A DNA stretch of 64,000 nt from Pseudonocardia ammonioxydans (GTDB lineage: Bacteria; Actinomycetota; Actinomycetes; Mycobacteriales; Pseudonocardiaceae), in the NCBI RefSeq assembly GCF_900115005.1, contig NZ_FOUY01000003.1, positions 124,001 through 188,000 on the forward strand. The letters run 5' to 3'. The translations under genes were made by a program, and so were the position numbers. The notes below the pieces were generated by a model. It saw only the letters and a list, made by a program, of their open reading frames with translations. It was not told where the DNA came from and did not search any database. Of this stretch, positions 1-64,000 are shown one piece after another (position 1 is the first letter of the stretch; each line of letters opens with the position of its first letter).

Positions 1-531
1 CAGCGCCAGGTGGTCGCGGTGCAGCGCGCGCATGATGTCGATCTGCTCGTCCGGGAAGTGCCCCGGGTCGTAGGTGCACAGCGCGGTGAGCGAGTCCTGG
101 TTCTCGCGGACCAGCCGGGCCAGCAGGCCGTCGTACTCGGGCAGCGTGCCGGCGGCACCGGGCGCCATCGCGGAGTGCATCTGGCCGGTCAGCCGGGTGC
201 CCGCCCAGCCCTGGGCGAGCGAGTGTGCCAGCTGGGCGCTGACGCCGGCGTGGACGTCGGGCAGCGCGGTCCGGAACGTCTGCCGGGTGACCTCCTCCGG
301 CTGGATGTCGAGCTGTCCGCGGCGCAGCGGCCCGTCGATCTCGACGCCGTCCTCGGCCAGCCTGCGCAGCAACGCGTCGGCCGCCCCGTCGTCGTCGAAG
401 TAGAGGACCCGCTCACCCCGGAGCAGCCCGTGCGCGACGAAGCCGGCCGCGATCTCGCCGAGGTGTTCGGCACTGTCCGGGATCGCGCAGACGTGATCGC
501 CGGACGACAGATCGCCCGCCAGTTTGATCAC
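1..531 (-). CDS. MEDS-domain protein (partial, C-terminus outside window)
   Basis: The reading frame is open from a GTG at 531 to the window edge, giving 177 codons, so the C-terminus is missing. The N-terminus reads GDHVCAIPDS, followed by GLLRGERVLYFDDD and, near the edge, GHFPDEQIDIMRALH. This pattern fits the MEDS (DcmR sensory) domain, which in actinobacteria is found alone or fused to anti-sigma, kinase or STAS modules. It probably senses or binds a small ligand and works in signalling. A GGCAGG ribosome-binding sequence lies about 6 bases before the GTG. What follows the domain cannot be seen, so the output function is unknown. Confidence 0.72.
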   Translation of the reverse strand, partial: MIKLAGDLSSGDHVCAIPDSAEHLGEIAAGFVAHGLLRGERVLYFDDDGAADALLRRLAEDGVEIDGPLRRGQLDIQPEEVTRQTFRTALPDVHAGVSAQLAHSLAQGWAGTRLTGQMHSAMAPGAAGTLPEYDGLLARLVRENQDSLTALCTYDPGHFPDEQIDIMRALHRDHLAL

Positions 532-825
532 GTATCACCTGCCGTGGCGCGCCCGCAGCAGTACGGGTACGCCCAGTCACGACTCCCGGGACGTATTCAC
601 CGTACGGACGTCCGAACGCCACCCCGGAGACCTCGGAGCGTGCCGGGCGCCGAACAGACAGTGACACGCGACGAGCGGGCCGCGACCGGCCGGTGCGCGC
701 GGGTGGACGCGACAGGGTGCTGGAAAGTACCGCCGTTCGGCGCACGGCAGTGACATCCGGGCGGGGGTGGCCGGCCGGGCCAGGACGGTGGGGCGCGTTC
801 CGACCGTCCGGCCCAGCCGGTCGGG
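532..825. other. Intergenic region between the MEDS gene and osmC
   Basis: The 294 bases between two minus-strand genes contain no convincing coding frame. They hold the upstream region of the MEDS gene and the 3' side of the OsmC gene. A GC-rich imperfect hairpin around 793-818 (GGACGG and CCGTCC) could terminate the OsmC transcript. Confidence 0.4.
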
Positions 826-1389
826 TCAGGACGGCGTCGTGACCGCGACCGAGGTGGTCGCGCTGCCCTTGATCGTCTGCAGGACGACGCAGTAGCGCTC
901 GGTCAGCTTGATCAGCGTGGCGACCTTGTCCTCGGGGGCCTTCCCGGAGCCGCTGCGCGCGTCGATGTCGAAGGTCAGGCGGATCTCGCGGAAGCCGACC
1001 GGCGCGTCCTTGGCCACGCCCAGGGTGCCGCGGAAGTCGAGGTCGCCCTCGGCCCGCAGGCTGCCGTCGACCTCCATCTCGAGCGAGGTGGCGACCGCCC
1101 GCAGGGTCACGCCCGCGCAGGCGACCAGTGCCTCGAGCAGCATGTCGCCGGAGCAGAGCTGGGCGCCGTCGCCACCGGTGGCGGGGTGCAGGCCGGCCTC
1201 GGCCAGCGCCTGCCCGGTCGTCACCTTGCAGGAGACGCCGCTGCCCAGCTCGCCGTCCGCGGAGAGGGTGACCACCGCGGAGTCCGGGTCGTCCCGGTAC
1301 TGCTGCTTCAGCGGGGCCTGGATCTCCCGCAGTGCCGTGCTGTCGTTGCCGGTGGGTCCGGTGGTCTCTGTGTCCGTCACGGCCCCCAT
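826..1389 (-). CDS. OsmC family protein
   Basis: This 187-residue protein has the OsmC/Ohr fold signature: a central QLCSGDMLLEALVACAG segment and a later ERYCVV segment. The Cys in VACAG and the Cys in ERYC match the usual two thiols of the OsmC peroxidase family, which reduces organic hydroperoxides in the cytoplasm. It is longer at the N-terminus than small Ohr proteins, so 'OsmC family' is safer than ohr. ATG 1389 was chosen; an in-frame GTG lies two codons upstream at 1395. It is divergent from the phosphatidyltransferase gene with only 56 bases between them, so the two promoters are very close or overlap. Confidence 0.85.
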   Translation of the reverse strand: MGAVTDTETTGPTGNDSTALREIQAPLKQQYRDDPDSAVVTLSADGELGSGVSCKVTTGQALAEAGLHPATGGDGAQLCSGDMLLEALVACAGVTLRAVATSLEMEVDGSLRAEGDLDFRGTLGVAKDAPVGFREIRLTFDIDARSGSGKAPEDKVATLIKLTERYCVVLQTIKGSATTSVAVTTPS

Positions 1390-1433
1390 CCTCACCCACC
1401 GGGCGCGGTGCGCACAGTGGGGCGGGGGATGTC

Positions 1434-1439
1434 TAGGCT
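1434..1439 (+). promoter_or_regulatory. -10 box (TAGGCT) of a probable leaderless transcript
   Basis: TAGGCT ends six bases before the GTG at 1446. That places the transcription start on or next to the start codon, and no Shine-Dalgarno sequence lies upstream. The same hexamer and spacing recur before gcvH. Confidence 0.5.
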
Positions 1440-1445
1440 GGCCGT

Positions 1446-2198
1446 GTGGGCGGGGAGGAGGAAGCCGGCCGGGCCGTACGGCGCAACGCCCGCGAGACGG
1501 TGCGCGAGGCGCGGGAGACGGCCCGGGACACCGTGCGGGACACGGTGCGCGAAGCGGTGCACGACGTCGCGGGCCCGCCCACCGGCGAGGACCGGCTCTG
1601 GACCGTCCCGAACGCGCTGAGCGTGCTGCGGCTGCTCGGCGTCCCGCTGTTCCTCTGGCTGATGCTGGGCCCGCAGGCCGACGGCTGGGCCGTGGCGGTG
1701 CTCGCGATCGGCGGGTTCACCGACTGGCTCGACGGCAAGCTCGCCCGGGTCCTCGACCAGTACAGCCGCCTCGGCGCGATGCTCGACCCGGCGGTGGACC
1801 GCCTCTACATCCTCGCCGCGCTGGTCGGTCTCGCGGTGCGCGACATCGTCCCGTGGTGGGCGGTGGCGGCACTGGTCGCGCGCGACGTCGTGCTGGCCGG
1901 CTGCGTGCTCGTGCTGCGGTGGCGCGGCTACGGCCCGTTCGAGGTCGTCTACCTCGGCAAGGCGGCCACGTTCGTCCTGCTCTACGCCTTCCCGCTGCTG
2001 CTGCTCGGCGACGGCCCCTCGGGCGCGGAGGCCGTCGTCCGGATGATCGCGCACGCGTTCGCGGTGTGGGGCGTGGCGCTCTACCTCTGGTCCGGGGCGC
2101 TCTACCTGATGCAGTTCGTGCTGGCGCTGCGCCGTCCGGTGGCCGGGTCGCCACCGTCCGGTCCCACCCGGTTCGATCACGGCGGTGCGGGGGGCTAG
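1446..2198 (+). CDS. CDP-alcohol phosphatidyltransferase family membrane protein
   Basis: The 250-residue protein carries the full CDP-alcohol phosphotransferase motif DG-x2-AR-x8-G-x3-D-x3-D, seen as LDGKLARVLDQYSRLGAMLD followed by PAVD, at about residues 96-120. Several membrane helices surround it. The enzyme joins an alcohol such as glycerol 3-phosphate to a CDP-diacylglycerol lipid head at the membrane. Position just before gcvH and garA matches mycobacterial Rv1822 (pgsA2), so a phosphatidylglycerophosphate synthase-like or cardiolipin-related role is likely, but the acceptor alcohol cannot be read from sequence. The first 50 residues form an Arg/Thr/Glu-rich repeat-like cytoplasmic extension (RETVREARETARDTVRDTVR). 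Its TAG stop is part of the gcvH -10 box. Confidence 0.85.
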   Translation: MGGEEEAGRAVRRNARETVREARETARDTVRDTVREAVHDVAGPPTGEDRLWTVPNALSVLRLLGVPLFLWLMLGPQADGWAVAVLAIGGFTDWLDGKLARVLDQYSRLGAMLDPAVDRLYILAALVGLAVRDIVPWWAVAALVARDVVLAGCVLVLRWRGYGPFEVVYLGKAATFVLLYAFPLLLLGDGPSGAEAVVRMIAHAFAVWGVALYLWSGALYLMQFVLALRRPVAGSPPSGPTRFDHGGAGG

Positions 2199-2201
2199 GC
2201 T
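2196..2201 (+). promoter_or_regulatory. -10 box of gcvH overlapping the upstream stop codon
   Basis: TAGGCT includes the TAG stop codon of the phosphatidyltransferase gene and is followed, after six bases, by the gcvH GTG. The arrangement predicts an internal leaderless promoter for gcvH. Confidence 0.5.
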
Positions 2202-2207
2202 CGCCGC

Positions 2208-2600
2208 GTGAGTTCGGAGATTCCGTCGGACCTGATCTATACCGAGGCACACGAGTGGGTGCGCGAGACCGGGGACGGGGTGGTCCGGATCGGCATCACC
2301 GACCATGCCCAGTCCCAGCTGGGGGATGTGGTGTTCGTCCAGCCGCCCACGGTCGGCGACACGCTGACCGCGGGGGACACGATGGGTGAGGTCGAGTCGA
2401 CCAAGTCGGTCTCGGACATCTACGCACCCGTCGGTGGCGAGGTGGTGGCCGTCAACGAGGCGCTCGATGCCACTCCGGAGCTGGTCAACTCGGCTCCCTA
2501 CGGCGAGGGGTGGATCGTCGACATCAAGCTCGCCGACGGCGCCTCGCTGGACGGCATGCTCGACGCCGAGGCCTACCGCCAGCTCGCTGACGGGTCCTGA
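2208..2600 (+). CDS. gcvH: Glycine cleavage system H protein
   Basis: GcvH carries the lipoyl arm that shuttles the aminomethyl group between P, T and L proteins of the glycine cleavage system. The 130-residue length is typical. The family start is visible as YTEAHEWVR, and the lipoyl lysine lies in GEVESTKSVSDIYAP at about residue 66. The GTG at 2208 is nine bases after the upstream stop and follows a TAGGCT -10 box. gcvP lies 2.9 kb downstream, whereas no gcvT or glycine-specific lpd is present in the window, so the complex must be completed from elsewhere in the genome. Confidence 0.96.
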   Translation: MSSEIPSDLIYTEAHEWVRETGDGVVRIGITDHAQSQLGDVVFVQPPTVGDTLTAGDTMGEVESTKSVSDIYAPVGGEVVAVNEALDATPELVNSAPYGEGWIVDIKLADGASLDGMLDAEAYRQLADGS

Positions 2601-2787
2601 GGAACCGTCCGACGCACCACCCGGCCCGGGCGGCGTTCTCCGTATCGCCGCCGGGGCCGGACCGGTAGGTTCGGTCCCCCTGACACCGTCAGCCACGTCA
2701 CCGGCGTCGCCGCGTCCGCGCGAGCGGCGCCGCTGATCGCCCTCCGGACCGCGTCCGGACCCGTTTCCTACAGGAGGAGACCCCGAG

Positions 2788-3237
2788 GTGACCACGAACG
2801 ACCCGCGCGACGTGCCACCGGAGCGCGCACCGGAGACCACGTCGGTCTTCCGGGCGGACTTCCTTGCCGACGTCGAGCAGCCGACCGAGGAACCGGCTGT
2901 CTCCGGTGTCGACGGGTTGCCCGCCGGGTCGGCGTTGCTGGTCGTCCGGCGCGGTCCCAACGCCGGTTCGCGCTTCCTGCTCGACGTGCCGACCACCAGC
3001 GCCGGCCGGCACCCGGACAGTGACATCTTCCTCGACGACGTGACCGTCTCCCGGCGGCACGCCGAGTTCCGCCGGGACGCCGGCGAGTTCGTCGTCGTCG
3101 ACGTGGGCAGCCTCAACGGCACCTACGTCAACCGTGAGCCGGTGGACACCGCCGTGCTCGCGAACGGTGACGAGGTCCAGATCGGCAAGTTCCGGCTGGT
3201 CTTCCTGACCGGCCCCCGCGAGCCCGGCCGCGACTGA
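2788..3237 (+). CDS. garA: FHA-domain protein GarA (Odhl-type regulator)
   Basis: The N-terminal ETTSVFRADFL segment is the conserved phospho-site of GarA/OdhI; the two threonines (about Thr17 and Thr18) correspond to the PknG and PknB targets in mycobacteria. An FHA domain follows, with the phosphopeptide-binding residues in GRHPDSDIFLDDVTVSRRHA and GSLNGTYVN. Known family members inhibit 2-oxoglutarate dehydrogenase and glutamate dehydrogenase when unphosphorylated. GTG 2788 is preceded by a strong AGGAGGAG site. Position after gcvH matches Rv1826-Rv1827. The protein is 149 residues, close to the 162 of the mycobacterial protein. Confidence 0.95.
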   Translation: MTTNDPRDVPPERAPETTSVFRADFLADVEQPTEEPAVSGVDGLPAGSALLVVRRGPNAGSRFLLDVPTTSAGRHPDSDIFLDDVTVSRRHAEFRRDAGEFVVVDVGSLNGTYVNREPVDTAVLANGDEVQIGKFRLVFLTGPREPGRD

Positions 3238-3360
3238 CGCCGGCGCGGGCCCCGGCGTGCGGACGTCGAGCCGACACGCCGTGCGGGACGAGCGTGTGAC
3301 GATCGTCCGCCAGCGCCGTCACTCCCCGTCCGGAGGCACGCATCGGGGCCCTCGCCCGTG

Positions 3361-3366
3361 TAGCGT
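3361..3366 (+). promoter_or_regulatory. -10 box (TAGCGT) before a possible leaderless small ORF
   Basis: TAGCGT ends six bases before GTG 3373. The spacing is the same as in the two leaderless promoters upstream, which suggests that a transcript for the downstream nuclease gene starts here. Confidence 0.4.
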
Positions 3367-3372
3367 CGGAAC

Positions 3373-3516
3373 GTGTCGGTGTCGGGAGTACGAGCGGCCC
3401 GAGGTGTCACAGCCGAGATGACACGGACCAGGGCGAGCAAGGTGATCCGGGCGGCCGGGGTGGCGGGGCCATCCGGGTCGGCCGACAGGCCCGCGAGGGC
3501 CGGGGAGGCGGGCTGA
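3373..3516 (+). CDS. Possible 47-codon leader ORF coupled to the nuclease gene
   Basis: This short frame begins at a GTG six bases after a TAGCGT -10 box and ends in TGATG, so its stop overlaps the start of the next gene. The product is rich in Ala, Arg and Gly and has no recognisable domain. An internal ATG at 3418 is in the same frame. It may be a coupling leader that allows ribosomes to reach the nuclease start without a Shine-Dalgarno site. It may also be chance, because GC-rich DNA has long open frames. Confidence 0.3.
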   Translation: MSVSGVRAARGVTAEMTRTRASKVIRAAGVAGPSGSADRPARAGEAG

Positions 3517-3992
3517 TGAGCGAGATGCGCGTCGTGGGTGTTCGGGTCGAACTGCCTGCGAACCAGCCGATCCTGTTGCTGCGGGAGACCAACGGCGACC
3601 GCTACCTCCCGATCTGGATCGGATCGGTGGAGGCGACGGCCATCGCCCTCGAGCAGCAGGGCGTGAAGCCGGCCCGGCCGTTGACCCACGACCTCCTCAA
3701 GGACGTCATCGGGGCGCTCGGCAGGCGGCTCGAGCAGGTGCGGGTGACCGACCTGCAGGAGGGCACCTTCTACGCCGAGCTGATCTTCGACGGCGGGGTG
3801 ACGGTGTCCGCGCGGCCGAGCGACTCGATCGCGCTGGCGCTGCGGACCGGGGTGCCGGTGCACGCCGACGAGAGCGTGCTCGCCGAGGCCGGGCTCGTCA
3901 TCCCCGACGAGCAGGAGGACGAGGTCGAGAAGTTCCGCGAGTTCCTCGACTCGGTCTCGCCGGAGGACTTCCGCGGCGCCCAGCCGGGCTAG
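3516..3992 (+). CDS. Bifunctional nuclease (BFN domain) family protein
   Basis: The 158-residue protein begins MSEMRVVGVRVELPANQPILLLRE and contains LPIWIGSVEATAIALEQQG, both typical of the bifunctional nuclease (DUF151) family. Members from plants have been reported to cleave DNA and RNA; the bacterial role is not settled. Gene order matches mycobacterial Rv1829. The ATG overlaps the TGA of a small upstream ORF by one base. The acidic C-terminus is variable in the family. Confidence 0.88.
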   Translation: MSEMRVVGVRVELPANQPILLLRETNGDRYLPIWIGSVEATAIALEQQGVKPARPLTHDLLKDVIGALGRRLEQVRVTDLQEGTFYAELIFDGGVTVSARPSDSIALALRTGVPVHADESVLAEAGLVIPDEQEDEVEKFREFLDSVSPEDFRGAQPG

Positions 3993-4231
3993 ACCCGACG
4001 AGGCCGGATCGGCCGCTCGGCGCGTCTTCCGACCGTTGACCGTGATCGTCCGGGGATCGGCTGAGGCCGGCCGCGGTGTCCGGTACAAGGCCGTCGGCGA
4101 GCCGCGTTGACCGTCCCGGTCGCCGGGCATACCGTCATCACGACTGATGACAAGCGTGGAACTCGTCGTCACCCGGAGTGATCAGGGGGGCGGCGCAGGG
4201 CCACGGTGCGCCGAATGAGGGAGAGCGCGCG

Positions 4232-4810
4232 GTGCAGACGCCACCACCCGAGGGGCCGGGCCAGGGAGAGCTCTTCCCGGACCCGCTCGTCGGTGACGGG
4301 CTGGACGGGGTGGAGGACCGCCTCGTCGGCTTCCGTGGCCCGACCGCCTGCCAGGTCGTCGGGATCACCTACCGGCAGCTCGACTACTGGGCGCGGACGG
4401 GCCTGGTCGCGCCGTCCATACGGAACGCGGCGGGCTCGGGCAGCCAGCGGCTGTACTCGTTCAAGGACGTGCTCGTCCTCAAGATCGTGAAGCGGCTGCT
4501 CGACGCGGGCGTGTCCCTGCAGAACATCAGGATCGCCGTCGAGCACCTGCGTCGGCGCGGGATAAGAGATCTGGCCGGCATCACGCTGTTCTCCGACGGC
4601 ACCACGGTCTACGAGTGCACCTCCCCGGAGGAGGTCGTGGATCTGCTGCAGGGCGGGCAGGGTGTGTTCGGCATCGCCGTCTCGGGCGCGATGCGCGAGA
4701 TCAGCGGCGTGATCAAGGACTTCCCGGCGGAGCGTGCCGACGGCGGGACCGTCGACGACGCGCCGGAGGACGAGCTGGCCCGCCGCCGGGCCCGGCGCGC
4801 CATCTCCTGA
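4232..4810 (+). CDS. MerR family transcriptional regulator (Rv1830-like)
   Basis: A winged-helix MerR DNA-binding domain is visible from about residue 30: QVVGITYRQLDYWARTGLV, with SGSQRLYSFKDVLVLKIVKRLLDAGVSLQNIR after it. The rest (ECTSPEEVVDLLQGGQGVFG) matches the C-terminal domain of the Rv1830 family, which lacks obvious metal-binding cysteines. The homologue has been linked to control of growth and cell division in mycobacteria. GTG 4232 has a GGGAGAG site upstream and gives a 192-residue protein; ATG 4178 is an in-frame alternative 18 codons earlier. The related MerR gene that normally lies between garA and the nuclease is absent here. Confidence 0.88.
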   Translation: MQTPPPEGPGQGELFPDPLVGDGLDGVEDRLVGFRGPTACQVVGITYRQLDYWARTGLVAPSIRNAAGSGSQRLYSFKDVLVLKIVKRLLDAGVSLQNIRIAVEHLRRRGIRDLAGITLFSDGTTVYECTSPEEVVDLLQGGQGVFGIAVSGAMREISGVIKDFPAERADGGTVDDAPEDELARRRARRAIS

Positions 4811-4822
4811 TCGGTCCCTCAC

Positions 4823-5122
4823 CTAGGCGACCGACCGGAACGGGTCGTGCTCGGACAGGAGCTTCTCCATCCGCGCCTGGTCGACCCGGTTGACCACGGT
4901 CAGGCTGTCCTGGCGGTCGCGCACGCACTTGGCGAGGGTGAAGGCCGACGTGATCGCGTAGAGGACCGCGATCGCGAGGAACGCCTTCACCCAGCCGTCG
5001 ACGGGCAGGTACACGGTCCCGACGACGACCGCGGCCAGCGAGACGCCGAAGGACAGGACCGCCTGCATGTGGAAGGCCGCGGTCGTGGCGGGCGTGGTGT
5101 TCGTGGTGCTCGTGTTCGACAT
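4823..5122 (-). CDS. YiaA/YiaB two-helix membrane protein
   Basis: The 99-residue protein contains AFHMQAVLSFGVSLAAVVVG and LPVDGWVKAFLAIAVLYAIT, two membrane helices joined by the motif YLPVDGWVK. Then comes the cytoplasmic SAFTLAKCVRDRQD segment. This is the YiaAB two-helix domain (PF05360 type), whose function is unknown. ATG 5122 is used. The gene is convergent with the MerR gene, 12 bases apart, and divergent from the gcvP riboswitch transcript. Confidence 0.85.
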   Translation of the reverse strand: MSNTSTTNTTPATTAAFHMQAVLSFGVSLAAVVVGTVYLPVDGWVKAFLAIAVLYAITSAFTLAKCVRDRQDSLTVVNRVDQARMEKLLSEHDPFRSVA

Positions 5123-5182
5123 GGCGGGAGTGTGCCGGGCGACCGGAGCGCGTCGGCGCCGTGAAAGTACGGAGAAGGGCGG

Positions 5183-5188
5183 TATGCT
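5183..5188 (+). promoter_or_regulatory. -10 box of the glycine riboswitch transcript
   Basis: TATGCT lies about 20 bases before the riboswitch. A GTGAAA at 5161-5166 is a possible weak -35 box with 16-base spacing. Confidence 0.4.
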
Positions 5189-5207
5189 CTCCTCGGTAGT
5201 CGTTGAC

Positions 5208-5413
5208 GCCGTGCGGGAGAGTCCCGGTGCAGGAAGCCGGGCGCCGAAGGAGCAAATCCCTTCCCGGAATCTCTCAGGCACACGGACCGTACGGTCGAGA
5301 CGCCTCTGGAAAGCGATCGGCACCTCGGGGAGCCGGTCCGCCGACGGGGAAAGCCCGAAGCCTCGGGTGAATCTCTCAGGCGCCCGCCCGGCGGGTACGG
5401 ACAGAGGGGGAGG
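5208..5413 (+). ncRNA. Tandem glycine riboswitch upstream of gcvP
   Basis: Two glycine aptamers are recognisable. The first has GGGAGAGTCCC, GCGCCGAAGGAGCAA and GAATCTCTCAGGCA, then GACGCCTCTGGAAAGC. The second has GCCGACGGGGAAAGC, GGTGAATCTCTCAGGCGCC and the closing GACAGAGGGGGAGG. This tandem arrangement is the classic cooperative glycine sensor that switches on glycine cleavage genes. The expression platform is 5414-5462; a CCTCCGGAGG palindrome at 5450-5459 includes the gcvP ribosome-binding site. Control could therefore be at translation, although the switching structure itself was not folded. Confidence 0.95.
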
Positions 5414-5462
5414 GGCGTGACCGCCCTGTCCCCGGCCTGACCGAGAACCCTCCGGAGGCGCC

Positions 5463-8372
<2,910 letters not shown>

Positions 8373-8395
8373 CACCGGGCCCTCCCGCACGACCA

Positions 8396-8440
8396 CGAGG
8401 GGCACCCTCGGAGCGCTGAGCGCTCCGAGGGTGCCCCTCG
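8396..8440. terminator. Perfect 22-bp palindrome after gcvP
   Basis: Arms at 8396-8417 and 8419-8440 are perfectly complementary with a one-base centre. The element lies 23 bases after the gcvP stop and 43 bases before the stop of the convergent minus-strand gene, so it can act in both directions. It has no T-run. The outer arm sequence (AGGGGCACCCTCG) recurs in three other elements of the window, so it may also be a dispersed repeat. Confidence 0.7.
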
Positions 8441-8483
8441 CGGCATGTGGGGGCGCGGGAGGCCGGGCCCCGGGCGAGCCGGT

Positions 8484-10637
8484 TCAGGTCCCGGAGACGG
8501 CCCGGCCCAGGCGGGAGCGGCGGTGCGCGGCCATCCGGACGGGTGCGTCGGCCCAGCCGTGCCCGTCGTGGGTCCCGGTGCGCTGCACCAGGCTCAGGAA
8601 CAGCCGGCCCCCGAGCAGCTCGGTACAGACCTGGAGCAGGTCGCCGCCGGGATCGCGCTCGTGCAGCACGCCGAGTTCCCGGTACGCGGCCATCGTGGTG
8701 TCGGGCAGCTCCAGGCGTGCCGCCAGGTCGTCGTGGTAGTTCGCCGGGACGGCCAGCAGCGGGGCCCCGGCGTCGCGCGCCGCACGGGCGGTGGCGAGGA
8801 CGTCGTCGCAGGCCAGCGCCACGTACTGCGGGTCGGCGACGGCCGGGCCCCACTCGCCGCGGCGCAGCAGCGACACGGTCAGCGCGAGCCGGACCCGGCG
8901 GGCGCGGTCGGCCAGCGCGCGGCTGCGGACCAGGCCGAACGGGGCGGCGAACTCGCCGTCGGCGATCGTGTCCAGGCCGAGCACCGACCGGTGGAACAGC
9001 ACCGCCTCGTCGAACGCGTCGTAGGGCTGGGTGAGTCCGACGTGGTCGATCCCGGTGACCCCGGCCCGGGGCACGGGTGGTTCGTCGACCGCGACGAAGT
9101 CGTGCGACCAGACCGGCGCGCCGCCGTCGTCGGCGGTCCGGCAGAAGAACACCGAGGTGCCGTCCGGGGCGGGGATCTCGGCGAGGTCCGCCTCGCCGGG
9201 CCCGGTCGTGCGCGACAGCGGTGGGGCGCACAGCCGCGACGCCCGCCGGGCGGAGGCGACCGGGTCGGCCGACTCGACGCCGATCGCGGCGACCGCGGAG
9301 GGCCCGTCGCCGGCCGCGTTCACCAGCAGCCGGGCCCCACCCTGCTCGTAGCGTTCGACCTGCTTGGTGCGGTGCACGCCGGTGCGGCCGAACCCGAGCG
9401 CGCGCAGCACCGGGCCGAGCTCCGGGCCGCCGTGCAGCTCGACGAACGCCGGCCCGGCGAGCTCCGGCGGCGCGGTGTCCACCGGGTCGGTTCCGACCCC
9501 ACGGCGCGTGCCTCGGACGTCTCGGAGCGGCGCGGACCCGCCGTGCGGTGCGGCGGCGCGCGCGGGCGCCGCCTCGGAGTGCGCGGGCGGTGCCGTGGGG
9601 TGTGCGGACCGCGCTGCGGAGTCCGTGGACCGCGCTGCGAGGTTCGTGGACCGCGCAGCGGAGTCCGTGGACCGTGCCGCGGAGTGCGCGGGCGGCGCCG
9701 CAGTGATCCCGGGAGCCGCCGCAGTGCTCCCGGACGGCGGTGCGGTGCCCCCGGACGGCGGTGCGGCGGCCGCGGGCGGTGTGCCCGGCAGGGCGGTGGC
9801 CTCGGCGAGCGCGAGCAGTGAGCGCCGCGCGTCGACCGCGGTACGCAGCGGATCGGCCTGCCGGAAGACGTCGTTGAACACCTCCAGCGAGAGCGGCCCG
9901 GCGTAGCCGGCGGCCAGGACCGGTGCGAGGAAGGCGGGCAGGTCGAAGCCGCCCTGGCCGGGGAACAGCCGGTGGTGCCGGCTCCAGGACAGCACGTCCA
10001 TCGACACCTCGCGGGCGTCGGCGAGCTGGAGGAAGAACAGCTTCTCCCCGGGGACGTCGGCGATGGGGGCCGGGTCGGACCCGCGAGCCAGGATGTGGAA
10101 CGAGTCCAGGCACAGCCCCAGCGCCGGGTGGTCGGCGTCGCGCACGACCTGCCAGGAGGCGTCCCAGGTGTCGACGTGCCGGCCCCAGGCCAGGGCCTCG
10201 TAGGCGATCCGCATCCCGCGCGCGTGGGCCTGCTCGGCCAGGCGGTGCAGCAGTTCGGCGAGCCGGTCGCGGTCGGCCACGGCGTCGGGAGCGACCGAGG
10301 AGCAGACCAGCACGGTGTCGGCACCGAGCCCGGCCATCACGTCGAACGTGGCACCGGCCCGGCGCAGGTTCGCCGCGAACCGGTCCGGGTCGGTCGAGTC
10401 GATGTCGCGCAACGGTTGGTACAGGTCGACCGACAGGCCCAGGTCCCGGCAGCGGTCGCCGATGCCTGCGGGGGAGAGCGGGTCGGCGACCAGGTCCGGG
10501 GCGAAGATCTCGACGCCGTCGAACCCGGCGGTCGCGGCGGCCTCGAGCTTGTCCTCCAGCGTCCCGGACAGACAGACCGTGGCCAGGGCGAGCCGGGGCC
10601 GAGCCGGTGCGCGCCACCCCGGTCCGGTCTGCTCCAC
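8484..10637 (-). CDS. qsuB: 3-dehydroshikimate dehydratase fused to an HPPD-like domain
   Basis: The 717-residue protein has two parts. The first 270 residues form a sugar-phosphate isomerase type TIM barrel (LATVCLSGTLEDKLEAAATA, with possible metal ligands in YEALAWG, LCLDSFH and LEVFND). This is the dehydratase that turns 3-dehydroshikimate into protocatechuate. The last 300 residues resemble 4-hydroxyphenylpyruvate dioxygenase (GIDHVGLTQP), but the second and third iron ligands appear lost. A roughly 80-residue Ala/Pro/Ser linker of short repeats joins them. The architecture is that of QsuB/QuiC1 proteins. The start is uncertain: GTG 10637 gives a protein near family size, while an in-frame ATG at 10748 lies inside a palindromic repeat. 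The gene probably forms a unit with the upstream dehydrogenase. Confidence 0.82.
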   Translation of the reverse strand: MEQTGPGWRAPARPRLALATVCLSGTLEDKLEAAATAGFDGVEIFAPDLVADPLSPAGIGDRCRDLGLSVDLYQPLRDIDSTDPDRFAANLRRAGATFDVMAGLGADTVLVCSSVAPDAVADRDRLAELLHRLAEQAHARGMRIAYEALAWGRHVDTWDASWQVVRDADHPALGLCLDSFHILARGSDPAPIADVPGEKLFFLQLADAREVSMDVLSWSRHHRLFPGQGGFDLPAFLAPVLAAGYAGPLSLEVFNDVFRQADPLRTAVDARRSLLALAEATALPGTPPAAAAPPSGGTAPPSGSTAAAPGITAAPPAHSAARSTDSAARSTNLAARSTDSAARSAHPTAPPAHSEAAPARAAAPHGGSAPLRDVRGTRRGVGTDPVDTAPPELAGPAFVELHGGPELGPVLRALGFGRTGVHRTKQVERYEQGGARLLVNAAGDGPSAVAAIGVESADPVASARRASRLCAPPLSRTTGPGEADLAEIPAPDGTSVFFCRTADDGGAPVWSHDFVAVDEPPVPRAGVTGIDHVGLTQPYDAFDEAVLFHRSVLGLDTIADGEFAAPFGLVRSRALADRARRVRLALTVSLLRRGEWGPAVADPQYVALACDDVLATARAARDAGAPLLAVPANYHDDLAARLELPDTTMAAYRELGVLHERDPGGDLLQVCTELLGGRLFLSLVQRTGTHDGHGWADAPVRMAAHRRSRLGRAVSGT
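9597..9695. repeat. qsuB: In-frame short tandem repeats in the qsuB linker
   Basis: Degenerate repeats of GAGTCCGTGGACCGCGC type encode an AARSTDSAARSTD-like linker between the dehydratase and HPPD-like domains. Repeat number probably varies between strains. Confidence 0.55.
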
Positions 10638-10722
10638 CTCGGCCCGCGCCGGTCCGGCGCGCCCCGGTCCGGGCGGCCCCGCCCCGGACGGCCCCGCCCC
10701 GGCCCGCCCCGGCCCGGACTGC

Positions 10723-10766
10723 CCCGAGGGGCACCCCGGAGGCGCCATGCGCCCCGAGGGTGCCCC
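10723..10766 (-). repeat. GC-rich palindromic element, minus orientation
   Basis: Read on the minus strand, this has the arms GGGGCACCCTCGGGG and CCGGGGTGCCCCTC around a GCATGGCGCC core. It matches the two elements at 14079 and 14163 in both arms and core. It sits in the gap between the dehydrogenase and dehydratase genes, where it could cause partial termination or stabilise RNA. Confidence 0.65.
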
Positions 10767-10836
10767 CGGGAGCACGGCCGGCGGCTCGCCGGGTGGGTCC
10801 GGTGACGACACAGCCGGTTCGTGCGGCACAGCCGGT

Positions 10837-11748
10837 TCATGCGACACGGCCGGACTCCTGTTCGTCGGCGACCAGTTCGGCGAGGTGGGCGAGCATCCGC
10901 CCCGGGTCGGGAACCCGCCCGGTGAACAGGCGGAACGCCTCGGCGGCCTGGTGCACGGCCATCCGGCCACCGTCGACGGTGCGGCACCCGGCGGCCCGGG
11001 CGGCGCGCAGCAGCGCGGTGTCCAGCGGCCGGTAGACGATCTCGGCCACCCACGGCCGGGACGCCGGCAGGTCGGTGTCGAACGGCAGGCCCGGGTGCTC
11101 GGCCATCCCGGTGGGGGTGGCGTGCACGAGCCCGTCGGTGCGGGGGAGCAGGTCGTCGAGGGCCGGACGGGCGTGCCCGGTCGCCGTGGCGCCGGCGGCC
11201 AGGTGCGGGCCGAGGCTGTCCGCGAGAGCCGTGGCGCGGTCGGCGTCGACGTCGACGATGTCCAGCGCGTGCACCCCGGCCCGGGCCAGCGCATAGCCGG
11301 CCGCGGCACCCGCCCCGCCCGCGCCGAGCAGCACCACGCGGCCGAGCGCGGCGCCGGGGAGCCCGTCGCGGAGCCCGGAACCGAAGCCGGCCCAGTCGGT
11401 GTTGTGCCCGGTCAGCGACCCGTCCGCGCCGACGACGACGGTGTTGACCGCTCCGATCGCGGCCGCCTCGGGCGCGAGCGCGTCGAGATGGGGGATCACG
11501 AGCTGCTTGCACGGGTGGGTGATGTTCAGCCCGGCGTAGCCCTGGGCGCGTGCCCGGGCCAGCAACCGCCCGGCGTCCTCGGGCGTGGCGCCGAGCTCGT
11601 CGAGGTCCCAGCACAGGTAGCGCAGGGGCAGTCCCAGAGCGGCGGCCTCACGCTCGTGCAGTGCCGGTGACAGGGACGGGCCGATCCCGGCGCCGATCAG
11701 TCCGGTCAGGACGGTTTCGGTCCCGGCGGCGGTGTGGCTGCTCCGCAC
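10837..11748 (-). CDS. qsuD: Quinate/shikimate 5-dehydrogenase
   Basis: The 303-residue protein belongs to the AroE family: GLIGAGIGPSLSPALHE at the substrate end and a Rossmann loop VVLLGAGGAGAAAGYALA near residue 140. The substrate motif is NITHPCKQ, the form typical of quinate/shikimate dehydrogenases of actinobacteria, rather than the NVTIPHK-type of biosynthetic AroE. The enzyme likely oxidises quinate or shikimate with NAD(P). It lies between the dehydratase gene and a TetR gene and is divergent from the latter, which indicates a catabolic and not biosynthetic role. Confidence 0.88.
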   Translation of the reverse strand: MRSSHTAAGTETVLTGLIGAGIGPSLSPALHEREAAALGLPLRYLCWDLDELGATPEDAGRLLARARAQGYAGLNITHPCKQLVIPHLDALAPEAAAIGAVNTVVVGADGSLTGHNTDWAGFGSGLRDGLPGAALGRVVLLGAGGAGAAAGYALARAGVHALDIVDVDADRATALADSLGPHLAAGATATGHARPALDDLLPRTDGLVHATPTGMAEHPGLPFDTDLPASRPWVAEIVYRPLDTALLRAARAAGCRTVDGGRMAVHQAAEAFRLFTGRVPDPGRMLAHLAELVADEQESGRVA

Positions 11749-11761
11749 TTCCCCTCCTTGT

Positions 11762-11788
11762 TATGTACCGTATGGTTAGTTGTACCGG
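11762..11788. promoter_or_regulatory. Probable TetR operator, qsu side
   Basis: The minus strand reads CGGTAC, an 11-base gap, then CGGTACATAA. A related CGGTAC pair lies before the transporter gene on the other side of tetR. The site lies between the divergent qsuD and tetR genes, where the regulator could control both. Confidence 0.5.
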
Positions 11789-11868
11789 ACGCCGGGCGGG
11801 TGGCACCAGCCCCGGCCGCCGTCCGGCCGGTAGCGTCGGGCCGCCCGGAACGAACGAGGAGGTCCGTC

Positions 11869-12525
11869 GTGGCCACAGCCCCGGAGGGGACCGGTCGGCA
11901 GCGCGACCCGGAGCGGACCCGTGCCGAGATCCTGGACGAGGCGACCTCCGAGTTCGCCGACCGCGGGTTCGCCGGTGCCCGGGTGGACGAGATCGCCGCG
12001 CGCACCCGCACCACCAAGCGGATGCTGTACTACTACTTCGGCTCCAAGCAGGGCCTCTACCTGGCCGTTCTCGAACGTGCCTACGTCGGCATCCGGGCGC
12101 TGGAGCGCGACCTGGAGGTGGCGCACCTCAATCCGGCGAAGGCCGTGCGCGCGGTCGCGGAGCTGACCTTCGACCACCACGAGGCGCACCCGGACTTCAT
12201 CCGGCTGGTCGCGATCGAGAACATCCACCACGCCGAGCACCTGCGGACCTCGCCGGTGCTGTCCGGGCTGGCCGGGCCGGCGGTGGACGTGCTGGACGGG
12301 ATCCTGGCCCGCGGTCGCGAGGCCGGGCTGTTCCGCGACGACGCCGACGCGCTCGACGTGCACATGATGATCAGTGCGTTCTGCGTGTTCCGGCTGTCCA
12401 ACCGGCACACCTTCGCCGCGATCTTCGGCCGTGACCTGCTGGAACCCGTCCGGCGTGAGCACTACCGGCGGATGGTGGGCGATCTCGTCGTCGAGTACCT
12501 CACCGCCCACGTCGGGCACTCCTGA
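11869..12525 (+). CDS. TetR family regulator of the quinate/shikimate cluster
   Basis: The 218-residue protein has a standard TetR helix-turn-helix: RTRAEILDEATSEFADRGFAGARVDEIAART followed by TTKRMLYYYFGSK. The C-terminal ligand domain (NIHHAEHLRTSPVL, FGRDL) resembles TetR_C domains of regulators for aromatic catabolism. GTG 11869 has a strong AGGAGG site six bases upstream; the open frame extends further 5' but without a start signal. It sits between the dehydrogenase and transporter genes, and related CGGTAC-containing sites flank it on both sides. Protocatechuate, shikimate or dehydroshikimate are plausible inducers (inference). Confidence 0.87.
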   Translation: MATAPEGTGRQRDPERTRAEILDEATSEFADRGFAGARVDEIAARTRTTKRMLYYYFGSKQGLYLAVLERAYVGIRALERDLEVAHLNPAKAVRAVAELTFDHHEAHPDFIRLVAIENIHHAEHLRTSPVLSGLAGPAVDVLDGILARGREAGLFRDDADALDVHMMISAFCVFRLSNRHTFAAIFGRDLLEPVRREHYRRMVGDLVVEYLTAHVGHS

Positions 12526-12577
12526 ACCGGTTCCGCGGTCCCGGGGGTTGACACCCCACGAGCCTCAACTCACCATT

Positions 12578-12602
12578 CGGTACGTAACTGGACGGTACAT
12601 AG
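12578..12602. promoter_or_regulatory. Probable TetR operator, transporter side
   Basis: CGGTAC, a 9-base gap, then CGGTACATAG, matching the pair before qsuD. A TTGACA at 12548-12553 is a likely -35 element for the transporter gene, which would place the operator over or just after the promoter. Confidence 0.5.
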
Positions 12603-12653
12603 CGCGTCGACCGCGGCGCCCGTGCCTGCAATGACGCACCGCCTGGAGGACCC

Positions 12654-14027
12654 GTGAGTCCCAGCCCCTCACCGGCTGCTTCCCCGCCGACGGCCCAGCC
12701 CAAGCGGGCCGCCCTGGCCGCGTGGGTCGGTAGCGCGCTCGAGTACTACGACTTCTTCATCTACGGCACCGCTGCGGCGCTGGTGTTCAACAAGGTGTTC
12801 TTCCCCGACACCAGCCCGGCGGCCGGGACCCTGCTGTCACTGGCCACGTTCGGTGCCGCCTACGTCGCCCGCCCGCTCGGCGCCGTCGTGTTCGGGCACA
12901 TCGGGGACCGGCTGGGCCGCAAGAAGGTCCTGGTCGCGACGCTGCTCATGATGGGGCTGGCGACGCTGGCGATCGGCTTCCTCCCCGGTTACGACCAGGT
13001 CGGTGTCCTCGCGCCGGTGCTGCTGGTCACCTGCCGGCTGCTGCAGGGGCTGTCCGCGGGCGGCGAGCAGGCCGGCGCGAACTCGATGACGCTCGAGCAC
13101 GCGCCGCAGGACCGCCGGGCGTACTTCACCAGCTTCACCCTCTCCGGCACCCAGGCCGGCCAGATCATCGCGACCGCGGTGTTCCTGCCGGTGGCGATGC
13201 TGCCGGAGGAGGCCCTGCTGAGCTGGGGCTGGCGGGTACCGTTCTGGGCGAGCCTGCTCGTGCTCGTCGTCGGCGTGCTCATCCGGCGCTCGCTGCACGA
13301 GACCCCGGTGTTCGCCACCGAGATCGCCGAGACCCGCCGGGACGGCACACCGCTGCCGTCGGCGAAGGGGCAGCTGCCGATCGCGGCGCTGCTGACCGGG
13401 CACTGGCCGAACCTGCTGCGGGTCACCCTCGCCGCGACCGTCGCATCGGTCAGCACGCTGATGACGGTGTACTCGCTGTCGTTCGCGGTGAACAACGTCG
13501 GGCTGGAACGTTCGACGATGCTGTGGGTGGTCGTGGCCGCGAACGTCGTCGCGCTGGTCGCCATCCCGCTGCTCGCCTCGCTGGCCGACCGGATCGGGCG
13601 CCGCCCGGTGTTCATCGGGGGCGCGCTGGGCAGCGCGGTGCTGCTGGCGGCCTATTTCTGGTCGGTCTCGACCGGTAGCTGGGTCCTGATCTTCGTGACC
13701 GGCATCCTGCTGTCCGGTGTGGTCTACAGCGCCGCGAACGGGGTGTGGCCCTCGTTCTACGGCGAGATGTTCCCCGCCCGGGTCCGGCTCACCGGCACGG
13801 CGGTCGGCACACAGATCGGCTTCGCGCTCGGCGGGTTCTCCCCGACGATCGCCGCGGCGCTGGCCGGTACCTCGCCCGCCGGGTGGCTGCCGGTCTCGGT
13901 GTTCGGTGCGGTGATCTGCCTCGTCGCCGCCGGGTCCGCGCTGAGCGCCCGGGAGACCGCACACCTGAGCCTGCAGGAGATCGAGACCGTGCAGGACCAC
14001 CGACGCCCGGCGCCGGCCCGGGTCTGA
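12654..14027 (+). CDS. MHS-family MFS transporter, probably shikimate/quinate uptake
   Basis: The 457-residue protein has twelve predicted membrane segments. It shows the MHS-subfamily start AAWVGSALEYYDFFIYGTAA and the loop FGHIGDRLGRKKVL, with RLLQGLSAGGEQAGA in helix 4. ShiA, ProP and related metabolite:proton symporters share these marks. The setting with dehydroshikimate dehydratase and quinate/shikimate dehydrogenase points to shikimate or quinate as substrate. GTG 12654 follows CTGGAGGA. Confidence 0.85.
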   Translation: MSPSPSPAASPPTAQPKRAALAAWVGSALEYYDFFIYGTAAALVFNKVFFPDTSPAAGTLLSLATFGAAYVARPLGAVVFGHIGDRLGRKKVLVATLLMMGLATLAIGFLPGYDQVGVLAPVLLVTCRLLQGLSAGGEQAGANSMTLEHAPQDRRAYFTSFTLSGTQAGQIIATAVFLPVAMLPEEALLSWGWRVPFWASLLVLVVGVLIRRSLHETPVFATEIAETRRDGTPLPSAKGQLPIAALLTGHWPNLLRVTLAATVASVSTLMTVYSLSFAVNNVGLERSTMLWVVVAANVVALVAIPLLASLADRIGRRPVFIGGALGSAVLLAAYFWSVSTGSWVLIFVTGILLSGVVYSAANGVWPSFYGEMFPARVRLTGTAVGTQIGFALGGFSPTIAAALAGTSPAGWLPVSVFGAVICLVAAGSALSARETAHLSLQEIETVQDHRRPAPARV

Positions 14028-14078
14028 CCCCGGGGCCGGTCCCGGCGCGGGCCCGCCCCTGCCCCTGCCCCTGCCCCC

Positions 14079-14119
14079 AGGGGCACCCTCGGGGCACATG
14101 GCGCTACGAGGGTGCCCCT
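14079..14119 (+). repeat. GC-rich palindromic element, copy 1
   Basis: Perfect 13-bp arms (AGGGGCACCCTCG and its complement) enclose a 15-base core GGGCACATGGCGCTA. It lies 51 bases after the transporter stop codon and could terminate that transcript. Confidence 0.7.
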
Positions 14120-14162
14120 CGGAGCCGCGGTGACAGCGCGATTCCGGCGCGGGCCCGCCTCC

Positions 14163-14203
14163 AGGGGCGCCCTCGGGGCACATGGCGCCATGAGGGTGCC
14201 CCT
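14163..14203 (+). repeat. GC-rich palindromic element, copy 2
   Basis: The arms are the same as in the copy 84 bases upstream, with two differences, and the core is GGGCACATGGCGCCA. The close tandem spacing suggests duplication. Confidence 0.7.
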
Positions 14204-14257
14204 CGGGGCGCGGTGGGCGGGCCGGGGCCGGTCCTGTTCACCCTCGGGGCGCGTACG

Positions 14258-14263
14258 TAGCGT
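14258..14263 (+). promoter_or_regulatory. -10 box of a probable leaderless transcript (AtuA-like gene)
   Basis: TAGCGT ends seven bases before the ATG at 14271, and no Shine-Dalgarno sequence lies before the ATG. Confidence 0.5.
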
Positions 14264-14270
14264 GCCCGGC

Positions 14271-16022
14271 ATGGCATCTCGATCACTGCGGATCGGCAAC
14301 GTCTCCGGCTACCTGGGCGACCGCTTCACCGCGGTCGACGAGGCGATGGCGGGTGACCCGGTCGACGTCCTGATGGGCGACTACCTGGCCGAGGTCACCC
14401 TCGCCGCGCTCGCGGCGGCGGCCGGGCGGGGCAGGCCCGGCTACGTCGAGTACGCGCTCGACCAGCTCACCCCGCACCTGGCGGAGATCGCCCGGCGGGG
14501 GATCCGGGTCGTCACCAACGCCGGCGGGTTCGACCCCGCGGGGATGGCGGCCGAGCTGCGGGAGCGGATCGCCGGGACCGAGGGGGCGCAGGGGCTGCGC
14601 GTGGCGCACGTCGCCGGCGACGCGGTGCACGGCCGGCTGGGCGAGTTCCACGCGGCCGGGCACGGGATGGAGCACCTCGACACCGGTGCCCCGCTCAAGG
14701 ACTGGGGGTTCGAGCCGATCGCGGCGAACGCCTACCTGGGCGGGTTCGGGATCGCGGCGGCACTGGCGGCCGGTGCCGACATCGTCGTCACCGGCCGGGT
14801 CACCGACGCCTCGCTCACCGCGGGCCCCGCGGCCTGGTGGCACGGGTGGACCCCCGAGGACCACGACGCGCTCGCCGGCGCCGTCACGGCTGGGCACATC
14901 ATCGAGTGCGGGGCGCACGCCACCGGCGGGAACTTCTCCGGGTTCCGCACCGTGCCGGGCATGGTGCGGCCCGGGTTCCCGATCGCCGAGATCGCCGCCG
15001 ACGGCAGCAGCGTGATCACCAAGCATGCGGCCGACGGCGGCACGGTCACCGTCGACACCGTGACCGCGCAGCTGCTCTACGAGATCCAGGGCCCGCGCTA
15101 CCTCAACCCGGACGCGACCGTGCACCTGGACACCGTGCAGCTGTCCCAGCAGGGCCCGGACCGGGTCGCGATCGGCCCCGTGACCGGGTCCCCGCCGCCG
15201 CCGACGGCCAAGGTCGCGGTGTTCGCGCCGATCGGCTACGAGATCTCGACGATGCTGTTCTGCACCGCGCCGGACGTCGAGGGCAAGGTCGAGCTGCTGC
15301 GGGCCCAGCTGCGGGCGCAGCTGGAGGGGCACGTCGACCAGCTCGACGTCACCCCGCTCGGGGTCGCCGCGGTGGATCCGCCGGACCAGTGGGCGGCCAC
15401 CGTGCCGGTGCGGGTGATCGCCACCGCGCGGGAGAAGGAGCCGCTGCGCCGGTTCGCCCCCGCCGTCGGCTCGCTGTACCTGCAGGGCTTCCCCGGCTTC
15501 CACCACGACGGCCACGCCCCGCGCGCGTCCGAGCCGTGGCCGCGGATCGAGTACTGGCCCGCGCTGCTGGAGTCGGCCGAGCTCGACCACCACGCCGTCC
15601 TCGACGACGGCACCCGCGTCGACGTCCCCCGCCCGGCCCGCACCGCGACCCCCGAGGAGCTGGCCCAGCCGGTGCATCCGGAGCCGGAGCTGCCGGCCCC
15701 GGGCGGGGACCCGATCGAGCTCGGCGCGCTGACCTGGGCCCGGGCCGGCGACAAGGGGGGCAACGCCAACGTCGGCGTCTGGGCCCCTGACCCCGCGCAC
15801 TGGGACTGGCTGCGGGCGACGCTGACCACCGCGCGGGCGAAGGAGCTGCTGCCCGAGGCGCAGGGCGCGATCGTGCGGCACGAGTTCCCGCACCTGCGTG
15901 CGGTGCACCTGGTGCTGGTGGGGCTGCTCGGGTCGGGCGGTTCGGCCAACCTGCGCGTGGACCAGATCGGCAAGTCGGTCGGGGAGTACCTGCGGGCCAA
16001 GCACGTGGCGGGACCCGCGTGA
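14271..16022 (+). CDS. AtuA-like (DUF1446) acyclic terpene utilisation family protein
   Basis: The 583-residue protein starts RIGNVSGYLGDRFTAVDEA and shows DVLMGDYLAEVTLA, TNAGGFDPAGMA and GRVTDASLTAGPAAWW, all marks of the AtuA/DUF1446 family. In Pseudomonas AtuA belongs to the citronellol/geranyl-CoA pathway, but its reaction is not known. The C-terminal third (GALTWARAGDKGGNANVGVW) matches the small second domain often fused to or next to AtuA. The stop overlaps the start of a CoA-transferase gene by four bases, so the two act together. No geranyl-CoA carboxylase genes are nearby. Confidence 0.82.
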   Translation: MASRSLRIGNVSGYLGDRFTAVDEAMAGDPVDVLMGDYLAEVTLAALAAAAGRGRPGYVEYALDQLTPHLAEIARRGIRVVTNAGGFDPAGMAAELRERIAGTEGAQGLRVAHVAGDAVHGRLGEFHAAGHGMEHLDTGAPLKDWGFEPIAANAYLGGFGIAAALAAGADIVVTGRVTDASLTAGPAAWWHGWTPEDHDALAGAVTAGHIIECGAHATGGNFSGFRTVPGMVRPGFPIAEIAADGSSVITKHAADGGTVTVDTVTAQLLYEIQGPRYLNPDATVHLDTVQLSQQGPDRVAIGPVTGSPPPPTAKVAVFAPIGYEISTMLFCTAPDVEGKVELLRAQLRAQLEGHVDQLDVTPLGVAAVDPPDQWAATVPVRVIATAREKEPLRRFAPAVGSLYLQGFPGFHHDGHAPRASEPWPRIEYWPALLESAELDHHAVLDDGTRVDVPRPARTATPEELAQPVHPEPELPAPGGDPIELGALTWARAGDKGGNANVGVWAPDPAHWDWLRATLTTARAKELLPEAQGAIVRHEFPHLRAVHLVLVGLLGSGGSANLRVDQIGKSVGEYLRAKHVAGPA

Positions 16023-17524
16023 GCGTCACCGACCGCGTCCGCGCGGCCGTCGCGGCCCCCGCCACCGACGACGCGTTCGACCCGGGGGCGTCGCTGGCGG
16101 AGCTGCTCGGCTGCGTCGGGCTGTCCCCGGCCGACGCCGGCGGACGGGTGAGCTTCCGCGGGGCCGACCCGGTGGTGCCCAGCGCGCTGCGGCTCGGCGG
16201 GGGCGCCGCGATCGCCCTGGCCGCCAAGTCGGTCGCGATGGCGGCGGTGCACCGCGACCGTGGCGGGCCGGGCCAGGACGTCGTGGCCGACCTGCGCAGC
16301 GCCCCGCACCGGTTGTGCCCGTTCTACGACCGGCGCTGGGAGCTGCTGGGCGGCCACCCACCGGCCAGCCCGGTCAACGTCACCCCGGCACTGGGCTTCC
16401 GGTTCCACGAGACCCGCGACGGGCGCTGGGTGATGCCGCTCAACGGGTACCCGCGGCTGCGGACGGCGGCGCAGCAGTTCCTCGGCGTGCCGGACGACCC
16501 GGCCGCCGTGGACGCGGCGGTCCGCCAGTGGGACGCGGCCGAGCTGGAGGAGGCCGGATCGGCCGCCGGGATCGTCATGCCGATGGCGCGCACGCCGGGC
16601 GAATGGCTGGACACCGCCCAGCACGCCGCGATCGCCGGCACCCCGCCGATCACGCTGCGCCGGATCGGGGACGCCCCGCCGGAGCCGTTCCCCGCCCGGT
16701 CCCGGCCGAACCTGCCGCTGGACGGGCTGCGGGCGCTGGGCATGGGCCGGGTGATCGCCGGGGCGGGCACCGGCCGCGCGCTGGCGCTGCACGGGGCGGA
16801 CGTGCTCAACGTCTGGCGGCCCACCGAGTTCGAGCACGACACCATCTACGCCACGGCCAACGTCGGGGTGCGGTCGTCCACCGTGGACCCGCGTGCGGCC
16901 GAGGGCCGGGAACGGCTGTACGGCCTGCTCGCCGGTGCGGACGTGTTCTACGCCAACCGGCGGCCCGGCTACCTGGACTCGATCGGGTTCTCCGCCGAGC
17001 AGGCCGCCGCGGTGCGGCCGGGGATCGTGCACGCCACCAACTCGCTGCACGGGCCGGTCGGGCCGTGGGCCGGGCGGGTCGGGTTCGACCAGTCCGCGGG
17101 CACGCTGGTCGGGATGATGACGCTGGAGGGCGGGTCCGCGGTCGACGGCCGCACCCCACCGCGGCTGTCCCCGATCGTCGTGGTCAACGACTACATCGTG
17201 TCCTGGCTGACCGCGGCCGGGGTCGCTGCCGCGCTGCGCCGCCGCGCGGTCGAGGGCGGGTCCTGGGCGGTCGAGGTCTCGCTGGTCCGGGCCGCGCTGT
17301 GGATGCTGGAGCTCGGCGTGTTCGACCTCGGCTACGCCCGTGAGGTCGCCGGGAGCGGCGAGGAGCACGCCTACCTCGACCCGGAGACGTTCACCGCGGA
17401 CACCCCGCTCGGGTGCTACCAGGGCGTGACCGACCAGGTCCGGATGTCGGCGACACCGGGGGAGTACCGGACGGTGCTGGTGCCCCGCGGGTCGAGCAGG
17501 CCGGAGTGGCTGCCGCGACCCTGA
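16019..17524 (+). CDS. CaiB/BaiF (family III) CoA-transferase
   Basis: The 501-residue protein contains LRALGMGRVIAGAGTGRALALHGADVLNVW, the family III pattern in which CoA moves between carboxylic acids, and ADVFYANRRPGYLDSIG plus HATNSLHGPVGPWAGR. The N-terminal 200 residues form an extra domain that is less conserved (LRSAPHRLCPFYDRRWELLG). It starts at GTG 16019 inside the stop of the AtuA-like gene (GTGA). It probably activates the acid on which the partner acts; the acid is unknown. Confidence 0.82.
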   Translation: MSVTDRVRAAVAAPATDDAFDPGASLAELLGCVGLSPADAGGRVSFRGADPVVPSALRLGGGAAIALAAKSVAMAAVHRDRGGPGQDVVADLRSAPHRLCPFYDRRWELLGGHPPASPVNVTPALGFRFHETRDGRWVMPLNGYPRLRTAAQQFLGVPDDPAAVDAAVRQWDAAELEEAGSAAGIVMPMARTPGEWLDTAQHAAIAGTPPITLRRIGDAPPEPFPARSRPNLPLDGLRALGMGRVIAGAGTGRALALHGADVLNVWRPTEFEHDTIYATANVGVRSSTVDPRAAEGRERLYGLLAGADVFYANRRPGYLDSIGFSAEQAAAVRPGIVHATNSLHGPVGPWAGRVGFDQSAGTLVGMMTLEGGSAVDGRTPPRLSPIVVVNDYIVSWLTAAGVAAALRRRAVEGGSWAVEVSLVRAALWMLELGVFDLGYAREVAGSGEEHAYLDPETFTADTPLGCYQGVTDQVRMSATPGEYRTVLVPRGSSRPEWLPRP

Positions 17525-17545
17525 CCGGCATGATCTGGGAGCTGC

Positions 17546-17579
17546 GGCGGTCCGGTGCCGGATCCGGCACCGGACCGCC
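17546..17579. terminator. Bidirectional terminator hairpin
   Basis: A perfect 34-base palindrome (17-base halves, GGCGGTCCGGTGCCGGA and its complement) lies between the stops of two convergent genes. No T-run follows, as is usual in high-GC actinobacteria. Confidence 0.65.
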
Positions 17580-17608
17580 ACCACTGCCCGATCACCCCCG
17601 GACGACGG

Positions 17609-18682
17609 TCAGGACCGCGGGTCCACCCGGGGGAGCGGGCGGGTCGCGTCGGTGCTGCCCGGCTCGACCGGGGCCAGCCGCTCCGTCCCGGCGTCCGTGT
17701 TGTTCGAGGGGCCGGTCGCGAGGCCGGTCGCGGGGCCATGCGCGAGCGGACCCGCGGCGCCCCCGTCCCGCCGGTCCGGGCCCTCGGCGGGAGCGGCCGG
17801 GGCGGCGTCGGTGGTGGTGCCCTCCAGGCGACGCTCCAGCACCATGATCCCGGCGACGAGCGCGGCGCCCAGCAGCGCCGGGACGAGCATCGCGTACCAG
17901 CCGGGGTCGGGGGTGAGGATGCCGCGGGCGTCGTCCTGCCAGGGCCAGAGCGCCCGCAGCGCCCCCAGCAGCACCCCGACCATGATCACCATCAGCGTGC
18001 GGCGGTGGTGCTCGAGCAGCCACTGCAGCAGCGAGACGAAGGTGCCGAGCCCCACGACCGCGCCGAGCCCGAACACGGCGATGTAGGCGAGATCGAAGTC
18101 GCGCACCGCCCGCAGCGTCGGCTCGTAGAGGCCGAACACGAGCAGCAGGAACGAGCCGGATAAGCCGGGCAGCACCAGGGCGCAGATCGCGATCGCGGCG
18201 GCGACCGCGATCAGCAGGTACGGCGGCCGCCCGTCACCCGCGGCCGGCGGCAGGCCGCTGACCAGGTACGTCCCGACGAACGCGACGGCGACGACCGCCC
18301 ACTCCCGCACCCCGCGCAGCATCCCGGTGATCCGCAGCGGGACCGCGACCGACGCCGCGACCATCCCGAAGAACACCGCCCGCGCCCCGACCGGGTGGTC
18401 CTCGATGAGGTCGGGGAGCACCTGCGAGGCGAGGACCACGGCGAGCACCATGCCCACCGCGACGGGCACCAGCAGGCCCCAGTCGAGCCGGCGCAGCTCC
18501 TCCCGCGGACGCGCGTCACCACCCCCGGGCAGCAGTGCACGCACGGCGCCCACCAGGTGACCCGCCTGGGCGATCAGCCGCTCGTAGATCCCGACGACGA
18601 GGGCCATCGTCCCGCCGCTGACCCCCGGGATCGTCTCGACGACACCGATGGCGGCCCCACGGGCGAGGTGGACTCCGGACAT
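17609..18682 (-). CDS. DUF368 polytopic membrane protein (polyprenyl-phosphate transporter family)
   Basis: The 357-residue protein has 8 or more membrane helices. The family motif is GAAIGVVETIPGVSGGTMALVVGIYERLI near the start, and a second related segment, ALVLPGLSGSFLLLVFGLYEP, lies at about residue 185. DUF368 proteins have been identified as undecaprenyl-phosphate recycling flippases (PopT) in other bacteria. The last 60 residues form a Pro/Gly/Thr-rich tail not needed for the fold. ATG 18682 is used; GTG 18694 is an in-frame alternative. Confidence 0.85.
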   Translation of the reverse strand: MSGVHLARGAAIGVVETIPGVSGGTMALVVGIYERLIAQAGHLVGAVRALLPGGGDARPREELRRLDWGLLVPVAVGMVLAVVLASQVLPDLIEDHPVGARAVFFGMVAASVAVPLRITGMLRGVREWAVVAVAFVGTYLVSGLPPAAGDGRPPYLLIAVAAAIAICALVLPGLSGSFLLLVFGLYEPTLRAVRDFDLAYIAVFGLGAVVGLGTFVSLLQWLLEHHRRTLMVIMVGVLLGALRALWPWQDDARGILTPDPGWYAMLVPALLGAALVAGIMVLERRLEGTTTDAAPAAPAEGPDRRDGGAAGPLAHGPATGLATGPSNNTDAGTERLAPVEPGSTDATRPLPRVDPRS

Positions 18683-18932
18683 ACGCGACAACACGTTCGG
18701 GAACGGTACCGACCACCCGTATCGGCCATCCGGCCGGGCGGTGGTGTGCAGCACCCGGCACCACGGGGGCGCCGGTCGGCACTCACCCGGCGAGCGGGGC
18801 CCGCTGCCGGGCTCCCGAGTACCGACCGCGCCCGACCGGTCGCGTGCGGGCGTCCGAGATGGACACGGGGTTCGGGCGGCCGACGACGGGTACCTACCGT
18901 GGAACGGCCCGCCCCCTTCCCGAGAGGACCGC

Positions 18933-20708
18933 ATGACCCGACCGCAGCGCTCCCGTCCCGGCTCCCGGTCGGGCGGTCCGCCCCGCCGGGGCGGACCGCG
19001 CCGCCACGACGGGCCGCCCCCGTCCGGCATCCGGGGGGACGGCCACGAGCTCGGCTCCCGGCTGCACGACCTCGACGGCGCGAGCTACGGCGCCTACAAG
19101 GGCCTCGCCGGACGCTGGGCGATGGACGGCTTCGAGCTGGAGATCCGCAAGGTCCAGGCCGACCCGTTCGCCCCACCGTCGCGGCTGCGGGTGACCGTCC
19201 CGCCGGCCACCGCGCAGCTGCCGGCCGAGCTGTACCGGTCCCCGGTCCGGGCCCGCGCGCTCGGGAGCTTCCTGCTGCGCGCGCTGCGTCGCGCCCTGCG
19301 CGGCACCCCGGTGACCGTCGACGCGGGTGGTCAGGAGGTGCTCGAGCGCAGCGCGGTCCGGATCGAGCGCAGCGGTGACGCCGCCGGGACCGTGGTCGTC
19401 GAGCTCGGCGCGCCGTTCCCCGGGCACGGGCGCCGCATCGCCGGGCACGACGCGGCCCGCACCCTCGCCGGTGACCTGCCCGCTGCCGTGCACGCGGCCC
19501 TGACCTGGCAGCGCGCCGACCAGGACGCGGCGACCGAGTTCGTGGACACCGTCGAGGACTCGTGTGCGCTGCGGGACGCGTTGCGCGACAACGGGCTCGT
19601 CGCGTTCGTGGCGGACGGCGCCGTGCTCCCGCGGGCGTCCGGTGTGGACGACCGCAGGCTCCGTGACGGGGTGCCGTTCGCGGCGCCGGAGTCGATGCGG
19701 GTGACGCTGCCGGTGCCGCACCGCGGCGAGGTGACCGGGATGGGGATCCCGGAGGGCGTCACGCTGATCGTCGGCGGCGGCTACCACGGCAAGTCCACGC
19801 TGCTGCGGGCGCTGGAGACCGGTGTCTACGACCACGTCCCCGGGGACGGGCGCGAGCTCGTCGTGGCGCGCCCGGACGCCGTCGCCGTCCGGGCCGAGGA
19901 CGAGCGCTCGGTGCAGCGGGTGGACGTACGGGCGTTCGTGTCCGGGCTCCCGTCGGGCAAGCCGACCGAGGACTTCTCGACCGAGTCGGCGTCCGGGTCG
20001 ACCTCGCAGGCGGCGTCGACGATCGAGGCGCTCGAGTCCGGCGCGGACGTGCTGCTGATCGACGAGGACACCTCGGCGACGAACGTCATGATCCGCGACG
20101 CCCGGATGCGGGAGCTGATCGAGGCCGAGCCGCTGGTGCCGTTCGTGGACCGGGTGCGGCCGTTGCACCGCGGCCGCGGCGTGTCGACGGTGCTGGTGAT
20201 GGGCGGGTCCGGCGACTACCTCGACCGGGCCGACACGGTGATCCTGCTGCAGGACTACCGGGTCTCCGACATCACCGGCCGGGCCCGCGAGATCGCCGGG
20301 ACGGTTCCCGAGGACGACGACACCCCGTTCCCGGGGTACGGCCACCGGGTGTTCGATGCCGCGAGCGTCGACCCCGAGGTGCGCGGGCGGCGCAAGACGA
20401 CCGCCCGCGGCCGCGGCCGGCTGACCTTCGGCGGCGACGACATCGACCTGTCCGCGGTGTCCCAGCTGGCCGACCCGTCGCAGACCACCGGGGTCGGGCT
20501 CGCGCTCGCCCACCTCGCGCTCGACGGCGTCACCCTCGGCGAGGCCCTCGACCGGTTCGACGCGGACGTGGCGCGCGGGGGAGCGGCCGCCCTCGCGCAC
20601 GGCTCGCTCGCCGACTTCGCCGTGCCGCGGCGGCACGAGGTCGCCGCGGCGCTGAACCGGCTGCGCCCGGCCCGGGTCGCGCGCCAGGAGCGGGACGGCA
20701 GCGGCTGA
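18933..20708 (+). CDS. ABC-class P-loop ATPase (PF09818 type)
   Basis: The 591-residue protein has an N-terminal Arg/Gly/Pro-rich stretch of about 30 residues, then the conserved DLDGASYGAYKGLAGRW. The Walker A is GGGYHGKSTLLRALETGVY at about residue 280, and a Walker B-like DVLLIDEDTSATN lies near 375. FSTESASGSTSQAASTIEAL is the ABC-signature equivalent. This is the 'predicted ATPase of the ABC class' family, cytoplasmic and of unknown function. ATG 18933 follows CGAGAGGA. The gene stands alone between two oppositely oriented membrane or secreted protein genes. Confidence 0.85.
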   Translation: MTRPQRSRPGSRSGGPPRRGGPRRHDGPPPSGIRGDGHELGSRLHDLDGASYGAYKGLAGRWAMDGFELEIRKVQADPFAPPSRLRVTVPPATAQLPAELYRSPVRARALGSFLLRALRRALRGTPVTVDAGGQEVLERSAVRIERSGDAAGTVVVELGAPFPGHGRRIAGHDAARTLAGDLPAAVHAALTWQRADQDAATEFVDTVEDSCALRDALRDNGLVAFVADGAVLPRASGVDDRRLRDGVPFAAPESMRVTLPVPHRGEVTGMGIPEGVTLIVGGGYHGKSTLLRALETGVYDHVPGDGRELVVARPDAVAVRAEDERSVQRVDVRAFVSGLPSGKPTEDFSTESASGSTSQAASTIEALESGADVLLIDEDTSATNVMIRDARMRELIEAEPLVPFVDRVRPLHRGRGVSTVLVMGGSGDYLDRADTVILLQDYRVSDITGRAREIAGTVPEDDDTPFPGYGHRVFDAASVDPEVRGRRKTTARGRGRLTFGGDDIDLSAVSQLADPSQTTGVGLALAHLALDGVTLGEALDRFDADVARGGAAALAHGSLADFAVPRRHEVAAALNRLRPARVARQERDGSG

Positions 20709-20753
20709 GCGGCACCGGCCCAGCGGGACCGGCGCAACGGCACCGGGCGGCGC

Positions 20754-22709
20754 TCAGCCGCGCCGGCGCCGCCGCAGCACGACCAGCCCGCCGGCTCCCA
20801 CGACGAGCAGGACGAGTCCCGCCACGACGACCGGTGTACCCAGCGCGACGGTGCCGGAGCCGGCGGCGGGCTCGTCGGTCCCGGAGGCCGCCGGGAGCCC
20901 ACCGCCGGTCCCTGCGGCGGGCTCGAACGGCGTGTCCTGGTCGGTCGCGTGGACCGGCCCGGGTTCGGGGTCGCCCGCGACGGTGAGGTCGATCCGGACA
21001 GGGAGCGGTGCGGCCCGTCCGTCGTCCTCGTGCGCCGGGGACACCTGGACCCCGATGTAGTACCAGCCGGGCAGGCTCTGCGAGCGGGCCGACCGCACGT
21101 CGGCCTCCCGGTTGAGGTACCGCACGCCGACCGTGGTGAGCGCCGGGTCGTTGCTGGGCAGGACGGTGTCCCGGCCGGTGTAGGAGGCGAAATCGGTGTC
21201 GATCTCCTCCCGGGTGGGCGCGTACAGCGTCGTCCGTACGGGCGAGAGGTTGGCGAGCCCACGGCCGGGGGTCGCGGCGAACCGCACCCGGTAGGCCAGC
21301 GACCGTCCCCAGTCCAGGCGCACCCGGTAGAAGACGAACTCGCCGCGCCGGACGGTGTCGGTGTAGCTGCCCGACCCGTCGAGCACGCCCGCGGTGGCGA
21401 AGGACCCGCCGCCGGCCACCGGCGCCGGTGCGGCCTCGGTCGCGGCGAGGGTGGGTGCCGGGAGCACCTCGACCGGGCCGGGGTCGGTGACCGGCTGCTC
21501 GACGCCGACGAGCAGCTCCACCGGCAGCCGGGCCGGGACGCCCTCGGACACCCGGTTCCAGGTCAGGCCGAAGGTGTAGCGGCCGGGGCCCTTGCACCGG
21601 TCCGATCCGCCGCCGGTCCGTTCCTCGGTGGCCCCGGCCCAGGTGGTGGCCACCGTCAGCGTCGCCCCGTCGCTGGACCGCGACTGCTGCGCGGCCTCGA
21701 ACCGGTTGCAGTCCTCGCCCGCCTCGCCATAGGTGCGCAGGTTCAGCCCGTTGAAGTCGTCGAGGACCCCGACGCCGGGAACCCGCGGGTAGGAGACCGT
21801 CGCGGTGACGTAGGCCGTGGCCCCGGCCGGTACGTCGACGGAGTAGTAGCGGGTCTCCTTCTGCCCGAGCGTGTCCAGGTACTGGCCCGGGGCCGCGACC
21901 GGGGCGCCGTCGACGGCGGGAGCACCGGCGATCGGGCTGCCGGTCGGCTCGTAGTTGCGCAGTGCCGTGGCCGTGATACGGGGCAGGACCCGGGAGAGGG
22001 CCTCCCCGTCGAGGGCGTCGGTGTACGTGCCGCCGGTCGTCTGGGCGGCGCAGCTGAGCTGGGCCCGGGCCGTGTCGTCGACGCCGAAGCCGACGGCGTG
22101 CACGACCAGGTCCAGGCCCTGGCCGGCCAGGTCGCGCGCGACGTCACAGGGTTCCGGCGGGGCGCAGGTGTCCTCGCCGTCGGAGACCAGCACGATCGAC
22201 CGCGGGCCCTCCGCCGGCAGCTGTTCGGCCGCGACCGTCAGCGCCTGCCCGATCGGGGTGTAGCCGCGCGGGGTCATCGCGTCGACCGCGCCGGTGAGCG
22301 CGGCCCGGTCGAGGGCGGACGGGGGCGCCAGGACGGAGACGTCCTGGCAGCCCCGGTCCCGCTCGGCCTCGGAGTTGCCGGTCTGCGTGCCGTAGACCGC
22401 GAGCCCGACCTGCGCGGCGTCCGGCGTGGCGTCGATCATCGTGTGCACGGCCTGCTGCGCGGCCTGCATCTTCGTGCCGCCCGACGGGTCGGGCCCGGTC
22501 ATCGAGCCCGACGCGTCCAGGACCACCATCGTCGGGGCGAACTCCGGTCCCGGACCGGAGCGGTCCGGCCCGGGCACCTGCGACGTGGCGACCTGCGGCG
22601 CGGCGACCGCAGGCACCGGTACGAGGACCGGTACCGCCATCAGTGCCGCTGCCACGCCGACGAGCAGCAGGGCCCGCAGCCCCGCCCGCCGCGGTTCTCT
22701 CGAGATCAT
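20754..22709 (-). CDS. Secreted/membrane-anchored VWA-domain protein
   Basis: The 651-residue protein has a signal peptide (RALLLVGVAAALMAVPVLV), a von Willebrand A domain with an intact MIDAS motif DASGSM at about residue 65, and a C-terminal helix (VVVAGLVLLVVGAGGLVVL) followed by RRRRRG. The bulk is therefore outside the cell and anchored at the C-terminus. Between these lie two beta-rich regions with paired cysteines. The VWA half suggests metal-dependent protein binding. No partner gene is visible next to it. It is convergent with the ATPase gene. Confidence 0.85.
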   Translation of the reverse strand: MISREPRRAGLRALLLVGVAAALMAVPVLVPVPAVAAPQVATSQVPGPDRSGPGPEFAPTMVVLDASGSMTGPDPSGGTKMQAAQQAVHTMIDATPDAAQVGLAVYGTQTGNSEAERDRGCQDVSVLAPPSALDRAALTGAVDAMTPRGYTPIGQALTVAAEQLPAEGPRSIVLVSDGEDTCAPPEPCDVARDLAGQGLDLVVHAVGFGVDDTARAQLSCAAQTTGGTYTDALDGEALSRVLPRITATALRNYEPTGSPIAGAPAVDGAPVAAPGQYLDTLGQKETRYYSVDVPAGATAYVTATVSYPRVPGVGVLDDFNGLNLRTYGEAGEDCNRFEAAQQSRSSDGATLTVATTWAGATEERTGGGSDRCKGPGRYTFGLTWNRVSEGVPARLPVELLVGVEQPVTDPGPVEVLPAPTLAATEAAPAPVAGGGSFATAGVLDGSGSYTDTVRRGEFVFYRVRLDWGRSLAYRVRFAATPGRGLANLSPVRTTLYAPTREEIDTDFASYTGRDTVLPSNDPALTTVGVRYLNREADVRSARSQSLPGWYYIGVQVSPAHEDDGRAAPLPVRIDLTVAGDPEPGPVHATDQDTPFEPAAGTGGGLPAASGTDEPAAGSGTVALGTPVVVAGLVLLVVGAGGLVVLRRRRRG

Positions 22710-22975
22710 GTCCGGGACACCGGCCTTCCGTGCGAGGCGGCCGGTCGCCCCGTACGGGCGGCGCTGGTGCCCATGTGATCAGTGGCAGCTCACAAGATCA
22801 CACCGCCGGGTACGGCCCGCAGCCGCACCTGCCGACGCGGGGCGAGCAGCCGTGCCCGACCGGCCGAACACGTCCTCCATCGGGTGACGGCGGGAACCGC
22901 GGCGGCAGCGCGGTCGACCACTGCCGGTGGTGCGGGCGTCCGCCCGGACCGCGGACCGACGAGGGGAGACCCCGC

Positions 22976-23173
22976 GTGCGTCACATCGCCACCTTCTGCG
23001 GCAGCTGCAACTGCGGCTGCCCCGAGCTCCACGTCGACGACACGGCCGCGCCGGAGAAGCGCATCGTGATCACCGACGACTTCGGACAGCGGGTGCAGAT
23101 GAGCGTCGACCAGTTCTCCGACCTGGTCGCGTCCGCGCGCACCGGCGTGCTGGACGAGCTCGTCGCCGGCTGA
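22976..23173 (+). CDS. Small Cys-rich protein (CxxCxCxC)
   Basis: The 65-residue protein begins RHIATFCGSCNCGCPELHVDD, with four cysteines in the pattern C-x2-C-x-C-x-C, and continues RIVITDDFGQRVQMSVDQFSDLV. The N-terminal cysteines look like a metal site, and the rest is a compact hydrophilic domain. Small proteins of this type appear in many actinobacteria with no assigned role. GTG 22976 follows GAGGGGAGA. It is convergent with the glycosylase-family gene. Confidence 0.7.
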   Translation: MRHIATFCGSCNCGCPELHVDDTAAPEKRIVITDDFGQRVQMSVDQFSDLVASARTGVLDELVAG

Positions 23174-23198
23174 GCACCGGGCCGCCGCCCGTGCCGGA

Positions 23199-24152
23199 TC
23201 AGGTCGTGAGCAGCTCGGTGATCTCGATCAGCCGCTCGCGCAGCGGTTCGGCGCGGGCGGCGAACCCGGCCTGGGCCCGGACGTAGTCGGCCCGGCCCTG
23301 CGGGGTCTCGATCCGCACCGGCGTGAACCCGTGGGCGGTCAGGTCGTACGGGCTCGCGCGCATGTCGAGCTCGCGGACGTCCGCGGCGAGCGCGAAGCAG
23401 TCCGCCACCAGCTCCGAGGGCACCGCCGGGGCGAGCTTGTAGGCCCACTTGTAGAGGTCCATCGTGGCGTGCAGGCAGCCCGGCTGCTCCAGGTCGACCT
23501 GCGACTCCCGGGTCGGCCGCAGCGCGTTGCGGGGTGCGGCGGCCTCGGTGAAGAACCGGTAGGCGTCGACGTGCGAGCAGTTGATCGACATCGACTCGAC
23601 GACCTCGTCCGTGCCGCGGGCGCCCAGCCGCAGCCCGGTCGTGGCGCCGTGCCGCGGCTGGTCGGTGCGGTAGACCATCGCCCACTCGTGCAGCCCGAAA
23701 CAGCCCAGCTGCGGCGCGCGTGACCGGGTCGCGGTGAGCAGCCGGTGCACGAAACCCGCCGTGGTGCGCAACCGCTGCGGCACGGCGGCCGGATCGAAGA
23801 TGACGCCGTCGTCCCCTGCACCGGCGCCCGCTGGGCCGTTGCCCGCCGTGCGGCGGTATCCGGGCCGGTCCAGGAACTCCTCGGCGCCGTCGCCGGTGAG
23901 CAGCACGCCCGGGCCGGGATCCCAGCGTTCCAGCAGGGCGGGCCGGTGCGAGTAGTAGGTGAACAGGAAGTCCCACACCGGGTGCGGCTCGCCGCGCCGG
24001 CGGCGCTCGCGGTGCGGGCCGGTCCACGCCGCGACCCGCTCGCGGTGTGCCCGGGCCCGTGCGCGCCGGGCCGGGGCGTCCAGGACGGTGTGTACCGCGC
24101 CCGCGCACTCTGCGGCCGGTCCGGGGCCGGTGCGGGCGGCGTCCGTGGTCAC
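23199..24152 (-). CDS. Actinobacterial '3-methyladenine DNA glycosylase' family protein
   Basis: The 317-residue protein shows HPVWDFLFTYYSHRPALLERW and QLGCFGLHEWAMVYR, the hallmarks of an actinobacterial family usually labelled 3-methyladenine DNA glycosylase. Later segments include SINCSHVDAYRFFTEAA and CLHATMDLYKWAYKLAP. It carries no AlkA or Tag motifs, so the label rests on family naming and not on visible catalytic residues. GTG 24152 is chosen; the open frame extends to 24302 but the extra residues are low complexity. Confidence 0.65.
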   Translation of the reverse strand: MTTDAARTGPGPAAECAGAVHTVLDAPARRARARAHRERVAAWTGPHRERRRRGEPHPVWDFLFTYYSHRPALLERWDPGPGVLLTGDGAEEFLDRPGYRRTAGNGPAGAGAGDDGVIFDPAAVPQRLRTTAGFVHRLLTATRSRAPQLGCFGLHEWAMVYRTDQPRHGATTGLRLGARGTDEVVESMSINCSHVDAYRFFTEAAAPRNALRPTRESQVDLEQPGCLHATMDLYKWAYKLAPAVPSELVADCFALAADVRELDMRASPYDLTAHGFTPVRIETPQGRADYVRAQAGFAARAEPLRERLIEITELLTT

Positions 24153-24367
24153 GGTCGTGACGGTACGTCCCGCCGGCCTGCGGGTCCGGGCCCGGGGGCG
24201 GTGCCGGGCCCGGCCGGGCGCGCGACGCTCGCGGGACGCCCGGGGCCCGCCGAGATGCAGCACAGCGCGAATTGTGGATCTTCCCAGGACCGTGAGCCGC
24301 ATCTCGGCGCGCGCCGGGCAGCGCGGGCGTGACCGCCCACACGACCGGCTTGGTTGAACAACTCTTC

Positions 24368-25612
24368 ATGTCTAATGTCGTCGGGGTGATCGGATCCGGA
24401 GGGGTGACGGCGGCGCCGTGGTGGCGGCGCGTCGCGGTCGTGGTGGGGTGTGTGGCCGTGTTCGCGGCGTCGGCGTGTTCGGCGGGCGCACCGCCGGCCG
24501 AACGGGCCGACCCCGCGGCGGAGGGCTGCATCAGCGACTTCGACCCCGCGGTCGACTACTTCCCGGTGAAGTCCCGCGTCGAGCACGCCACGAACTTCTC
24601 GCTGCGCTACGAGCGCGCCTACCAGGTGCTGACCGTGAACCAGCCCTACCCCGGCGGGGCGCCCGAGTCCTACGTCCTGCTCAAGTGCGGTGCCCCGGCG
24701 TCCGTCGTCCCGCCGGAGCTCGCCGGCGCCCCGGTGATCGAGACACCGGTGCGGAGCCTGTACGCCGAATCGACCACCCAGCTGCCGCTGCTGGTCGACC
24801 TCGGCGCCACCGACGTGCTGACCGGCGTCGGGGACCCGGCCTTCGTGTCCGGGGCCGAGGTGCGGGGCAGGATCGACGACGGCAGCGTCACCGGGTTCGC
24901 CGAGAACCAGCAGCTCGCCACCGAGCAGGTGATCGCCGCGGGCCCGGACGTGCTGCTGAGCCAGGGCGTCGACAACCCGGCGTTCCCCACCCTGCGCGAG
25001 GGCGGGATCCCGGTGATCGGCTGGGCCGAGTACCTCGACGGCGGCCCGCTCGGCAAGGCCGAGTGGATCAAGGCCATGGGTGCGCTGACCGGGCGGGAAC
25101 AGCAGGCCACCGACGTGTTCGGCGAGATCGAGAGCCGGTACGAGACGATGGCGGCCACCGCCGCGGACGCCCCCGCGGTGCCGGTCGTGCTCGGTGGCCT
25201 GTTCCAGGGCAGCTGGTCGCTCGCGGCGGGCGGCAGCACCACCGGGACGCTGGTCCGCGACGCCGGCGGCACCTGGTCGGAGGCCGACAACCCGGCGCCG
25301 GGCAGCGTGGAGCGGGACTTCGAGCGGGTCTACGCGGCTGACGGGGCCGCACCGGTCTGGCTGGCGACCACGTCCTGGACGTCGATGGCCGACGTCACCG
25401 CGGCCGACCCGCGGCACGGCGAGTTCGCCGCCGTGCGGTCTCCGAACGTGTGGAACAGCAACAAGTGCCTCGGGCCGACCGGCGGCAACGAGTTCCACGA
25501 GCGCGGGGTCACCCGGCCCGACGAGGTGCTGGCCGACCTGATCGCGATCCTGCACCCGGAGCTGCTGCCCGGCCACGAGTTCGTCTACTTCCAGCGGCTC
25601 GGGGCGCCCTGA
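24368..25612 (+). CDS. ABC transporter substrate-binding lipoprotein (FecB/BtuF type)
   Basis: A lipoprotein signal (AVVVGCVAVFAASAC) ends in a lipobox Cys. The body shows PLLVDLGATDVLTGVGDP and IAAGPDVLLSQGVDN, features of periplasmic-binding proteins for siderophores, haem or cobalamin. An N-terminal block, DYFPVKSRVEHATNFSLRYE with SYVLLKCG, defines a subgroup found beside FecCD permeases. The start is uncertain: ATG 24368, GTG 24386 and GTG 24404 are in frame, and the last would give the most typical signal peptide. It leads a four-gene operon with overlapping ends. Confidence 0.82.
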   Translation: MSNVVGVIGSGGVTAAPWWRRVAVVVGCVAVFAASACSAGAPPAERADPAAEGCISDFDPAVDYFPVKSRVEHATNFSLRYERAYQVLTVNQPYPGGAPESYVLLKCGAPASVVPPELAGAPVIETPVRSLYAESTTQLPLLVDLGATDVLTGVGDPAFVSGAEVRGRIDDGSVTGFAENQQLATEQVIAAGPDVLLSQGVDNPAFPTLREGGIPVIGWAEYLDGGPLGKAEWIKAMGALTGREQQATDVFGEIESRYETMAATAADAPAVPVVLGGLFQGSWSLAAGGSTTGTLVRDAGGTWSEADNPAPGSVERDFERVYAADGAAPVWLATTSWTSMADVTAADPRHGEFAAVRSPNVWNSNKCLGPTGGNEFHERGVTRPDEVLADLIAILHPELLPGHEFVYFQRLGAP

Positions 25613-26742
25613 TGACCCTGCAGGCCGACCGTGACCAGACCGACCGTGACCAGGCCGACCGCGACCCGCCCGCCGCCCCTGCACGGCCCGGAAGGGGCCG
25701 GGCCCGCCGCCGGCTGCTCTGGCCGGCGCTGGCCGTGGCCGGCCTGGCGGGGCTGGTGGCCGCGGTCGCGCTCGGGCCGGTCACCGTGCCGCCTGCGGAC
25801 ACCGTGCGGGTCCTGGTCGGCGCCGACCCGTCCGACCCGCGGTGGGAGGTGGTCATCGGCACGGTGCGGCTGCCCCGGGCCCTCACCGCGATGCTCGCTG
25901 GCGCCGCGCTCGGCGTCGCCGGGCTGATGATGCAGACCCTGTTCCGCAACCCGCTGGCTGATCCCTACATCCTCGGCGTGAGCTCCGGCGCCAGCCTCGG
26001 CGTGGCGGTCTTCGTCGCGGCGACCAGCGCGGCGGCGTTCGGAGGCTCGTTCGGCAGCGGTCTGGTCGGGCTGGGCCGGATCGGTGCGGTGGGCGCCGCG
26101 GCGGCCGGCGCCGGGGCCGTACTCGCCCTGGTGCTGGTGCTGTCGCGGTGGGCACGCTCGTCGGTGACCCTGCTGATCGTCGGGGTGATGATCGGGTCGG
26201 TGACGACGGCGGTGGTCAGCCTGGTGCTGGTGTGGACCGACCCGCGCGTCGCGCAGCAGTTCATCGTGTGGGGGCTGGGCAGCTTCGACGCGACCAACCA
26301 CGACGACCTCGCCGTGCTCGTCCCCGTGGTGGTGGCCGGGTTGCTCGTGGCGTTGCTGCTGATCAAACCGCTGAACGCGATGCTGCTGGGCGAGGGCTAC
26401 GCGCGCAGCATGGGCGTGAACGTGCGCCGGGTCCGCATGCTGATCATGGTGAGCGCCGCGGTGCTGGCCGGGGCGGTCACCGCGTTCTGCGGGCCGATCG
26501 GGTTCATCGGCATCGCGATCCCGCACCTGGCCCGCTCGCTGCTGGGCACCTCCAACCACCGCGTCCTGGTCCCGGCGACCCTGGTGGTCGGGGCGCTCAC
26601 CGCACTGGCCTGCTCGATCGCGAGCCATCCGATGGGGACCGAGACGGTGATCCCGCTCAACGTGGTGACCTCGCTGGTCGGGGCGCCGGTGGTGATCGGG
26701 GTGCTGCTGCGGGGCAGGCGCACGACGGCGGGGGCGGTGTGA
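25612..26742 (+). CDS. FecCD-type ABC transporter permease
   Basis: The 376-residue protein is an iron-chelate/B12 permease with about ten helices. It shows RLPRALTAMLAGAALGVAG, QTLFRNPLADPYILGVSSGA and, near the end, GFIGIAIPHLARSLLG. The first 35 residues are hydrophilic and contain DRDQ(T/A) repeats from a 15-base tandem repeat at 25626-25668. The ATG overlaps the stop of the binding-protein gene by one base. Confidence 0.92.
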   Translation: MTLQADRDQTDRDQADRDPPAAPARPGRGRARRRLLWPALAVAGLAGLVAAVALGPVTVPPADTVRVLVGADPSDPRWEVVIGTVRLPRALTAMLAGAALGVAGLMMQTLFRNPLADPYILGVSSGASLGVAVFVAATSAAAFGGSFGSGLVGLGRIGAVGAAAAGAGAVLALVLVLSRWARSSVTLLIVGVMIGSVTTAVVSLVLVWTDPRVAQQFIVWGLGSFDATNHDDLAVLVPVVVAGLLVALLLIKPLNAMLLGEGYARSMGVNVRRVRMLIMVSAAVLAGAVTAFCGPIGFIGIAIPHLARSLLGTSNHRVLVPATLVVGALTALACSIASHPMGTETVIPLNVVTSLVGAPVVIGVLLRGRRTTAGAV

Positions 26743-26743
26743 G

Positions 26744-28711
26744 ATGAGTGCCTCGGACGGACTGCGGCTGGACGAGCTGACCGTCGGCTACCGGGCGGGC
26801 AGGCGCCGGGTCACGCCGGTGCTGTCCGGCCAGGTGGCGCGGGCCGCCCGCGGGGAGCTGACCGTGCTGCTCGGCCCGAACGGCGTGGGCAAGTCGACGC
26901 TGCTGCGCACCGTCGCCGGGTTGCAGCCCCCGCTCGGCGGGTCCGTCACCCTCGACGGGGCGGACCTGCCGCGGATGCGGCCCGCGGACCGCGCGCAGCA
27001 GCTGGCGGTCGTGCTCACCGAGCGGGTCGAGGCCGGGCTGCTCTCGGCCCGGGAGCTGGTCGAGCTCGGCCGGCACCCGCACACCGGCTCGGGCGGGTTC
27101 CTGCGCGCCGAGGACCACGCCGCCGTGGACGCGGCGATCACCGCGGTCGACGCGGAGCACCTGGCCGCGCGGCGGGTCACCGAGCTGTCCGACGGGGAAC
27201 GCCAGCGGGTGCTCACCGCCCGGGCACTGGCCCAGCACCCCTCGGCGCTGCTGCTCGACGAGCCCGGTGCGTTCCTCGACGCGACGTCGCGGGTCGAGCT
27301 GTTGGGGCTGCTGCGCCGGCTGGCGCGCGAGCACGAGCTCTGCGTGCTGCTCTCCACCCACGACCTCGAGCTCGCACTGCGCCTGGCCGACCACGTCTGG
27401 CTGATCGACCGGGATCGCCGGCTGCACACCGGCGGGCCCGAACAGCTGATCGCCGACGGGGCGGTCGCGACCGTGTTCGACACCGCCGACCTGGCGTTCG
27501 ACCCGCGCTCGGGCGGTTTCGCGCTCACCGGCCCGGTCACCGCGACCGCACACGTCGACGCGCCTGCGGATCGCGCGCCGCTGGTCACCCGGGCGCTGCG
27601 CCGCCAGGGCTGGACGGTCGTGACTGCGAACCCGGCCGGTGCGGGGAGTCCGGCCGGTGCGGGGAGTCCAGCCGGTGCGGGGAGTCCCGCCGGTCCCGGA
27701 TCCGCCGACATCGCCGTCACGGCGACCTGCTCCGGGTTCCTGGCGGGGGTGGACGGGCGTGCCACCCACCTGCCGGACTGGACCGCGCTGGCGCAGTGGG
27801 CCCGCGAGGAGCACGACCGGCGTCCGCCCGGCGGCTGGGCGCTGTACCGGGCCGCGGCGCCGGACGTCGCCGCCTGCCTGCGCGCCGCGGCGTCGGTCGG
27901 GGCCTGGTTCGCCGTCGAGTGCGGTCACGACGACGCCGACCCGGCAGGCTGGTGGCCGCTGGCCGAGCTCTACCGGGGCGGTTCCGGGGCGCCGGACGAC
28001 CTGCTCGAGGCCGTCGGCCGGCGGCTGGGGAACGACGAGCCCCGGGTGGCGGTGTCGGTGTTCCAGCTCGGGCTGGCGGCCCGGCTGGCCTCGCCGATGC
28101 TGGCCGCGGCGGCCCGCGGGATCCTGCTCGACCTCGATCCCGGCGACCTCGCCGTGCAGAACCGGTTCGGCGAGGCGGCCGGGCTGCGGTCCGCACGCCC
28201 CGGGGGCTGGGCCGGCGCCGAGCGGCTCCCGGCCGCGGAGCTGGCCGAGCGGGTCGGGGAGCGGCTGCTCGACGCCCACCTCGCCCCGATGATCGACGCG
28301 CTGCGCCGGAGCTGCCCGGTCACGCCCGGCCTGCTGTGGGGCAACGTCGCCTCGGCGCTGGCCGGGGCGCTGCGCATGCTCGAGACCCACCTGGCCCCGG
28401 ACGCGGCGAGCCGGGTACGCGCCGTCGTCGAGCACCTGCTGGCGCGGCCGCCGCTGGCCGGCACCGGCACGCTCGCGGCCCCGGGGGCGACGCCGCCGTT
28501 CCGGCGCCGGTCCTGCTGCCTGTACTACCGCACCGCGGCCGGGGGACACTGCGCCGACTGCGCCCTGGCCGAGACCCCACCCGGGCGCTCCGGGGCCCGC
28601 GCGCCCGGGCCGCGTACACGGCCCGCACCGGTGCCCCCCACCGGGGGCGAGCCGGATCGAGATCACGACCGGGGCCACCACCCGGTCGGGGAGCCAGTGG
28701 AGGAACCATGA
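26744..28711 (+). CDS. ABC ATPase fused to an FhuF-like [2Fe-2S] domain
   Basis: The 655-residue protein starts with a complete FecE-type ATPase: LLGPNGVGKSTLLRTVAG, the signature LSDGERQRV, and ALLLDEPGAFLD. After residue 290 comes a Gly/Ala/Ser/Pro repeat linker, then a second domain of about 300 residues. Its C-terminal motif is CC-x10-C-x2-C (CCLYYRTAAGGHCADC), the [2Fe-2S] ligand set of FhuF ferric-siderophore reductases. The fusion would couple uptake at the membrane to reductive metal release in the cytoplasm. The ATG is one base after the permease stop. Confidence 0.87.
   Translation: MSASDGLRLDELTVGYRAGRRRVTPVLSGQVARAARGELTVLLGPNGVGKSTLLRTVAGLQPPLGGSVTLDGADLPRMRPADRAQQLAVVLTERVEAGLLSARELVELGRHPHTGSGGFLRAEDHAAVDAAITAVDAEHLAARRVTELSDGERQRVLTARALAQHPSALLLDEPGAFLDATSRVELLGLLRRLAREHELCVLLSTHDLELALRLADHVWLIDRDRRLHTGGPEQLIADGAVATVFDTADLAFDPRSGGFALTGPVTATAHVDAPADRAPLVTRALRRQGWTVVTANPAGAGSPAGAGSPAGAGSPAGPGSADIAVTATCSGFLAGVDGRATHLPDWTALAQWAREEHDRRPPGGWALYRAAAPDVAACLRAAASVGAWFAVECGHDDADPAGWWPLAELYRGGSGAPDDLLEAVGRRLGNDEPRVAVSVFQLGLAARLASPMLAAAARGILLDLDPGDLAVQNRFGEAAGLRSARPGGWAGAERLPAAELAERVGERLLDAHLAPMIDALRRSCPVTPGLLWGNVASALAGALRMLETHLAPDAASRVRAVVEHLLARPPLAGTGTLAAPGATPPFRRRSCCLYYRTAAGGHCADCALAETPPGRSGARAPGPRTRPAPVPPTGGEPDRDHDRGHHPVGEPVEEP
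27632..27685. repeat. Three 18-bp in-frame repeats at the ATPase/FhuF junction
   Basis: Three near-identical units of CCGGCCGGTGCGGGGAGT encode repeated PAGAGS. They form the hinge between the two domains of the fusion protein. Confidence 0.8.
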
Positions 28712-29271
28712 CCGCCTCGCCCGCCACCGAACCGCAGGTCGTCGACGAGCCCGGCAACGGCCTGCTGCACGTCTGGCCGGTGCCCACCGACGAGCAGTCG
28801 CTGCTCGCGCTGCTCACCGACGTGTTCACCGACCACTGGGAGCACATCTTCTTCGGCGTGCTCATCCCGGGCTCGGCGCTGGAGGTGGCCGCCCCCAACG
28901 CGCCGAAGCGGATCAGCACCTACGACGGCTACGCGACCATCGACTTCGGACGCTGGCACTTCCACATCTGCATCGGCGAGCACACCGCGAGCGGACCGGA
29001 GCTGGGCAGGCAGCGCCGGTGCGCCCGGGCCGAGTTCTACCGCCGGATCTCGGACGGGGCGCCGACGTCCTGGGGGATCCGGCTGTTCAACGGCGTCGGC
29101 GACCAGCAGCTGACCGTCATGCTGCCCGGCCCGTTCCTCGACGACCTCCAGCAGATCCTGCCCGAGCCGCGCTACGACCGGCTCGCCGCCTGGGACGCGC
29201 TGCGCCGCACCCACCTCGGCCTCGAGCCCGACCCGCTCGACCGCACCGGCACCGGCTTCGCCCACGGGTAG
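28708..29271 (+). CDS. Conserved protein with a WHFHICIGEH motif
   Basis: The 187-residue protein has DHWEHIFFGVLIPGSALEVAAP and, at about residues 90-100, RWHFHICIGEH, followed by QRRCARAEFYRR. The dense His/Cys/Glu motif could bind a metal or haem. Proteins of this kind are conserved hypothetical proteins without an assigned function. The ATG overlaps the stop of the ATPase/FhuF gene (ATGA), so it is translated with the importer and probably works with the imported metal or chelate. No signal peptide is visible. Confidence 0.6.
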   Translation: MTASPATEPQVVDEPGNGLLHVWPVPTDEQSLLALLTDVFTDHWEHIFFGVLIPGSALEVAAPNAPKRISTYDGYATIDFGRWHFHICIGEHTASGPELGRQRRCARAEFYRRISDGAPTSWGIRLFNGVGDQQLTVMLPGPFLDDLQQILPEPRYDRLAAWDALRRTHLGLEPDPLDRTGTGFAHG

Positions 29272-29275
29272 GAGC

Positions 29276-30328
29276 TCAGGCCGGTGTCCCCGGCGCGTGG
29301 GTGGCGTCCCGGACGGTCCCGACGAACGCCTCGGTCACGTCCTCCATCGCCACCACCCCGACGGTGTCGCCGCGGGCGTCGACCGCCCGGGCCAGGTGCG
29401 CGCGACCGCTGCTCAGGGTCGCGAGCGCCTCGTCGAGCCGGGCCGCGACCGGCACCGCGGGCAGCCCGCGGACCCGCTGCGGCGGGATCACCGCCGACCC
29501 GGCCCCCGCCAGGTCGAGCACGTCCTTGACGTGCAGGTACCCGGTGAGCCGCCCGCGCGCGCCGCGGATCGGGAACCGCGAGTACCCGGTGCGCTCCACG
29601 GCCTCGGTGAGGTCCCGCACGGTCGGGTCGGCGGGGAGGCAGACCAGGTCGTCGAGTGCGACGACGACGTCGGCCACCGTCGACTCGGCCGAGGCGAGAG
29701 TGCGCGCGAGCCGGGTCGACTCCTCGTCGTCGAGCAGGCCCTCGCGCCGTGAGTCGTCGATCATCTCCGACAGCTCGCCGGTGGTGTACGCCGTCTCCAG
29801 CTCGTCCTTCGGCGTGACCCCCACCAGCCGCAGCGTGCCGTTGGCCAGGAAGTTGAACAGGTCGATGAACGGGCGGGCGATCGCCGTCCACACCAGGAAC
29901 GGCGGGACCAGCAGCATCGCCGCGCGCTCGGGGCCGGCGATCGAGATGTTCTTGGGCACCATCTCGCCGAGCAGCATGTGCGCGACGACGACCACCACCA
30001 GCGACACCGCGAACGCGATCGGGAACGCCACCGCATCCGGGATCCCGGCCGCGGCCAGCGGGCCGTCGATCAGGTGCGCCACCGCGGGCTCGCCCAGCCG
30101 GCCGAGCAGCAGCGAGGCGATCGTGATGCCCAGCTGCGAGGCGGCCAGCATCCGGGACAGGTCGTGCGCGGCGCGCAGCACCCGCTGCGCCCCGGCCGAC
30201 CCCGCCTCGGCCATCGCCTCCAGCCGGTCCTTGCGGGCCGAGATCAGCGCGAACTCGGCGCCGACGAAGAACGCGTTCGCCCCGAGCAGCGCGAGCGCGG
30301 CGAGCAGTGCCGCCAGGTCGGTGCTCAT
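29276..30328 (-). CDS. CNNM/CorC family membrane protein, first of a tandem pair
   Basis: The 350-residue protein has an N-terminal DUF21 (CNNM) membrane domain (FFVGAEFALISARKDRLEAM, HMLLGEMVPKNISI) and two CBS domains (RFPIRGARGRLTGYLHVKDV, VVAMEDVTEAFVG). Such proteins are implicated in magnesium or cobalt handling. It lacks the C-terminal transporter-associated domain that its partner has. The start overlaps the stop of the upstream gene by four bases. Confidence 0.88.
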   Translation of the reverse strand: MSTDLAALLAALALLGANAFFVGAEFALISARKDRLEAMAEAGSAGAQRVLRAAHDLSRMLAASQLGITIASLLLGRLGEPAVAHLIDGPLAAAGIPDAVAFPIAFAVSLVVVVVAHMLLGEMVPKNISIAGPERAAMLLVPPFLVWTAIARPFIDLFNFLANGTLRLVGVTPKDELETAYTTGELSEMIDDSRREGLLDDEESTRLARTLASAESTVADVVVALDDLVCLPADPTVRDLTEAVERTGYSRFPIRGARGRLTGYLHVKDVLDLAGAGSAVIPPQRVRGLPAVPVAARLDEALATLSSGRAHLARAVDARGDTVGVVAMEDVTEAFVGTVRDATHAPGTPA

Positions 30329-31650
30329 ACCGGCGCCTCCTGGCCCGCCGAGCGGTGCAGCCGGATCTCGGCCACCCGGTTGCGGTCGCGGCGCAGCACG
30401 GTCAGCGCCCGGCCGTCCACGACCAGCCGGTCGCCGACGTCGGGGATGCGCCCGAGGCCGGCGTTGACCAGCCCGGCCAGCGTCTCGTAGTCGCCCTCGG
30501 GCAGCCGCACCCCGGTGGCCCGCTCGACCTCGTCGGTCCGCATCAGCCCGGACAGCGCCCACACGCCGTCGCGGAGCCGGCGGACCGGGCTCTGCTCGGG
30601 CCGGTCGTGCTCGTCGCGGACGTCACCGACGATCTCCTCGATCAGGTCCTCCATCGTCACCAGGCCCGCGGTGCCGCCGTACTCGTCGACCACCACCGCG
30701 GTCTGCAGCCCGGCCGCGCGCAGCCGGGTCATCAGCTCGTCGCCGTCCAGCGACGACGGGACGGTCTCCAGCGGCCGGGCCAGCTCGCGCACCGGTGTCG
30801 ACGGCCGCCGGTCCGCAGGCACCGCGAACGCCTGCTTGACATGCACCAGCCCCAGCGGCAGGTCCGGGTCGCCGTCGACGACCGGGAACCGGGAGAACCC
30901 GGACCGGCGGGCCAGCGCGATCAGCTCGGACACGCTGTCGTCGCCGTCGATCGTCGCCACCCGCACCCGCGGGGTCATCAGGTCCTCGGCGACCCGGTCG
31001 GTGAAGCGCAGCGAGCGGTCCAGCAGGGTCGCGGTCGCGGCGTCGAGGCTGCCGCTCTCGGCGCTGGCCCGGACCAGCGAGCTCAGCTCGCCGGGGGAGC
31101 GGGCCGAGCGCAGCTCCTCGGCCGGTTCGACGCCGAGGCGGCGCACGATCGCGTTCGCCACGCCGTTCAGTCCGGTGATCAGCCGCCGGAAGATCCGGGC
31201 GAACCCGGCCTGCAGCCACACCACCGCGCGGGCGACCTCGAGCGGGTGGGCGATCGCCAGGTTCTTCGGCACCAGCTCGCCGAACACCATCGACAGGGCC
31301 GTCGCGACGACCAGGGCCAGCACGGTCGCCGTCCCGGAGGCCCAGCCGGCGGGCAGCCCGGCCGCCCCGAGCACCGGTGCGATGAGCTGCGCGATCGCCG
31401 GCTCGGCGATGTAACCGGTCGCCAGTGTGGTGGCGGTGATGCCCAGCTGGCAGCCGGAGAGCTGGAACGACAGCGTCGCGTGGGCGTCGCGCAGCGCGCG
31501 GGTGCGGCGGTCGTCGTCGCGGGCGACGGCGGCGTCGATCCGGCTGCGCTCCAGCGCCGTCAGCGAGAACTCCGAGGCCACCGAGACCGCCGTGCCCAGC
31601 GTCAGGGCCACCACCGCGAGCAGGCCGAGCAACGCGAGGACGACGGACAC
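30325..31650 (-). CDS. CNNM/CorC family membrane protein, with C-terminal CorC_HlyC domain
   Basis: This 441-residue protein has the same DUF21 membrane domain ([28 protein letters not shown]), two CBS domains ([39 protein letters not shown]) and the C-terminal domain ([17 protein letters not shown]). Paired CNNM genes are common in actinobacteria and suggest a heteromer. GTG 31650 is the start. Confidence 0.9.
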
Positions 31651-31771
31651 CGGGAGGCTCTCCTGGATCGATGCGGACGGATACGGCCGGGGGCGACGAT
31701 ACGGCCGGACGGGTGGTCCCGCGCGCCGGAGCTGCGAGTGATCTCACGGTCCGTGCCCCCGGTACGGGGTC

Positions 31772-31777
31772 TAGGTT
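31772..31777 (+). promoter_or_regulatory. -10 box of the coaA transcript
   Basis: TAGGTT ends eight bases before the ATG of a 29-codon ORF at 31786, which suggests a leaderless transcript that opens with this ORF. Confidence 0.45.
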
Positions 31778-31785
31778 GGTCTGCC

Positions 31786-31875
31786 ATGACCACGGCGACG
31801 ACGCCCTCCGCCCGCGAGCCCCTGCCCGGCCCGGCCCGGGCCGACCGGCACGCGCCGACGTCGGTGGCACCGTGA
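31786..31875 (+). CDS. Possible 29-codon leader ORF overlapping the coaA start
   Basis: The frame starts with ATG eight bases after a TAGGTT -10 box and ends in GTGA, where its stop overlaps the coaA GTG. The product ([15 protein letters not shown]...) has no known domain. The likely role is translational coupling for coaA, which lacks a Shine-Dalgarno site of its own. Confidence 0.35.
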
Positions 31876-32852
31876 CGGCGGCGGCCTCGACCCCGTACTA
31901 CCGGGGACGCAAGCCGTCCGGGCTGGCCAAGGGCAGCGCGTCACCGTTCGTCGACTTCGACCGGGCCTCGTGGGCACAGCTCGCCTCCTCGACCCGGGTG
32001 CCGCTCTCGGCCGAGGAGCTCGACCAGCTGCGCAGCTTCGGCGACTTCGTCGACCTCGACGAGGTCCGCGAGGTGTACCTGCCGCTGTCGCGGCTGCTCA
32101 ACCTGCACGTCGAGGAAGGGGGACGGCTCTACCGCGCCTACCGCCGCTTCCTCGGCGCGGCCAACGCCCGGACCCCGTTCGTGATCGGCATCGCCGGGTC
32201 GGTGTCGGTCGGCAAGTCGACGACGGCGCGCCTGTTGCGGCTGCTGCTGGCCCGCTCGCCGGAGCACCCGAACGTCCAGCTCGTCACCACCGACGGGTTC
32301 CTCTACCCGAACGCCGAGCTGCAGCAGCGCGGGCTGATGGAGCGCAAGGGCTTCCCCGAGTCCTACGACCGCCGCAAGCTGCTGCGGTTCGTCTCGGAGA
32401 TCAAAGGAGGCCGGCCGGAGGTCACCGCACCGGTCTACTCCCACCTGGTCTACGACATCGTCCCGGACGAGCGGCTGGTCGTGCGCAGCCCCGACATCCT
32501 GATCATCGAGGGGCTGAACGTGCTGCAGCCCGCGGTGGCGGGGGCGCTGACCGTGTCGGACTTCATCGACTTCTCGGTCTACGTCGACGCCGCCACCGCG
32601 GACGTGCGGCGCTGGTACGTGGAACGGTTCCTGCGGTTGCGCGAGACCGCGTTCCGCGACCCGCAGTCCTACTTCCGGCGCTACGCCGAGCTGGACCACG
32701 ACGCCGCCGTCGCCCGCGCCGAGACGATCTGGTCGTCGATCAACGCGCCGAACCTGGAGCAGAACATCCTGCCGACCCGCTCCCGGGCCAGCCTGGTGCT
32801 GACCAAGGGAGCGGACCACGACGTCACACGGGTGCGGCTCCGGAAGCTGTGA
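31872..32852 (+). CDS. coaA: Pantothenate kinase (type I)
   Basis: The 326-residue cytoplasmic enzyme phosphorylates pantothenate in the first step of coenzyme A synthesis. It has the P-loop [17 protein letters not shown] at about residue 105, TTDGFLYPN and [15 protein letters not shown], plus [10 protein letters not shown], all conserved in bacterial CoaA. GTG 31872 overlaps the stop of a small upstream ORF. Length equals that of E. coli and mycobacterial CoaA. Confidence 0.96.
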
Positions 32853-32855
32853 CCC

Positions 32856-32895
32856 GTGAGTGGTTTTCGCGGCTCCGACCGCGAAAACCACTCAC
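32856..32895. terminator. Bidirectional terminator between coaA and the M20 peptidase
   Basis: Seventeen-base arms (GTGAGTGGTTTTCGCGG and its complement) enclose a six-base loop. The hairpin begins a few bases after the coaA stop and overlaps the stop codon of the convergent gene, and runs of T/A lie within the stem. Confidence 0.8.
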
Positions 32896-33980
32896 AGGTG
32901 CGTCAGCGCCTCCGTGCACTCCACGATGTTCGACGCGGAGCAGGTCTCGTCGGTCACGTGGGCGAGCTCCGGGTCGCCCGGCCCGTACACCAGCACGGCC
33001 GGGTCGCCGAGCAGCCCTGCCAGCACCGAGGCGTCGGTGAAGTAGGACGCGTACGCCGCGCCGGCGCCCGGGCCGGTGTGGCCCAGTGCCCGCGCGGCCG
33101 CCGTGGCCCGCGGGTCGGCCGGGTCGGTGGCGACCGAGGGCAGGTCGACCAGCACCTCGACCCGCGGCTGTGGCCCGGGCGCGGCGGCGCGGGCGATCGT
33201 CTCGACCTGCTCGCGGGCGGCGGCCGCGTCCACCCCGGGCACCAGCCGCAGGTCCAGCTCGAGCTCGGCGTGGTCGGGCACCAGGTTCGGCTGGGTGCCG
33301 GCGCGGAACACGCCCGGGTTGCAGGTCGCCGGGCCGTGCGTGCTGCTGGTGGGCCAGGTGTGGTCGTGCAGCGCGGCGGCGACCCGGCCGAGCGCGACGA
33401 GCGCGTTCCGTCCGAGGTCGGGCCGCGAGCCGTGCGCGCTGACGCCGTCCTGCACCAGGCGCAGCCACAGCACACCCTTGTGTCCGTGCAGCACCCGGTT
33501 CGACGTCGGCTCGGCCACCACCAGCAACGGTGAGGGCTCCAGCCCGGTCAGGGTGCGGGCGCCGTCGCAGCCGGTCTCCTCGCCGAAGGTGAACACCAGC
33601 TGCAGCGGGGTCGCCGGGGCGCTGCGCAGGGCCGCGGCGGTGATCGCGGCGACCCCGGCCTTCATGTCGGTGGTGCCGCGCCCGCGCAGCCGCCCGTCGA
33701 CGACGTCACCGGCGTGCGGGTCGAACGACCAGCCGGCCGGGTCCGCCGGGACGGTGTCGAGGTGACCGGTCAGCGTGGTCGGGGGCGCGCTGCTGCCGCG
33801 GCGGGCGACGAGGTTGGCCCGGCCGGGCTGCTCCTCGCGGACGTCGACGGCGAACCCGCCGTCGTCGAGCAGGTTCGCGAGCAGGTCGGCGGCGGCCCGT
33901 TCACCACCGCCGCAGGTGTCGAGGGCGACGAGGCGGCCGGCGAGATCGACGGGGTCGGGCCCGGAGCTGCTGTCGGACAC
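32892..33980 (-). CDS. dapE: M20 family peptidase, DapE-like
   Basis: The 362-residue enzyme has TLTGHLDTVPAD and GRGTTDMKAGVAA, which supply the metal ligands His and Asp, and FTFGEETGCDGA with the catalytic Glu. In actinobacteria this family is mainly succinyl-diaminopimelate desuccinylase for lysine and peptidoglycan precursors, but acetylornithine deacetylase is similar. The absence of other dap or arg genes nearby leaves the exact substrate open. GTG 33980 follows AAGGAG. Confidence 0.75.
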   Translation of the reverse strand: MSDSSSGPDPVDLAGRLVALDTCGGGERAAADLLANLLDDGGFAVDVREEQPGRANLVARRGSSAPPTTLTGHLDTVPADPAGWSFDPHAGDVVDGRLRGRGTTDMKAGVAAITAAALRSAPATPLQLVFTFGEETGCDGARTLTGLEPSPLLVVAEPTSNRVLHGHKGVLWLRLVQDGVSAHGSRPDLGRNALVALGRVAAALHDHTWPTSSTHGPATCNPGVFRAGTQPNLVPDHAELELDLRLVPGVDAAAAREQVETIARAAAPGPQPRVEVLVDLPSVATDPADPRATAAARALGHTGPGAGAAYASYFTDASVLAGLLGDPAVLVYGPGDPELAHVTDETCSASNIVECTEALTHL

Positions 33981-34073
33981 GGGGTGCTCCTTCCGAGGGG
34001 GGAGTCGGACACCGACTGTGACACGCGCCGGGGCCGATGCCATTGCTCAGCAGTTCTTTGGCACCATGTGCGG

Positions 34074-34556
34074 ATGGGTGGGAACTCCGGCGGTGCCGAC
34101 GCCGCCACTGCGGTGAGCAGCCGATTCGAGACGCTCGACGACGAGGTGGCGGCCCGGCTACGCCTCGCGGTGGGCCGGTTGCACCGGCGGATCCGGATCG
34201 ACGGCAGCGAGTCGCTGCCGCCGCTGCAGCTGTCCACCCTGGTCACGGTGGAGCAGCACGGTCCGCTGCGGCTCTCCGAGCTCGCCCGCCGCGAGGGCGT
34301 GACGGCCCCGACGATGTCGCGCGTGCTCTCCGCCCTCGACGACCAGGGGATGGTGCAGCGCGCCCCGGACCCGGGTGACGCCCGCGGTGTGCTCGTGTCC
34401 GTCTCCGACGACGGCCGGGCCAAGCTGCGCGAGGTCCGCAACCAGCGCACCGCGCTGATCGCCCGCCGGCTGGACCGGCTCGACGCCGGGCAGCGGGACG
34501 CCCTGGAGGCGGCGCTGCCCGCGCTGGAGGCCCTGATCGTCCCCGACGAGGACTGA
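34074..34556 (+). CDS. MarR family transcriptional regulator
   Basis: The 160-residue protein has a MarR winged helix: LQLSTLVTVEQHGPLRLSELARREGVTAPTMSRVLSALDDQGMV with RAPDPGDARGVLVSVSDDG in the wing. It is divergent from the M20 peptidase gene and directly upstream of the erythromycin-esterase-family gene (12-base gap), so it probably controls that gene. ATG 34074 is used. Confidence 0.85.
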   Translation: MGGNSGGADAATAVSSRFETLDDEVAARLRLAVGRLHRRIRIDGSESLPPLQLSTLVTVEQHGPLRLSELARREGVTAPTMSRVLSALDDQGMVQRAPDPGDARGVLVSVSDDGRAKLREVRNQRTALIARRLDRLDAGQRDALEAALPALEALIVPDED

Positions 34557-34568
34557 GGTCCCGCGGTC

Positions 34569-35786
34569 GTGGGCCGGGGTGAGCGCGGTGACCCGCCGCC
34601 GGATGCCGTGAGCGCGCTGCGCACCCTCGAACCGGCGGATCCGGACGACACCGACCTGCAGGCGCTGGCCCGGATCGTCGGCGACGCGCGCGTGGTCTGC
34701 CTGGGCGAGAGCGCGCACCTGGCGCACGAGTTCCTGCAGGCCCGCGACCGGCTGACCCGGTTCCTGGTGCGGCACCTCGGGTTCACCGTGCTCGTGCTGG
34801 AGTCCGGCTACGCCGAGGGACTGACCCTGGACCGGTGGGTCGCCGGCGGCCCGGGCGAGGTCACCGAGCTCGGCGTGCACGCGGTGGGGCACGGGCTCGG
34901 CGACAACCCGGCGACCCGGGCCCAGCTGGGATGGCTGCGCGACCACGGCGGGGTGCGGGTGGCCGGGATGGACCTGCCCGGGTCCGGCACCGACCCCGGC
35001 CCCGCTGTGCGCGAGTGCCTGGACCGGGTGCCGCCGCAGCCCGGCGACGACGAGCTGCGTGCGCTGGCCACGCTCGGGGACCGGGCGCCGACGTGCCCGC
35101 GGTCGCGGGCCCTGCGCCGGTTCCGGGCGCTCGCGCCGGCCGACCGGGCCCGGCTGGTGGCCGCGATCCGGGCACTGCCCGCTCGCGCCGCGGGGGACCC
35201 GGTGGCGCTGCGGTGCGCCCGCGGCGCCGCGCTGGTGGCGGACTGGCTGACCGACGGACCGGTGATCGCCCCGGACTCCAACCCGCGCGACGAGCTGATG
35301 GCCGACACCGTGCTCGGCCTGCTCGACGAGCTGGGCCCGCACGCCCGGGTCGTGGTGGCCGCGCACGACGGGCACGTGCAGCGCCTGCCGGTGTTCGGCG
35401 CGCCGTCGCTCGGGACGCTGCTGGCCCCGCGCCTCGGTGGCGACGTCGTGGTCGTCGGGACGACCTTCGCCGGCGGCGAGGTGATCGAGCTGCGAGCCGA
35501 CCCGGACGAGCCGCTGGTCCCGCAGGACGCGGTCGTGGTGCCCGCCCCGCGGGCCGCTCCCGGGTCGCTGGACCACCTGATGGACGGGTTCGGGCCGCTG
35601 CACCTCACCGACCTGCGGCGGCTGCCGCCGGGCACGACGGACGGCGTGGACACCAAGGCGTTCCAGCACCTCACCGTGCCCACCGCGGCGGCGGCGTTCG
35701 ACGCGGTGCTGCACGTCCGCGCGGTCTCACCCGAGCCCGGCGCGGCCGACCGGGTGCGGGCCGAGGTGGCCCACAGCCCGCTCTGA
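34569..35786 (+). CDS. Erythromycin esterase family protein
   Basis: The 405-residue protein contains VVCLGESAHLAHEFLQARDRL and VLVLESGYAEGLTLDRW, then LGWLRDHGGVRVAGMDLPG and AAHDGHVQR, the conserved catalytic-pocket segments of the EreA/EreB family. Family members hydrolyse macrolide lactones, but many relatives have no antibiotic activity. A MarR gene just upstream would fit a stress or drug response. GTG 34569 is the first start. Confidence 0.83.
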   Translation: MGRGERGDPPPDAVSALRTLEPADPDDTDLQALARIVGDARVVCLGESAHLAHEFLQARDRLTRFLVRHLGFTVLVLESGYAEGLTLDRWVAGGPGEVTELGVHAVGHGLGDNPATRAQLGWLRDHGGVRVAGMDLPGSGTDPGPAVRECLDRVPPQPGDDELRALATLGDRAPTCPRSRALRRFRALAPADRARLVAAIRALPARAAGDPVALRCARGAALVADWLTDGPVIAPDSNPRDELMADTVLGLLDELGPHARVVVAAHDGHVQRLPVFGAPSLGTLLAPRLGGDVVVVGTTFAGGEVIELRADPDEPLVPQDAVVVPAPRAAPGSLDHLMDGFGPLHLTDLRRLPPGTTDGVDTKAFQHLTVPTAAAAFDAVLHVRAVSPEPGAADRVRAEVAHSPL

Positions 35787-35805
35787 CGCTCCCGACCGCT
35801 CGTGA

Positions 35806-35824
35806 CCGGGCCCGAACGGCCCGG
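35806..35824. terminator. Short bidirectional hairpin
   Basis: CCGGGCC and GGCCCGG flank a five-base loop between two convergent genes. The stem is short but GC-only. Confidence 0.45.
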
Positions 35825-35828
35825 GACC

Positions 35829-36668
35829 TCAGGCCGGCTCGCCGTCCACGGTCACGGTGATCTCCGAGCCGTCGTCGCGCCGGCCGTCGGTCACGCTGCG
35901 CAGCCCGGCGATCCGCGCCGACTCCGGCAGCGGGTCCGGGTAGTGCCAGAACGCGTCGGCCAGCGTCGTGCCGTCACCGAGGACCGCGTGCTCGTAGTGG
36001 GCCTCGCCCTTGTACGGGCAGCGGGTGCGGGTCTCGCTGGGCACCAGCTCCACGGCGTCGGTGCGGACGTCGGCGGGCGGCAGGTACCAGCGGTTGCCCA
36101 GCCCGGTCTCGGACAGCACGGCCGGCGCATCCGACTCCGCGAGCACGGTGCGGGTGCCACCGGGCGCGGTGTGGGTGACGACGACGTGGCGGCGGGTCGG
36201 GCGGATGTCGACCCGGGTGAACGGGTCGGTGAGGTGGGCGAAGACCTGCTCGTCCTCGTCGTACCAGGCGTCGGCGGCGCCCCAGTACAGCGCGGCGAGC
36301 CCGCGCAGCCACTGGGCGGCCGCGACCGGCTCGGGGTAGGTCCACACCGCGTCGTCCTGGGTGCGGTCCCCGGCCCGCAGCGACCGGTAGGTCGCGTCAC
36401 CCTTGAACGGGCAGTGCGTGGTGTGCCCGCTCGGGACGAGCACGCCCGCGTCGAGGTCCTCCTCGGGCACGTAGAGCACCGGCAGCAGGTTCGACTCGTG
36501 CAGCAGGAACCCGCGCCGGGTGTCGAGCACGGTCCGCCCGGCGAACTCGGCGCGGACCCGGCGCGGGAACGGGTGCAGCAGCAGCTTGTGCGGCGGGCCG
36601 TCGATCGCGTAGTTCACCGTCTCCGGTGCGTACGACGACAGCGGCCCCGGACGGCGGGTCAGTCCCAC
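35829..36668 (-). CDS. Tandem DUF427 domain protein
   Basis: The 279-residue protein has two DUF427 domains. The first shows VLYVPEEDLDAGVLVPSGHTTHCPFKGDATYRSL, and the second RWYLPPADVRTDAVELVPSETRTRCPYKGEAHYE. Both keep the C-P-(F/Y)-K-G core. The family is cytoplasmic and of unknown function. It lies 39 bases downstream of asnB on the same strand and may be co-transcribed with it. Confidence 0.85.
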   Translation of the reverse strand: MGLTRRPGPLSSYAPETVNYAIDGPPHKLLLHPFPRRVRAEFAGRTVLDTRRGFLLHESNLLPVLYVPEEDLDAGVLVPSGHTTHCPFKGDATYRSLRAGDRTQDDAVWTYPEPVAAAQWLRGLAALYWGAADAWYDEDEQVFAHLTDPFTRVDIRPTRRHVVVTHTAPGGTRTVLAESDAPAVLSETGLGNRWYLPPADVRTDAVELVPSETRTRCPYKGEAHYEHAVLGDGTTLADAFWHYPDPLPESARIAGLRSVTDGRRDDGSEITVTVDGEPA

Positions 36669-36707
36669 GGGTCCTCCTCTCCGCCGGTCCCGTCCGGGGC
36701 CGGCGTG

Positions 36708-38600
36708 TCACACGGCGAGCGTGACGTCCAGGTCACGGATCCAGGTGTTCAGGTCCACCATCCGCTCCAGCTGCATCCGCTCGCCCATCGGGGTGCGACC
36801 GGCCGGGGCGTCCAGCCGGGCCCGCACCGCCGCGCGGTCCACCAGCGGCGCGACCGGGGCGTCGTCGCCCTCGTTGAGGATCGCGGTCACCCGCTCGCGC
36901 AGCGAGGTCTCGTAGCCCGCGTCCTGCGTCGACGGGTACGGGCTCTTCACCCGCTGCACCACCGACTCCGGCAGGAGGTCCGTGGTGGCGTGGCGCAGCA
37001 GCGACTTCTCCCGGCCGTCGAAGGTCTTGTGCGCCCACGGGGTGCCGAAGACGTACTCGACCAGGCGGTGGTCGCAGAACGGGACCCGCACCTCGAGCCC
37101 GACGGCCATGCTCATCCGGTCCTTGCGGTCGAGCAGGACCGGCAGGAACCGCGTGAGGTAGAGGTAGCAGACCTCGCGCATCCGCCGCTCGTGCGGATCG
37201 TCGGCGGCCGGGCCGGTCAGCTCCGGGACCTCGGCGAGCGCGGCCCGGTACTGGTCCTCGACGTAGCCGGGTACGTCGAGGGCCCGCCACAGCGCCTGGT
37301 CGAAGAGCCCCGGATCGCGCTGGTCCTGGTTCAGCATCCGCCCGGCCAGCCACGGGAACGTGTCGGCGGCGATGGTGTCGGCGTCGTGGAAGTCGCGGTA
37401 CCCGCCGAAGACCTCGTCGGCCGACTCCCCGGACAGCGCCACCGTCGACTCCTGCCGCACGGCCCGGAACAGCAGGTACAGCGACGTGTCCATGTCCCCG
37501 ATGCCGGCCGGGAGGTCACGGGCGTGCAGGGTCGCGGCCCGCGCGGCCGGGTCCATCAGGTCCTCGGTGCGCAGCACGATGTCGCGGTGGTCGGTGCCGA
37601 CCCACTTCGCCACCTCGTGCACGTAGGGCGTGTCCGGCGTGCCGCGCACGTCGTCGGCGGTGAAGTTGTCGGCGTGGCCGGCGAAGTCGACCGCGAACGA
37701 GCGGACCGGTTCCGGCACGTGCCGGGCGGCCAGCGCGGTGAGCGCCGAGGAGTCGAGCCCGCCGGAGAGCAGCGTGCACAGCGAGACGTCGGAGTAGAGC
37801 TGGCGTTCGACGGTGTCCTCGAGCAGCTCGCGGACGTGCCCGACGGTGGTGTCGACGTCGTCGGTGTGCCCGGTGTCGGCGAGCTGCCAGTAGCGCTCTT
37901 CCCTGCAACCGCTGCAGCCGCCGTAGCCGCTGTCACCGCTGCGCCCGATGCGCACGATGCAGCCCGGCGGCACCTCCCGCATCCCGCGGAAGACCGCGTT
38001 CGACGGGTCGGCGACGAACACCAGCGCCCGGCGCAGCCCGTCGGCGTCGACGGTCCGGTCGGCCAGCGGGTTCGCCAGGATCGCCTTGGGCTCGGAGCCG
38101 AACAGGACCCCGTGCGGCGTGGGGAGGTAGTAGAGCGGCTTGATCCCGAGCCGGTCGCGGACCAGCACGAGCTCCTGCGTCGCGGTGTCCCACAGGGCGT
38201 AGGCGAACATGCCGTTGAGCCGCCGGGCGACGTCGCGCGGGTCGCGCCGGCCCCACTCGCGGTGCGCGCGCAGCACGACCTCGGTGTCGCTGGCCGTGCG
38301 GAACCGGTGGCCCGCGGCCGCGAGCTGCTCGCGGAGCTCACGGAAGTTGTAGGTCTCGCCGGAGTACACGATGTGCAGGGCCGGCTCGCCGTCGTCGTCG
38401 AGCGACATGGGCTGGCGGCCGCCCTCGACGTCGATGACCGCCAGCCGTCGGTGGCACAGCGCCGCCGGGCCCTCGGCCCACACGCCCTGCTGGTCCGGTC
38501 CCCGGCAGGCCATCGTCTCGTTCATCGCGGCCAGGGTGCGGGCGTGCTCGTCCGCACCGAGGTCGTGGCGGTGGTCGATCCAGCCGCAGATTCCGCACAC
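36708..38600 (-). CDS. asnB: Asparagine synthetase (glutamine-hydrolysing)
   Basis: The 630-residue enzyme has the class II glutaminase domain with nucleophile Cys2 directly after a GTG start (V/M-CGICGWIDH); an AGGAGG site precedes it. The synthetase domain shows LLSGGLDSSALTALAARH, the PP-loop that binds ATP. It makes asparagine or an amide on a related substrate. An unusual insertion, GYGGCSGC, at about residue 220 interrupts the region between the two domains. A 15-base MarR-type operator lies upstream, and the divergent MarR gene shares it. Confidence 0.9.
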   Translation of the reverse strand: MCGICGWIDHRHDLGADEHARTLAAMNETMACRGPDQQGVWAEGPAALCHRRLAVIDVEGGRQPMSLDDDGEPALHIVYSGETYNFRELREQLAAAGHRFRTASDTEVVLRAHREWGRRDPRDVARRLNGMFAYALWDTATQELVLVRDRLGIKPLYYLPTPHGVLFGSEPKAILANPLADRTVDADGLRRALVFVADPSNAVFRGMREVPPGCIVRIGRSGDSGYGGCSGCREERYWQLADTGHTDDVDTTVGHVRELLEDTVERQLYSDVSLCTLLSGGLDSSALTALAARHVPEPVRSFAVDFAGHADNFTADDVRGTPDTPYVHEVAKWVGTDHRDIVLRTEDLMDPAARAATLHARDLPAGIGDMDTSLYLLFRAVRQESTVALSGESADEVFGGYRDFHDADTIAADTFPWLAGRMLNQDQRDPGLFDQALWRALDVPGYVEDQYRAALAEVPELTGPAADDPHERRMREVCYLYLTRFLPVLLDRKDRMSMAVGLEVRVPFCDHRLVEYVFGTPWAHKTFDGREKSLLRHATTDLLPESVVQRVKSPYPSTQDAGYETSLRERVTAILNEGDDAPVAPLVDRAAVRARLDAPAGRTPMGERMQLERMVDLNTWIRDLDVTLAV

Positions 38601-38658
38601 GGGCGCCTCCTCGTGGGTTGGGTGAAGATCCTCCGCGAAGTCGATTGCATCGCTAATC

Positions 38659-38673
38659 GTTGCGTAACGCAAC
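38659..38673. promoter_or_regulatory. MarR operator copy 1 (asnB side)
   Basis: GTTGCG-TAA-CGCAAC, a perfect 6-3-6 palindrome 59 bases before the asnB start. The same arms recur at 38774. Confidence 0.7.
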
Positions 38674-38773
38674 ATGGCGAACGGCTGACGATGATCACGG
38701 CCGGACGGCGCAGTCCGCGGCGGCCGGGCCGACGGGAACCTTTCGATCCGCTTACGTGATTGCGATCGTCAAT

Positions 38774-38788
38774 GTTGCGGTCCGCAAC
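38774..38788. promoter_or_regulatory. MarR operator copy 2 (marR promoter)
   Basis: GTTGCG-GTC-CGCAAC, with the same arms and spacing as copy 1, lies between a TCAATG -35-like element and the TAGCAT -10 box of the MarR gene, where binding would block transcription. Confidence 0.75.
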
Positions 38789-38793
38789 GTGTG

Positions 38794-38799
38794 TAGCAT
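38794..38799 (+). promoter_or_regulatory. -10 box of the leaderless marR transcript
   Basis: TAGCAT ends seven bases before ATG 38807; no Shine-Dalgarno sequence is present. Confidence 0.5.
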
Positions 38800-38806
38800 G
38801 CGAATC

Positions 38807-39346
38807 ATGACGGAACGTCCGATTGGCCCGATTGACGACGGCGGAACCGGTGGCGGTGTCGCCACGGCCGAGCGCGACGCCCCGACCGGCCCCCGGCGCT
38901 CGTCCGCCGAGGAGTCGCTGTACTCGCTGGAGAAGCAGATCACCCTGCTCGTGCGGCGCACCATGGAGTCGGTGTGGGCGCACGGCTACGGCACCAACGA
39001 GGCCGTCGACCGCTACACCTACCCGGTGCTGATGCTGCTCGACGACGAGGGCTCGCTCTCGCTCACCGCGCTCACCGGCAAGCTGGGCGTCAGCAAGCCC
39101 ACCGCCAGCCGCCAGGTGTCGCGGCTGTCCCGGGCCGGGCTGGTCGACGTCTCGCCGCACGAGCGTGACCCGCGCTCGGTGAGCGTCACGCTCACGCCCG
39201 CCGGCCTGGCCGCCCGCGAGCAGGTCCGCGCCGCCCGGCTGGCCCCGCTGCGCGACGTGATCGCACACTGGCCCGACGCCGACCGCGACGCCCTCGCCGG
39301 GCTCCTCGACCGGTTCAACACCGACCTGGACCAGTACCTGCGGTAG
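38807..39346 (+). CDS. MarR family regulator divergent from asnB
   Basis: The 179-residue protein has a 40-residue flexible start and then a MarR winged helix: GSLSLTALTGKLGVSKPTASRQVSRLSRAGLVDVSPHERDPRSVSVTLTP is visible in overlapping segments. Two identical-armed palindromes in the divergent region with asnB are the likely binding sites, giving autoregulation and control of asnB and the DUF427 gene. The effector is unknown. Confidence 0.88.
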   Translation: MTERPIGPIDDGGTGGGVATAERDAPTGPRRSSAEESLYSLEKQITLLVRRTMESVWAHGYGTNEAVDRYTYPVLMLLDDEGSLSLTALTGKLGVSKPTASRQVSRLSRAGLVDVSPHERDPRSVSVTLTPAGLAAREQVRAARLAPLRDVIAHWPDADRDALAGLLDRFNTDLDQYLR

Positions 39347-39491
39347 GCCCGCCGCCGCGCCCGCACCCGACCGGCTCATCGGTGTCGCTACCCGGTGCGC
39401 GCGGCGGTCCGCCCTCCGGGTGATGCCATAGTGGGGGGCCGGGCGGTCACGCCCGGCGACGCGGAACCGGTGACGGGGGGTCGGTGCGAGC

Positions 39492-41576
39492 GTGGATGCG
39501 CTGGTGGCACTCGTCGCCGGGGTACTGGACGGCATCCGGGGTCTGGGGATCCCGGACGCGTGCCCCGGCGACTGGGCATGGTCGGTCACCGCCCTGGGGG
39601 TGCTGACCGGTCTGCTGCCGACCGCCGGGGCCCTGACCGTGGCGCTGCTGCGCCGCCGGATCGGGTCCGGCTCGGCGTCCGGCTACAACGCCGCCGAGTC
39701 CGTGCTGATCGGCGGCGTGGGCGTGCTCGCCGCGGGGCTGCTCCCGCTCGCCGTGTTCCTCGGCGCCGGTGGCGCGTTCTCGCTCGCCACCCAGGGTGAG
39801 GCGGTCCCCGGGCTGAGCGCCGCGGCCACGAGCTCGATCCGGGTCACCACCTGCGACATCGTCGGCACCCAGAGCAGCTACCTGGGTCGGGGCAGCGTCG
39901 CGGGCTCCATCGGCGGCGGCGACGTCGTCACCTCGGTGACCGCGGTGGCGCTGCTCGGTGTCGTCCCGCTGCTGGCCGTCGCGCTGGTCGCGGTCCAGGC
40001 CCGCACCGCGCTGCGCCGCGGGCCGCGCTGGCCCGCCAAGTTCTTCTGGCTGTCGCTGTTCTCGCTGATCGTGCTCACCGCGGCGGTGCCGGCCGGTACC
40101 GCCGAGCACCTGTGGGTGGGCATCCTCGGCGGGAGCCTCGCCGGCGTGCTGGTCGTCCCGATGGTCCCGGCCCCGTCGCGGGCGCGGATCGAGCAGATCC
40201 GTGCCGGGCGGGCGGAGGCGCGCTCGTCGCGGGCGTCGCCGGCTGCGCCGCAGGCGGGCACGGGGTCGTCGCGGGCCGGTCGGGGCAGCGGCACCGGCGT
40301 CGCCCCGCAGAGCCGGGTCACCGCGACCCCGAGCGTGGCCGAACGGCTGGCCGAGCGCTTCGGCCGGCGCGAGCCGGAGCACCCGGTCGAGCTGTCCGGA
40401 CGGACCGCCGCCGGCCGGGGCGCGGAGCAGGCGGCCGGCGCGCCGCCGGTCGCGCAGTCCGCCCCGTACGCCGGCTTCCACGCGCCGCCGCCCGGGCCCG
40501 GGCCGGGCGGGCGACCGCCGCAGGCCTACCACGGCGGCCCGCCGGGCGCGGCCCCGCCGAGCGGCCCGGGCCGGCCCCCGACCGGGCCCGCCGCGCACCC
40601 CGCGGCCGGGCCGCTGCGCCCGCACGGGCCACCGTCCGGCGGGCCCTACCCGCCGCCGGCGCCCCCGGGCCGGCCGCCCCGCAACCCGACGCTCGTCGCA
40701 CCCGTTCCGGGAGCGCCGCCGCGCGGGCCGCGGTTCCGGCTGCTCAAGCGGCTCGGGGCCGGTGGCTTCGGCGGGGTCTGGCTCGCCCACGACGCCAAGC
40801 TCGGCCACACCGTCGCCGTCAAGTCCGCGCACGCCGCCGACCCGGAGACCGAGGAGCGGATCCGCCGCGAGGCCGCCGCGCTCGGCTCCATGCGGCACCC
40901 GTGCTGCGTGGAGATCTACGACCTGCTGCACGCGTCGTCCGACCCCGGGCTGCAGGGGATGGACGGGCTGGTCATCGTCATGCAGTACGTCGACGGCAAG
41001 TCGCTGGGCGAGCTGGTCGGCGAGCGCGGCCCGGTCGACGACATCTCCGCGGCCAGGATCTGGACCGGGATCGCCGGCGCGCTGGACACCGCGCACCGCG
41101 GTGGGGTGCTGCACCGCGACATCAAGCCGGGCAACATCGTCGTCGACCCGCAGGGGCACCCGCACCTGATCGACTTCGGTATCGCCCGCAAGCAGGGGGA
41201 CTCGACCCTGACCCAGACCGGGTACGTGCTCGGTACCCCGGACTACCTCGCCCCGGAGACGGCGGCGGGCAAGCCGGCGTCGCCGGCGTCCGACGGCTGG
41301 CAGCTCGCGGCCGCGGTGTCGTTCGCGCTGAGCGGTCACCCGCCGCGGGGCGAGTCGAGCGACGCGGTGGCCGGCCTGCGGGCGGCCGCGGCCGGGGCGA
41401 AGCTGACCCACCTGCCGAACCGGACGGCGCACCTGTCGCTGCTCAAGCAGGCGATGCGCACCGAGCCGCAGCGGCGTCCGGAGCTGCGCACGGTGCAGTC
41501 CAAGCTGGACGGCTGGCTGCAGCGGCACGGCTACCGGGCGGACGGGCCGGTCACCGCGGTGTTCGAGCGCCAGTAG
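39492..41576 (+). CDS. Membrane Ser/Thr protein kinase with N-terminal helices
   Basis: The 694-residue protein starts with about five membrane segments (residues 15-220), then a Pro/Gly/Ala-rich linker of about 190 residues. A C-terminal kinase domain begins at about residue 412: LKRLGAGGFGGVWLAHD, HTVAVKSAH, HRDIKPGNIVV and LIDFGIARK are all intact. Most actinobacterial Pkn kinases have the kinase at the N-terminus with a single helix, so this order is reversed. There is no PASTA or sensor domain. The substrate is unknown. GTG 39492 is used. Confidence 0.85.
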   Translation: MDALVALVAGVLDGIRGLGIPDACPGDWAWSVTALGVLTGLLPTAGALTVALLRRRIGSGSASGYNAAESVLIGGVGVLAAGLLPLAVFLGAGGAFSLATQGEAVPGLSAAATSSIRVTTCDIVGTQSSYLGRGSVAGSIGGGDVVTSVTAVALLGVVPLLAVALVAVQARTALRRGPRWPAKFFWLSLFSLIVLTAAVPAGTAEHLWVGILGGSLAGVLVVPMVPAPSRARIEQIRAGRAEARSSRASPAAPQAGTGSSRAGRGSGTGVAPQSRVTATPSVAERLAERFGRREPEHPVELSGRTAAGRGAEQAAGAPPVAQSAPYAGFHAPPPGPGPGGRPPQAYHGGPPGAAPPSGPGRPPTGPAAHPAAGPLRPHGPPSGGPYPPPAPPGRPPRNPTLVAPVPGAPPRGPRFRLLKRLGAGGFGGVWLAHDAKLGHTVAVKSAHAADPETEERIRREAAALGSMRHPCCVEIYDLLHASSDPGLQGMDGLVIVMQYVDGKSLGELVGERGPVDDISAARIWTGIAGALDTAHRGGVLHRDIKPGNIVVDPQGHPHLIDFGIARKQGDSTLTQTGYVLGTPDYLAPETAAGKPASPASDGWQLAAAVSFALSGHPPRGESSDAVAGLRAAAAGAKLTHLPNRTAHLSLLKQAMRTEPQRRPELRTVQSKLDGWLQRHGYRADGPVTAVFERQ

Positions 41577-41795
41577 CGGTCCGTGCCGTGCCGGGCGGCC
41601 CGTGGCCGGGCGCTGCGGCCGTCGGGGGCCGGCGGGCCGGTCACAAACGGGCTGGCCACAGCCAGGCCCTCGCATCCAGGCGGCCGGATCCAGGCGGCCG
41701 GATCCAGGCGGCCGGATCCAGGCGGCCGGATCCAGGCGGTCGCATCCAGGCGGTCGCATCCAGGCGGTCGCATCCACGCGGTCGCATCCACGCCG
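41577..41795. other. Intergenic region dominated by a 14-bp tandem repeat
   Basis: The gap between the convergent kinase and TauE genes holds a 14-bp minisatellite at 41672-41807 and little else. No gene is supported. Confidence 0.6.
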
Positions 41796-41807
41796 TCACA
41801 TCCAGGC
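41672..41807. repeat. 14-bp tandem repeat, about 9.7 copies
   Basis: The unit is GGATCCAGGCGGCC, drifting to GCATCCAGGCGGTC and GCATCCACGCGGTC. The array begins 96 bases after the kinase stop, and its last partial unit overlaps the final codons of the TauE gene at 41796. The gradient of variants indicates stepwise slippage. Confidence 0.92.
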
Positions 41808-42542
41808 ATCGACGAACAGGTGCACCGCGAGGCCGATCCCGGCCAGCGCGATCGCGACCCGCAGGGCTCGGCCCGGGAGCCGCCGGGCGACGGCGGGTCC
41901 GAGCCGCCCGCCGAGGAGCAGGCCGAGGGCGAGTGCCGGGACCGCAGCCCAGGCCACGTCACCGAGCACGGCGAACCCGACGGCGGCGATCGCGTTCGCC
42001 GCCCAGGTCAGGACGTTCTTCAGCGCGTTGGCCCGTAGCAGGGTCGCCCCGGGCAGCGCGGCGAGCAGCGCCAGCATCAGGACCCCGGCGGCGGCGCCGA
42101 AGTAGCCGCCGTAGATGGCGATCCCGAAGACGCCGAGGGCGACCCCCGCGCCGGGCCGGCGGGTCGCGGCCGGGCGCGGCGGGACGAGCAGCAGCACCGA
42201 GGCGGCGGCGACCAGGAACGGCACGATGCGTTCGAAGCCGCCCTCCGGCGTCACCAGCAGCAGGCCGGCGCCGGTGGCCCCGCCGAGCAGTGCGGGCAGC
42301 ACCCAGCGCCGGACCTGGTGCCCGGCCCCGCGCAGCTCGGGCCGGGACCCGGAGACCGAGCCGGCTCCCAGGAACAGCATGCAGACGGTGTTGGTGACGT
42401 TCGCCGTCGTCGCCGGGAGCCCGACGGCCAGCAGCGCGGGGTAGGAGAACAGCGACGCCAGGCCGGCCACGGAGCCGATCAGCCCGGCGGCGACCCCGGC
42501 CGCGAACAGCAGCGCGGCCCCGGTCGCGGTCACCGGGCGCAC
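41796..42542 (-). CDS. Sulfite exporter TauE/SafE family permease
   Basis: The 248-residue membrane protein has two related halves. The first has GVAAGLIGSVAGLASLFSYPALLAVGLPATTANVTNTVCM, seen as overlapping segments, and the second GVFGIAIYGGYFGAAAGVLMLALLA with ALKNVLTWAANAIAAVGF. This is the TauE/SafE family, which exports small sulfonates or sulfite, although substrates vary. The 3' end overlaps a minisatellite. Confidence 0.85.
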   Translation of the reverse strand: MRPVTATGAALLFAAGVAAGLIGSVAGLASLFSYPALLAVGLPATTANVTNTVCMLFLGAGSVSGSRPELRGAGHQVRRWVLPALLGGATGAGLLLVTPEGGFERIVPFLVAAASVLLLVPPRPAATRRPGAGVALGVFGIAIYGGYFGAAAGVLMLALLAALPGATLLRANALKNVLTWAANAIAAVGFAVLGDVAWAAVPALALGLLLGGRLGPAVARRLPGRALRVAIALAGIGLAVHLFVDAWM

Positions 42543-42691
42543 CGAGCGCGACGAATGCGATGCCCGTCCACGCCTACCGGTCGGTCACCGCGGCCGACGC
42601 CCCCACGACCTGGTCACGGGATCATCCTGGCACACCTGGCACCACCGACACCGCACAGGCGTCCCAGGACGGATGCGGCCCGCGCAACGGG

Positions 42692-43150
42692 TCAGTGGTG
42701 GGGCGGGGCGGGCAGGTTCTCCGCGTCCTCGAAGATCAGGAAGGTGCGGGTCGCGATCACTCCGGGCAGCGCCTGGAGCTGTTCGAGCACCACACGGCGC
42801 AGCGCGTCGTTCCCCGCGGCCCGCACGAGCAGCATCACGTCGAACTCACCACCGAGCAGGGCCATGTGCCGGACCTCGGGAATCGTCCGCAGCCGCTCCT
42901 GCAGGTCCCGCCAGTTGCTCTGCCGGACCGTCATCGTCACGTAGGCCGAGGTCGTCAGGCCGACCTTGGCGGGGTCCACCCGGGCGGAGAAGCCCGTGAT
43001 CACGCCGTCGGCGACCAGGCGTTCGAGGCGGGCGTAGGCGTTGGCCCGCGAGATCATGACGCGTTCGGCGAGCGCCCGGCCGGACAGCCGGGCGTCCGCC
43101 TGCAGCTCGGCGACGATCCGGTGGTCGACGGCGTCCAGAGGGGCGTCCAA
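42692..43150 (-). CDS. Lrp/AsnC family regulator, probable bkd regulator
   Basis: The 152-residue protein has a helix-turn-helix (VDHRIVAELQADARLSGRALAERVMISRANAYARLERL in overlapping parts) and an RAM ligand domain (VRHMALLGGEFDVMLLV). It is divergent from the branched-chain 2-oxoacid dehydrogenase operon; Lrp-type regulators next to bkd genes usually respond to branched-chain amino or keto acids. The only good start is TTG 43150, preceded by GGGAGAG. Confidence 0.85.
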   Translation of the reverse strand: MDAPLDAVDHRIVAELQADARLSGRALAERVMISRANAYARLERLVADGVITGFSARVDPAKVGLTTSAYVTMTVRQSNWRDLQERLRTIPEVRHMALLGGEFDVMLLVRAAGNDALRRVVLEQLQALPGVIATRTFLIFEDAENLPAPPHH

Positions 43151-43309
43151 TCGTCTCTCCCGTCCCGCTGTACGGCGCGCCGGGTGAGCCACTCGTTGCG
43201 CGACAGCGACTCGTCTCGTCCGGTCGTCTCGGAATTCCACGCAACCGTAGCCGAATGGGCGTTCGGCTCGCGAGGATCGTGCCTCGACGTCGTGCCGATG
43301 GAGGTCCAG

Positions 43310-44386
43310 ATGACAGCCGACCCGCTCGCGCAGGCCATCACTGTGGCCCGGGCGCTGGAGGAGACCGGCGAGCTCGTCGAGGGGGTGCCGGCGCCCGACA
43401 CCGGTGCCCTGGTCGAGGGCTATCGGCGGCTGGTGCTCGCCCGCAGGCTGAACGAGCAGGCGAGCGCGCTCGTCCGCCAGGGCCGGCTGGCGGTGTACCC
43501 GTCCTCGCGCGGGCAGGAGGCCTGCCAGGTGGCGTGCGCGTCCGTGCTCGGCGACGGGGACTGGCTGTTCCCGACCTACCGCGACACGGCGGCGATCGCC
43601 GCGCGCGGGGTCGACCCGGTCGAGGTGCTGAGCATGCTGCGCGGGGACTGGCACTGCGGGTACGACCCGGTCGTGCACAAGGTCGCCCCGCAGGCCACGC
43701 CGCTGGCCACCCAGCTCCTGCACGCCGTCGGCGTCGGGCACGCCGCCCGGCTGCGCGGCGAGGACACCGTGGTGATGGCGCTGTGCGGGGACGGCGCGAC
43801 GAGCGAGGGCGACTTCCACGAGGCGTGCAACTTCGCGGCCGTCTTCGCCGCGCCGGTGGTGTTCCTCGTGCAGAACAACAAGTACGCGATCTCGGTGCCG
43901 CTGGCCCGCCAGTCGGTCGCGCCCTCGCTCGCGGCCAAGGCGATCGGTTACGGCATGCCCGGGGTCCGCGTGGACGGCAACGACCTCGTCGCCCTCGACC
44001 ACACCCTCGGCGAGGCCGTGGCGCGCGCCCGGGCGGGGCAGGGCCCGACGCTGGTCGAGGCGGACACCTACCGGATGGAGTCGCACACCAACGCCGACGA
44101 CGCCACCCGCTACCGCACCGACGACGAGGTCGCCGAGTGGGTGGGCCGCGACCCGCTGCGCCGTGTGCAGACCTACCTGAGGGCGGCGGGAGCCCTCGAC
44201 GACGCCCGCGAGGACGAGATCGCGGCGGTGGCGGAGGAGATGGCCGCCGGCGTCCGGGCCGGACTGGGCGCCGAGGCGGCGGTCGCCCCGGAGGAGCTGT
44301 TCGCCCACGTCTACGCCACGCCCACACCCCAGCTGGTCGAGCAACGTGCGGGCCTGCGGACCGAGCTCGCGTTCGAGGAGGCCTGA
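43310..44386 (+). CDS. bkdA: Branched-chain 2-oxoacid dehydrogenase E1 alpha
   Basis: The 358-residue protein has the thiamine-diphosphate motif GDGATSEGDFHEACNFAAVF with VQNNKYAISVP, and LFPTYRDTAAIAARGVDP near residue 90, typical of the branched-chain type. It forms the heterotetrameric E1 with the next gene product and decarboxylates 2-oxo acids from Val, Leu and Ile. ATG 43310 has GGAGG five bases upstream. The stop overlaps the next start. Confidence 0.93.
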   Translation: MTADPLAQAITVARALEETGELVEGVPAPDTGALVEGYRRLVLARRLNEQASALVRQGRLAVYPSSRGQEACQVACASVLGDGDWLFPTYRDTAAIAARGVDPVEVLSMLRGDWHCGYDPVVHKVAPQATPLATQLLHAVGVGHAARLRGEDTVVMALCGDGATSEGDFHEACNFAAVFAAPVVFLVQNNKYAISVPLARQSVAPSLAAKAIGYGMPGVRVDGNDLVALDHTLGEAVARARAGQGPTLVEADTYRMESHTNADDATRYRTDDEVAEWVGRDPLRRVQTYLRAAGALDDAREDEIAAVAEEMAAGVRAGLGAEAAVAPEELFAHVYATPTPQLVEQRAGLRTELAFEEA

Positions 44387-45375
44387 TGTCCGAGCCGAAG
44401 ATGACCATGGCGCAGGCCCTCAACACCGCGCTGCGCGACGCCCTGACCGCGGACGACGCGGTGGTGGTGTTCGGCGAGGACGTCGGCGCCCTCGGTGGGG
44501 TGTTCCGGGTGACCGACGGGCTGCACCGCGACTTCGGTGAGCGGCGGTGCTTCGACACCCCGCTGGCCGAGTCCGGGATCGTCGGGATGGCGGTCGGGAT
44601 GGCGATGAACGGGATGCGCCCGGTCGTCGAGATGCAGTTCGACGCGTTCGCCTTCCCGGCCTTCGAGCAGGTCACCAGCCACGTCGCGAAGCTGGCCAAC
44701 CGCACGCGGGGCGCCCTGCGGCTGCCGATGGTCATCCGGATCCCCTACGCCGGGGGGATCGGCGGGGTCGAGCACCACTGCGACTCCTCCGAGGCCTACT
44801 ACGCCCACACCCCGGGCCTCACGGTCGTCGCCCCCGCCACCAACGCGGACGCCTACGGCCTGCTGCGGGCGGCGATCGAGAGTCCGGACCCGGTCGTGTT
44901 CCTGGAGCCGAAGAAGCACTACTTCGCCAAGGAGGAGGTCGACGTCGGCGCGGGGGTGCCGCCGATCGGCCGCGCGGTCGTGCGCCGGCCCGGCGCGGAC
45001 GCGACGCTGATCGCCTACGGACCCTCGGTGCCCGTGGCGCTGGCCGCCGCCGAGCAGGCCGCGACCGAGGGGCGGGACCTGGGCGTGCTCGACCTGCGCT
45101 CGATCGTGCCGTTCGACGACGAGACGGTCGCCGCCGAGGTCCGCCGGAGCGGGCGCGCCGTCGTGGTCGCCGAGGCACCGGGCTTCGCCTCGGTGGCCTC
45201 GGAGATCGCCGCGCGGGTGTCCGAGCGCTGCTTCCACCATCTCGAGGCCCCCGTGCGCCGCGTCACCGGGTTCGACGTGCCCTATCCCGCTCCGAAGCTG
45301 GAGCGCCACTTCCTGCCCGGCGTCGACCGGATCCTCGACGCCGTCGACACCCTGCACTGGGAGGACGCCGCGTGA
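44386..45375 (+). CDS. bkdB: Branched-chain 2-oxoacid dehydrogenase E1 beta
   Basis: The 329-residue protein is a transketolase-like E1 beta: FGEDVGALGGVFRVTDGL, FDTPLAESGIVGMAVGMA, and EVDVGAGVPPIGRAVV. It pairs with E1 alpha. The start overlaps the E1 alpha stop by one base and the stop overlaps the E2 start by four, so the three subunits are translationally coupled. Confidence 0.94.
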   Translation: MSEPKMTMAQALNTALRDALTADDAVVVFGEDVGALGGVFRVTDGLHRDFGERRCFDTPLAESGIVGMAVGMAMNGMRPVVEMQFDAFAFPAFEQVTSHVAKLANRTRGALRLPMVIRIPYAGGIGGVEHHCDSSEAYYAHTPGLTVVAPATNADAYGLLRAAIESPDPVVFLEPKKHYFAKEEVDVGAGVPPIGRAVVRRPGADATLIAYGPSVPVALAAAEQAATEGRDLGVLDLRSIVPFDDETVAAEVRRSGRAVVVAEAPGFASVASEIAARVSERCFHHLEAPVRRVTGFDVPYPAPKLERHFLPGVDRILDAVDTLHWEDAA

Positions 45376-46808
45376 GCGCGCAGGTCTTCACCCTGCCCGA
45401 CCTGGGGGAGGGCCTCACCGAGGCGGAGCTGGTCCGGTGGCTGGTCGCGGTCGGTGACACGGTCGCGGTCGACGCGCCCGTCGCCGAGGTCGAGACGGCC
45501 AAGGCGATGGTCGAGGTGCCCTCGCCGTTCGGCGGCGTGGTCGCTCAGCTGCACGGTGCGGAGGGCGCCACGCTCGCCGTCGGCGAGCCGCTCATCTCTG
45601 TCACCACCGAGGAGGCTGCCACCACCGAGGAGACGCCGAGCGCCGCGGAGCAGACCTACGTGGAGGAGGAGCGGGCCGGGTCGGGCAACGTCCTCATCGG
45701 GTACGGCACCTCCGGCGGTGCCCCGTCGTCCCGGCGCCGGCGCCGGGGCGCCGCTCCCACCTCCGCGGTGCCCGCCCCCGCCCCGCGGGATCCCCGGGGG
45801 AACGGCGACCGGCCCGCGGTGATCTCGCCGATCGTCCGCAGGCTCGCCCGGCTCGAGGGAGTGGACCTCGCTGCGCTGGCGGGGACGGGTCCGGCCGGCC
45901 TGATCACCCGCCGGGACGTCGAGGCCGCCGTGGCCGCCGCGGCGCCACAGAGCCCGCCGGCTCCGCAGAGCCCGACGACACAGCAGCCCCCGACGACACA
46001 GCAGCCCCCGACGACACAGCAGAGCCTGACGACACAGCAGAGCCCGACGACACAGCAGGGCCCGACGGCACCGCCGGCTCCCGTCGCCGAGGACGGCGTG
46101 GACCGCCGGACCGGCCTCCCGATCCGCACCCGCGTCCCGCTCACGGGCCTGCGCAAGGCCGTCGCCGAGACCCTGTCGCGGAGCCGTTCCGAGATCCCCG
46201 AGGCCACCACCTGGGTGGACGTGGACGCGACCGCGTTGCTGGAGCTGCGCGCGCAGCTCGGGGCGCGTGGTGCGGCACCGGGTGTCCTCGCCATGGTCGC
46301 CCGGTTCGTCGTCGCCGGATTGGCCCGCTTCCCCGAGCTCAACTCCCGTGTGGACACCGGACGCGGCGAGATCACCCACCTCGACGGCGTCCACCTCGGG
46401 ATCGCCGCGCAGACCGACCGCGGACTCGTGGTGCCCGCGGTCCGGGACGCGCACCGGCTCGGCATGCGCGGCCTCGACAGCGAGATCCGCAGGCTCACCG
46501 CGGCGGCCCGCGCGGGCACCGCGACCGCGGCCGAGCTCAGCGGCGGCTCGTTCACCCTGAACAACTACGGGGTGCTCGGCGTCGACGGCAGCGCCGCGAT
46601 CATCAACCATCCCGAGGCCGCCATCCTCGGCATGGGCCGGATCCTGCCGCGCCCGTGGGTCGTCGACGGCGAGATCGTCGCCCGGCAGATCGTGCAGCTG
46701 TCGCTGGTGTTCGACCACCGCGTGTGCGACGGCGGCACGGCGGGCGGGTTCCTCCGGTTCGTCGCCGACGCCGTCGAGTCCCCGGCCTCCGCGATGGCCG
46801 ACCTGTGA
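45372..46808 (+). CDS. bkdC: Branched-chain 2-oxoacid dehydrogenase E2 (dihydrolipoyl acyltransferase)
   Basis: The 478-residue protein has one lipoyl domain (lysine in VETAKAMVEVPSPFGG at about residue 44), a peripheral-subunit binding domain (SPIVRRLARLEGVDLAALAG, about 150-185), a Thr/Gln/Pro repeat linker and the catalytic acyltransferase domain ending in FDHRVCDGGTAGGFLRF with the active His. The E3 partner binds the subunit-binding domain, but the E3 gene that follows is broken. Confidence 0.95.
   Translation: MSAQVFTLPDLGEGLTEAELVRWLVAVGDTVAVDAPVAEVETAKAMVEVPSPFGGVVAQLHGAEGATLAVGEPLISVTTEEAATTEETPSAAEQTYVEEERAGSGNVLIGYGTSGGAPSSRRRRRGAAPTSAVPAPAPRDPRGNGDRPAVISPIVRRLARLEGVDLAALAGTGPAGLITRRDVEAAVAAAAPQSPPAPQSPTTQQPPTTQQPPTTQQSLTTQQSPTTQQGPTAPPAPVAEDGVDRRTGLPIRTRVPLTGLRKAVAETLSRSRSEIPEATTWVDVDATALLELRAQLGARGAAPGVLAMVARFVVAGLARFPELNSRVDTGRGEITHLDGVHLGIAAQTDRGLVVPAVRDAHRLGMRGLDSEIRRLTAAARAGTATAAELSGGSFTLNNYGVLGVDGSAAIINHPEAAILGMGRILPRPWVVDGEIVARQIVQLSLVFDHRVCDGGTAGGFLRFVADAVESPASAMADL
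45969..46058. repeat. bkdC: Five 18-bp in-frame repeats in the E2 linker
   Basis: Five units of AGCCCGACGACACAGCAG encode repeated (S/P)PTTQQ in the flexible linker between the binding and catalytic domains. Confidence 0.85.
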
Positions 46809-47079
46809 CCGCCGGACGCAGCGTCGACCTCGTCGTCCTGGGCGAGGGTTCCGGCCGCTACGCCTGCGTGTAGCGCGTCGCCCAGCTCGTCCTGGTGGAG
46901 AAGGACGAGCTGGGTGTGGCACCTGCCTGCACCGGGGCGGCATCCCGACCGAGGCCTTGCTGCACGCCGCCGAGGTGACCGACTACGCCAGGGGCGCGGC
47001 GCAGGTCGGCGTGCGTGCCGAGCCGTACGGCGTCGACATGCCGGCGGTGCTGTGGTCACGCTTCGTTGTCGATGCCTAG
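46805..47079 (+). pseudogene. lpd: Truncated, decayed dihydrolipoamide dehydrogenase (E3) remnant
   Basis: The GTG at 46805 overlaps the E2 stop. The frame reads RSVDLVVLGEGSGRYACV, the FAD-binding start of E3, then a stop at 46871-46873. Homology continues as AQLVLVEKDELG; a two-base insertion then shifts the frame, which resumes as LHRGGIPTEALLHAAEV and ends at 47079. In a working E3 this segment reads C-x4-C with RGCIPTKALLH: the second redox Cys is now Gly and the Lys is Glu. Only about the first 95 of 460 codons remain. The product cannot be active. Confidence 0.88.
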
Positions 47080-47094
47080 GTGTCGATGCCTAGG
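47067..47094. repeat. 14-bp direct duplication at the lpd breakpoint
   Basis: TGTCGATGCCTAGG occurs twice in direct tandem at the point where E3 homology ends, as a deletion or insertion scar might. Confidence 0.7.
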
Positions 47095-47109
47095 TGTCAC
47101 TGCTTCGTT

Positions 47110-47147
47110 GTCAATGGTTCGTTGACGCCGGCATTTCGTCAACGAAC
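47110..47147. repeat. TCAATG palindrome element, copy 1
   Basis: TCAATG-GTT-CGTTGA (one arm mismatch) is followed by CGCCGGCATTTCGTCAACG. Similar elements occur at 57997 and 63191. Confidence 0.7.
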
Positions 47148-47206
47148 CGACGACCCCCGGCCCGCCGGGGGAGCGGCCGGAACCCGGCCGCGCTCCGCCC
47201 CGGACC

Positions 47207-47385
47207 GGGCGAGAACGTGCTGATCGTCGGGCCCTGGTGCTGTGACACGCGCGCTTGCGCCCGTCCGAGGGCGAGAACGTGCCACTCGCCACCCGCGGTC
47301 CGCCCAGATGCACGCTGTCGCCCCTTGGAGGGCGAGAACGTGCCGCTCGGTGCCGACGCCCGGCCCGACGTGCACGCTGTCGCCC
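47207..47385. repeat. Hairpin-repeat array, locus 1 (3 units, about 61-bp period)
   Basis: Each unit starts GGGCGAGAACGTG and ends CACGCTGTCGCCC, which are imperfect complements. Left arms lie at 47207, 47269 and 47330; right arms at 47311 and 47373, with a degenerate one near 47246-47262. The same array occurs at 58195-58333. Confidence 0.85.
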
Positions 47386-47424
47386 ACAGCCCACAGCCCA
47401 CAGCCCACAGCCCACAGCCCACAG
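47383..47424. repeat. CCCACAG tandem repeat, six copies
   Basis: Six exact 7-bp units directly follow the hairpin array. Confidence 0.9.
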
Positions 47425-47801
47425 CCGCCGCGCCCACCGGCCTGGCCCGGGTCCGGCTCACCGGCAGAACCGGCATCGCCCGGACCGGCGCCGCACCCCC
47501 TGGCGTCCGGGGCGGGCTGGCCGGGCGCGGCGGCAGCCGGCTCGGTGTGCCCCGGCCCGGCCGCCTCGCGACCGGCCATCCGGCGCGGCGGACGCCCGAC
47601 GGCGATGCGCTCCGGCGACGCCGACCGGGCCGTGTCCCGGCCGGCTCGGGAGCCGCGCTGCCTGGGCCGCGGTCCGGGAGCCGGCGGTCCGGGGCGAGCG
47701 GCCCCGGGGGGCGCGCGGGTACCGGACCGAGGGCCGGCAAGCTCTGCAGCAAGAGCTGGGGCGGGGCGGCCCCCGGGGGTGCGGGTACCGGAGCCGACAG
47801 G

Positions 47802-48482
47802 TCAGGCCGGCGTGCCGTGCGCCGCCCGGGCGTTCCGCAGGGCGCGGCCCCACCAGACGAGCTGGCCGGCGAGCACGTGGGCGGCGGCCGCCCCGGCGCC
47901 GCCGTCGGTGAGGCGGCCGTCGGCGTCGAACAGCGACCAGAACTCGTGCAGGCTCACCGCGTCCCGCACCGGCGCGCCGTGCAGCTCCACGAACACCGTA
48001 CGCAGGTGCTCGACGGCGCGGATCCCGCCGGACAGGCCGCCGTAGCTGACGAACCCGACCGGCTTGGCCGCCCACTCGGCGTGGAACGCGTCGATCGCGG
48101 ACTTGAGCCCGGCCGGATAGGAGTGGTTGTACTCCGGGGTCACGACGACGAACGCGTCGGCGGCGTCGAGCCGGCGCCGCAGGTCGTCGTCGGCCGTGTC
48201 GAGGGAGGGGGAGAGGGTCGCCGCGGCCAGGTCGACCACATCGGTGACGACGTCGTCGCGCCCGGCGAGCTCCCCGGCGAACCAGCGGGCCGCGGTCGGC
48301 CCGAACCGGCCGGTGCGGACGCTGCCGATGATCACCGCGATCCGGACGGGACCGTCGCGCCCGCCGTCATCGGCCGCCGCGGCGGTCCGGGTACCGGAGC
48401 CGGTGACACCGGAGGCGGTGGTATCGGAGCCGGAAGTGCCGGAGGTGGTGGTGCCGGTGAGGGTGGTGCCGGAGGTGGACAC
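47802..48482 (-). CDS. NADPH-dependent FMN reductase family protein
   Basis: The 226-residue protein has a flavodoxin-like domain: IAVIIGSVRTGRFGPTAARWF binds the FMN phosphate, and VVTPEYNHSYPAGLKSAID is the second family motif. It reduces flavin or quinones with NADPH in the cytoplasm. The first 45 residues are a Thr/Ser/Gly-rich repeat-like extension, which appears genuine because AGGAG lies before GTG 48482. Confidence 0.88.
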   Translation of the reverse strand: MSTSGTTLTGTTTSGTSGSDTTASGVTGSGTRTAAAADDGGRDGPVRIAVIIGSVRTGRFGPTAARWFAGELAGRDDVVTDVVDLAAATLSPSLDTADDDLRRRLDAADAFVVVTPEYNHSYPAGLKSAIDAFHAEWAAKPVGFVSYGGLSGGIRAVEHLRTVFVELHGAPVRDAVSLHEFWSLFDADGRLTDGGAGAAAAHVLAGQLVWWGRALRNARAAHGTPA

Positions 48483-48565
48483 GGGTGCGCTCCTCGGGAT
48501 CGTCGGGCGGCCCTTCCGCCCGCTCCCGGACCACGCTAAAAGCTCGATCTCACTTCAGGTCAAGC

Positions 48566-50080
48566 TCAGCTCGGATGGGCGGGGTCGCCGGCCTCCCGCG
48601 AGTGCAGCGCGAACCAGAGCTCGGCCCGCACACCCGGCGAGTCGAGGTCCCGCTCGAGCAGCGAGCCCGCCTTCTCGATCCGGGCGCGCAGCGTGTGCCG
48701 GTGCACCCCGAGCCGGCCCGCGGCCGGATCCCACTGGCCGTGGTGGGCCAGCCACTCGCGCAGCGAGCCGATCAGGTCGCCCCGGCGCTGCGCGTCGTGC
48801 CGCACCAGGGGAGCGAGCACCGACTCGGCGAAGGCGGTGGCGTCCTCCGGGGCCATGAGCGCGGCGAGCCCGCTGCCGGCCAGGTCGGCGAACCGCAGCA
48901 CCGCCCGGTCCCGCCGGCCGGCCGCGTCGAGAGCCCGGCCCGCCTCGCGCAGCGCCCGGCCGAGGCCGGTCACCGGCACCGGGTCGGAGATGCCGGCGCG
49001 GATGCCGCGGACCCGGGCGGCCAGCGCGAGCACCGGCTCCACCGCGTCCGCCCCGACCACGGCCGCGACGTGGCCGTCCAGCTCGGCGTGGAAGCCGGCC
49101 GAGGCGCGCTCGAGCGCGTCGAGCAGGATCTCGGAGCGCCCCGGGGCGGGCCGTCCGCCGAGCGCGACGACGACCAGGTCGCCGTCGGGCAGCGGGCCCC
49201 AGGTATCGGCCAGCACCTCCTCGGCGCCGCAGCCGGGCAGCGTGGCCAGGGCCCGCAGCACCGCGGTGCGCAGCCGCTGCTCGGCGCGCCCGGCGGCGGC
49301 GCTGCGGGCGTGGGCCAGGGTCAGCACCGAGACCGCGGACCCGATGACCTGACGGTCGACCGGGCTGAACCGCCGGTCCCGGCCGACCGCGAGCACGGCG
49401 GGCCCGACGAGGCGGACCGGCTGCAGGACCACCTGCCCGCCGCCGGCGGAGACCGTGACGCTGGACGGCCCGGCGTGCTCGCGCACTCGGGCGATCTCGC
49501 CGGCGAGGGCCGCGGCCCGGGGGGAGGCCTGCGGCGGGGCGGCGTGCCGGACCCGGTCGTCGGCGTCGGAGATCAGCACCCAGGCCCCGAGCCGGTCGGC
49601 GAGCCGGTCCAGTACCCGCCCGGTGCTGCCGTCGCGGTCCTCGCCGAGAGCGGCGGCGGTGAGCGCCCGCTGGGCCTCATCGGTGCGCACGACCTCGGCG
49701 AAGCGCTCGGCGGCGCGGGCCTCCGTGACCGCGCGGGTCAGTGCCAGGAACGGCGTCCGCTCCGGGACCTCGAGCAGCGGCAGGCCCGCCCGGGTGCAGG
49801 CGTCGGTGACGGCCGGCAGGTGCTCGTCGTGCCCGAGGCCGGTGCCGAAGCCGAGCCCGGCCAGACCGTGCCGCGCCAGCCGGGCGACGTAGCGCTGCGG
49901 GTCGCCCGCCGGACCGAGCCCGGTGGTCAGCAGCAGCTCGCCGCCGTCCAGGTACGGGGTGGGGTCGCGCAGCTCGCTGGAATGCACCCAGGAGATACGT
50001 CGATCCAGATCCGCGGAGGAACACACGGCCCGCAGTCCGAGTCTGCGGTCGGCGCACAGATCGCGCAGCGTGAACGGCAC
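48566..50080 (-). CDS. PucR family transcriptional regulator
   Basis: The 504-residue protein has an N-terminal PucR domain (SWVHSSELRDPTPYLDGGELLLTTG) and a C-terminal helix-turn-helix (LGVHRHTLRARIEKAGSLL). In Bacillus PucR activates purine catabolism in response to allantoin-type intermediates; relatives control nitrogen-compound breakdown. It is divergent from the molybdenum-hydroxylase/carboxylase operon with a 121-base gap, so it is the likely regulator of that operon. GTG 50080 is used. Confidence 0.88.
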   Translation of the reverse strand: MPFTLRDLCADRRLGLRAVCSSADLDRRISWVHSSELRDPTPYLDGGELLLTTGLGPAGDPQRYVARLARHGLAGLGFGTGLGHDEHLPAVTDACTRAGLPLLEVPERTPFLALTRAVTEARAAERFAEVVRTDEAQRALTAAALGEDRDGSTGRVLDRLADRLGAWVLISDADDRVRHAAPPQASPRAAALAGEIARVREHAGPSSVTVSAGGGQVVLQPVRLVGPAVLAVGRDRRFSPVDRQVIGSAVSVLTLAHARSAAAGRAEQRLRTAVLRALATLPGCGAEEVLADTWGPLPDGDLVVVALGGRPAPGRSEILLDALERASAGFHAELDGHVAAVVGADAVEPVLALAARVRGIRAGISDPVPVTGLGRALREAGRALDAAGRRDRAVLRFADLAGSGLAALMAPEDATAFAESVLAPLVRHDAQRRGDLIGSLREWLAHHGQWDPAAGRLGVHRHTLRARIEKAGSLLERDLDSPGVRAELWFALHSREAGDPAHPS

Positions 50081-50201
50081 GGAGCCCCCTGACAGACCGG
50101 AGTGTCGGCAACATCGAACTCGACGATCCGGACACTACCGCCTCCCGGTGTCGTCGATCACGCTGTCCGGCACGGATCTGCCATCGTCGGGAAGGATCAG
50201 C

Positions 50202-52598
50202 GTGACCACCACCACGCCGCCGCGCTATGTCGGTACGAGCATGCTGCGCAAGGAGGACCCGGCCCTGCTGACCGGCCGGGGGACCTGGACCGACGGCATC
50301 GTCCCGCCGGGGACCCTGCACATGGCGTTCGTCCGGAGCCCGCTGCCGCACGCCCGGATCGTCTCGGTCGACACCACGGCCGCCCGGGAGCACCCGGGCG
50401 TGACCGCCGTGTTCACCGCCGAGGACGTCGACGACGAGTTCCTGGTCGGCATCCCGTGCGGCTGGCCGGTCACCGAGGACATCAAGATCCCGGACCACCG
50501 GCCGCTGGCGCGGGGCGAGGTCAACCACGTCGGCGACGGTGTCGCGGTCGTGCTGGCCACCGACGCCGCCGCCGCGCGGGACGCGGCCGACCTGGTCGAC
50601 GTGGAGTACTCCGAGCTGCCGGCCGTGGTCGACATGGCCGACTCGCTCGCCGAGGACGCCCCGCTGGTCCACGCCGAGCTGGGCACCAACCACTGCTACA
50701 CCTGGCCGCTGGCCACCGGTGACGTCGACGCCGCGTTCGCCGAGGCCGACGTCGTCGTGTCCGGGCAGTACCTGCAGCAGCGGGTGATCCCGTCCCCGAT
50801 GGAGCCGCGCGCCGTGGTCTGCGTGCCGGACCAGGTCGGCGGCGGGTTCACCGTCTACACCGCCACCCAGGTGCCGCACTTCGTGCGCGACCTGCTGGCC
50901 GCGGTCACCGGGATCTCCGACACCAAGATCCGTGTCGTCGCCCCGGACGTGGGCGGCGGCTTCGGCGCCAAGCTCAACGTCTACGCCGAGGAGTACCTCG
51001 CACTGGTCCTGGCGCGGAAGCTGAACAAGCCGGTCAAGTGGACCGAGACCCGCTCGGAGCACCACCAGGCCACCACGCACGGCCGGGGCCAGATCCAGGA
51101 CATCTCGGTCGCGGCCACCGCCGACGGCAAGATCCTCGGGATGAAGATCGAGCTGCTCGCCGACATGGGCGCCTACCTGCAGCTGCTCACCCCGGGCATC
51201 GCCGTGTTCGGGGCCTTCACCTTCTGCGGGCTCTACGACTTCGGCAGCTACTCGTTCACCTGCCGCGGGGTGTTCACCAACCTCACCCCGACCGACGCCT
51301 ACCGCGGCGCGGGCCGCTCCGAGGCCGCCTACGGCCACGAGCGGATCATGGACGACCTGGCTCGTGAGCTGGGTATGGACCCGGCCGAGGTGCGGCTGCG
51401 CAACCTGCACCCGAAGTTCGACGAGCCGCGCACGGTGCCCTCCGGCGTGCAGTACGACTCCGGCGACTACGAGACCTGCATGCGCCGGGCGATGGAGCTG
51501 GCCGACTACGACGCGCTGCGGGCCGAGCAGCGCCGGCGGCGCGAGGCCGGTGACGCGGTCCAGCTCGGCATCGGCTTCGGCAACTTCACCGAGTCCGGCG
51601 GCCTGTCGCCGTCGAAGGTCGCGGCCGGGGTGCGGCTGCAGTCCGGTGGCTGGGAGCAGGCGACCGTCCGGATGACGACCTCGGGCAAGGTCGAGGTCGT
51701 GACCGGCACCTCGCCGCACGGGCAGGGCCACGAGACGGCGTGGTCGCAGATCGTCGCCGACCGGCTCGGCGTGCACCCCGACGACGTCGAGGTGCTGCAC
51801 AGCGACACGCTGATCGCGCCGTTCGGCCGCGACACCTACGGCTCGCGCAGCCTGGCCGTCGGCGGCTCGGCCGTGCACCTGGCGGCGGGCAAGGTGCTGG
51901 ACAAGGCGCGCCGGATCGCCGCGCACCTGCTCGAGGCCGACGAGACCGACCTCGAGTTCGACTCCGGCACGTTCCGGGTGGCGGGGACCGCGTCGCCGTC
52001 GGTCACCATCCAGGAGGTCGCCGGGGCGGCCTCGCTGGCCGCGGACCTGCCCGAGGGCATGGAGCCGAACCTGACCGCCGACTCGGCGTTCGACCCGCCG
52101 AACTTCACCTGGCCGTTCGGCACCCACGTCTGCGTGACCGAGGTGGACACCGAGACCGGCTTCACCCGGATCCGCCGCTACGTCGCCGTGGACGACTGCG
52201 GCGTGGTCGTGAACCCGACGATCGTGGAGGGCCAGCTGCACGGCGGCATCGCCCAGGGCATCGGGCAGGCGCTCTACGAGCACGCCACGTTCGACGCCGA
52301 CGGCAACCCCACCGCGGGCAACCTCGCCGCCTACACCGTGCCCGCGGCGTCCGACCTGCCCAGCTTCGAGCTGGACCAGCTGGTGACGCCCTCGCCGACC
52401 AACCCGCTCGGGGTGAAGGGCATCGGCGAGTCCGGCTCGATCGGCTCGTCGCCGGCCGTGGTCAACGCGGTGATCGACGCCGTGGCGCACCTGGGTGTGA
52501 CCCATGTGGACATGCCCGCGACCCCGCAGGCCGTCTGGCGGGCCATCAGCGCCGCGAGGCGGGGAGACAACCGGCCCGCCGCGGAGCAGACTGCCTGA
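50202..52598 (+). CDS. Xanthine dehydrogenase/CoxL family molybdopterin-binding large subunit
   Basis: The 798-residue protein is a full large subunit of a molybdenum hydroxylase. It has YVGTSMLRKEDPALLTGRG at the start, the molybdopterin loop VGGGFGAK at about residue 250, AYRGAGRSEAAY at about 366 (the form II type, not the carbon monoxide dehydrogenase AYRCSFR), GQGHETAWSQIVADRLG, and the catalytic Glu in GIGESGSIGS at about 741. Such enzymes hydroxylate N-heterocycles or aldehydes. The medium FAD and small [2Fe-2S] subunits are not encoded next to it. It is the first gene of the six-gene operon. Confidence 0.9.
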   Translation: MTTTTPPRYVGTSMLRKEDPALLTGRGTWTDGIVPPGTLHMAFVRSPLPHARIVSVDTTAAREHPGVTAVFTAEDVDDEFLVGIPCGWPVTEDIKIPDHRPLARGEVNHVGDGVAVVLATDAAAARDAADLVDVEYSELPAVVDMADSLAEDAPLVHAELGTNHCYTWPLATGDVDAAFAEADVVVSGQYLQQRVIPSPMEPRAVVCVPDQVGGGFTVYTATQVPHFVRDLLAAVTGISDTKIRVVAPDVGGGFGAKLNVYAEEYLALVLARKLNKPVKWTETRSEHHQATTHGRGQIQDISVAATADGKILGMKIELLADMGAYLQLLTPGIAVFGAFTFCGLYDFGSYSFTCRGVFTNLTPTDAYRGAGRSEAAYGHERIMDDLARELGMDPAEVRLRNLHPKFDEPRTVPSGVQYDSGDYETCMRRAMELADYDALRAEQRRRREAGDAVQLGIGFGNFTESGGLSPSKVAAGVRLQSGGWEQATVRMTTSGKVEVVTGTSPHGQGHETAWSQIVADRLGVHPDDVEVLHSDTLIAPFGRDTYGSRSLAVGGSAVHLAAGKVLDKARRIAAHLLEADETDLEFDSGTFRVAGTASPSVTIQEVAGAASLAADLPEGMEPNLTADSAFDPPNFTWPFGTHVCVTEVDTETGFTRIRRYVAVDDCGVVVNPTIVEGQLHGGIAQGIGQALYEHATFDADGNPTAGNLAAYTVPAASDLPSFELDQLVTPSPTNPLGVKGIGESGSIGSSPAVVNAVIDAVAHLGVTHVDMPATPQAVWRAISAARRGDNRPAAEQTA

Positions 52599-52624
52599 CA
52601 CGCCCGAGGAGAGGAGACATTCCC

Positions 52625-53350
52625 ATGGTGGCCATCAACTGCGACATGGGCGAGTCGTTCTCGATCTACCACTGCGGGGACGACGAGGGGCTGATGCCGT
52701 TCGTGACCGTCGCCAACGTGGCGTGCGGCTTCCACGCGTCCGACCCGCGGGTGATGACCCGCACCGTGAAGCTCGCCAAGCGGCACGGGGTGAAGGTCGG
52801 GGCGCACCCGTCGCTGCCGGACCGCGAGGGGTTCGGCCGGCGCGAGATGAAGATGGACCGCGAGGAGCTGACCGCGGCGGTGGTGTACCAGATCGGCGCA
52901 CTGTCGGGGTTCCTGCGCTCGGAGGGCATGGAGCTGCACCACGTCAAGGTGCACGGCTCGCTCTACGGCATGTCCGCGCGCGACCCGGAGGTCGCCGAGG
53001 CGATCGCGGACGCGGCCGACGTGTTCGGCGCGCCGCTGATGGGGCTGACCGGCAGCGTCCACGAGCAGGTGTGGGGCGGCCGGGAGGCGGGCTTCATCGC
53101 CGAGTACTACGCCGATCTCGACTACCGCGACGACGGATCGCTGATCATCACCCGCGAGCACCAGGCGTTCGACCCGGCCCGCTCGGCCGAGCGGGCGCTG
53201 CGCGCGGTCACCGAGGGCAAGGCGACCTCGGAGAGCGGCAAGGAGATCCCGGTGCGCGCGGACTCGGTCTGCGTGCACTCCGACACCCCGAACGCCGTCG
53301 AGCTGGCCCGCGCGGTCAACCAGGCCCTGCAGCCCCACCTCGACAGGTAA
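52625..53350 (+). CDS. LamB/YcsF (PxpA-like) family protein
   Basis: The 241-residue protein begins MVAINCDMGESFSIYHCGDDE and has NVACGFHASDP, VGAHPSLPDREGFGRREM and VKVHGSLYG. These are the LamB/YcsF motifs, shared with PxpA, the 5-oxoprolinase subunit that works with PxpB and PxpC. Several positions differ from the usual form (HASDP for HAGDP, KVHGSLYG for KPHGALYN), which may mean a different substrate. ATG 52625 follows GAGGAGAGGAG. Confidence 0.85.
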   Translation: MVAINCDMGESFSIYHCGDDEGLMPFVTVANVACGFHASDPRVMTRTVKLAKRHGVKVGAHPSLPDREGFGRREMKMDREELTAAVVYQIGALSGFLRSEGMELHHVKVHGSLYGMSARDPEVAEAIADAADVFGAPLMGLTGSVHEQVWGGREAGFIAEYYADLDYRDDGSLIITREHQAFDPARSAERALRAVTEGKATSESGKEIPVRADSVCVHSDTPNAVELARAVNQALQPHLDR

Positions 53351-53377
53351 GACCCAGCACAGCACGAAGGAGTCCAG

Positions 53378-53623
53378 GTGCCCCGACACGAGGTCGTCTC
53401 CCCGATCCCCGGCGTGTTCTACCGCCGGCCCGACCCCGACAGCCCCCCGTTCGCCGAGGACGGTGCCTCGGTCACCGACGACTCGCCGGTCGGCCTGGTG
53501 GAGGTCATGAAGTCGTTCCACCAGATCCCGGCCGGCGCGTCCGGCACGGTGGTCGAGTTCCTCGTGGGCGACGAGGACGAGGTCGACGCCGGGCAGCCGG
53601 TGGCCGTGGTGGAGACGGCATGA
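53378..53623 (+). CDS. Biotin carboxyl carrier (biotinyl) domain protein
   Basis: The 81-residue protein is a lone biotinyl domain: VSPIPGVFYRRPDPDSPPF, then VGLVEVMKSFHQIPAG, whose lysine at about residue 46 is the biotin site, and VVEFLVGDEDEVDAGQPVAVVE. The motif is EVMKSF instead of EAMKM, as in carriers next to KipI/KipA genes. GTG 53378 follows AAGGAG. Confidence 0.88.
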   Translation: MPRHEVVSPIPGVFYRRPDPDSPPFAEDGASVTDDSPVGLVEVMKSFHQIPAGASGTVVEFLVGDEDEVDAGQPVAVVETA

Positions 53624-53633
53624 GGGGAGCACC

Positions 53634-54989
53634 GTGAGACGGCTGCTCGTCGCCAACCGCGGGGAGATCGCCGTCCGGATCATCCGGGCCGCCCGCGACC
53701 TGGGGATCTCGACGGTCGCCGTGGCGTCGAAGGCCGACGCCGACGCGCTGCACACCCGCCTCGCCGACACGAGCGTGGAGATCGGGCCGTCGCCGGCGTC
53801 GAAGTCCTACCTGGTGGCGGACGCGCTCCTCGCCGCGGCGAAGGAGACCGGCGCGGACGCGATCCACCCCGGATACGGGTTCCTCTCCGAGCGGGCGGCG
53901 TTCGCCGACGCCGTCGCCGGGGCCGGGCTGACCTTCGTCGGGCCCGCCGGGTCGGTGATCGAACGGATGGGGGACAAGGTCGCCGCCCGCGAGGTCGCGC
54001 GCGCGGCCGGGGTCCCGACGGTGCCCGGCACACCCGGCGGCGTGTCCGGCGTCGACGCCGCGGTCGAGGCCGCCCGCGAGACCGGCTACCCGGTGATGCT
54101 CAAGGCCGCGGCCGGCGGCGGCGGGCGCGGCATCCGGGTGGTGCACGACGAGGACGGGCTGCGCTCGGCGTTCGGGCAGGCCTCCACCGAGGCGCAGAAG
54201 GCGTTCGGCGACGGGACGATGTACCTGGAGCGGTTCGTCGAGCGGGCCCGGCACGTCGAGGTGCAGGTCCTCGGCGACGGCACGGACGCGGTCCACCTGT
54301 TCGAGCGGGAGTGCTCGCTGCAGCGCCGCCGGCAGAAGGTCGTCGAGGAGGCGGTCTCGCCGGGCATCTCGCAGCAGGTCCGCGACGCGATGACGACGGC
54401 CGCGGTGCAGCTGTGCCGCGAGGTCGGCTACACCTCCGCCGGCACCGTCGAGTTCCTCGTGGACGACGATTCCGGCGCGTTCTTCTTCATCGAGATGAAC
54501 ACCCGGATCCAGGTCGAGCACCCGACGACCGAGCTGGTCACCGGCATCGACCTGGTCGCCGAGCAGCTGCGGATCGCGGCGGGCTCACGGCTGCGGTTCA
54601 CCCAGGAGCAGATCGAGCGCCGCGGCCACGCCATCGAGTACCGGGTCTGCGCCGAGGACCCGGCGCGCGACTTCCTGCCGCAGCCCGGCCCGGTCGGGCG
54701 GGTCACGCTGCCGTCCGGGCCGTGGGTCCGCTGCGACACCTGGCTGGAGCCCGACGGCACCGTGCCGCCGTACTACGACTCGCTGATGGCCAAGGTGGTC
54801 GTCTGGGGTGCCGACCGCGAGGAGGCCCTCGCGCGGTCCCGCCGCGCGCTCGACGAGTTCTCGGTGTCCGGCATCGCGACCACGGCCGGGCTGCTGCGCG
54901 AGCTCACCGACGAGCCGTGGGTCGCGTCGGCGGACTTCCACACCTCCACGCTGGAACAGTGGCTCACCTCCCGGAAGGAGACCTCATGA
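53634..54989 (+). CDS. Biotin carboxylase subunit
   Basis: The 451-residue ATP-grasp enzyme starts RRLLVANRGEIAVRIIRAARDLG and has KAAAGGGGRGIRVVHDE (ATP loop) and EMNTRIQVEHPTTELVTGIDLV (bicarbonate and biotin site). It carboxylates the biotin on the carrier encoded just upstream. Length is that of a stand-alone AccC. The last bases overlap the KipI-like gene (ATGA). Confidence 0.93.
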   Translation: MRRLLVANRGEIAVRIIRAARDLGISTVAVASKADADALHTRLADTSVEIGPSPASKSYLVADALLAAAKETGADAIHPGYGFLSERAAFADAVAGAGLTFVGPAGSVIERMGDKVAAREVARAAGVPTVPGTPGGVSGVDAAVEAARETGYPVMLKAAAGGGGRGIRVVHDEDGLRSAFGQASTEAQKAFGDGTMYLERFVERARHVEVQVLGDGTDAVHLFERECSLQRRRQKVVEEAVSPGISQQVRDAMTTAAVQLCREVGYTSAGTVEFLVDDDSGAFFFIEMNTRIQVEHPTTELVTGIDLVAEQLRIAAGSRLRFTQEQIERRGHAIEYRVCAEDPARDFLPQPGPVGRVTLPSGPWVRCDTWLEPDGTVPPYYDSLMAKVVVWGADREEALARSRRALDEFSVSGIATTAGLLRELTDEPWVASADFHTSTLEQWLTSRKETS

Positions 54990-55858
54990 GCGCCCGCTAC
55001 AGCTGGGGCGGCGACGAGTTCATCTTCGTCGAACTGGCCGAGGAGATGAGCCTGCAGGCCAACTTCAAGGCCGTCGCCATCACCAACCTGCTCCGCGAGG
55101 AGCGGCCGGACGGCATCCTCGAGATCTGCTCGGCGAACGCGTCCTACCAGGTCCGCTACGACCCCGACGTGCTCGAGCCGCACGCGTTCCTCGAGCACCT
55201 CAAATCGCTCGAGGACCGGGTCGGCGACGCGCTGGGCGTCACGCTGGACTGCCGGGTCGTCGAGATCCCGGTGCTCTACCAGGACCCGTGGACCACCGAG
55301 ACCCTGATGCGCTTCCGGGACCGTCACCAGGATCCCGAGGCCACCGACATCGAGTACGCTGCCCGGATCAACGGCTACTCCTCGGTCGAGGAGTTCATCG
55401 CCGCGCACTCCGGCTCGCCCTGGTTCACCTCGATGGTCGGGTTCGTCGCCGGGCTGCCGTTCAAGTACCAGATGGTGCCCCGGGAGCGGCAGATCGTGGT
55501 GCCGAAGTACCTGCGCCCGCGCACCGACACCCCCAAGCAGACCGTCGGCTACGGCGGCTGCTTCTCCTGCATCTACTCGGTCCGGGGCGCCGGCGGCTAC
55601 CAGATGTTCGGCATCACCCCGGCCCCGATCTACGACCCGCGCCAGACCAAACCGGACTTCACCGAGCACAAGGTGTTCATGCGGCCCGGCGACATGGTCA
55701 AGTTCCGGCCGATCGACCGCGACGAGTACGACGAGTCGCAGGCGAAGGCGGAGGCGGGCGAGTACCGGATCACCGCCCGGGACGTCTCGTTCGACCTGCA
55801 GCCGTTCCTGGACGACCCGGACGGCTACAACAAGCGCCTGCTGGGGGAGTTGGCATGA
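54986..55858 (+). CDS. KipI/PxpB-type carboxyltransferase-domain protein (AHS1-like)
   Basis: The 290-residue protein has YSWGGDEFIFVELAEEMSLQANF at the start and the AHS1 core FVAGLPFKYQMVPRERQIVVP with QTVGYGGCFSCIYSVRGAGGYQMFGITP. AHS1 is the domain of KipI/PxpB and of urea carboxylase. It is about 60 residues longer than a usual KipI, mainly in the middle and at the C-terminus. It should pair with the KipA-like product encoded next. Confidence 0.86.
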   Translation: MSARYSWGGDEFIFVELAEEMSLQANFKAVAITNLLREERPDGILEICSANASYQVRYDPDVLEPHAFLEHLKSLEDRVGDALGVTLDCRVVEIPVLYQDPWTTETLMRFRDRHQDPEATDIEYAARINGYSSVEEFIAAHSGSPWFTSMVGFVAGLPFKYQMVPRERQIVVPKYLRPRTDTPKQTVGYGGCFSCIYSVRGAGGYQMFGITPAPIYDPRQTKPDFTEHKVFMRPGDMVKFRPIDRDEYDESQAKAEAGEYRITARDVSFDLQPFLDDPDGYNKRLLGELA

Positions 55859-56841
55859 CCGCACCGGCGACAACCATCGAGGTCCGCAAGCCGGGCCTGT
55901 CCACGACGATCCAGGACGGCGGGCGCTCGGGCTACTACCACCTGGGCATCCCGCCCTCGGGGGCGCTGGACCAGTACTCGCTGGCCGCGGCGAACGCGCT
56001 GGTCGGAAACGGCGCCGACGACGCCGTGCTCGAGATCGTCTACATGGGACCGGAGCTGCGGTTCACCGGCCCGGCCGTGGTCGCGGTGACCGGTGCGGAG
56101 ATCGCACCGCGGGTGAACGGGGAGAGCCGGCCGCTGTGGGAGTCGTTCGCCGTCGCCGAGGGGGACGTGCTCGACTTCGACTACCTCAAGGCGGGCTCGC
56201 GGGCCTACCTGGCGGTCTCCGGCGGCTTCGACACCCGCGTCGACCTGGGCAGCCGCTCCACCTACGTGATCGGCTCGCTGGGCGGGGTGGACGGCAGGCC
56301 GATCGCCGAGGGCGACGTGCTGCCGGTCGGCACCGGCGCCGCCGGACGCGCCGGGCTGGTCGTGCCGGACGGCCTGCGCCCGGCGATGTCCAAGGACGTC
56401 GAGGTGCGGGTCGTGATGGGGCTCTACGACCACCGGCTCACCGACCGCGGCCGGGCCACGTTCCTGGACACGACCTGGACGCTCACCCCGGTCGCCGACC
56501 GGATGGGCTTCCGCTACGCCGGGGGAGAGCTGGAGACCGTCGACCGGGAGCCGCCGTTCGGGGCCGGGCAGGACCCGTCGAACATCGTGGACTCGCCGTA
56601 CCCGATCGGGTCGATCCAGGTGCCGGGCGGCGTCGAGCCGATCGTGCTGCACCGCGACGCGGTGTCCGGCGGCGGCTACATGATGGTCGCGACCGTGCTG
56701 TCCGGGGACCTCGACATCGTCGCCCAGTCCGCGCCGCGCACGAGGACGCGGTTCGTCGAGGTGGACCTGGAGACGGCGTTGCAGCTGCGGGCCGAGCGGA
56801 AGGACCGGATCGCCCGGATGTACGCCGCGCTCTCGGACTGA
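55855..56841 (+). CDS. KipA/PxpC-type biotin-dependent carboxyltransferase protein (AHS2-like)
   Basis: The 328-residue protein shows VRKPGLSTTIQDGGRSGYYHLGIPPSGALDQYSLAAANALVGN in overlapping segments, then AVSGGFDTRVDLGSRSTYVIGSLGG and YPIGSIQVPGG. This is the AHS2 domain of KipA/PxpC and urea carboxylase. With the KipI-like protein it would form the carboxyltransferase or ring-opening unit. It is the last gene of the operon, overlapping its neighbour by four bases. Confidence 0.88.
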   Translation: MTAPATTIEVRKPGLSTTIQDGGRSGYYHLGIPPSGALDQYSLAAANALVGNGADDAVLEIVYMGPELRFTGPAVVAVTGAEIAPRVNGESRPLWESFAVAEGDVLDFDYLKAGSRAYLAVSGGFDTRVDLGSRSTYVIGSLGGVDGRPIAEGDVLPVGTGAAGRAGLVVPDGLRPAMSKDVEVRVVMGLYDHRLTDRGRATFLDTTWTLTPVADRMGFRYAGGELETVDREPPFGAGQDPSNIVDSPYPIGSIQVPGGVEPIVLHRDAVSGGGYMMVATVLSGDLDIVAQSAPRTRTRFVEVDLETALQLRAERKDRIARMYAALSD

Positions 56842-56949
56842 GGCCGGCGCCGTCCCGCTGCAGGACGCCCACCCGTCCGGGGTAGCCGAACTCGTCCATC
56901 TGGTCCACACTCGACGCCCGGTGACACGGACGTTCCGGCGGGGGAGGCG

Positions 56950-57918
56950 GTGCGGGCGATGACGGGCAGGCACCGGAGGACGGCCCGGGCGGGCCTGGTG
57001 CGGAAGGTTCTCGCGGTCGCCGTGCCGTCGATCGGGGTGGTCGCGCTGGCGGCCGCGGTCGCGATCGGCAGTGGGCTCGGGAACTGGCCGGGGTCGGACC
57101 GGGCGGCCGGGCCGGTCGATCCGGACCCGGCCGGGCCGGGCCCGGGTGGGCCGGCGTCCTCGCCGGGGACGGCCGGGTCTGCCCCGGGCGACTCCGTTCC
57201 GGACGGAGCTGTTCCGGGCGACGGTGCTCCGGACGGCCTTGCTCCGGATGCCCGTGCTCCGGGTGGCGTTGTTCCGGAATCCGGTGATGCCGGCCGGGAT
57301 GCCGGTGACGCGGTCCGGGCCGCCGATGCGGCGGGCCGGCACTCCGGGGACGCGTGCCGTGCCGCGGTCGATGCGACCGGCGCGGCAGCCCTGGCCCTGC
57401 GCGGCGGGTCCCCGGCCGGGGCGTCCTCCCGCGGGGCCGGGTCGTCCGCTCAGGCGGCGGTTCCTCCGCGGCCGGGCGCGCGCCCCTCGGACGCGGGATC
57501 GGTCACCGGGGACCCGGGATCCCCGGACTCCCGTTCGGCAGGGTCGCCGGGTGCCGGGGGGACCGGACCCCGGGACACGACCGCGCCGGGAGCGGCCGAG
57601 CCGCGCGAGCCGGTGCAGCGTTCCGCCCCGCGGATCCGACCGAAGCCGTCCGTCCCGCCCCAGCCGTCCGTGCCGCAGGAGCCGTCGGTCTCGCGGCAAC
57701 GTCCGGCACCGTCGATCCCCGCCGAGCCGTCCGACCGTTCTGCGCCGTCCGACCGTTCCGGGCCCGGCTCCGGTGACGAGGTGCGGGACACCCGGTCCGA
57801 CCGGGACACCGGCTCCGGCTCCGGTGATGCGTTGTTGCGGCTGCGGTTGAAGCTGCTGGAGGACCAGGAGGTCGACGTCCGCGTCCCCGGACCGGCCCTG
57901 TCGCTGCTGGACGACTGA
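56950..57918 (+). CDS. Exported low-complexity protein 1 (M-x-G-R-H-R family)
   Basis: The 322-residue protein begins near MTGRHRRTARAGLVRK and then a membrane helix (VLAVAVPSIGVVALAAAVAI). The rest is a Pro/Gly/Ala/Asp/Ser-rich low-complexity chain with a short Pro-Ser repeat (PSVPPQPSVPQEPSV). It is probably anchored or secreted. GTG 56950 or ATG 56959 can start it. It has no known domain; the start resembles the two exported proteins downstream. Confidence 0.6.
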   Translation: MRAMTGRHRRTARAGLVRKVLAVAVPSIGVVALAAAVAIGSGLGNWPGSDRAAGPVDPDPAGPGPGGPASSPGTAGSAPGDSVPDGAVPGDGAPDGLAPDARAPGGVVPESGDAGRDAGDAVRAADAAGRHSGDACRAAVDATGAAALALRGGSPAGASSRGAGSSAQAAVPPRPGARPSDAGSVTGDPGSPDSRSAGSPGAGGTGPRDTTAPGAAEPREPVQRSAPRIRPKPSVPPQPSVPQEPSVSRQRPAPSIPAEPSDRSAPSDRSGPGSGDEVRDTRSDRDTGSGSGDALLRLRLKLLEDQEVDVRVPGPALSLLDD

Positions 57919-57996
57919 CCCGCGTTCCGCGGAACGCCACCCCTGAATGGCTCGGCCCGTGGGCCGTGGCCACCTGCCCGCGCTGTTGTCCTTGAT

Positions 57997-58035
57997 GTCA
58001 ATGGTTCATTGACGCCAGCAGATCGTCAACCAAAC
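57997..58035. repeat. TCAATG palindrome element, copy 2
   Basis: TCAATG-GTT-CATTGA, a perfect palindrome, followed by CGCCAGCAGATCGTCAACC. About 50 bases match copy 3 with few differences. Confidence 0.8.
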
Positions 58036-58194
58036 AGCGACAACCAACCCGGCCTCGATGCCGCAGCGCGCGCCGCTTCCGGTGGGAGGGTCGGGGCTCG
58101 GTGCTCGGGACCGGCCCGGTGCGCGTGGCCATCGGCGTCCGGGGGAGGGCGCGGGATGCGGTCCGGTGCCACGGGTCCGCCCGGCCCGCACGAC

Positions 58195-58333
58195 ATGCGC
58201 GCTTCCGCCCGTCCGAGGGCGAGAAGGTGCCACTCGACACCCGCGGCTGGTTCGACACGCACGCTGTCGCCCCTCGCAGGGCGAGAACGCGCGGCTCAGC
58301 GTGGATGACCGGCCGACATGCACGCTGTCGCCC
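58195..58333. repeat. Hairpin-repeat array, locus 2
   Basis: Left arms at 58217-58229 and 58279-58291, right arms at 58260-58272 and 58321-58333, period 62. The leading 50 bases match locus 1 (47248 onward) with only a few differences, so the two arrays share a recent origin. Confidence 0.85.
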
Positions 58334-58667
58334 GTGCCGGGCGTGGCCGGCACGGGCGTGCGGCCCGGCCGACCGGACGGCGAGGGTGGACTCCGCGCTC
58401 AGCCGGCTACCTCCACCCAGCGGGAGGACACCGAGGCGTGGACGGCGGTCAGCGCCCGTGGGTATCGGCTGGGATCGGTGCGACGCAGTACCGCACCGCT
58501 CGGGCAGGTCGTGGGCGGCCCGGTTGCCGGTGCGGCCGCTCACCGACGTCACCCGGTGAGGACGCCCGGCCCCGGTCCGCCCACCCGTTCGGCCCATGGT
58601 CGTTCCCGACGGGCCGGGTGACGATCATGGGCATGACTGCGCCGAACGGCCCAACGGGGTGTGGCTG

Positions 58668-59519
58668 ATGGAGGGACGGCATCGGAGCTCCGTACCGCCG
58701 GTCCGGCCCGCCCCGGCGGCGCGGGGCCGCCTGCTGCGCACCGTGCTGACCGGTGCGGTGCCGGTACTCCTCGTTCTCTCGCTGGCCACCGCCCTGCTCG
58801 GTGCCGGGCTGTTGGGCGGCGTCGCACCGGCCGAGCAGCGGACCGGGCAGGCCGTCGCGATCCCGACCTTCGAGGGGCCGGCGCCGGACCCGGACGGGGA
58901 CCGGTCCGGGACCACCGACGCGGGTTCGTCCGGCAGCGTGCCCGCCTCCGAGCTCGCGCCGACCTCCACCACCGGGCCGCCCGCGCGCGCAGGGGCTCCG
59001 GCCGTGGTCGCGGCCCGGGAAGGGGCGGCGGCCGACGTGGCAGGCGATGCCTCCCGGGCCGCAGCGATCCGGGTCGCCGACGAGCGGGCCGCGGCCGCGC
59101 GGGCGGTGCAGGCCCGGCGCTCCGCGGAACGCGCGGCGCAGGTGCGGCGTTCCGCGGAACGCGCTGCACAGGAACGCGCTGCACAGGAACGGGCGGCACG
59201 GCAGCGGGCCGAGGAGCAGCAGCGGGAGCGGGAACGGGCCGACCAGCTCGCCCGGCGGACGACTCCGCTACCTCCTGCACCTTCTCCGTCCGGCGAGCCA
59301 CGGCCGAGCGGGGCGCCGACGACCGCGGACACGGCATCCGAGGTACCGGCCACCGGGCCGATCACCCCGGACACGGGATCGACCGCATCGCCCGCTGCGC
59401 CGACGACGCTGCCGGCGCCACCGACCGTCTCGAGCACGCCGCCAGCATCGGTCACGCCGCCGGCCCGACCCGCGGCACCGGGGAGGACAGGGCCGGGCGC
59501 CGGCCTCCCCACCAGGTAG
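58668..59519 (+). CDS. Exported coiled-coil protein 2 (M-x-G-R-H-R family)
   Basis: The 283-residue protein begins MEGRHRSSVPPVRPAP, has one membrane helix (VPVLLVLSLATALLGAGLL), then an Ala/Arg/Glu-rich helical stretch with heptad-like RSAERAAQ and QERAAQERA repeats (about residues 125-190), and a Pro/Thr-rich tail. It looks like an anchored or secreted coiled-coil protein. ATG 58668 is used. Function unknown. Confidence 0.6.
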   Translation: MEGRHRSSVPPVRPAPAARGRLLRTVLTGAVPVLLVLSLATALLGAGLLGGVAPAEQRTGQAVAIPTFEGPAPDPDGDRSGTTDAGSSGSVPASELAPTSTTGPPARAGAPAVVAAREGAAADVAGDASRAAAIRVADERAAAARAVQARRSAERAAQVRRSAERAAQERAAQERAARQRAEEQQRERERADQLARRTTPLPPAPSPSGEPRPSGAPTTADTASEVPATGPITPDTGSTASPAAPTTLPAPPTVSSTPPASVTPPARPAAPGRTGPGAGLPTR

Positions 59520-59707
59520 CGCCCGCCGACCACCGTGCCCTTCCTCGGCCGTCGTGCCCGTCCCGACGAGTGCGTCGTCCCGCGCCGAGATGCGCCCCGG
59601 GGCCGGACGGCACGGGGGAGCGGCTGCCGGGCACGGCGCGGCTGACCGGGGTGGTGTTTCGCCCCGGCCCGTACCGGATACGGAGATCGGGACGGGAGGC
59701 GATCACG

Positions 59708-60331
59708 ATGAGCGGACGGCACAGACCAGCAGGCTGCACACCCGCCCGGCGTGCCCTGCGGAGCACGGTTCCCCTGGTCGGCGGAGCCGGCCTCGTGACC
59801 GGCCTGCTGGCCGGCGCGGCCCCCGAGCCGGCCGCCCCGGTCGCCATGGCGACACCGGAACCACCACCGCCCACCGCGGCGGGACCCGGCGCCGGTGGGG
59901 TCGACTCGCTGCCGGGCCGCGGCGAGGCGGTCATCGACGTCGTCTCCGGTGCCCAGGACGCGATCCAGGCCGAGCAGACCGCCGACGCCCGCGCCGCCCA
60001 GCGGGTCACCACCGTCGCGGAGGAGCTCCGCGCCCAGGCCACCGAGCGGGCCGAGCAGGCCCGGGCCGACGGCGACGCAGAGCTCGCCGCGTACCTGCAG
60101 GAGGAGGCGCAGCGCCAGGAGCGGGCGGCGGCGTCGTCCCGGCCGGTGGTCCCGGCCCCGGACGAGGACTCGGTCGCCGACCCCGGCGTGGAGTGCACCT
60201 CGACCGACATGCTCCGGCTCGGGCCGTTGAGCGTCGCGGGCCCGGACGACCCGGAGTGCGAGGTCGACCCGTGGGTCGCCGGCCAGGTCGAGGACAGCGA
60301 CGCCGGCCAGGTCGAGGACTACGACGACTGA
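59708..60331 (+). CDS. Exported coiled-coil protein 3 (M-x-G-R-H-R family)
   Basis: The 207-residue protein begins MSGRHRPAGCTPAR, has a membrane or signal helix (STVPLVGGAGLVTGLLAGAA), a helical Ala/Glu/Arg stretch (ELRAQATERAEQARADGD) and an acidic tail with two cysteines (VECTSTDM, PECEVDP) ending GQVEDSDAGQVEDYDD. ATG 59708 follows GACGGGAGG. Function unknown. Confidence 0.6.
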   Translation: MSGRHRPAGCTPARRALRSTVPLVGGAGLVTGLLAGAAPEPAAPVAMATPEPPPPTAAGPGAGGVDSLPGRGEAVIDVVSGAQDAIQAEQTADARAAQRVTTVAEELRAQATERAEQARADGDAELAAYLQEEAQRQERAAASSRPVVPAPDEDSVADPGVECTSTDMLRLGPLSVAGPDDPECEVDPWVAGQVEDSDAGQVEDYDD

Positions 60332-60354
60332 CGGGGCCTCGCCCGAGCGCGGAG

Positions 60355-61023
60355 CTACTCGAGCACGCTCAGCCCCAGGGCCTCGCAGATCGCACCGGCC
60401 TGGGCGGGGGACACGATCGCGCCGCGCAGCGTGTGCGGGGTGTCCGCGGTGATCTCGCCGAGGTCGCAGCCCCGCAGGTCCGCCTGCTCCATGCGCGCCG
60501 CACGCAGCACCGTGCCCCGCAACCGGCAGCGCTCGAACGCCACCTCGCGCAGGTCGGAGCCGGACAGGTCCGCCTCGGACAGGTCGCACCCGGAGATCCG
60601 CAGGCCGCGCAGGCTCAGGTCCCCGAGGTCGGCGAGCTGGAGGTTGCAGTCGCTCAGCACGAACGACGCGGTGAGCCCGCGCATCCCGCGCAGCGAGGTG
60701 CCGATCATCCGGCAGCCCTCGAAGCGGGTGTCACCCAGGACGGCGCCGGCGAACCGCGCCCCGGACAGGTCGACACCGGTCAGCACGACGTCGGTCAGGT
60801 CCGCCTCGCGCAGGTCGACGCCGGTCAGCGTCGTCGCCGAGATGTGTGCCCGATCCAGCCGGGCACCGCGCAGGTCGGCACCGGCCAGCGACCCGCCGCG
60901 CAGGTCGAGCCCGGCGAGGTCGGTGTCGCGCAGGTCGTCCTCGTCCAGCAGGGGGTCCCGGACCGCCGCACCGGACCGGACGGCGGCGAGCAGCTCCTCG
61001 GGAGTGGTCACGTCGGCGGTCAC
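60355..61023 (-). CDS. Pentapeptide-repeat protein
   Basis: The 222-residue protein is almost wholly pentapeptide repeats of A(D/N)LxG type (DLAGLDLRGGSLAGADLRGA and so on), which form a right-handed quadrilateral beta helix. Such proteins include DNA-gyrase mimics, but no fluoroquinolone-resistance signature can be assigned. It is convergent with the exported protein gene. Confidence 0.85.
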   Translation of the reverse strand: MTADVTTPEELLAAVRSGAAVRDPLLDEDDLRDTDLAGLDLRGGSLAGADLRGARLDRAHISATTLTGVDLREADLTDVVLTGVDLSGARFAGAVLGDTRFEGCRMIGTSLRGMRGLTASFVLSDCNLQLADLGDLSLRGLRISGCDLSEADLSGSDLREVAFERCRLRGTVLRAARMEQADLRGCDLGEITADTPHTLRGAIVSPAQAGAICEALGLSVLE

Positions 61024-61124
61024 CGGCGCAGCCTCGCACGACCCACCGACACCCTCGACGGCAGCGTGTGCGCCGCGGCCGTGGTCCCTCGGTGCCAGGT
61101 GTGTACGGCTCTGTCAGGCCGCTG

Positions 61125-62102
61125 TCAGGACGCCGTCGGGGCGTCCGGGCCCATCGGGAGGCAGCGGACCGGCTGCGCATGCTCCGGGTCGAGTGCGTTG
61201 GTGACGTGCTGCAGCGTCACCGGGTCGAACGCGACGGCGACGTGCTCGGCCAGGTCCGCCGGGCACCCCTCCTGCAGGACGATGTTGTCCGCACCGTCCA
61301 TCAGCCCGGACGTGTAGGGGACGACCAGCTCGTCGTACCGGGTGAGGATCATCGTGTAGTCCACCCCGTCGACCCGCGGGCCGCCGTCGGAGTTCATGTC
61401 CTCGAGGAAGTCCGAGCCGCGCAGGAACTGCCGGCACGACGCGCACAGCGGGTCGAGGACGGTCCCGATCGCCGGGCCGAGCCCCAGTTGCTCGCCAGTG
61501 CGGTTGAGGAACGCGAGCCCGGCGGTGTTCGTGCCGTCCCAGAGCGGCGTCAGCCCGACGTAGCGGTCGACGTGCTCGGCGCCGTCGAGGAACTTCACGT
61601 AGTGGTTCGGCATCAGCGAGCCCTCGGAGTGGCCCACGATGTCGACCTGCTCCGCGCCGGTGGCGTCGAGGACCTCGTCGACGAAGTCGGACAGCTCGCG
61701 CGCGCTGGACTCCATGGGCGCGAGCCCGCCGACCTGGGTGAGCGGCGGCGGCGCGAGCGGGTTGCGCCCGTAGGTCAGGGAGAACACGCAGTACCCGCGC
61801 TGGGCGAGCTGCGGGGAGAGGTAGCCCCAGTTGTTCGACTGGTTGGCCGAGAGCCCGTGGACGAGCACGACCGGGTTCGGGTGCTCGGCGCCGGGCTCGC
61901 AGTCCCAGTCGTTGGAGCCGGGCGGGGGCGGGTCGAGCAGGTCCTGCCCGGGCTGTGCCGGTGCAGGAGCGGCCGGTGCGGGCTCACCGGGGACAGGGCC
62001 GGCCGGTGCGGGCGCAGCCTGGGCCGGGGCCACGAGCGCCATCCCCACCACGATGGTCGCCACCGCGATCGACGCGATCGCACCCCAACGTCGCCCGTCC
62101 AT
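61125..62102 (-). CDS. Secreted class 2-type lipase (alpha/beta hydrolase)
   Basis: The 325-residue protein has a signal peptide (AIASIAVATIVVGMALVAPAQA) and a Pro/Ala-rich spacer. It shows the lipase features VVLVHGLSANQSNNWG, the nucleophile elbow GHSEGS (Ser at about residue 156) and a C-terminal His in LQHVTNALDP. It probably hydrolyses triacylglycerol or esters outside the cell. ATG 62102 has GGAGG upstream. Confidence 0.87.
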   Translation of the reverse strand: MDGRRWGAIASIAVATIVVGMALVAPAQAAPAPAGPVPGEPAPAAPAPAQPGQDLLDPPPPGSNDWDCEPGAEHPNPVVLVHGLSANQSNNWGYLSPQLAQRGYCVFSLTYGRNPLAPPPLTQVGGLAPMESSARELSDFVDEVLDATGAEQVDIVGHSEGSLMPNHYVKFLDGAEHVDRYVGLTPLWDGTNTAGLAFLNRTGEQLGLGPAIGTVLDPLCASCRQFLRGSDFLEDMNSDGGPRVDGVDYTMILTRYDELVVPYTSGLMDGADNIVLQEGCPADLAEHVAVAFDPVTLQHVTNALDPEHAQPVRCLPMGPDAPTAS

Positions 62103-62263
62103 CCCGCCGCCTCCTCGCATGCCGGTTACCGCGGGGTACAACGAGCGGAGCAGTGAAAGGTTGCGCCCCGTGACGACCTAGGGCTGTCCGGGTGAGCAGG
62201 GGCGGCGGTGCGGGTGCGGCGCTGTGGGGTCGCTCGGGACGGGGCGCGTTCTGGGGGCTGCGG

Positions 62264-62269
62264 TACCGT
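62264..62269 (+). promoter_or_regulatory. -10 box of the leaderless vbhA-like transcript
   Basis: TACCGT ends seven bases before ATG 62277; no Shine-Dalgarno sequence is present. Confidence 0.45.
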
Positions 62270-62276
62270 GAGCGGC

Positions 62277-62465
62277 ATGACGCCGTCGGCCGCGACCGCC
62301 GCAGCGGCCCCGAGCTGGGCCGAGGCGGTCCAGGATGCGGTCGCCATCCTGGCGGTCGACGGCCTCCACGTCGACGCCGAGGGGCGGGCCCTGCTCGACG
62401 CGGTCGCGCGCGAGGAACTGACGCCCGACGAAGCGGTCGAGAAGCTCCTCGCCGCCTACCGGTGA
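62277..62465 (+). CDS. VbhA-like antitoxin
   Basis: The 62-residue protein ends AEGRALLDAVAREELTPDEAVEKLLAAYR, the VbhA antitoxin pattern in which a short helix blocks the Fic active site. It overlaps the start of the broken Fic gene by four bases (GTGA), the usual toxin-antitoxin arrangement. It is intact even though its partner is not. Confidence 0.75.
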   Translation: MTPSAATAAAAPSWAEAVQDAVAILAVDGLHVDAEGRALLDAVAREELTPDEAVEKLLAAYR

Positions 62466-62781
62466 CGCTCGACCCGTATCTCGGTCTCGAGCACGGCGTA
62501 CTCCGCAATCGTCTCGGTATCACCGATGCCGCGACCGGGCGTCCTTCGTGGACGGGTTGACCACGGTCCTCGCCGAGCTGAACGACCTGCACCCGTTCCG
62601 GGAGGGGAACGGCCGCACACAGCGCACGCTGCTGCGCCAGCTCGCCCGCGAGGCCGGGTGGTCGCTCGCCTGGGACCGGGTGGACCCCGCCGTCAACGCC
62701 GAGGCGTCCCGCGCCGCGGCGGCAGGGGAGCGGGGCCCCCTGCGGGCACTGCTCGACGGGATCGTGTGCCGATCGCGGTAG
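62462..62781 (+). pseudogene. Fic-domain toxin with internal deletion and frameshift
   Basis: The frame begins VTLDPYLGLEHGVLRNRLGITDAA, the start of a Fic protein, and stops within 33 codons. In another frame, from about 62527, DRASFVDGLTTVLAELNDLHPFREGNGRTQRT continues in overlapping segments, with the intact HPFREGNGR AMPylation motif. The roughly 90 residues normally between these two blocks are missing. The toxin is therefore dead, with the antitoxin retained. Confidence 0.82.
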
Positions 62782-62811
62782 CCGCGGCAGAACCCCGCGT
62801 CACACCGAGCG

Positions 62812-63189
62812 TCACGCCGACGGGGCCTGCGGCGGTCGCCCGCCGCGGCGCATGTTGCCGTTGGTGGTGCGCCGGGTGGGATCGATGAGCCGCTTCCACT
62901 TGGCCTGCGCGGCCTGCCGGCTCGACATCTGCGCCTGCACCGCGTCGGCCACCTGCTGCCAGGTCAGGCCGTCCGAGCGCAGCGTGCGGATGAGGTCGCG
63001 CTCGTAGGCGTCGGCCAGCCGGTGCAGCTCCTGGACCAGGGCGTACCAGGCCGCGGCCGCATCACGGGTCAGCACCCCGTCGGCGGCCTGGGTCTTCATG
63101 TCCTCGAGCTGCTCGGTGATTGACCGGCGCTTCTTGGCGATGGCGGGATCGGCCCGCTCGAGCCACCGCTGGGCCTCGTCGAAGTTCAT
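62812..63189 (-). CDS. Predicted DNA-binding (HTH) protein
   Basis: The 125-residue protein has an N-terminal helical part (MNFDEAQRWLERADPAIAKK) and, near residues 75-100, LIRTLRSDGLTWQQVADAVQA, a probable helix-turn-helix. The C-terminal tail is basic (RRTTNGNMRRGGRPP). No named family was recognised. Its start is three bases from the TCAATG palindrome element copy 3, so it may regulate itself through that site (inference). Confidence 0.6.
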   Translation of the reverse strand: MNFDEAQRWLERADPAIAKKRRSITEQLEDMKTQAADGVLTRDAAAAWYALVQELHRLADAYERDLIRTLRSDGLTWQQVADAVQAQMSSRQAAQAKWKRLIDPTRRTTNGNMRRGGRPPQAPSA

Positions 63190-63190
63190 A

Positions 63191-63230
63191 TGTCAATGAT
63201 CCATTGACGCCAACAGATCGTCAACCAAAC
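63191..63230. repeat. TCAATG palindrome element, copy 3
   Basis: TCAATG-ATC-CATTGA, a perfect palindrome, then CGCCAACAGATCGTCAACC. It lies between the divergent HTH and permease genes, next to the HTH start codon. Confidence 0.8.
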
Positions 63231-63335
63231 AACGACAACGAAAAACCCGCTCGGACGAGCGAGCCGGAAATCGGGCTCGACGCCCGACCCGCCGGTCCGG
63301 TGGAATGCGCGGATCATCGGCGTGGGGGAGGGCGT

Positions 63336-64000
63336 GTGACGCGACAGGACGACCAGACGTTCGTGCGGGTGCTCGGCCGGGCGGACGTGCTCGCCGTCGG
63401 GTTCGGCGCAATGATCGGCTTCGGCTGGGTGGTGCTCGCCGGGGAGTGGGTGACCGGAGCCGGCACCGCGGGCGCCGCGCTCGCGTTCGTGATCGGCGGC
63501 GCCGTGATGGCCGTCGTCGGCCTCGTCTACGCCGAGCTCGTCTCGGCGATGCCGAAGGCCGGCGGCGAGCACCACTACGTGCTGCGGGGACTGGGGGCGC
63601 GCTGGGCCTTCGTCACCTCCTGGGCGATGGTGCTCGGCTACCTGTCGGTGGTGGCGTTCGAGGCCGTCGCGCTGCCGGAGACCGCGCTCTACCTGTTCCC
63701 CGACCTGCAGGCCGGTCTGCTGTGGACCGTCGCCGGGTACGACGTGTACGCGACCTGGGTGCTGGTAGGGGTCGTCGGCGCCGTGGTGGTGACCTGGCTG
63801 AACTACGTCGGGATCCGCCCGGCCGCCGTGGCCCAGACGATCGCGGTGGCCTTCCTGGTCGGCGTGGCGCTGGTGATGCTCACCGGGACCGTCGTGGGCG
63901 GCAGCGCCGAGACCGCCGAGCCGTGGTTCACCGGCGGCATGGCCGGGATGGTCGGCGTGCTCGTCGCGGTGCCGTTCCTGTTCGTCGGGTTCGACGTCAT
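63336..64000 (+). CDS. APC-family amino-acid permease (partial, C-terminus outside window)
   Basis: The frame is open from GTG 63336 to the window edge (about 221 codons). It begins FVRVLGRADVLAVGFGAMIGFGWVVLAG, the APC-family first helix with its conserved GAMIG, and continues through several helices (AELVSAMPKAGGEHHYVLRG, TWLNYVGIRPAAVAQTI). It likely imports amino acids or amines. GGGGGAGG lies just upstream. Confidence 0.85.
   Translation, partial: MTRQDDQTFVRVLGRADVLAVGFGAMIGFGWVVLAGEWVTGAGTAGAALAFVIGGAVMAVVGLVYAELVSAMPKAGGEHHYVLRGLGARWAFVTSWAMVLGYLSVVAFEAVALPETALYLFPDLQAGLLWTVAGYDVYATWVLVGVVGAVVVTWLNYVGIRPAAVAQTIAVAFLVGVALVMLTGTVVGGSAETAEPWFTGGMAGMVGVLVAVPFLFVGFDV

Follow-up and report, generated by a model that had tools for sequence, protein, structure and literature searches.

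Do the six same-strand genes of this locus encode one pathway, and have its carboxylase domains been rebuilt from separate proteins? The window is the whole 64,000-nucleotide stretch of DNA analysed here, from the soil actinobacterium Pseudonocardia ammonioxydans. A preliminary description of it proposed six same-strand genes, the last three overlapping, with a PucR regulator gene divergent from them. All six reading frames proved to be open and intact at the positions given, and the six family names agreed with the Pfam and NCBIfam profile matches (Table 1). The biotin carboxylase (BC) and AHS1 genes share 4 bases (ATGA), as do the AHS1 and AHS2 genes, and the divergent PucR gene was found as described.

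Table 1. Features of the locus, in positions of the window
Feature	Position	Strand	Description
PucR-family regulator	48566..50080	-	Divergent from MO; PucR and HTH_30 domains
GGACACTA, candidate promoter/operator element	50130..50137		From the PucR-MO intergenic alignment
MO, molybdenum hydroxylase large subunit (CoxL/quinoline-oxidoreductase-like)	50202..52598	+	798 aa, GTG start; MoCoBD_1/2, Ald_Xan_dh_C
LamB/YcsF (PxpA-like) hydrolase	52625..53350	+	241 aa; LamB_YcsF
BCCP, free-standing biotinyl carrier	53378..53623	+	81 aa, GTG start; Biotin_lipoyl; site EVMK45S
BC, biotin carboxylase	53634..54989	+	451 aa, GTG start; Biotin_carb_N / CPSase_L_D2 / Biotin_carb_C
AHS1 carboxyltransferase subunit	54986..55858	+	290 aa; CT_C_D; K174 aligned with KlUA K1605
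AHS2 carboxyltransferase subunit	55855..56841	+	328 aa; CT_A_B

In Aspergillus nidulans, lamA and lamB serve the utilization of 2-pyrrolidinone, and LamA is a urea-amidolyase-like protein. A LamA/LamB-type arrangement comprises a urea-carboxylase-like enzyme adjoining LamB. The reading we favor, with a probability of about 0.5, is that the last five genes may encode LamA in split form together with LamB, that is, an enzyme that opens lactams with the help of biotin and ATP and is supplied by an oxidase. The A. nidulans system, as generally described, likewise combines biotin carboxylase, AHS1, AHS2, and biotinyl domains with LamB; however, the parts here are separate bacterial proteins accompanied by a Mo-hydroxylase and PucR, and the likeness to LamA is one of description, not of sequence. 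The connections of ycsF with A. nidulans lamB, a 2-pyrrolidinone utilization gene, and of kipA with urea amidolyase are drawn in an excerpt of PMC3412718.

Conservation of the gene order

We compared 78 loci from Actinobacteria and Proteobacteria, including 46 proteobacterial loci. The order LamB/YcsF-BCCP-BC-AHS1-AHS2, and with it the LamA/LamB-type arrangement as we understand the term, was kept in 74 of them, spanning Actinobacteria and beta-, gamma-, and alphaproteobacteria (the last represented by one MAG). Three of the four exceptions were cut by contig ends, and the fourth (L087) had no BC or BCCP match. In the simple gene-family clustering, antisense frames were grouped together with real genes (family 3), and LysR was scanned in L047 alone. 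Co-occurrence of the whole gene set had been put forward as a check on the preliminary description; it held for five genes, whereas the six-gene set was not broadly conserved. The widely conserved unit is thus the five-gene cassette, and MO is not part of it.

Within Pseudonocardia, the result was different. Among the matches listed, at least 30 of the 36 genomes with an AHS1 of at least 76% identity had an MO ortholog (at least 77% identity), and a partial copy at a contig edge in a further genome (G055) raised the total to at least 31 of 36. The tally of 30 was taken at E 1e-250 with the best 16 candidates scored in most genomes, and fragmented genomes may hold further partial copies. No MO ortholog appeared among the matches listed in the other 26 Pseudonocardia genomes, four of which carry an AHS1 of the 52% type. 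The association across the 62 genomes gave a Fisher p of 4e-12 (30/36 versus 0/26), a value that ignores kinship. The distance between MO and AHS1 was 2.3-2.5 kb in 28 of 28 same-contig cases, and in two cases the genes were on different contigs. Three genomes (G002, G004, and G045) had the cassette with neither an MO nor a monooxygenase match there. The proposed tie between the Mo-hydroxylase and the cassette was therefore supported within Pseudonocardia, where MO is an addition to the five genes; all loci in which MO was seen are from Pseudonocardia or Pseudonocardiaceae/-ales. The locus is more than a chance assembly, since the five-gene order recurs across the sample and MO accompanies the cassette within Pseudonocardia.

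A FastTree phylogeny of 85 rows, from which three duplicate rows were dropped, placed every MO cassette in one clade with a support of 0.99. This clade also contains L111, L014, L015, L016, L027, and L032, which have no MO in the stretch compared, and the remaining monooxygenase cassettes form a second clade. The tree is compatible with a single gain of MO that may have been followed by losses or swaps.

A PucR match was divergent from MO in 8 of the 15 MO loci. When the PucR-MO intergenic regions of the window and of seven of the eight PucR-bearing loci were aligned, GGACACTA was invariant in all eight, as was GATCAC at 50156-50161. A palindrome guessed for the flanking repeats had no matches.

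Relation of the carboxyltransferase to urea carboxylase

All four domains of urea carboxylase (BC, AHS2, AHS1, and biotinyl) were found by Pfam and NCBIfam; against TIGR02712, whose cut-off of 1304 bits is set for the fused chain, the single subunits scored 20-539 bits. The AHS1 protein scored 123 bits with the NCBIfam urea carboxylase model versus 76 bits with that of PxpB. In a Foldseek search, its model gave 5i8i and 3va7 as top matches (TMq 0.72-0.74, with 20-23% identity in the structural alignment), and the other 11 significant matches were PxpB-type chains (TMq 0.34-0.53). Part of this structural preference stems from chain length, as Escherichia coli PxpB (5dud_B) reached a TMt of 0.74 when normalized by the target. 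The model has low confidence at residues 176-183 and 190-205, adjoining K174.

The KlUA residue aligned with K174, K1605, is most likely the essential general base according to an excerpt of PMC5770610. Of the 79 AHS1 rows in the alignment, 78 have lysine at this position and one has a gap; lysine also occurs in six additional relatives, versus arginine in the genome's own PxpB. The marker is imperfect: the AHS1/AHS2 pair of Mycobacterium smegmatis MSMEG_0435-0436, whose structure was determined in complex with a long-chain acyl-CoA carboxylase assembly containing AccA3 (PDB 9yx5), has arginine at this position in AHS1. AccA3 is a subunit shared among acyl-CoA carboxylases.

As judged from profile scores, fold, and aligned residues, AHS1 is nearer to urea carboxylase than to PxpB. 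The proposal of a split urea-carboxylase-like enzyme was upheld by the AHS1/AHS2 profiles, the AHS1 fold, the carboxyltransferase lysine, an intact BC, and the biotinylation lysine. The cassette resembles urea carboxylase and urea amidolyase (KlUC 3va7, KlUA 5i8i) in domain content, AHS1 fold, and the K1605 equivalent; however, it has separate chains, and LamB takes the place of allophanate hydrolase. We consider it likely that the cassette encodes a biotin-dependent carboxyltransferase for a nitrogen compound and that LamB is the hydrolase.

The same profile matches of AHS1, AHS2, and BC, together with the AHS1 fold, would also suit a split urea or guanidine carboxylase whose substrate is acyclic and resembles urea (urea, guanidine, or a ureido acid), with LamB or a separate amidase replacing allophanate hydrolase. 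Additionally, the monooxygenase-type clusters L034, L035, and L127 carry an extra AHS1/AHS2 pair with a PKYNPAR motif, even closer to urea carboxylase, and L030 has, a few kb downstream, a gene that looked amidase-like on inspection by eye. However, the five conserved genes include no amidase, an upstream oxidase is difficult to reconcile with urea, and LamB/YcsF is a member of the PxpA family, whose lactamase activity is described in an excerpt of PMC8453981. We regard this alternative as improbable.

Oxidases and other neighboring genes

MO belongs to the large-subunit family of CO dehydrogenase, quinoline 2-oxidoreductase, and 6-hydroxypseudooxynicotine dehydrogenase, but it is an orphan, no small or medium subunit having been found in the locus. 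The Cu-binding loop of form I aerobic CO dehydrogenase is AYRCSFR. In MO, the loop is AYRGAGR, conserved in 16 MO sequences (at least 98.5% per column), and Glu743 lies within GIGESG; assignment as form I CO dehydrogenase was rejected on this loop and on a TIGR02416 score of 706 versus 991 bits. None of the genome's 12 FAD_binding_5 and 17 Fer2_2 matches lies on MO's contig (C109), so the activity of MO is putative. A tblastn search for FAD and Fe-S subunits found none in 22 MO loci and the window, a weak result as three of four controls were recovered and all three were query sources.

In 10 of the 78 loci, a system resembling toluene/o-xylene monooxygenase occupied the slot of MO; nine came from Amycolatopsis, Streptomyces, and Saccharopolyspora, and one from Pseudonocardia. 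Neither front end was seen in the stretches compared for the 46 proteobacterial loci. In 41 of these 46, a transporter gene lies directly downstream. No Pfam family matched it even at E 10, so its fold was predicted; the nearest folds were CodB (cytosine) and Mhp1 (hydantoin), a likeness that is structural only, with about 15% identity, and is shared by other LeuT-fold transporters.

Of 31 MO genomes, 12 have an omega-aminotransferase gene at most about 15 kb from the MO cassette; in all four genomes with the 52%-type AHS1, such a gene lies no more than 6 kb from AHS1. The genome of the window itself carries the gene on another contig (C165), unlinked to the cassette. A general partnership was rejected, as 18 genomes of the family outside Pseudonocardia with both matches showed no linkage: in four, a single contig carries both genes with more than 700 kb between them, and in 14 they are on different contigs. 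At 56-59% identity, these family-wide matches are not necessarily orthologs.

The aromatic-ring hydroxylase in the MO slot would also suit carboxylation of carbon, with MO or the monooxygenase activating a ring, a ketone, hydroxy-heteroaromatic, or dearomatized ring being carboxylated, and LamB cleaving the product. Biotin carboxyltransferases mostly act on carbon, and a gene upstream of the monooxygenase very weakly matches acetoacetate decarboxylase (Pfam E 0.05). However, the known carboxyltransferases of the AHS1/AHS2 type carboxylate, to our knowledge, nitrogen (urea, guanidine), and the PucR and aminotransferase links point toward nitrogen compounds. Carboxylation of carbon seems to us about as improbable as the urea-type reading.

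LamB, BC, and BCCP compared with their annotated functions

LamB/YcsF, CT_C_D, and CT_A_B are families shared with the 5-oxoprolinase PxpABC, and an ordinary 5-oxoprolinase with BC and BCCP as mere neighbors would explain why NCBIfam names LamB as PxpA. Two subfamily cut-offs were exceeded (NF003814, 277 versus 226 bits; NF003816, 222 versus 213 bits), although none of the three PxpA equivalog models was reached, and the domain model matched by AHS2 bears the name 5-oxoprolinase/urea amidolyase. However, AHS1 and AHS2 fell far below the equivalog cut-offs of PxpB (75.6 versus 145.55 bits) and PxpC (185.6 versus 500 bits), BC and BCCP lie inside the conserved order, and the genome encodes a separate PxpA, PxpB, and PxpC (PxpC read by eye), from whose PxpB the lysine distinguishes AHS1. 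This explanation is unlikely, slightly more so than the two preceding ones.

The BCCP motif E-V/I-M-K-x-F, including the biotinylation lysine, was present in 77 of 77 sequences, and the BC residues regarded as catalytic are conserved in the alignment. NCBIfam names both proteins as acetyl-CoA carboxylase above cut-off (BC: PRK12833, 687 versus 686 bits, and PRK08591, 623 versus 597 bits; BCCP: PRK07051, 113 versus 87 bits), whereas TIGR00514 accC (579 versus 626.5 bits) and the TIGR00531 BCCP model (63 versus 115 bits) were not reached. That they are subunits of an acetyl-CoA or acyl-CoA carboxylase, the label to be expected from annotation pipelines and one that the AccC-type enzymes among the nearest solved BC structures might suggest, is very unlikely, because the conserved unit has no AccA/AccD carboxyltransferase and the linkage to the adjoining AHS1/AHS2 is kept across phyla.

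Proposed mechanism

In the lactam-opening reading, BC would use bicarbonate and ATP to load CO2 onto BCCP, as its family and intact residues suggest. The AHS1-AHS2 carboxyltransferase would transfer the carboxyl group to the nitrogen of a cyclic amide, with K174 as the probable general base by homology to urea carboxylase. N-carboxylation would make the ring easier to hydrolyze, and its opening by LamB would yield an omega-amino acid in carbamate form, from which CO2 would be lost. As the carboxyl group would be added and then lost, bicarbonate would be catalytic, at a cost of one ATP per ring. The leading guess for the substrates is 2-pyrrolidinone-type lactams.

In Pseudonocardia, the upstream MO probably forms the lactam by hydroxylating a cyclic imine or N-heteroaromatic at the carbon adjoining its ring nitrogen, and MO may borrow FAD and Fe-S subunits encoded elsewhere. 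The position of PucR suggests that it controls the operon, and in some relatives, the adjacent omega-aminotransferase could carry the amino-acid product onward. Our confidence in the whole chain from oxidation through carboxylation to opening is lower than that in the carboxyltransferase and LamB part. More tentatively, the loci may represent a modular N-heterocycle route, in which an interchangeable oxidase (MO or a toluene-monooxygenase-like diiron enzyme) would supply a cyclic amide to LamA/LamB-type opening via transient N-carboxylation, with bicarbonate as the catalyst.

Implications

Our searches, limited to open-license PMC papers, gave no description of the biotin-linked cassette or of its oxidase coupling, which cannot prove either to be unpublished; neither is described in the available excerpts of PMC8683493, PMC13274462, PMC3412718, PMC5770610, PMC8453981, PMC11001197, and PMC4617892. 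The five-gene cassette occurs widely among bacteria, mostly with names that mislead. If the reading is true, a five-gene set that annotation splits into acetyl-CoA carboxylase and 5-oxoprolinase would be one biotin enzyme for stable cyclic amides, with a bearing on the breakdown of lactams, pyrrolidone, and N-heterocycles. The relation of the carboxyltransferase fold to 5-oxoprolinase could then be tested directly, since one genome has both a biotin-linked (K) and a PxpB-type (R) version. The modular route, if true, would explain the carboxyltransferase-like look of the PxpBC proteins, and many genes now named acetyl-CoA carboxylase would be reassigned.

Reading of the cassette and its locus

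The best reading of the LamB-BCCP-BC-AHS1-AHS2 cassette is a LamA divided into separate proteins, together with LamB; it would be a biotin-dependent enzyme that opens lactams, with an oxidase as its front end. The Pfam and NCBIfam assignments of its genes and of the molybdenum hydroxylase large subunit (MO) agree with the identities in the preliminary description, and the divergent PucR gene that it reported is present. Overlaps of 4 bases join BC to AHS1 and AHS1 to AHS2. The AHS1 is 98% identical to that of P. parietis, its nearest named relative. Rfam gave no match at the gathering threshold over positions 46500-58700. Degenerate direct repeats with a period of about 62 bp and the common motifs TGCACGCTGTCGCCC and AGGGCGAGAACG flank the region.

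Positions of the six-gene set and of other features (L, cassette loci; G, genomes; C, contigs of the window's genome, G000)
Sequence	Feature	Position	Strand or orientation	Remark
Window	MO, LamB, BCCP, BC, AHS1, AHS2	50202-56841	+	all six intact
Window	PucR gene	48566-50080	divergent from six-gene set	
Window	direct repeats	47196-47385, 58182-58333		
Window	ORFs, branched-chain 2-oxoacid dehydrogenase E1alpha/E1beta/E2	42560-46808		by-eye reading; E2 linker with PTTQQ repeats
L127	second AHS1/AHS2 pair	16245-18139		
L034	second AHS1/AHS2 pair	12286-14162		
L035	second AHS1/AHS2 pair	12308-14184		
L118 (G056)	52%-type AHS1 match	7593-8448		split in two
L111 (G029)	decayed locus copy	5300-9400		PucR, partial BC, AHS1, AHS2 left
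Burkholderia L046, L070-L075, L078-L080, L083	bioA, bioF, bioD, bioB	1-4300		by-eye reading
C109 (contig of MO)	further Mo-hydroxylase large-subunit match	54876		
C89	further Mo-hydroxylase large-subunit match	171590		

Catalytic residues, fold, and rejected assignments

By profile and predicted fold, the AHS1 is a better match to urea carboxylase than to PxpB. The profile scores were 123 bits for urea carboxylase vs 76 bits for PxpB, and the first matches of the predicted fold (pLDDT 81) were the K. lactis urea amidolyase and urea carboxylase structures 5i8i and 3va7 (TMq 0.72-0.74). The lower TMq of PxpB-type chains is partly a matter of length, most of them being shorter; 5dud_B gave a TMq of 0.53 and a TMt of 0.74. 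K174 of the AHS1, right after which the model is poor, aligned with the K. lactis urea amidolyase residue K1605, most likely the essential general base according to PMC5770610. Lysine occupies this position in 78 of 79 aligned AHS1 rows (the remaining row is a gap) and in six more relatives, three of the 52%-type and three extra copies from monooxygenase clusters. Arginine is found in the genome's own PxpB, PH0987, and KipI; it also occurs in the M. smegmatis AHS1 solved bound to the long-chain acyl-CoA carboxylase complex (PDB 9yx5), which counts against a simple K/R rule. BC retains its catalytic residues, and the BCCP motif E-V/I-M-K is present in 77 of 77 sequences.

The cassette need not be the genome's 5-oxoprolinase, since a separate PxpA (contig C92) and PxpB (C128) occur elsewhere, with neighbors that, on inspection by eye, look like a transporter and PxpC; moreover, the cassette AHS1 and AHS2 scored below the PxpB and PxpC cut-offs. 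Likewise, MO was rejected as a form I CO dehydrogenase, as it carries AYRGAGR instead of AYRCSFR and scored under the cut-off. MO is an orphan large subunit: its contig holds none of the genome's 12 FAD_binding_5 and 17 Fer2_2 matches. Across 22 MO loci and the window no partner turned up, in a weak test where three of four controls were positive, all three being query sources. Two further Mo-hydroxylase large-subunit matches of this genome also lack both domains on their contigs.

Distribution of the cassette and its two oxidases

The AHS1 search over genome contigs yielded 78 loci, and tblastn found the cassette order and orientation kept in 74. Three exceptions (L014, L015, and L089) are truncated by contig ends, and the Mycolicibacterium locus L087 gave no BC or BCCP match by tblastn. 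The genera include Pseudonocardia, Amycolatopsis, Streptomyces, and Saccharopolyspora among actinobacteria, as well as Burkholderia, Paraburkholderia, Caballeronia, Achromobacter, Bordetella, Halomonas and relatives, and one Albidovulum MAG. Family-wide, this type of AHS1 (E 1e-80 or better) occurs in 86 of 297 sampled genomes, which belong to 16 of 46 genera. A second arrangement, LamB-AHS1-AHS2-BCCP-BC, with an AHS1 about 52% identical (52%-type), occurs in four Pseudonocardia genomes; one such AHS1 match is split as if by a frameshift or assembly error. In 11 of 78 loci (counted by gene family 11), genes read by eye as biotin synthesis genes directly precede the cassette, not every one of them being seen in each locus.

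In 15 of 78 loci, all from Pseudonocardia or unclassified Pseudonocardiaceae/-ales MAGs, MO immediately precedes LamB. Among the matches listed, 30 of 62 Pseudonocardia genomes have an MO ortholog (at least 77% identity; next matches at most 59%), all within the 36 with an AHS1 of at least 76%; the remaining 26, four with a 52%-type AHS1, have none (Fisher p 4e-12, uncorrected for relatedness). The MO-AHS1 distance was 2.3-2.5 kb in all 28 same-contig cases, and two genomes had them on different contigs. G055, whose MO is partial and sits at the edge of a contig, raises the total to 31 of 36. Of the others, G012 has a monooxygenase near the cassette, G029 only a remnant, and G002, G004, and G045 showed neither oxidase within the 12-18 kb examined. 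The decayed copy in G029 gave no match to MO, LamB, or BCCP.

In 10 of 78 loci, multicomponent diiron monooxygenase genes occupy the upstream slot, and each of these loci has gene families 12 and 13. The alpha, beta, reductase, and Rieske components were scanned in L030 only, whose alpha subunit resembles toluene/o-xylene- and toluene-4-monooxygenases (E 1e-218). Its close orthologs (at least 86%) occur in four Pseudonocardia genomes, in every case some 5 kb from an AHS1, and three of these genomes also carry the MO cassette. With MO in some loci and the diiron monooxygenase in others, two unrelated oxidases appear to supply a single ring-opening module. The extra AHS1/AHS2 pairs in three monooxygenase-type clusters have a PKYNPAR motif that is closer to urea carboxylase.

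Substrate

A divergent PucR gene, found in 8 of 15 MO loci, suggests control by nitrogen compounds. A transporter gene lies downstream of AHS2 in 41 of 46 proteobacterial loci; its predicted fold (pLDDT 78) is nearest to CodB, which imports cytosine, and Mhp1, which imports hydantoins, and other LeuT-fold proteins match too. In 12 of 31 MO genomes, a class III aminotransferase is encoded no more than about 15 kb from the cassette, and in four of the 12 it directly adjoins MO; all four 52%-type cassettes also have one nearby. Its nearest NCBIfam models include the omega-aminotransferase AptA, none over the cut-off, and putrescine aminotransferase is among the nearest solved structures. In the window's genome, it is unlinked to the cassette; outside Pseudonocardia, 18 family genomes have both matches, which lie on separate contigs in 14 and more than 700 kb apart in 4.

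The fungal precedent for the cassette is the A. nidulans pair lamA and lamB, which acts on 2-pyrrolidinone. For lamB, the link to 2-pyrrolidinone is given in PMC3412718. The enzyme class and gene linkage of the cassette are supported, and its chemistry and substrate are what we infer: PucR, transporter, and aminotransferase together favor a cyclic amide yielding an omega-amino acid, with no specific compound named.
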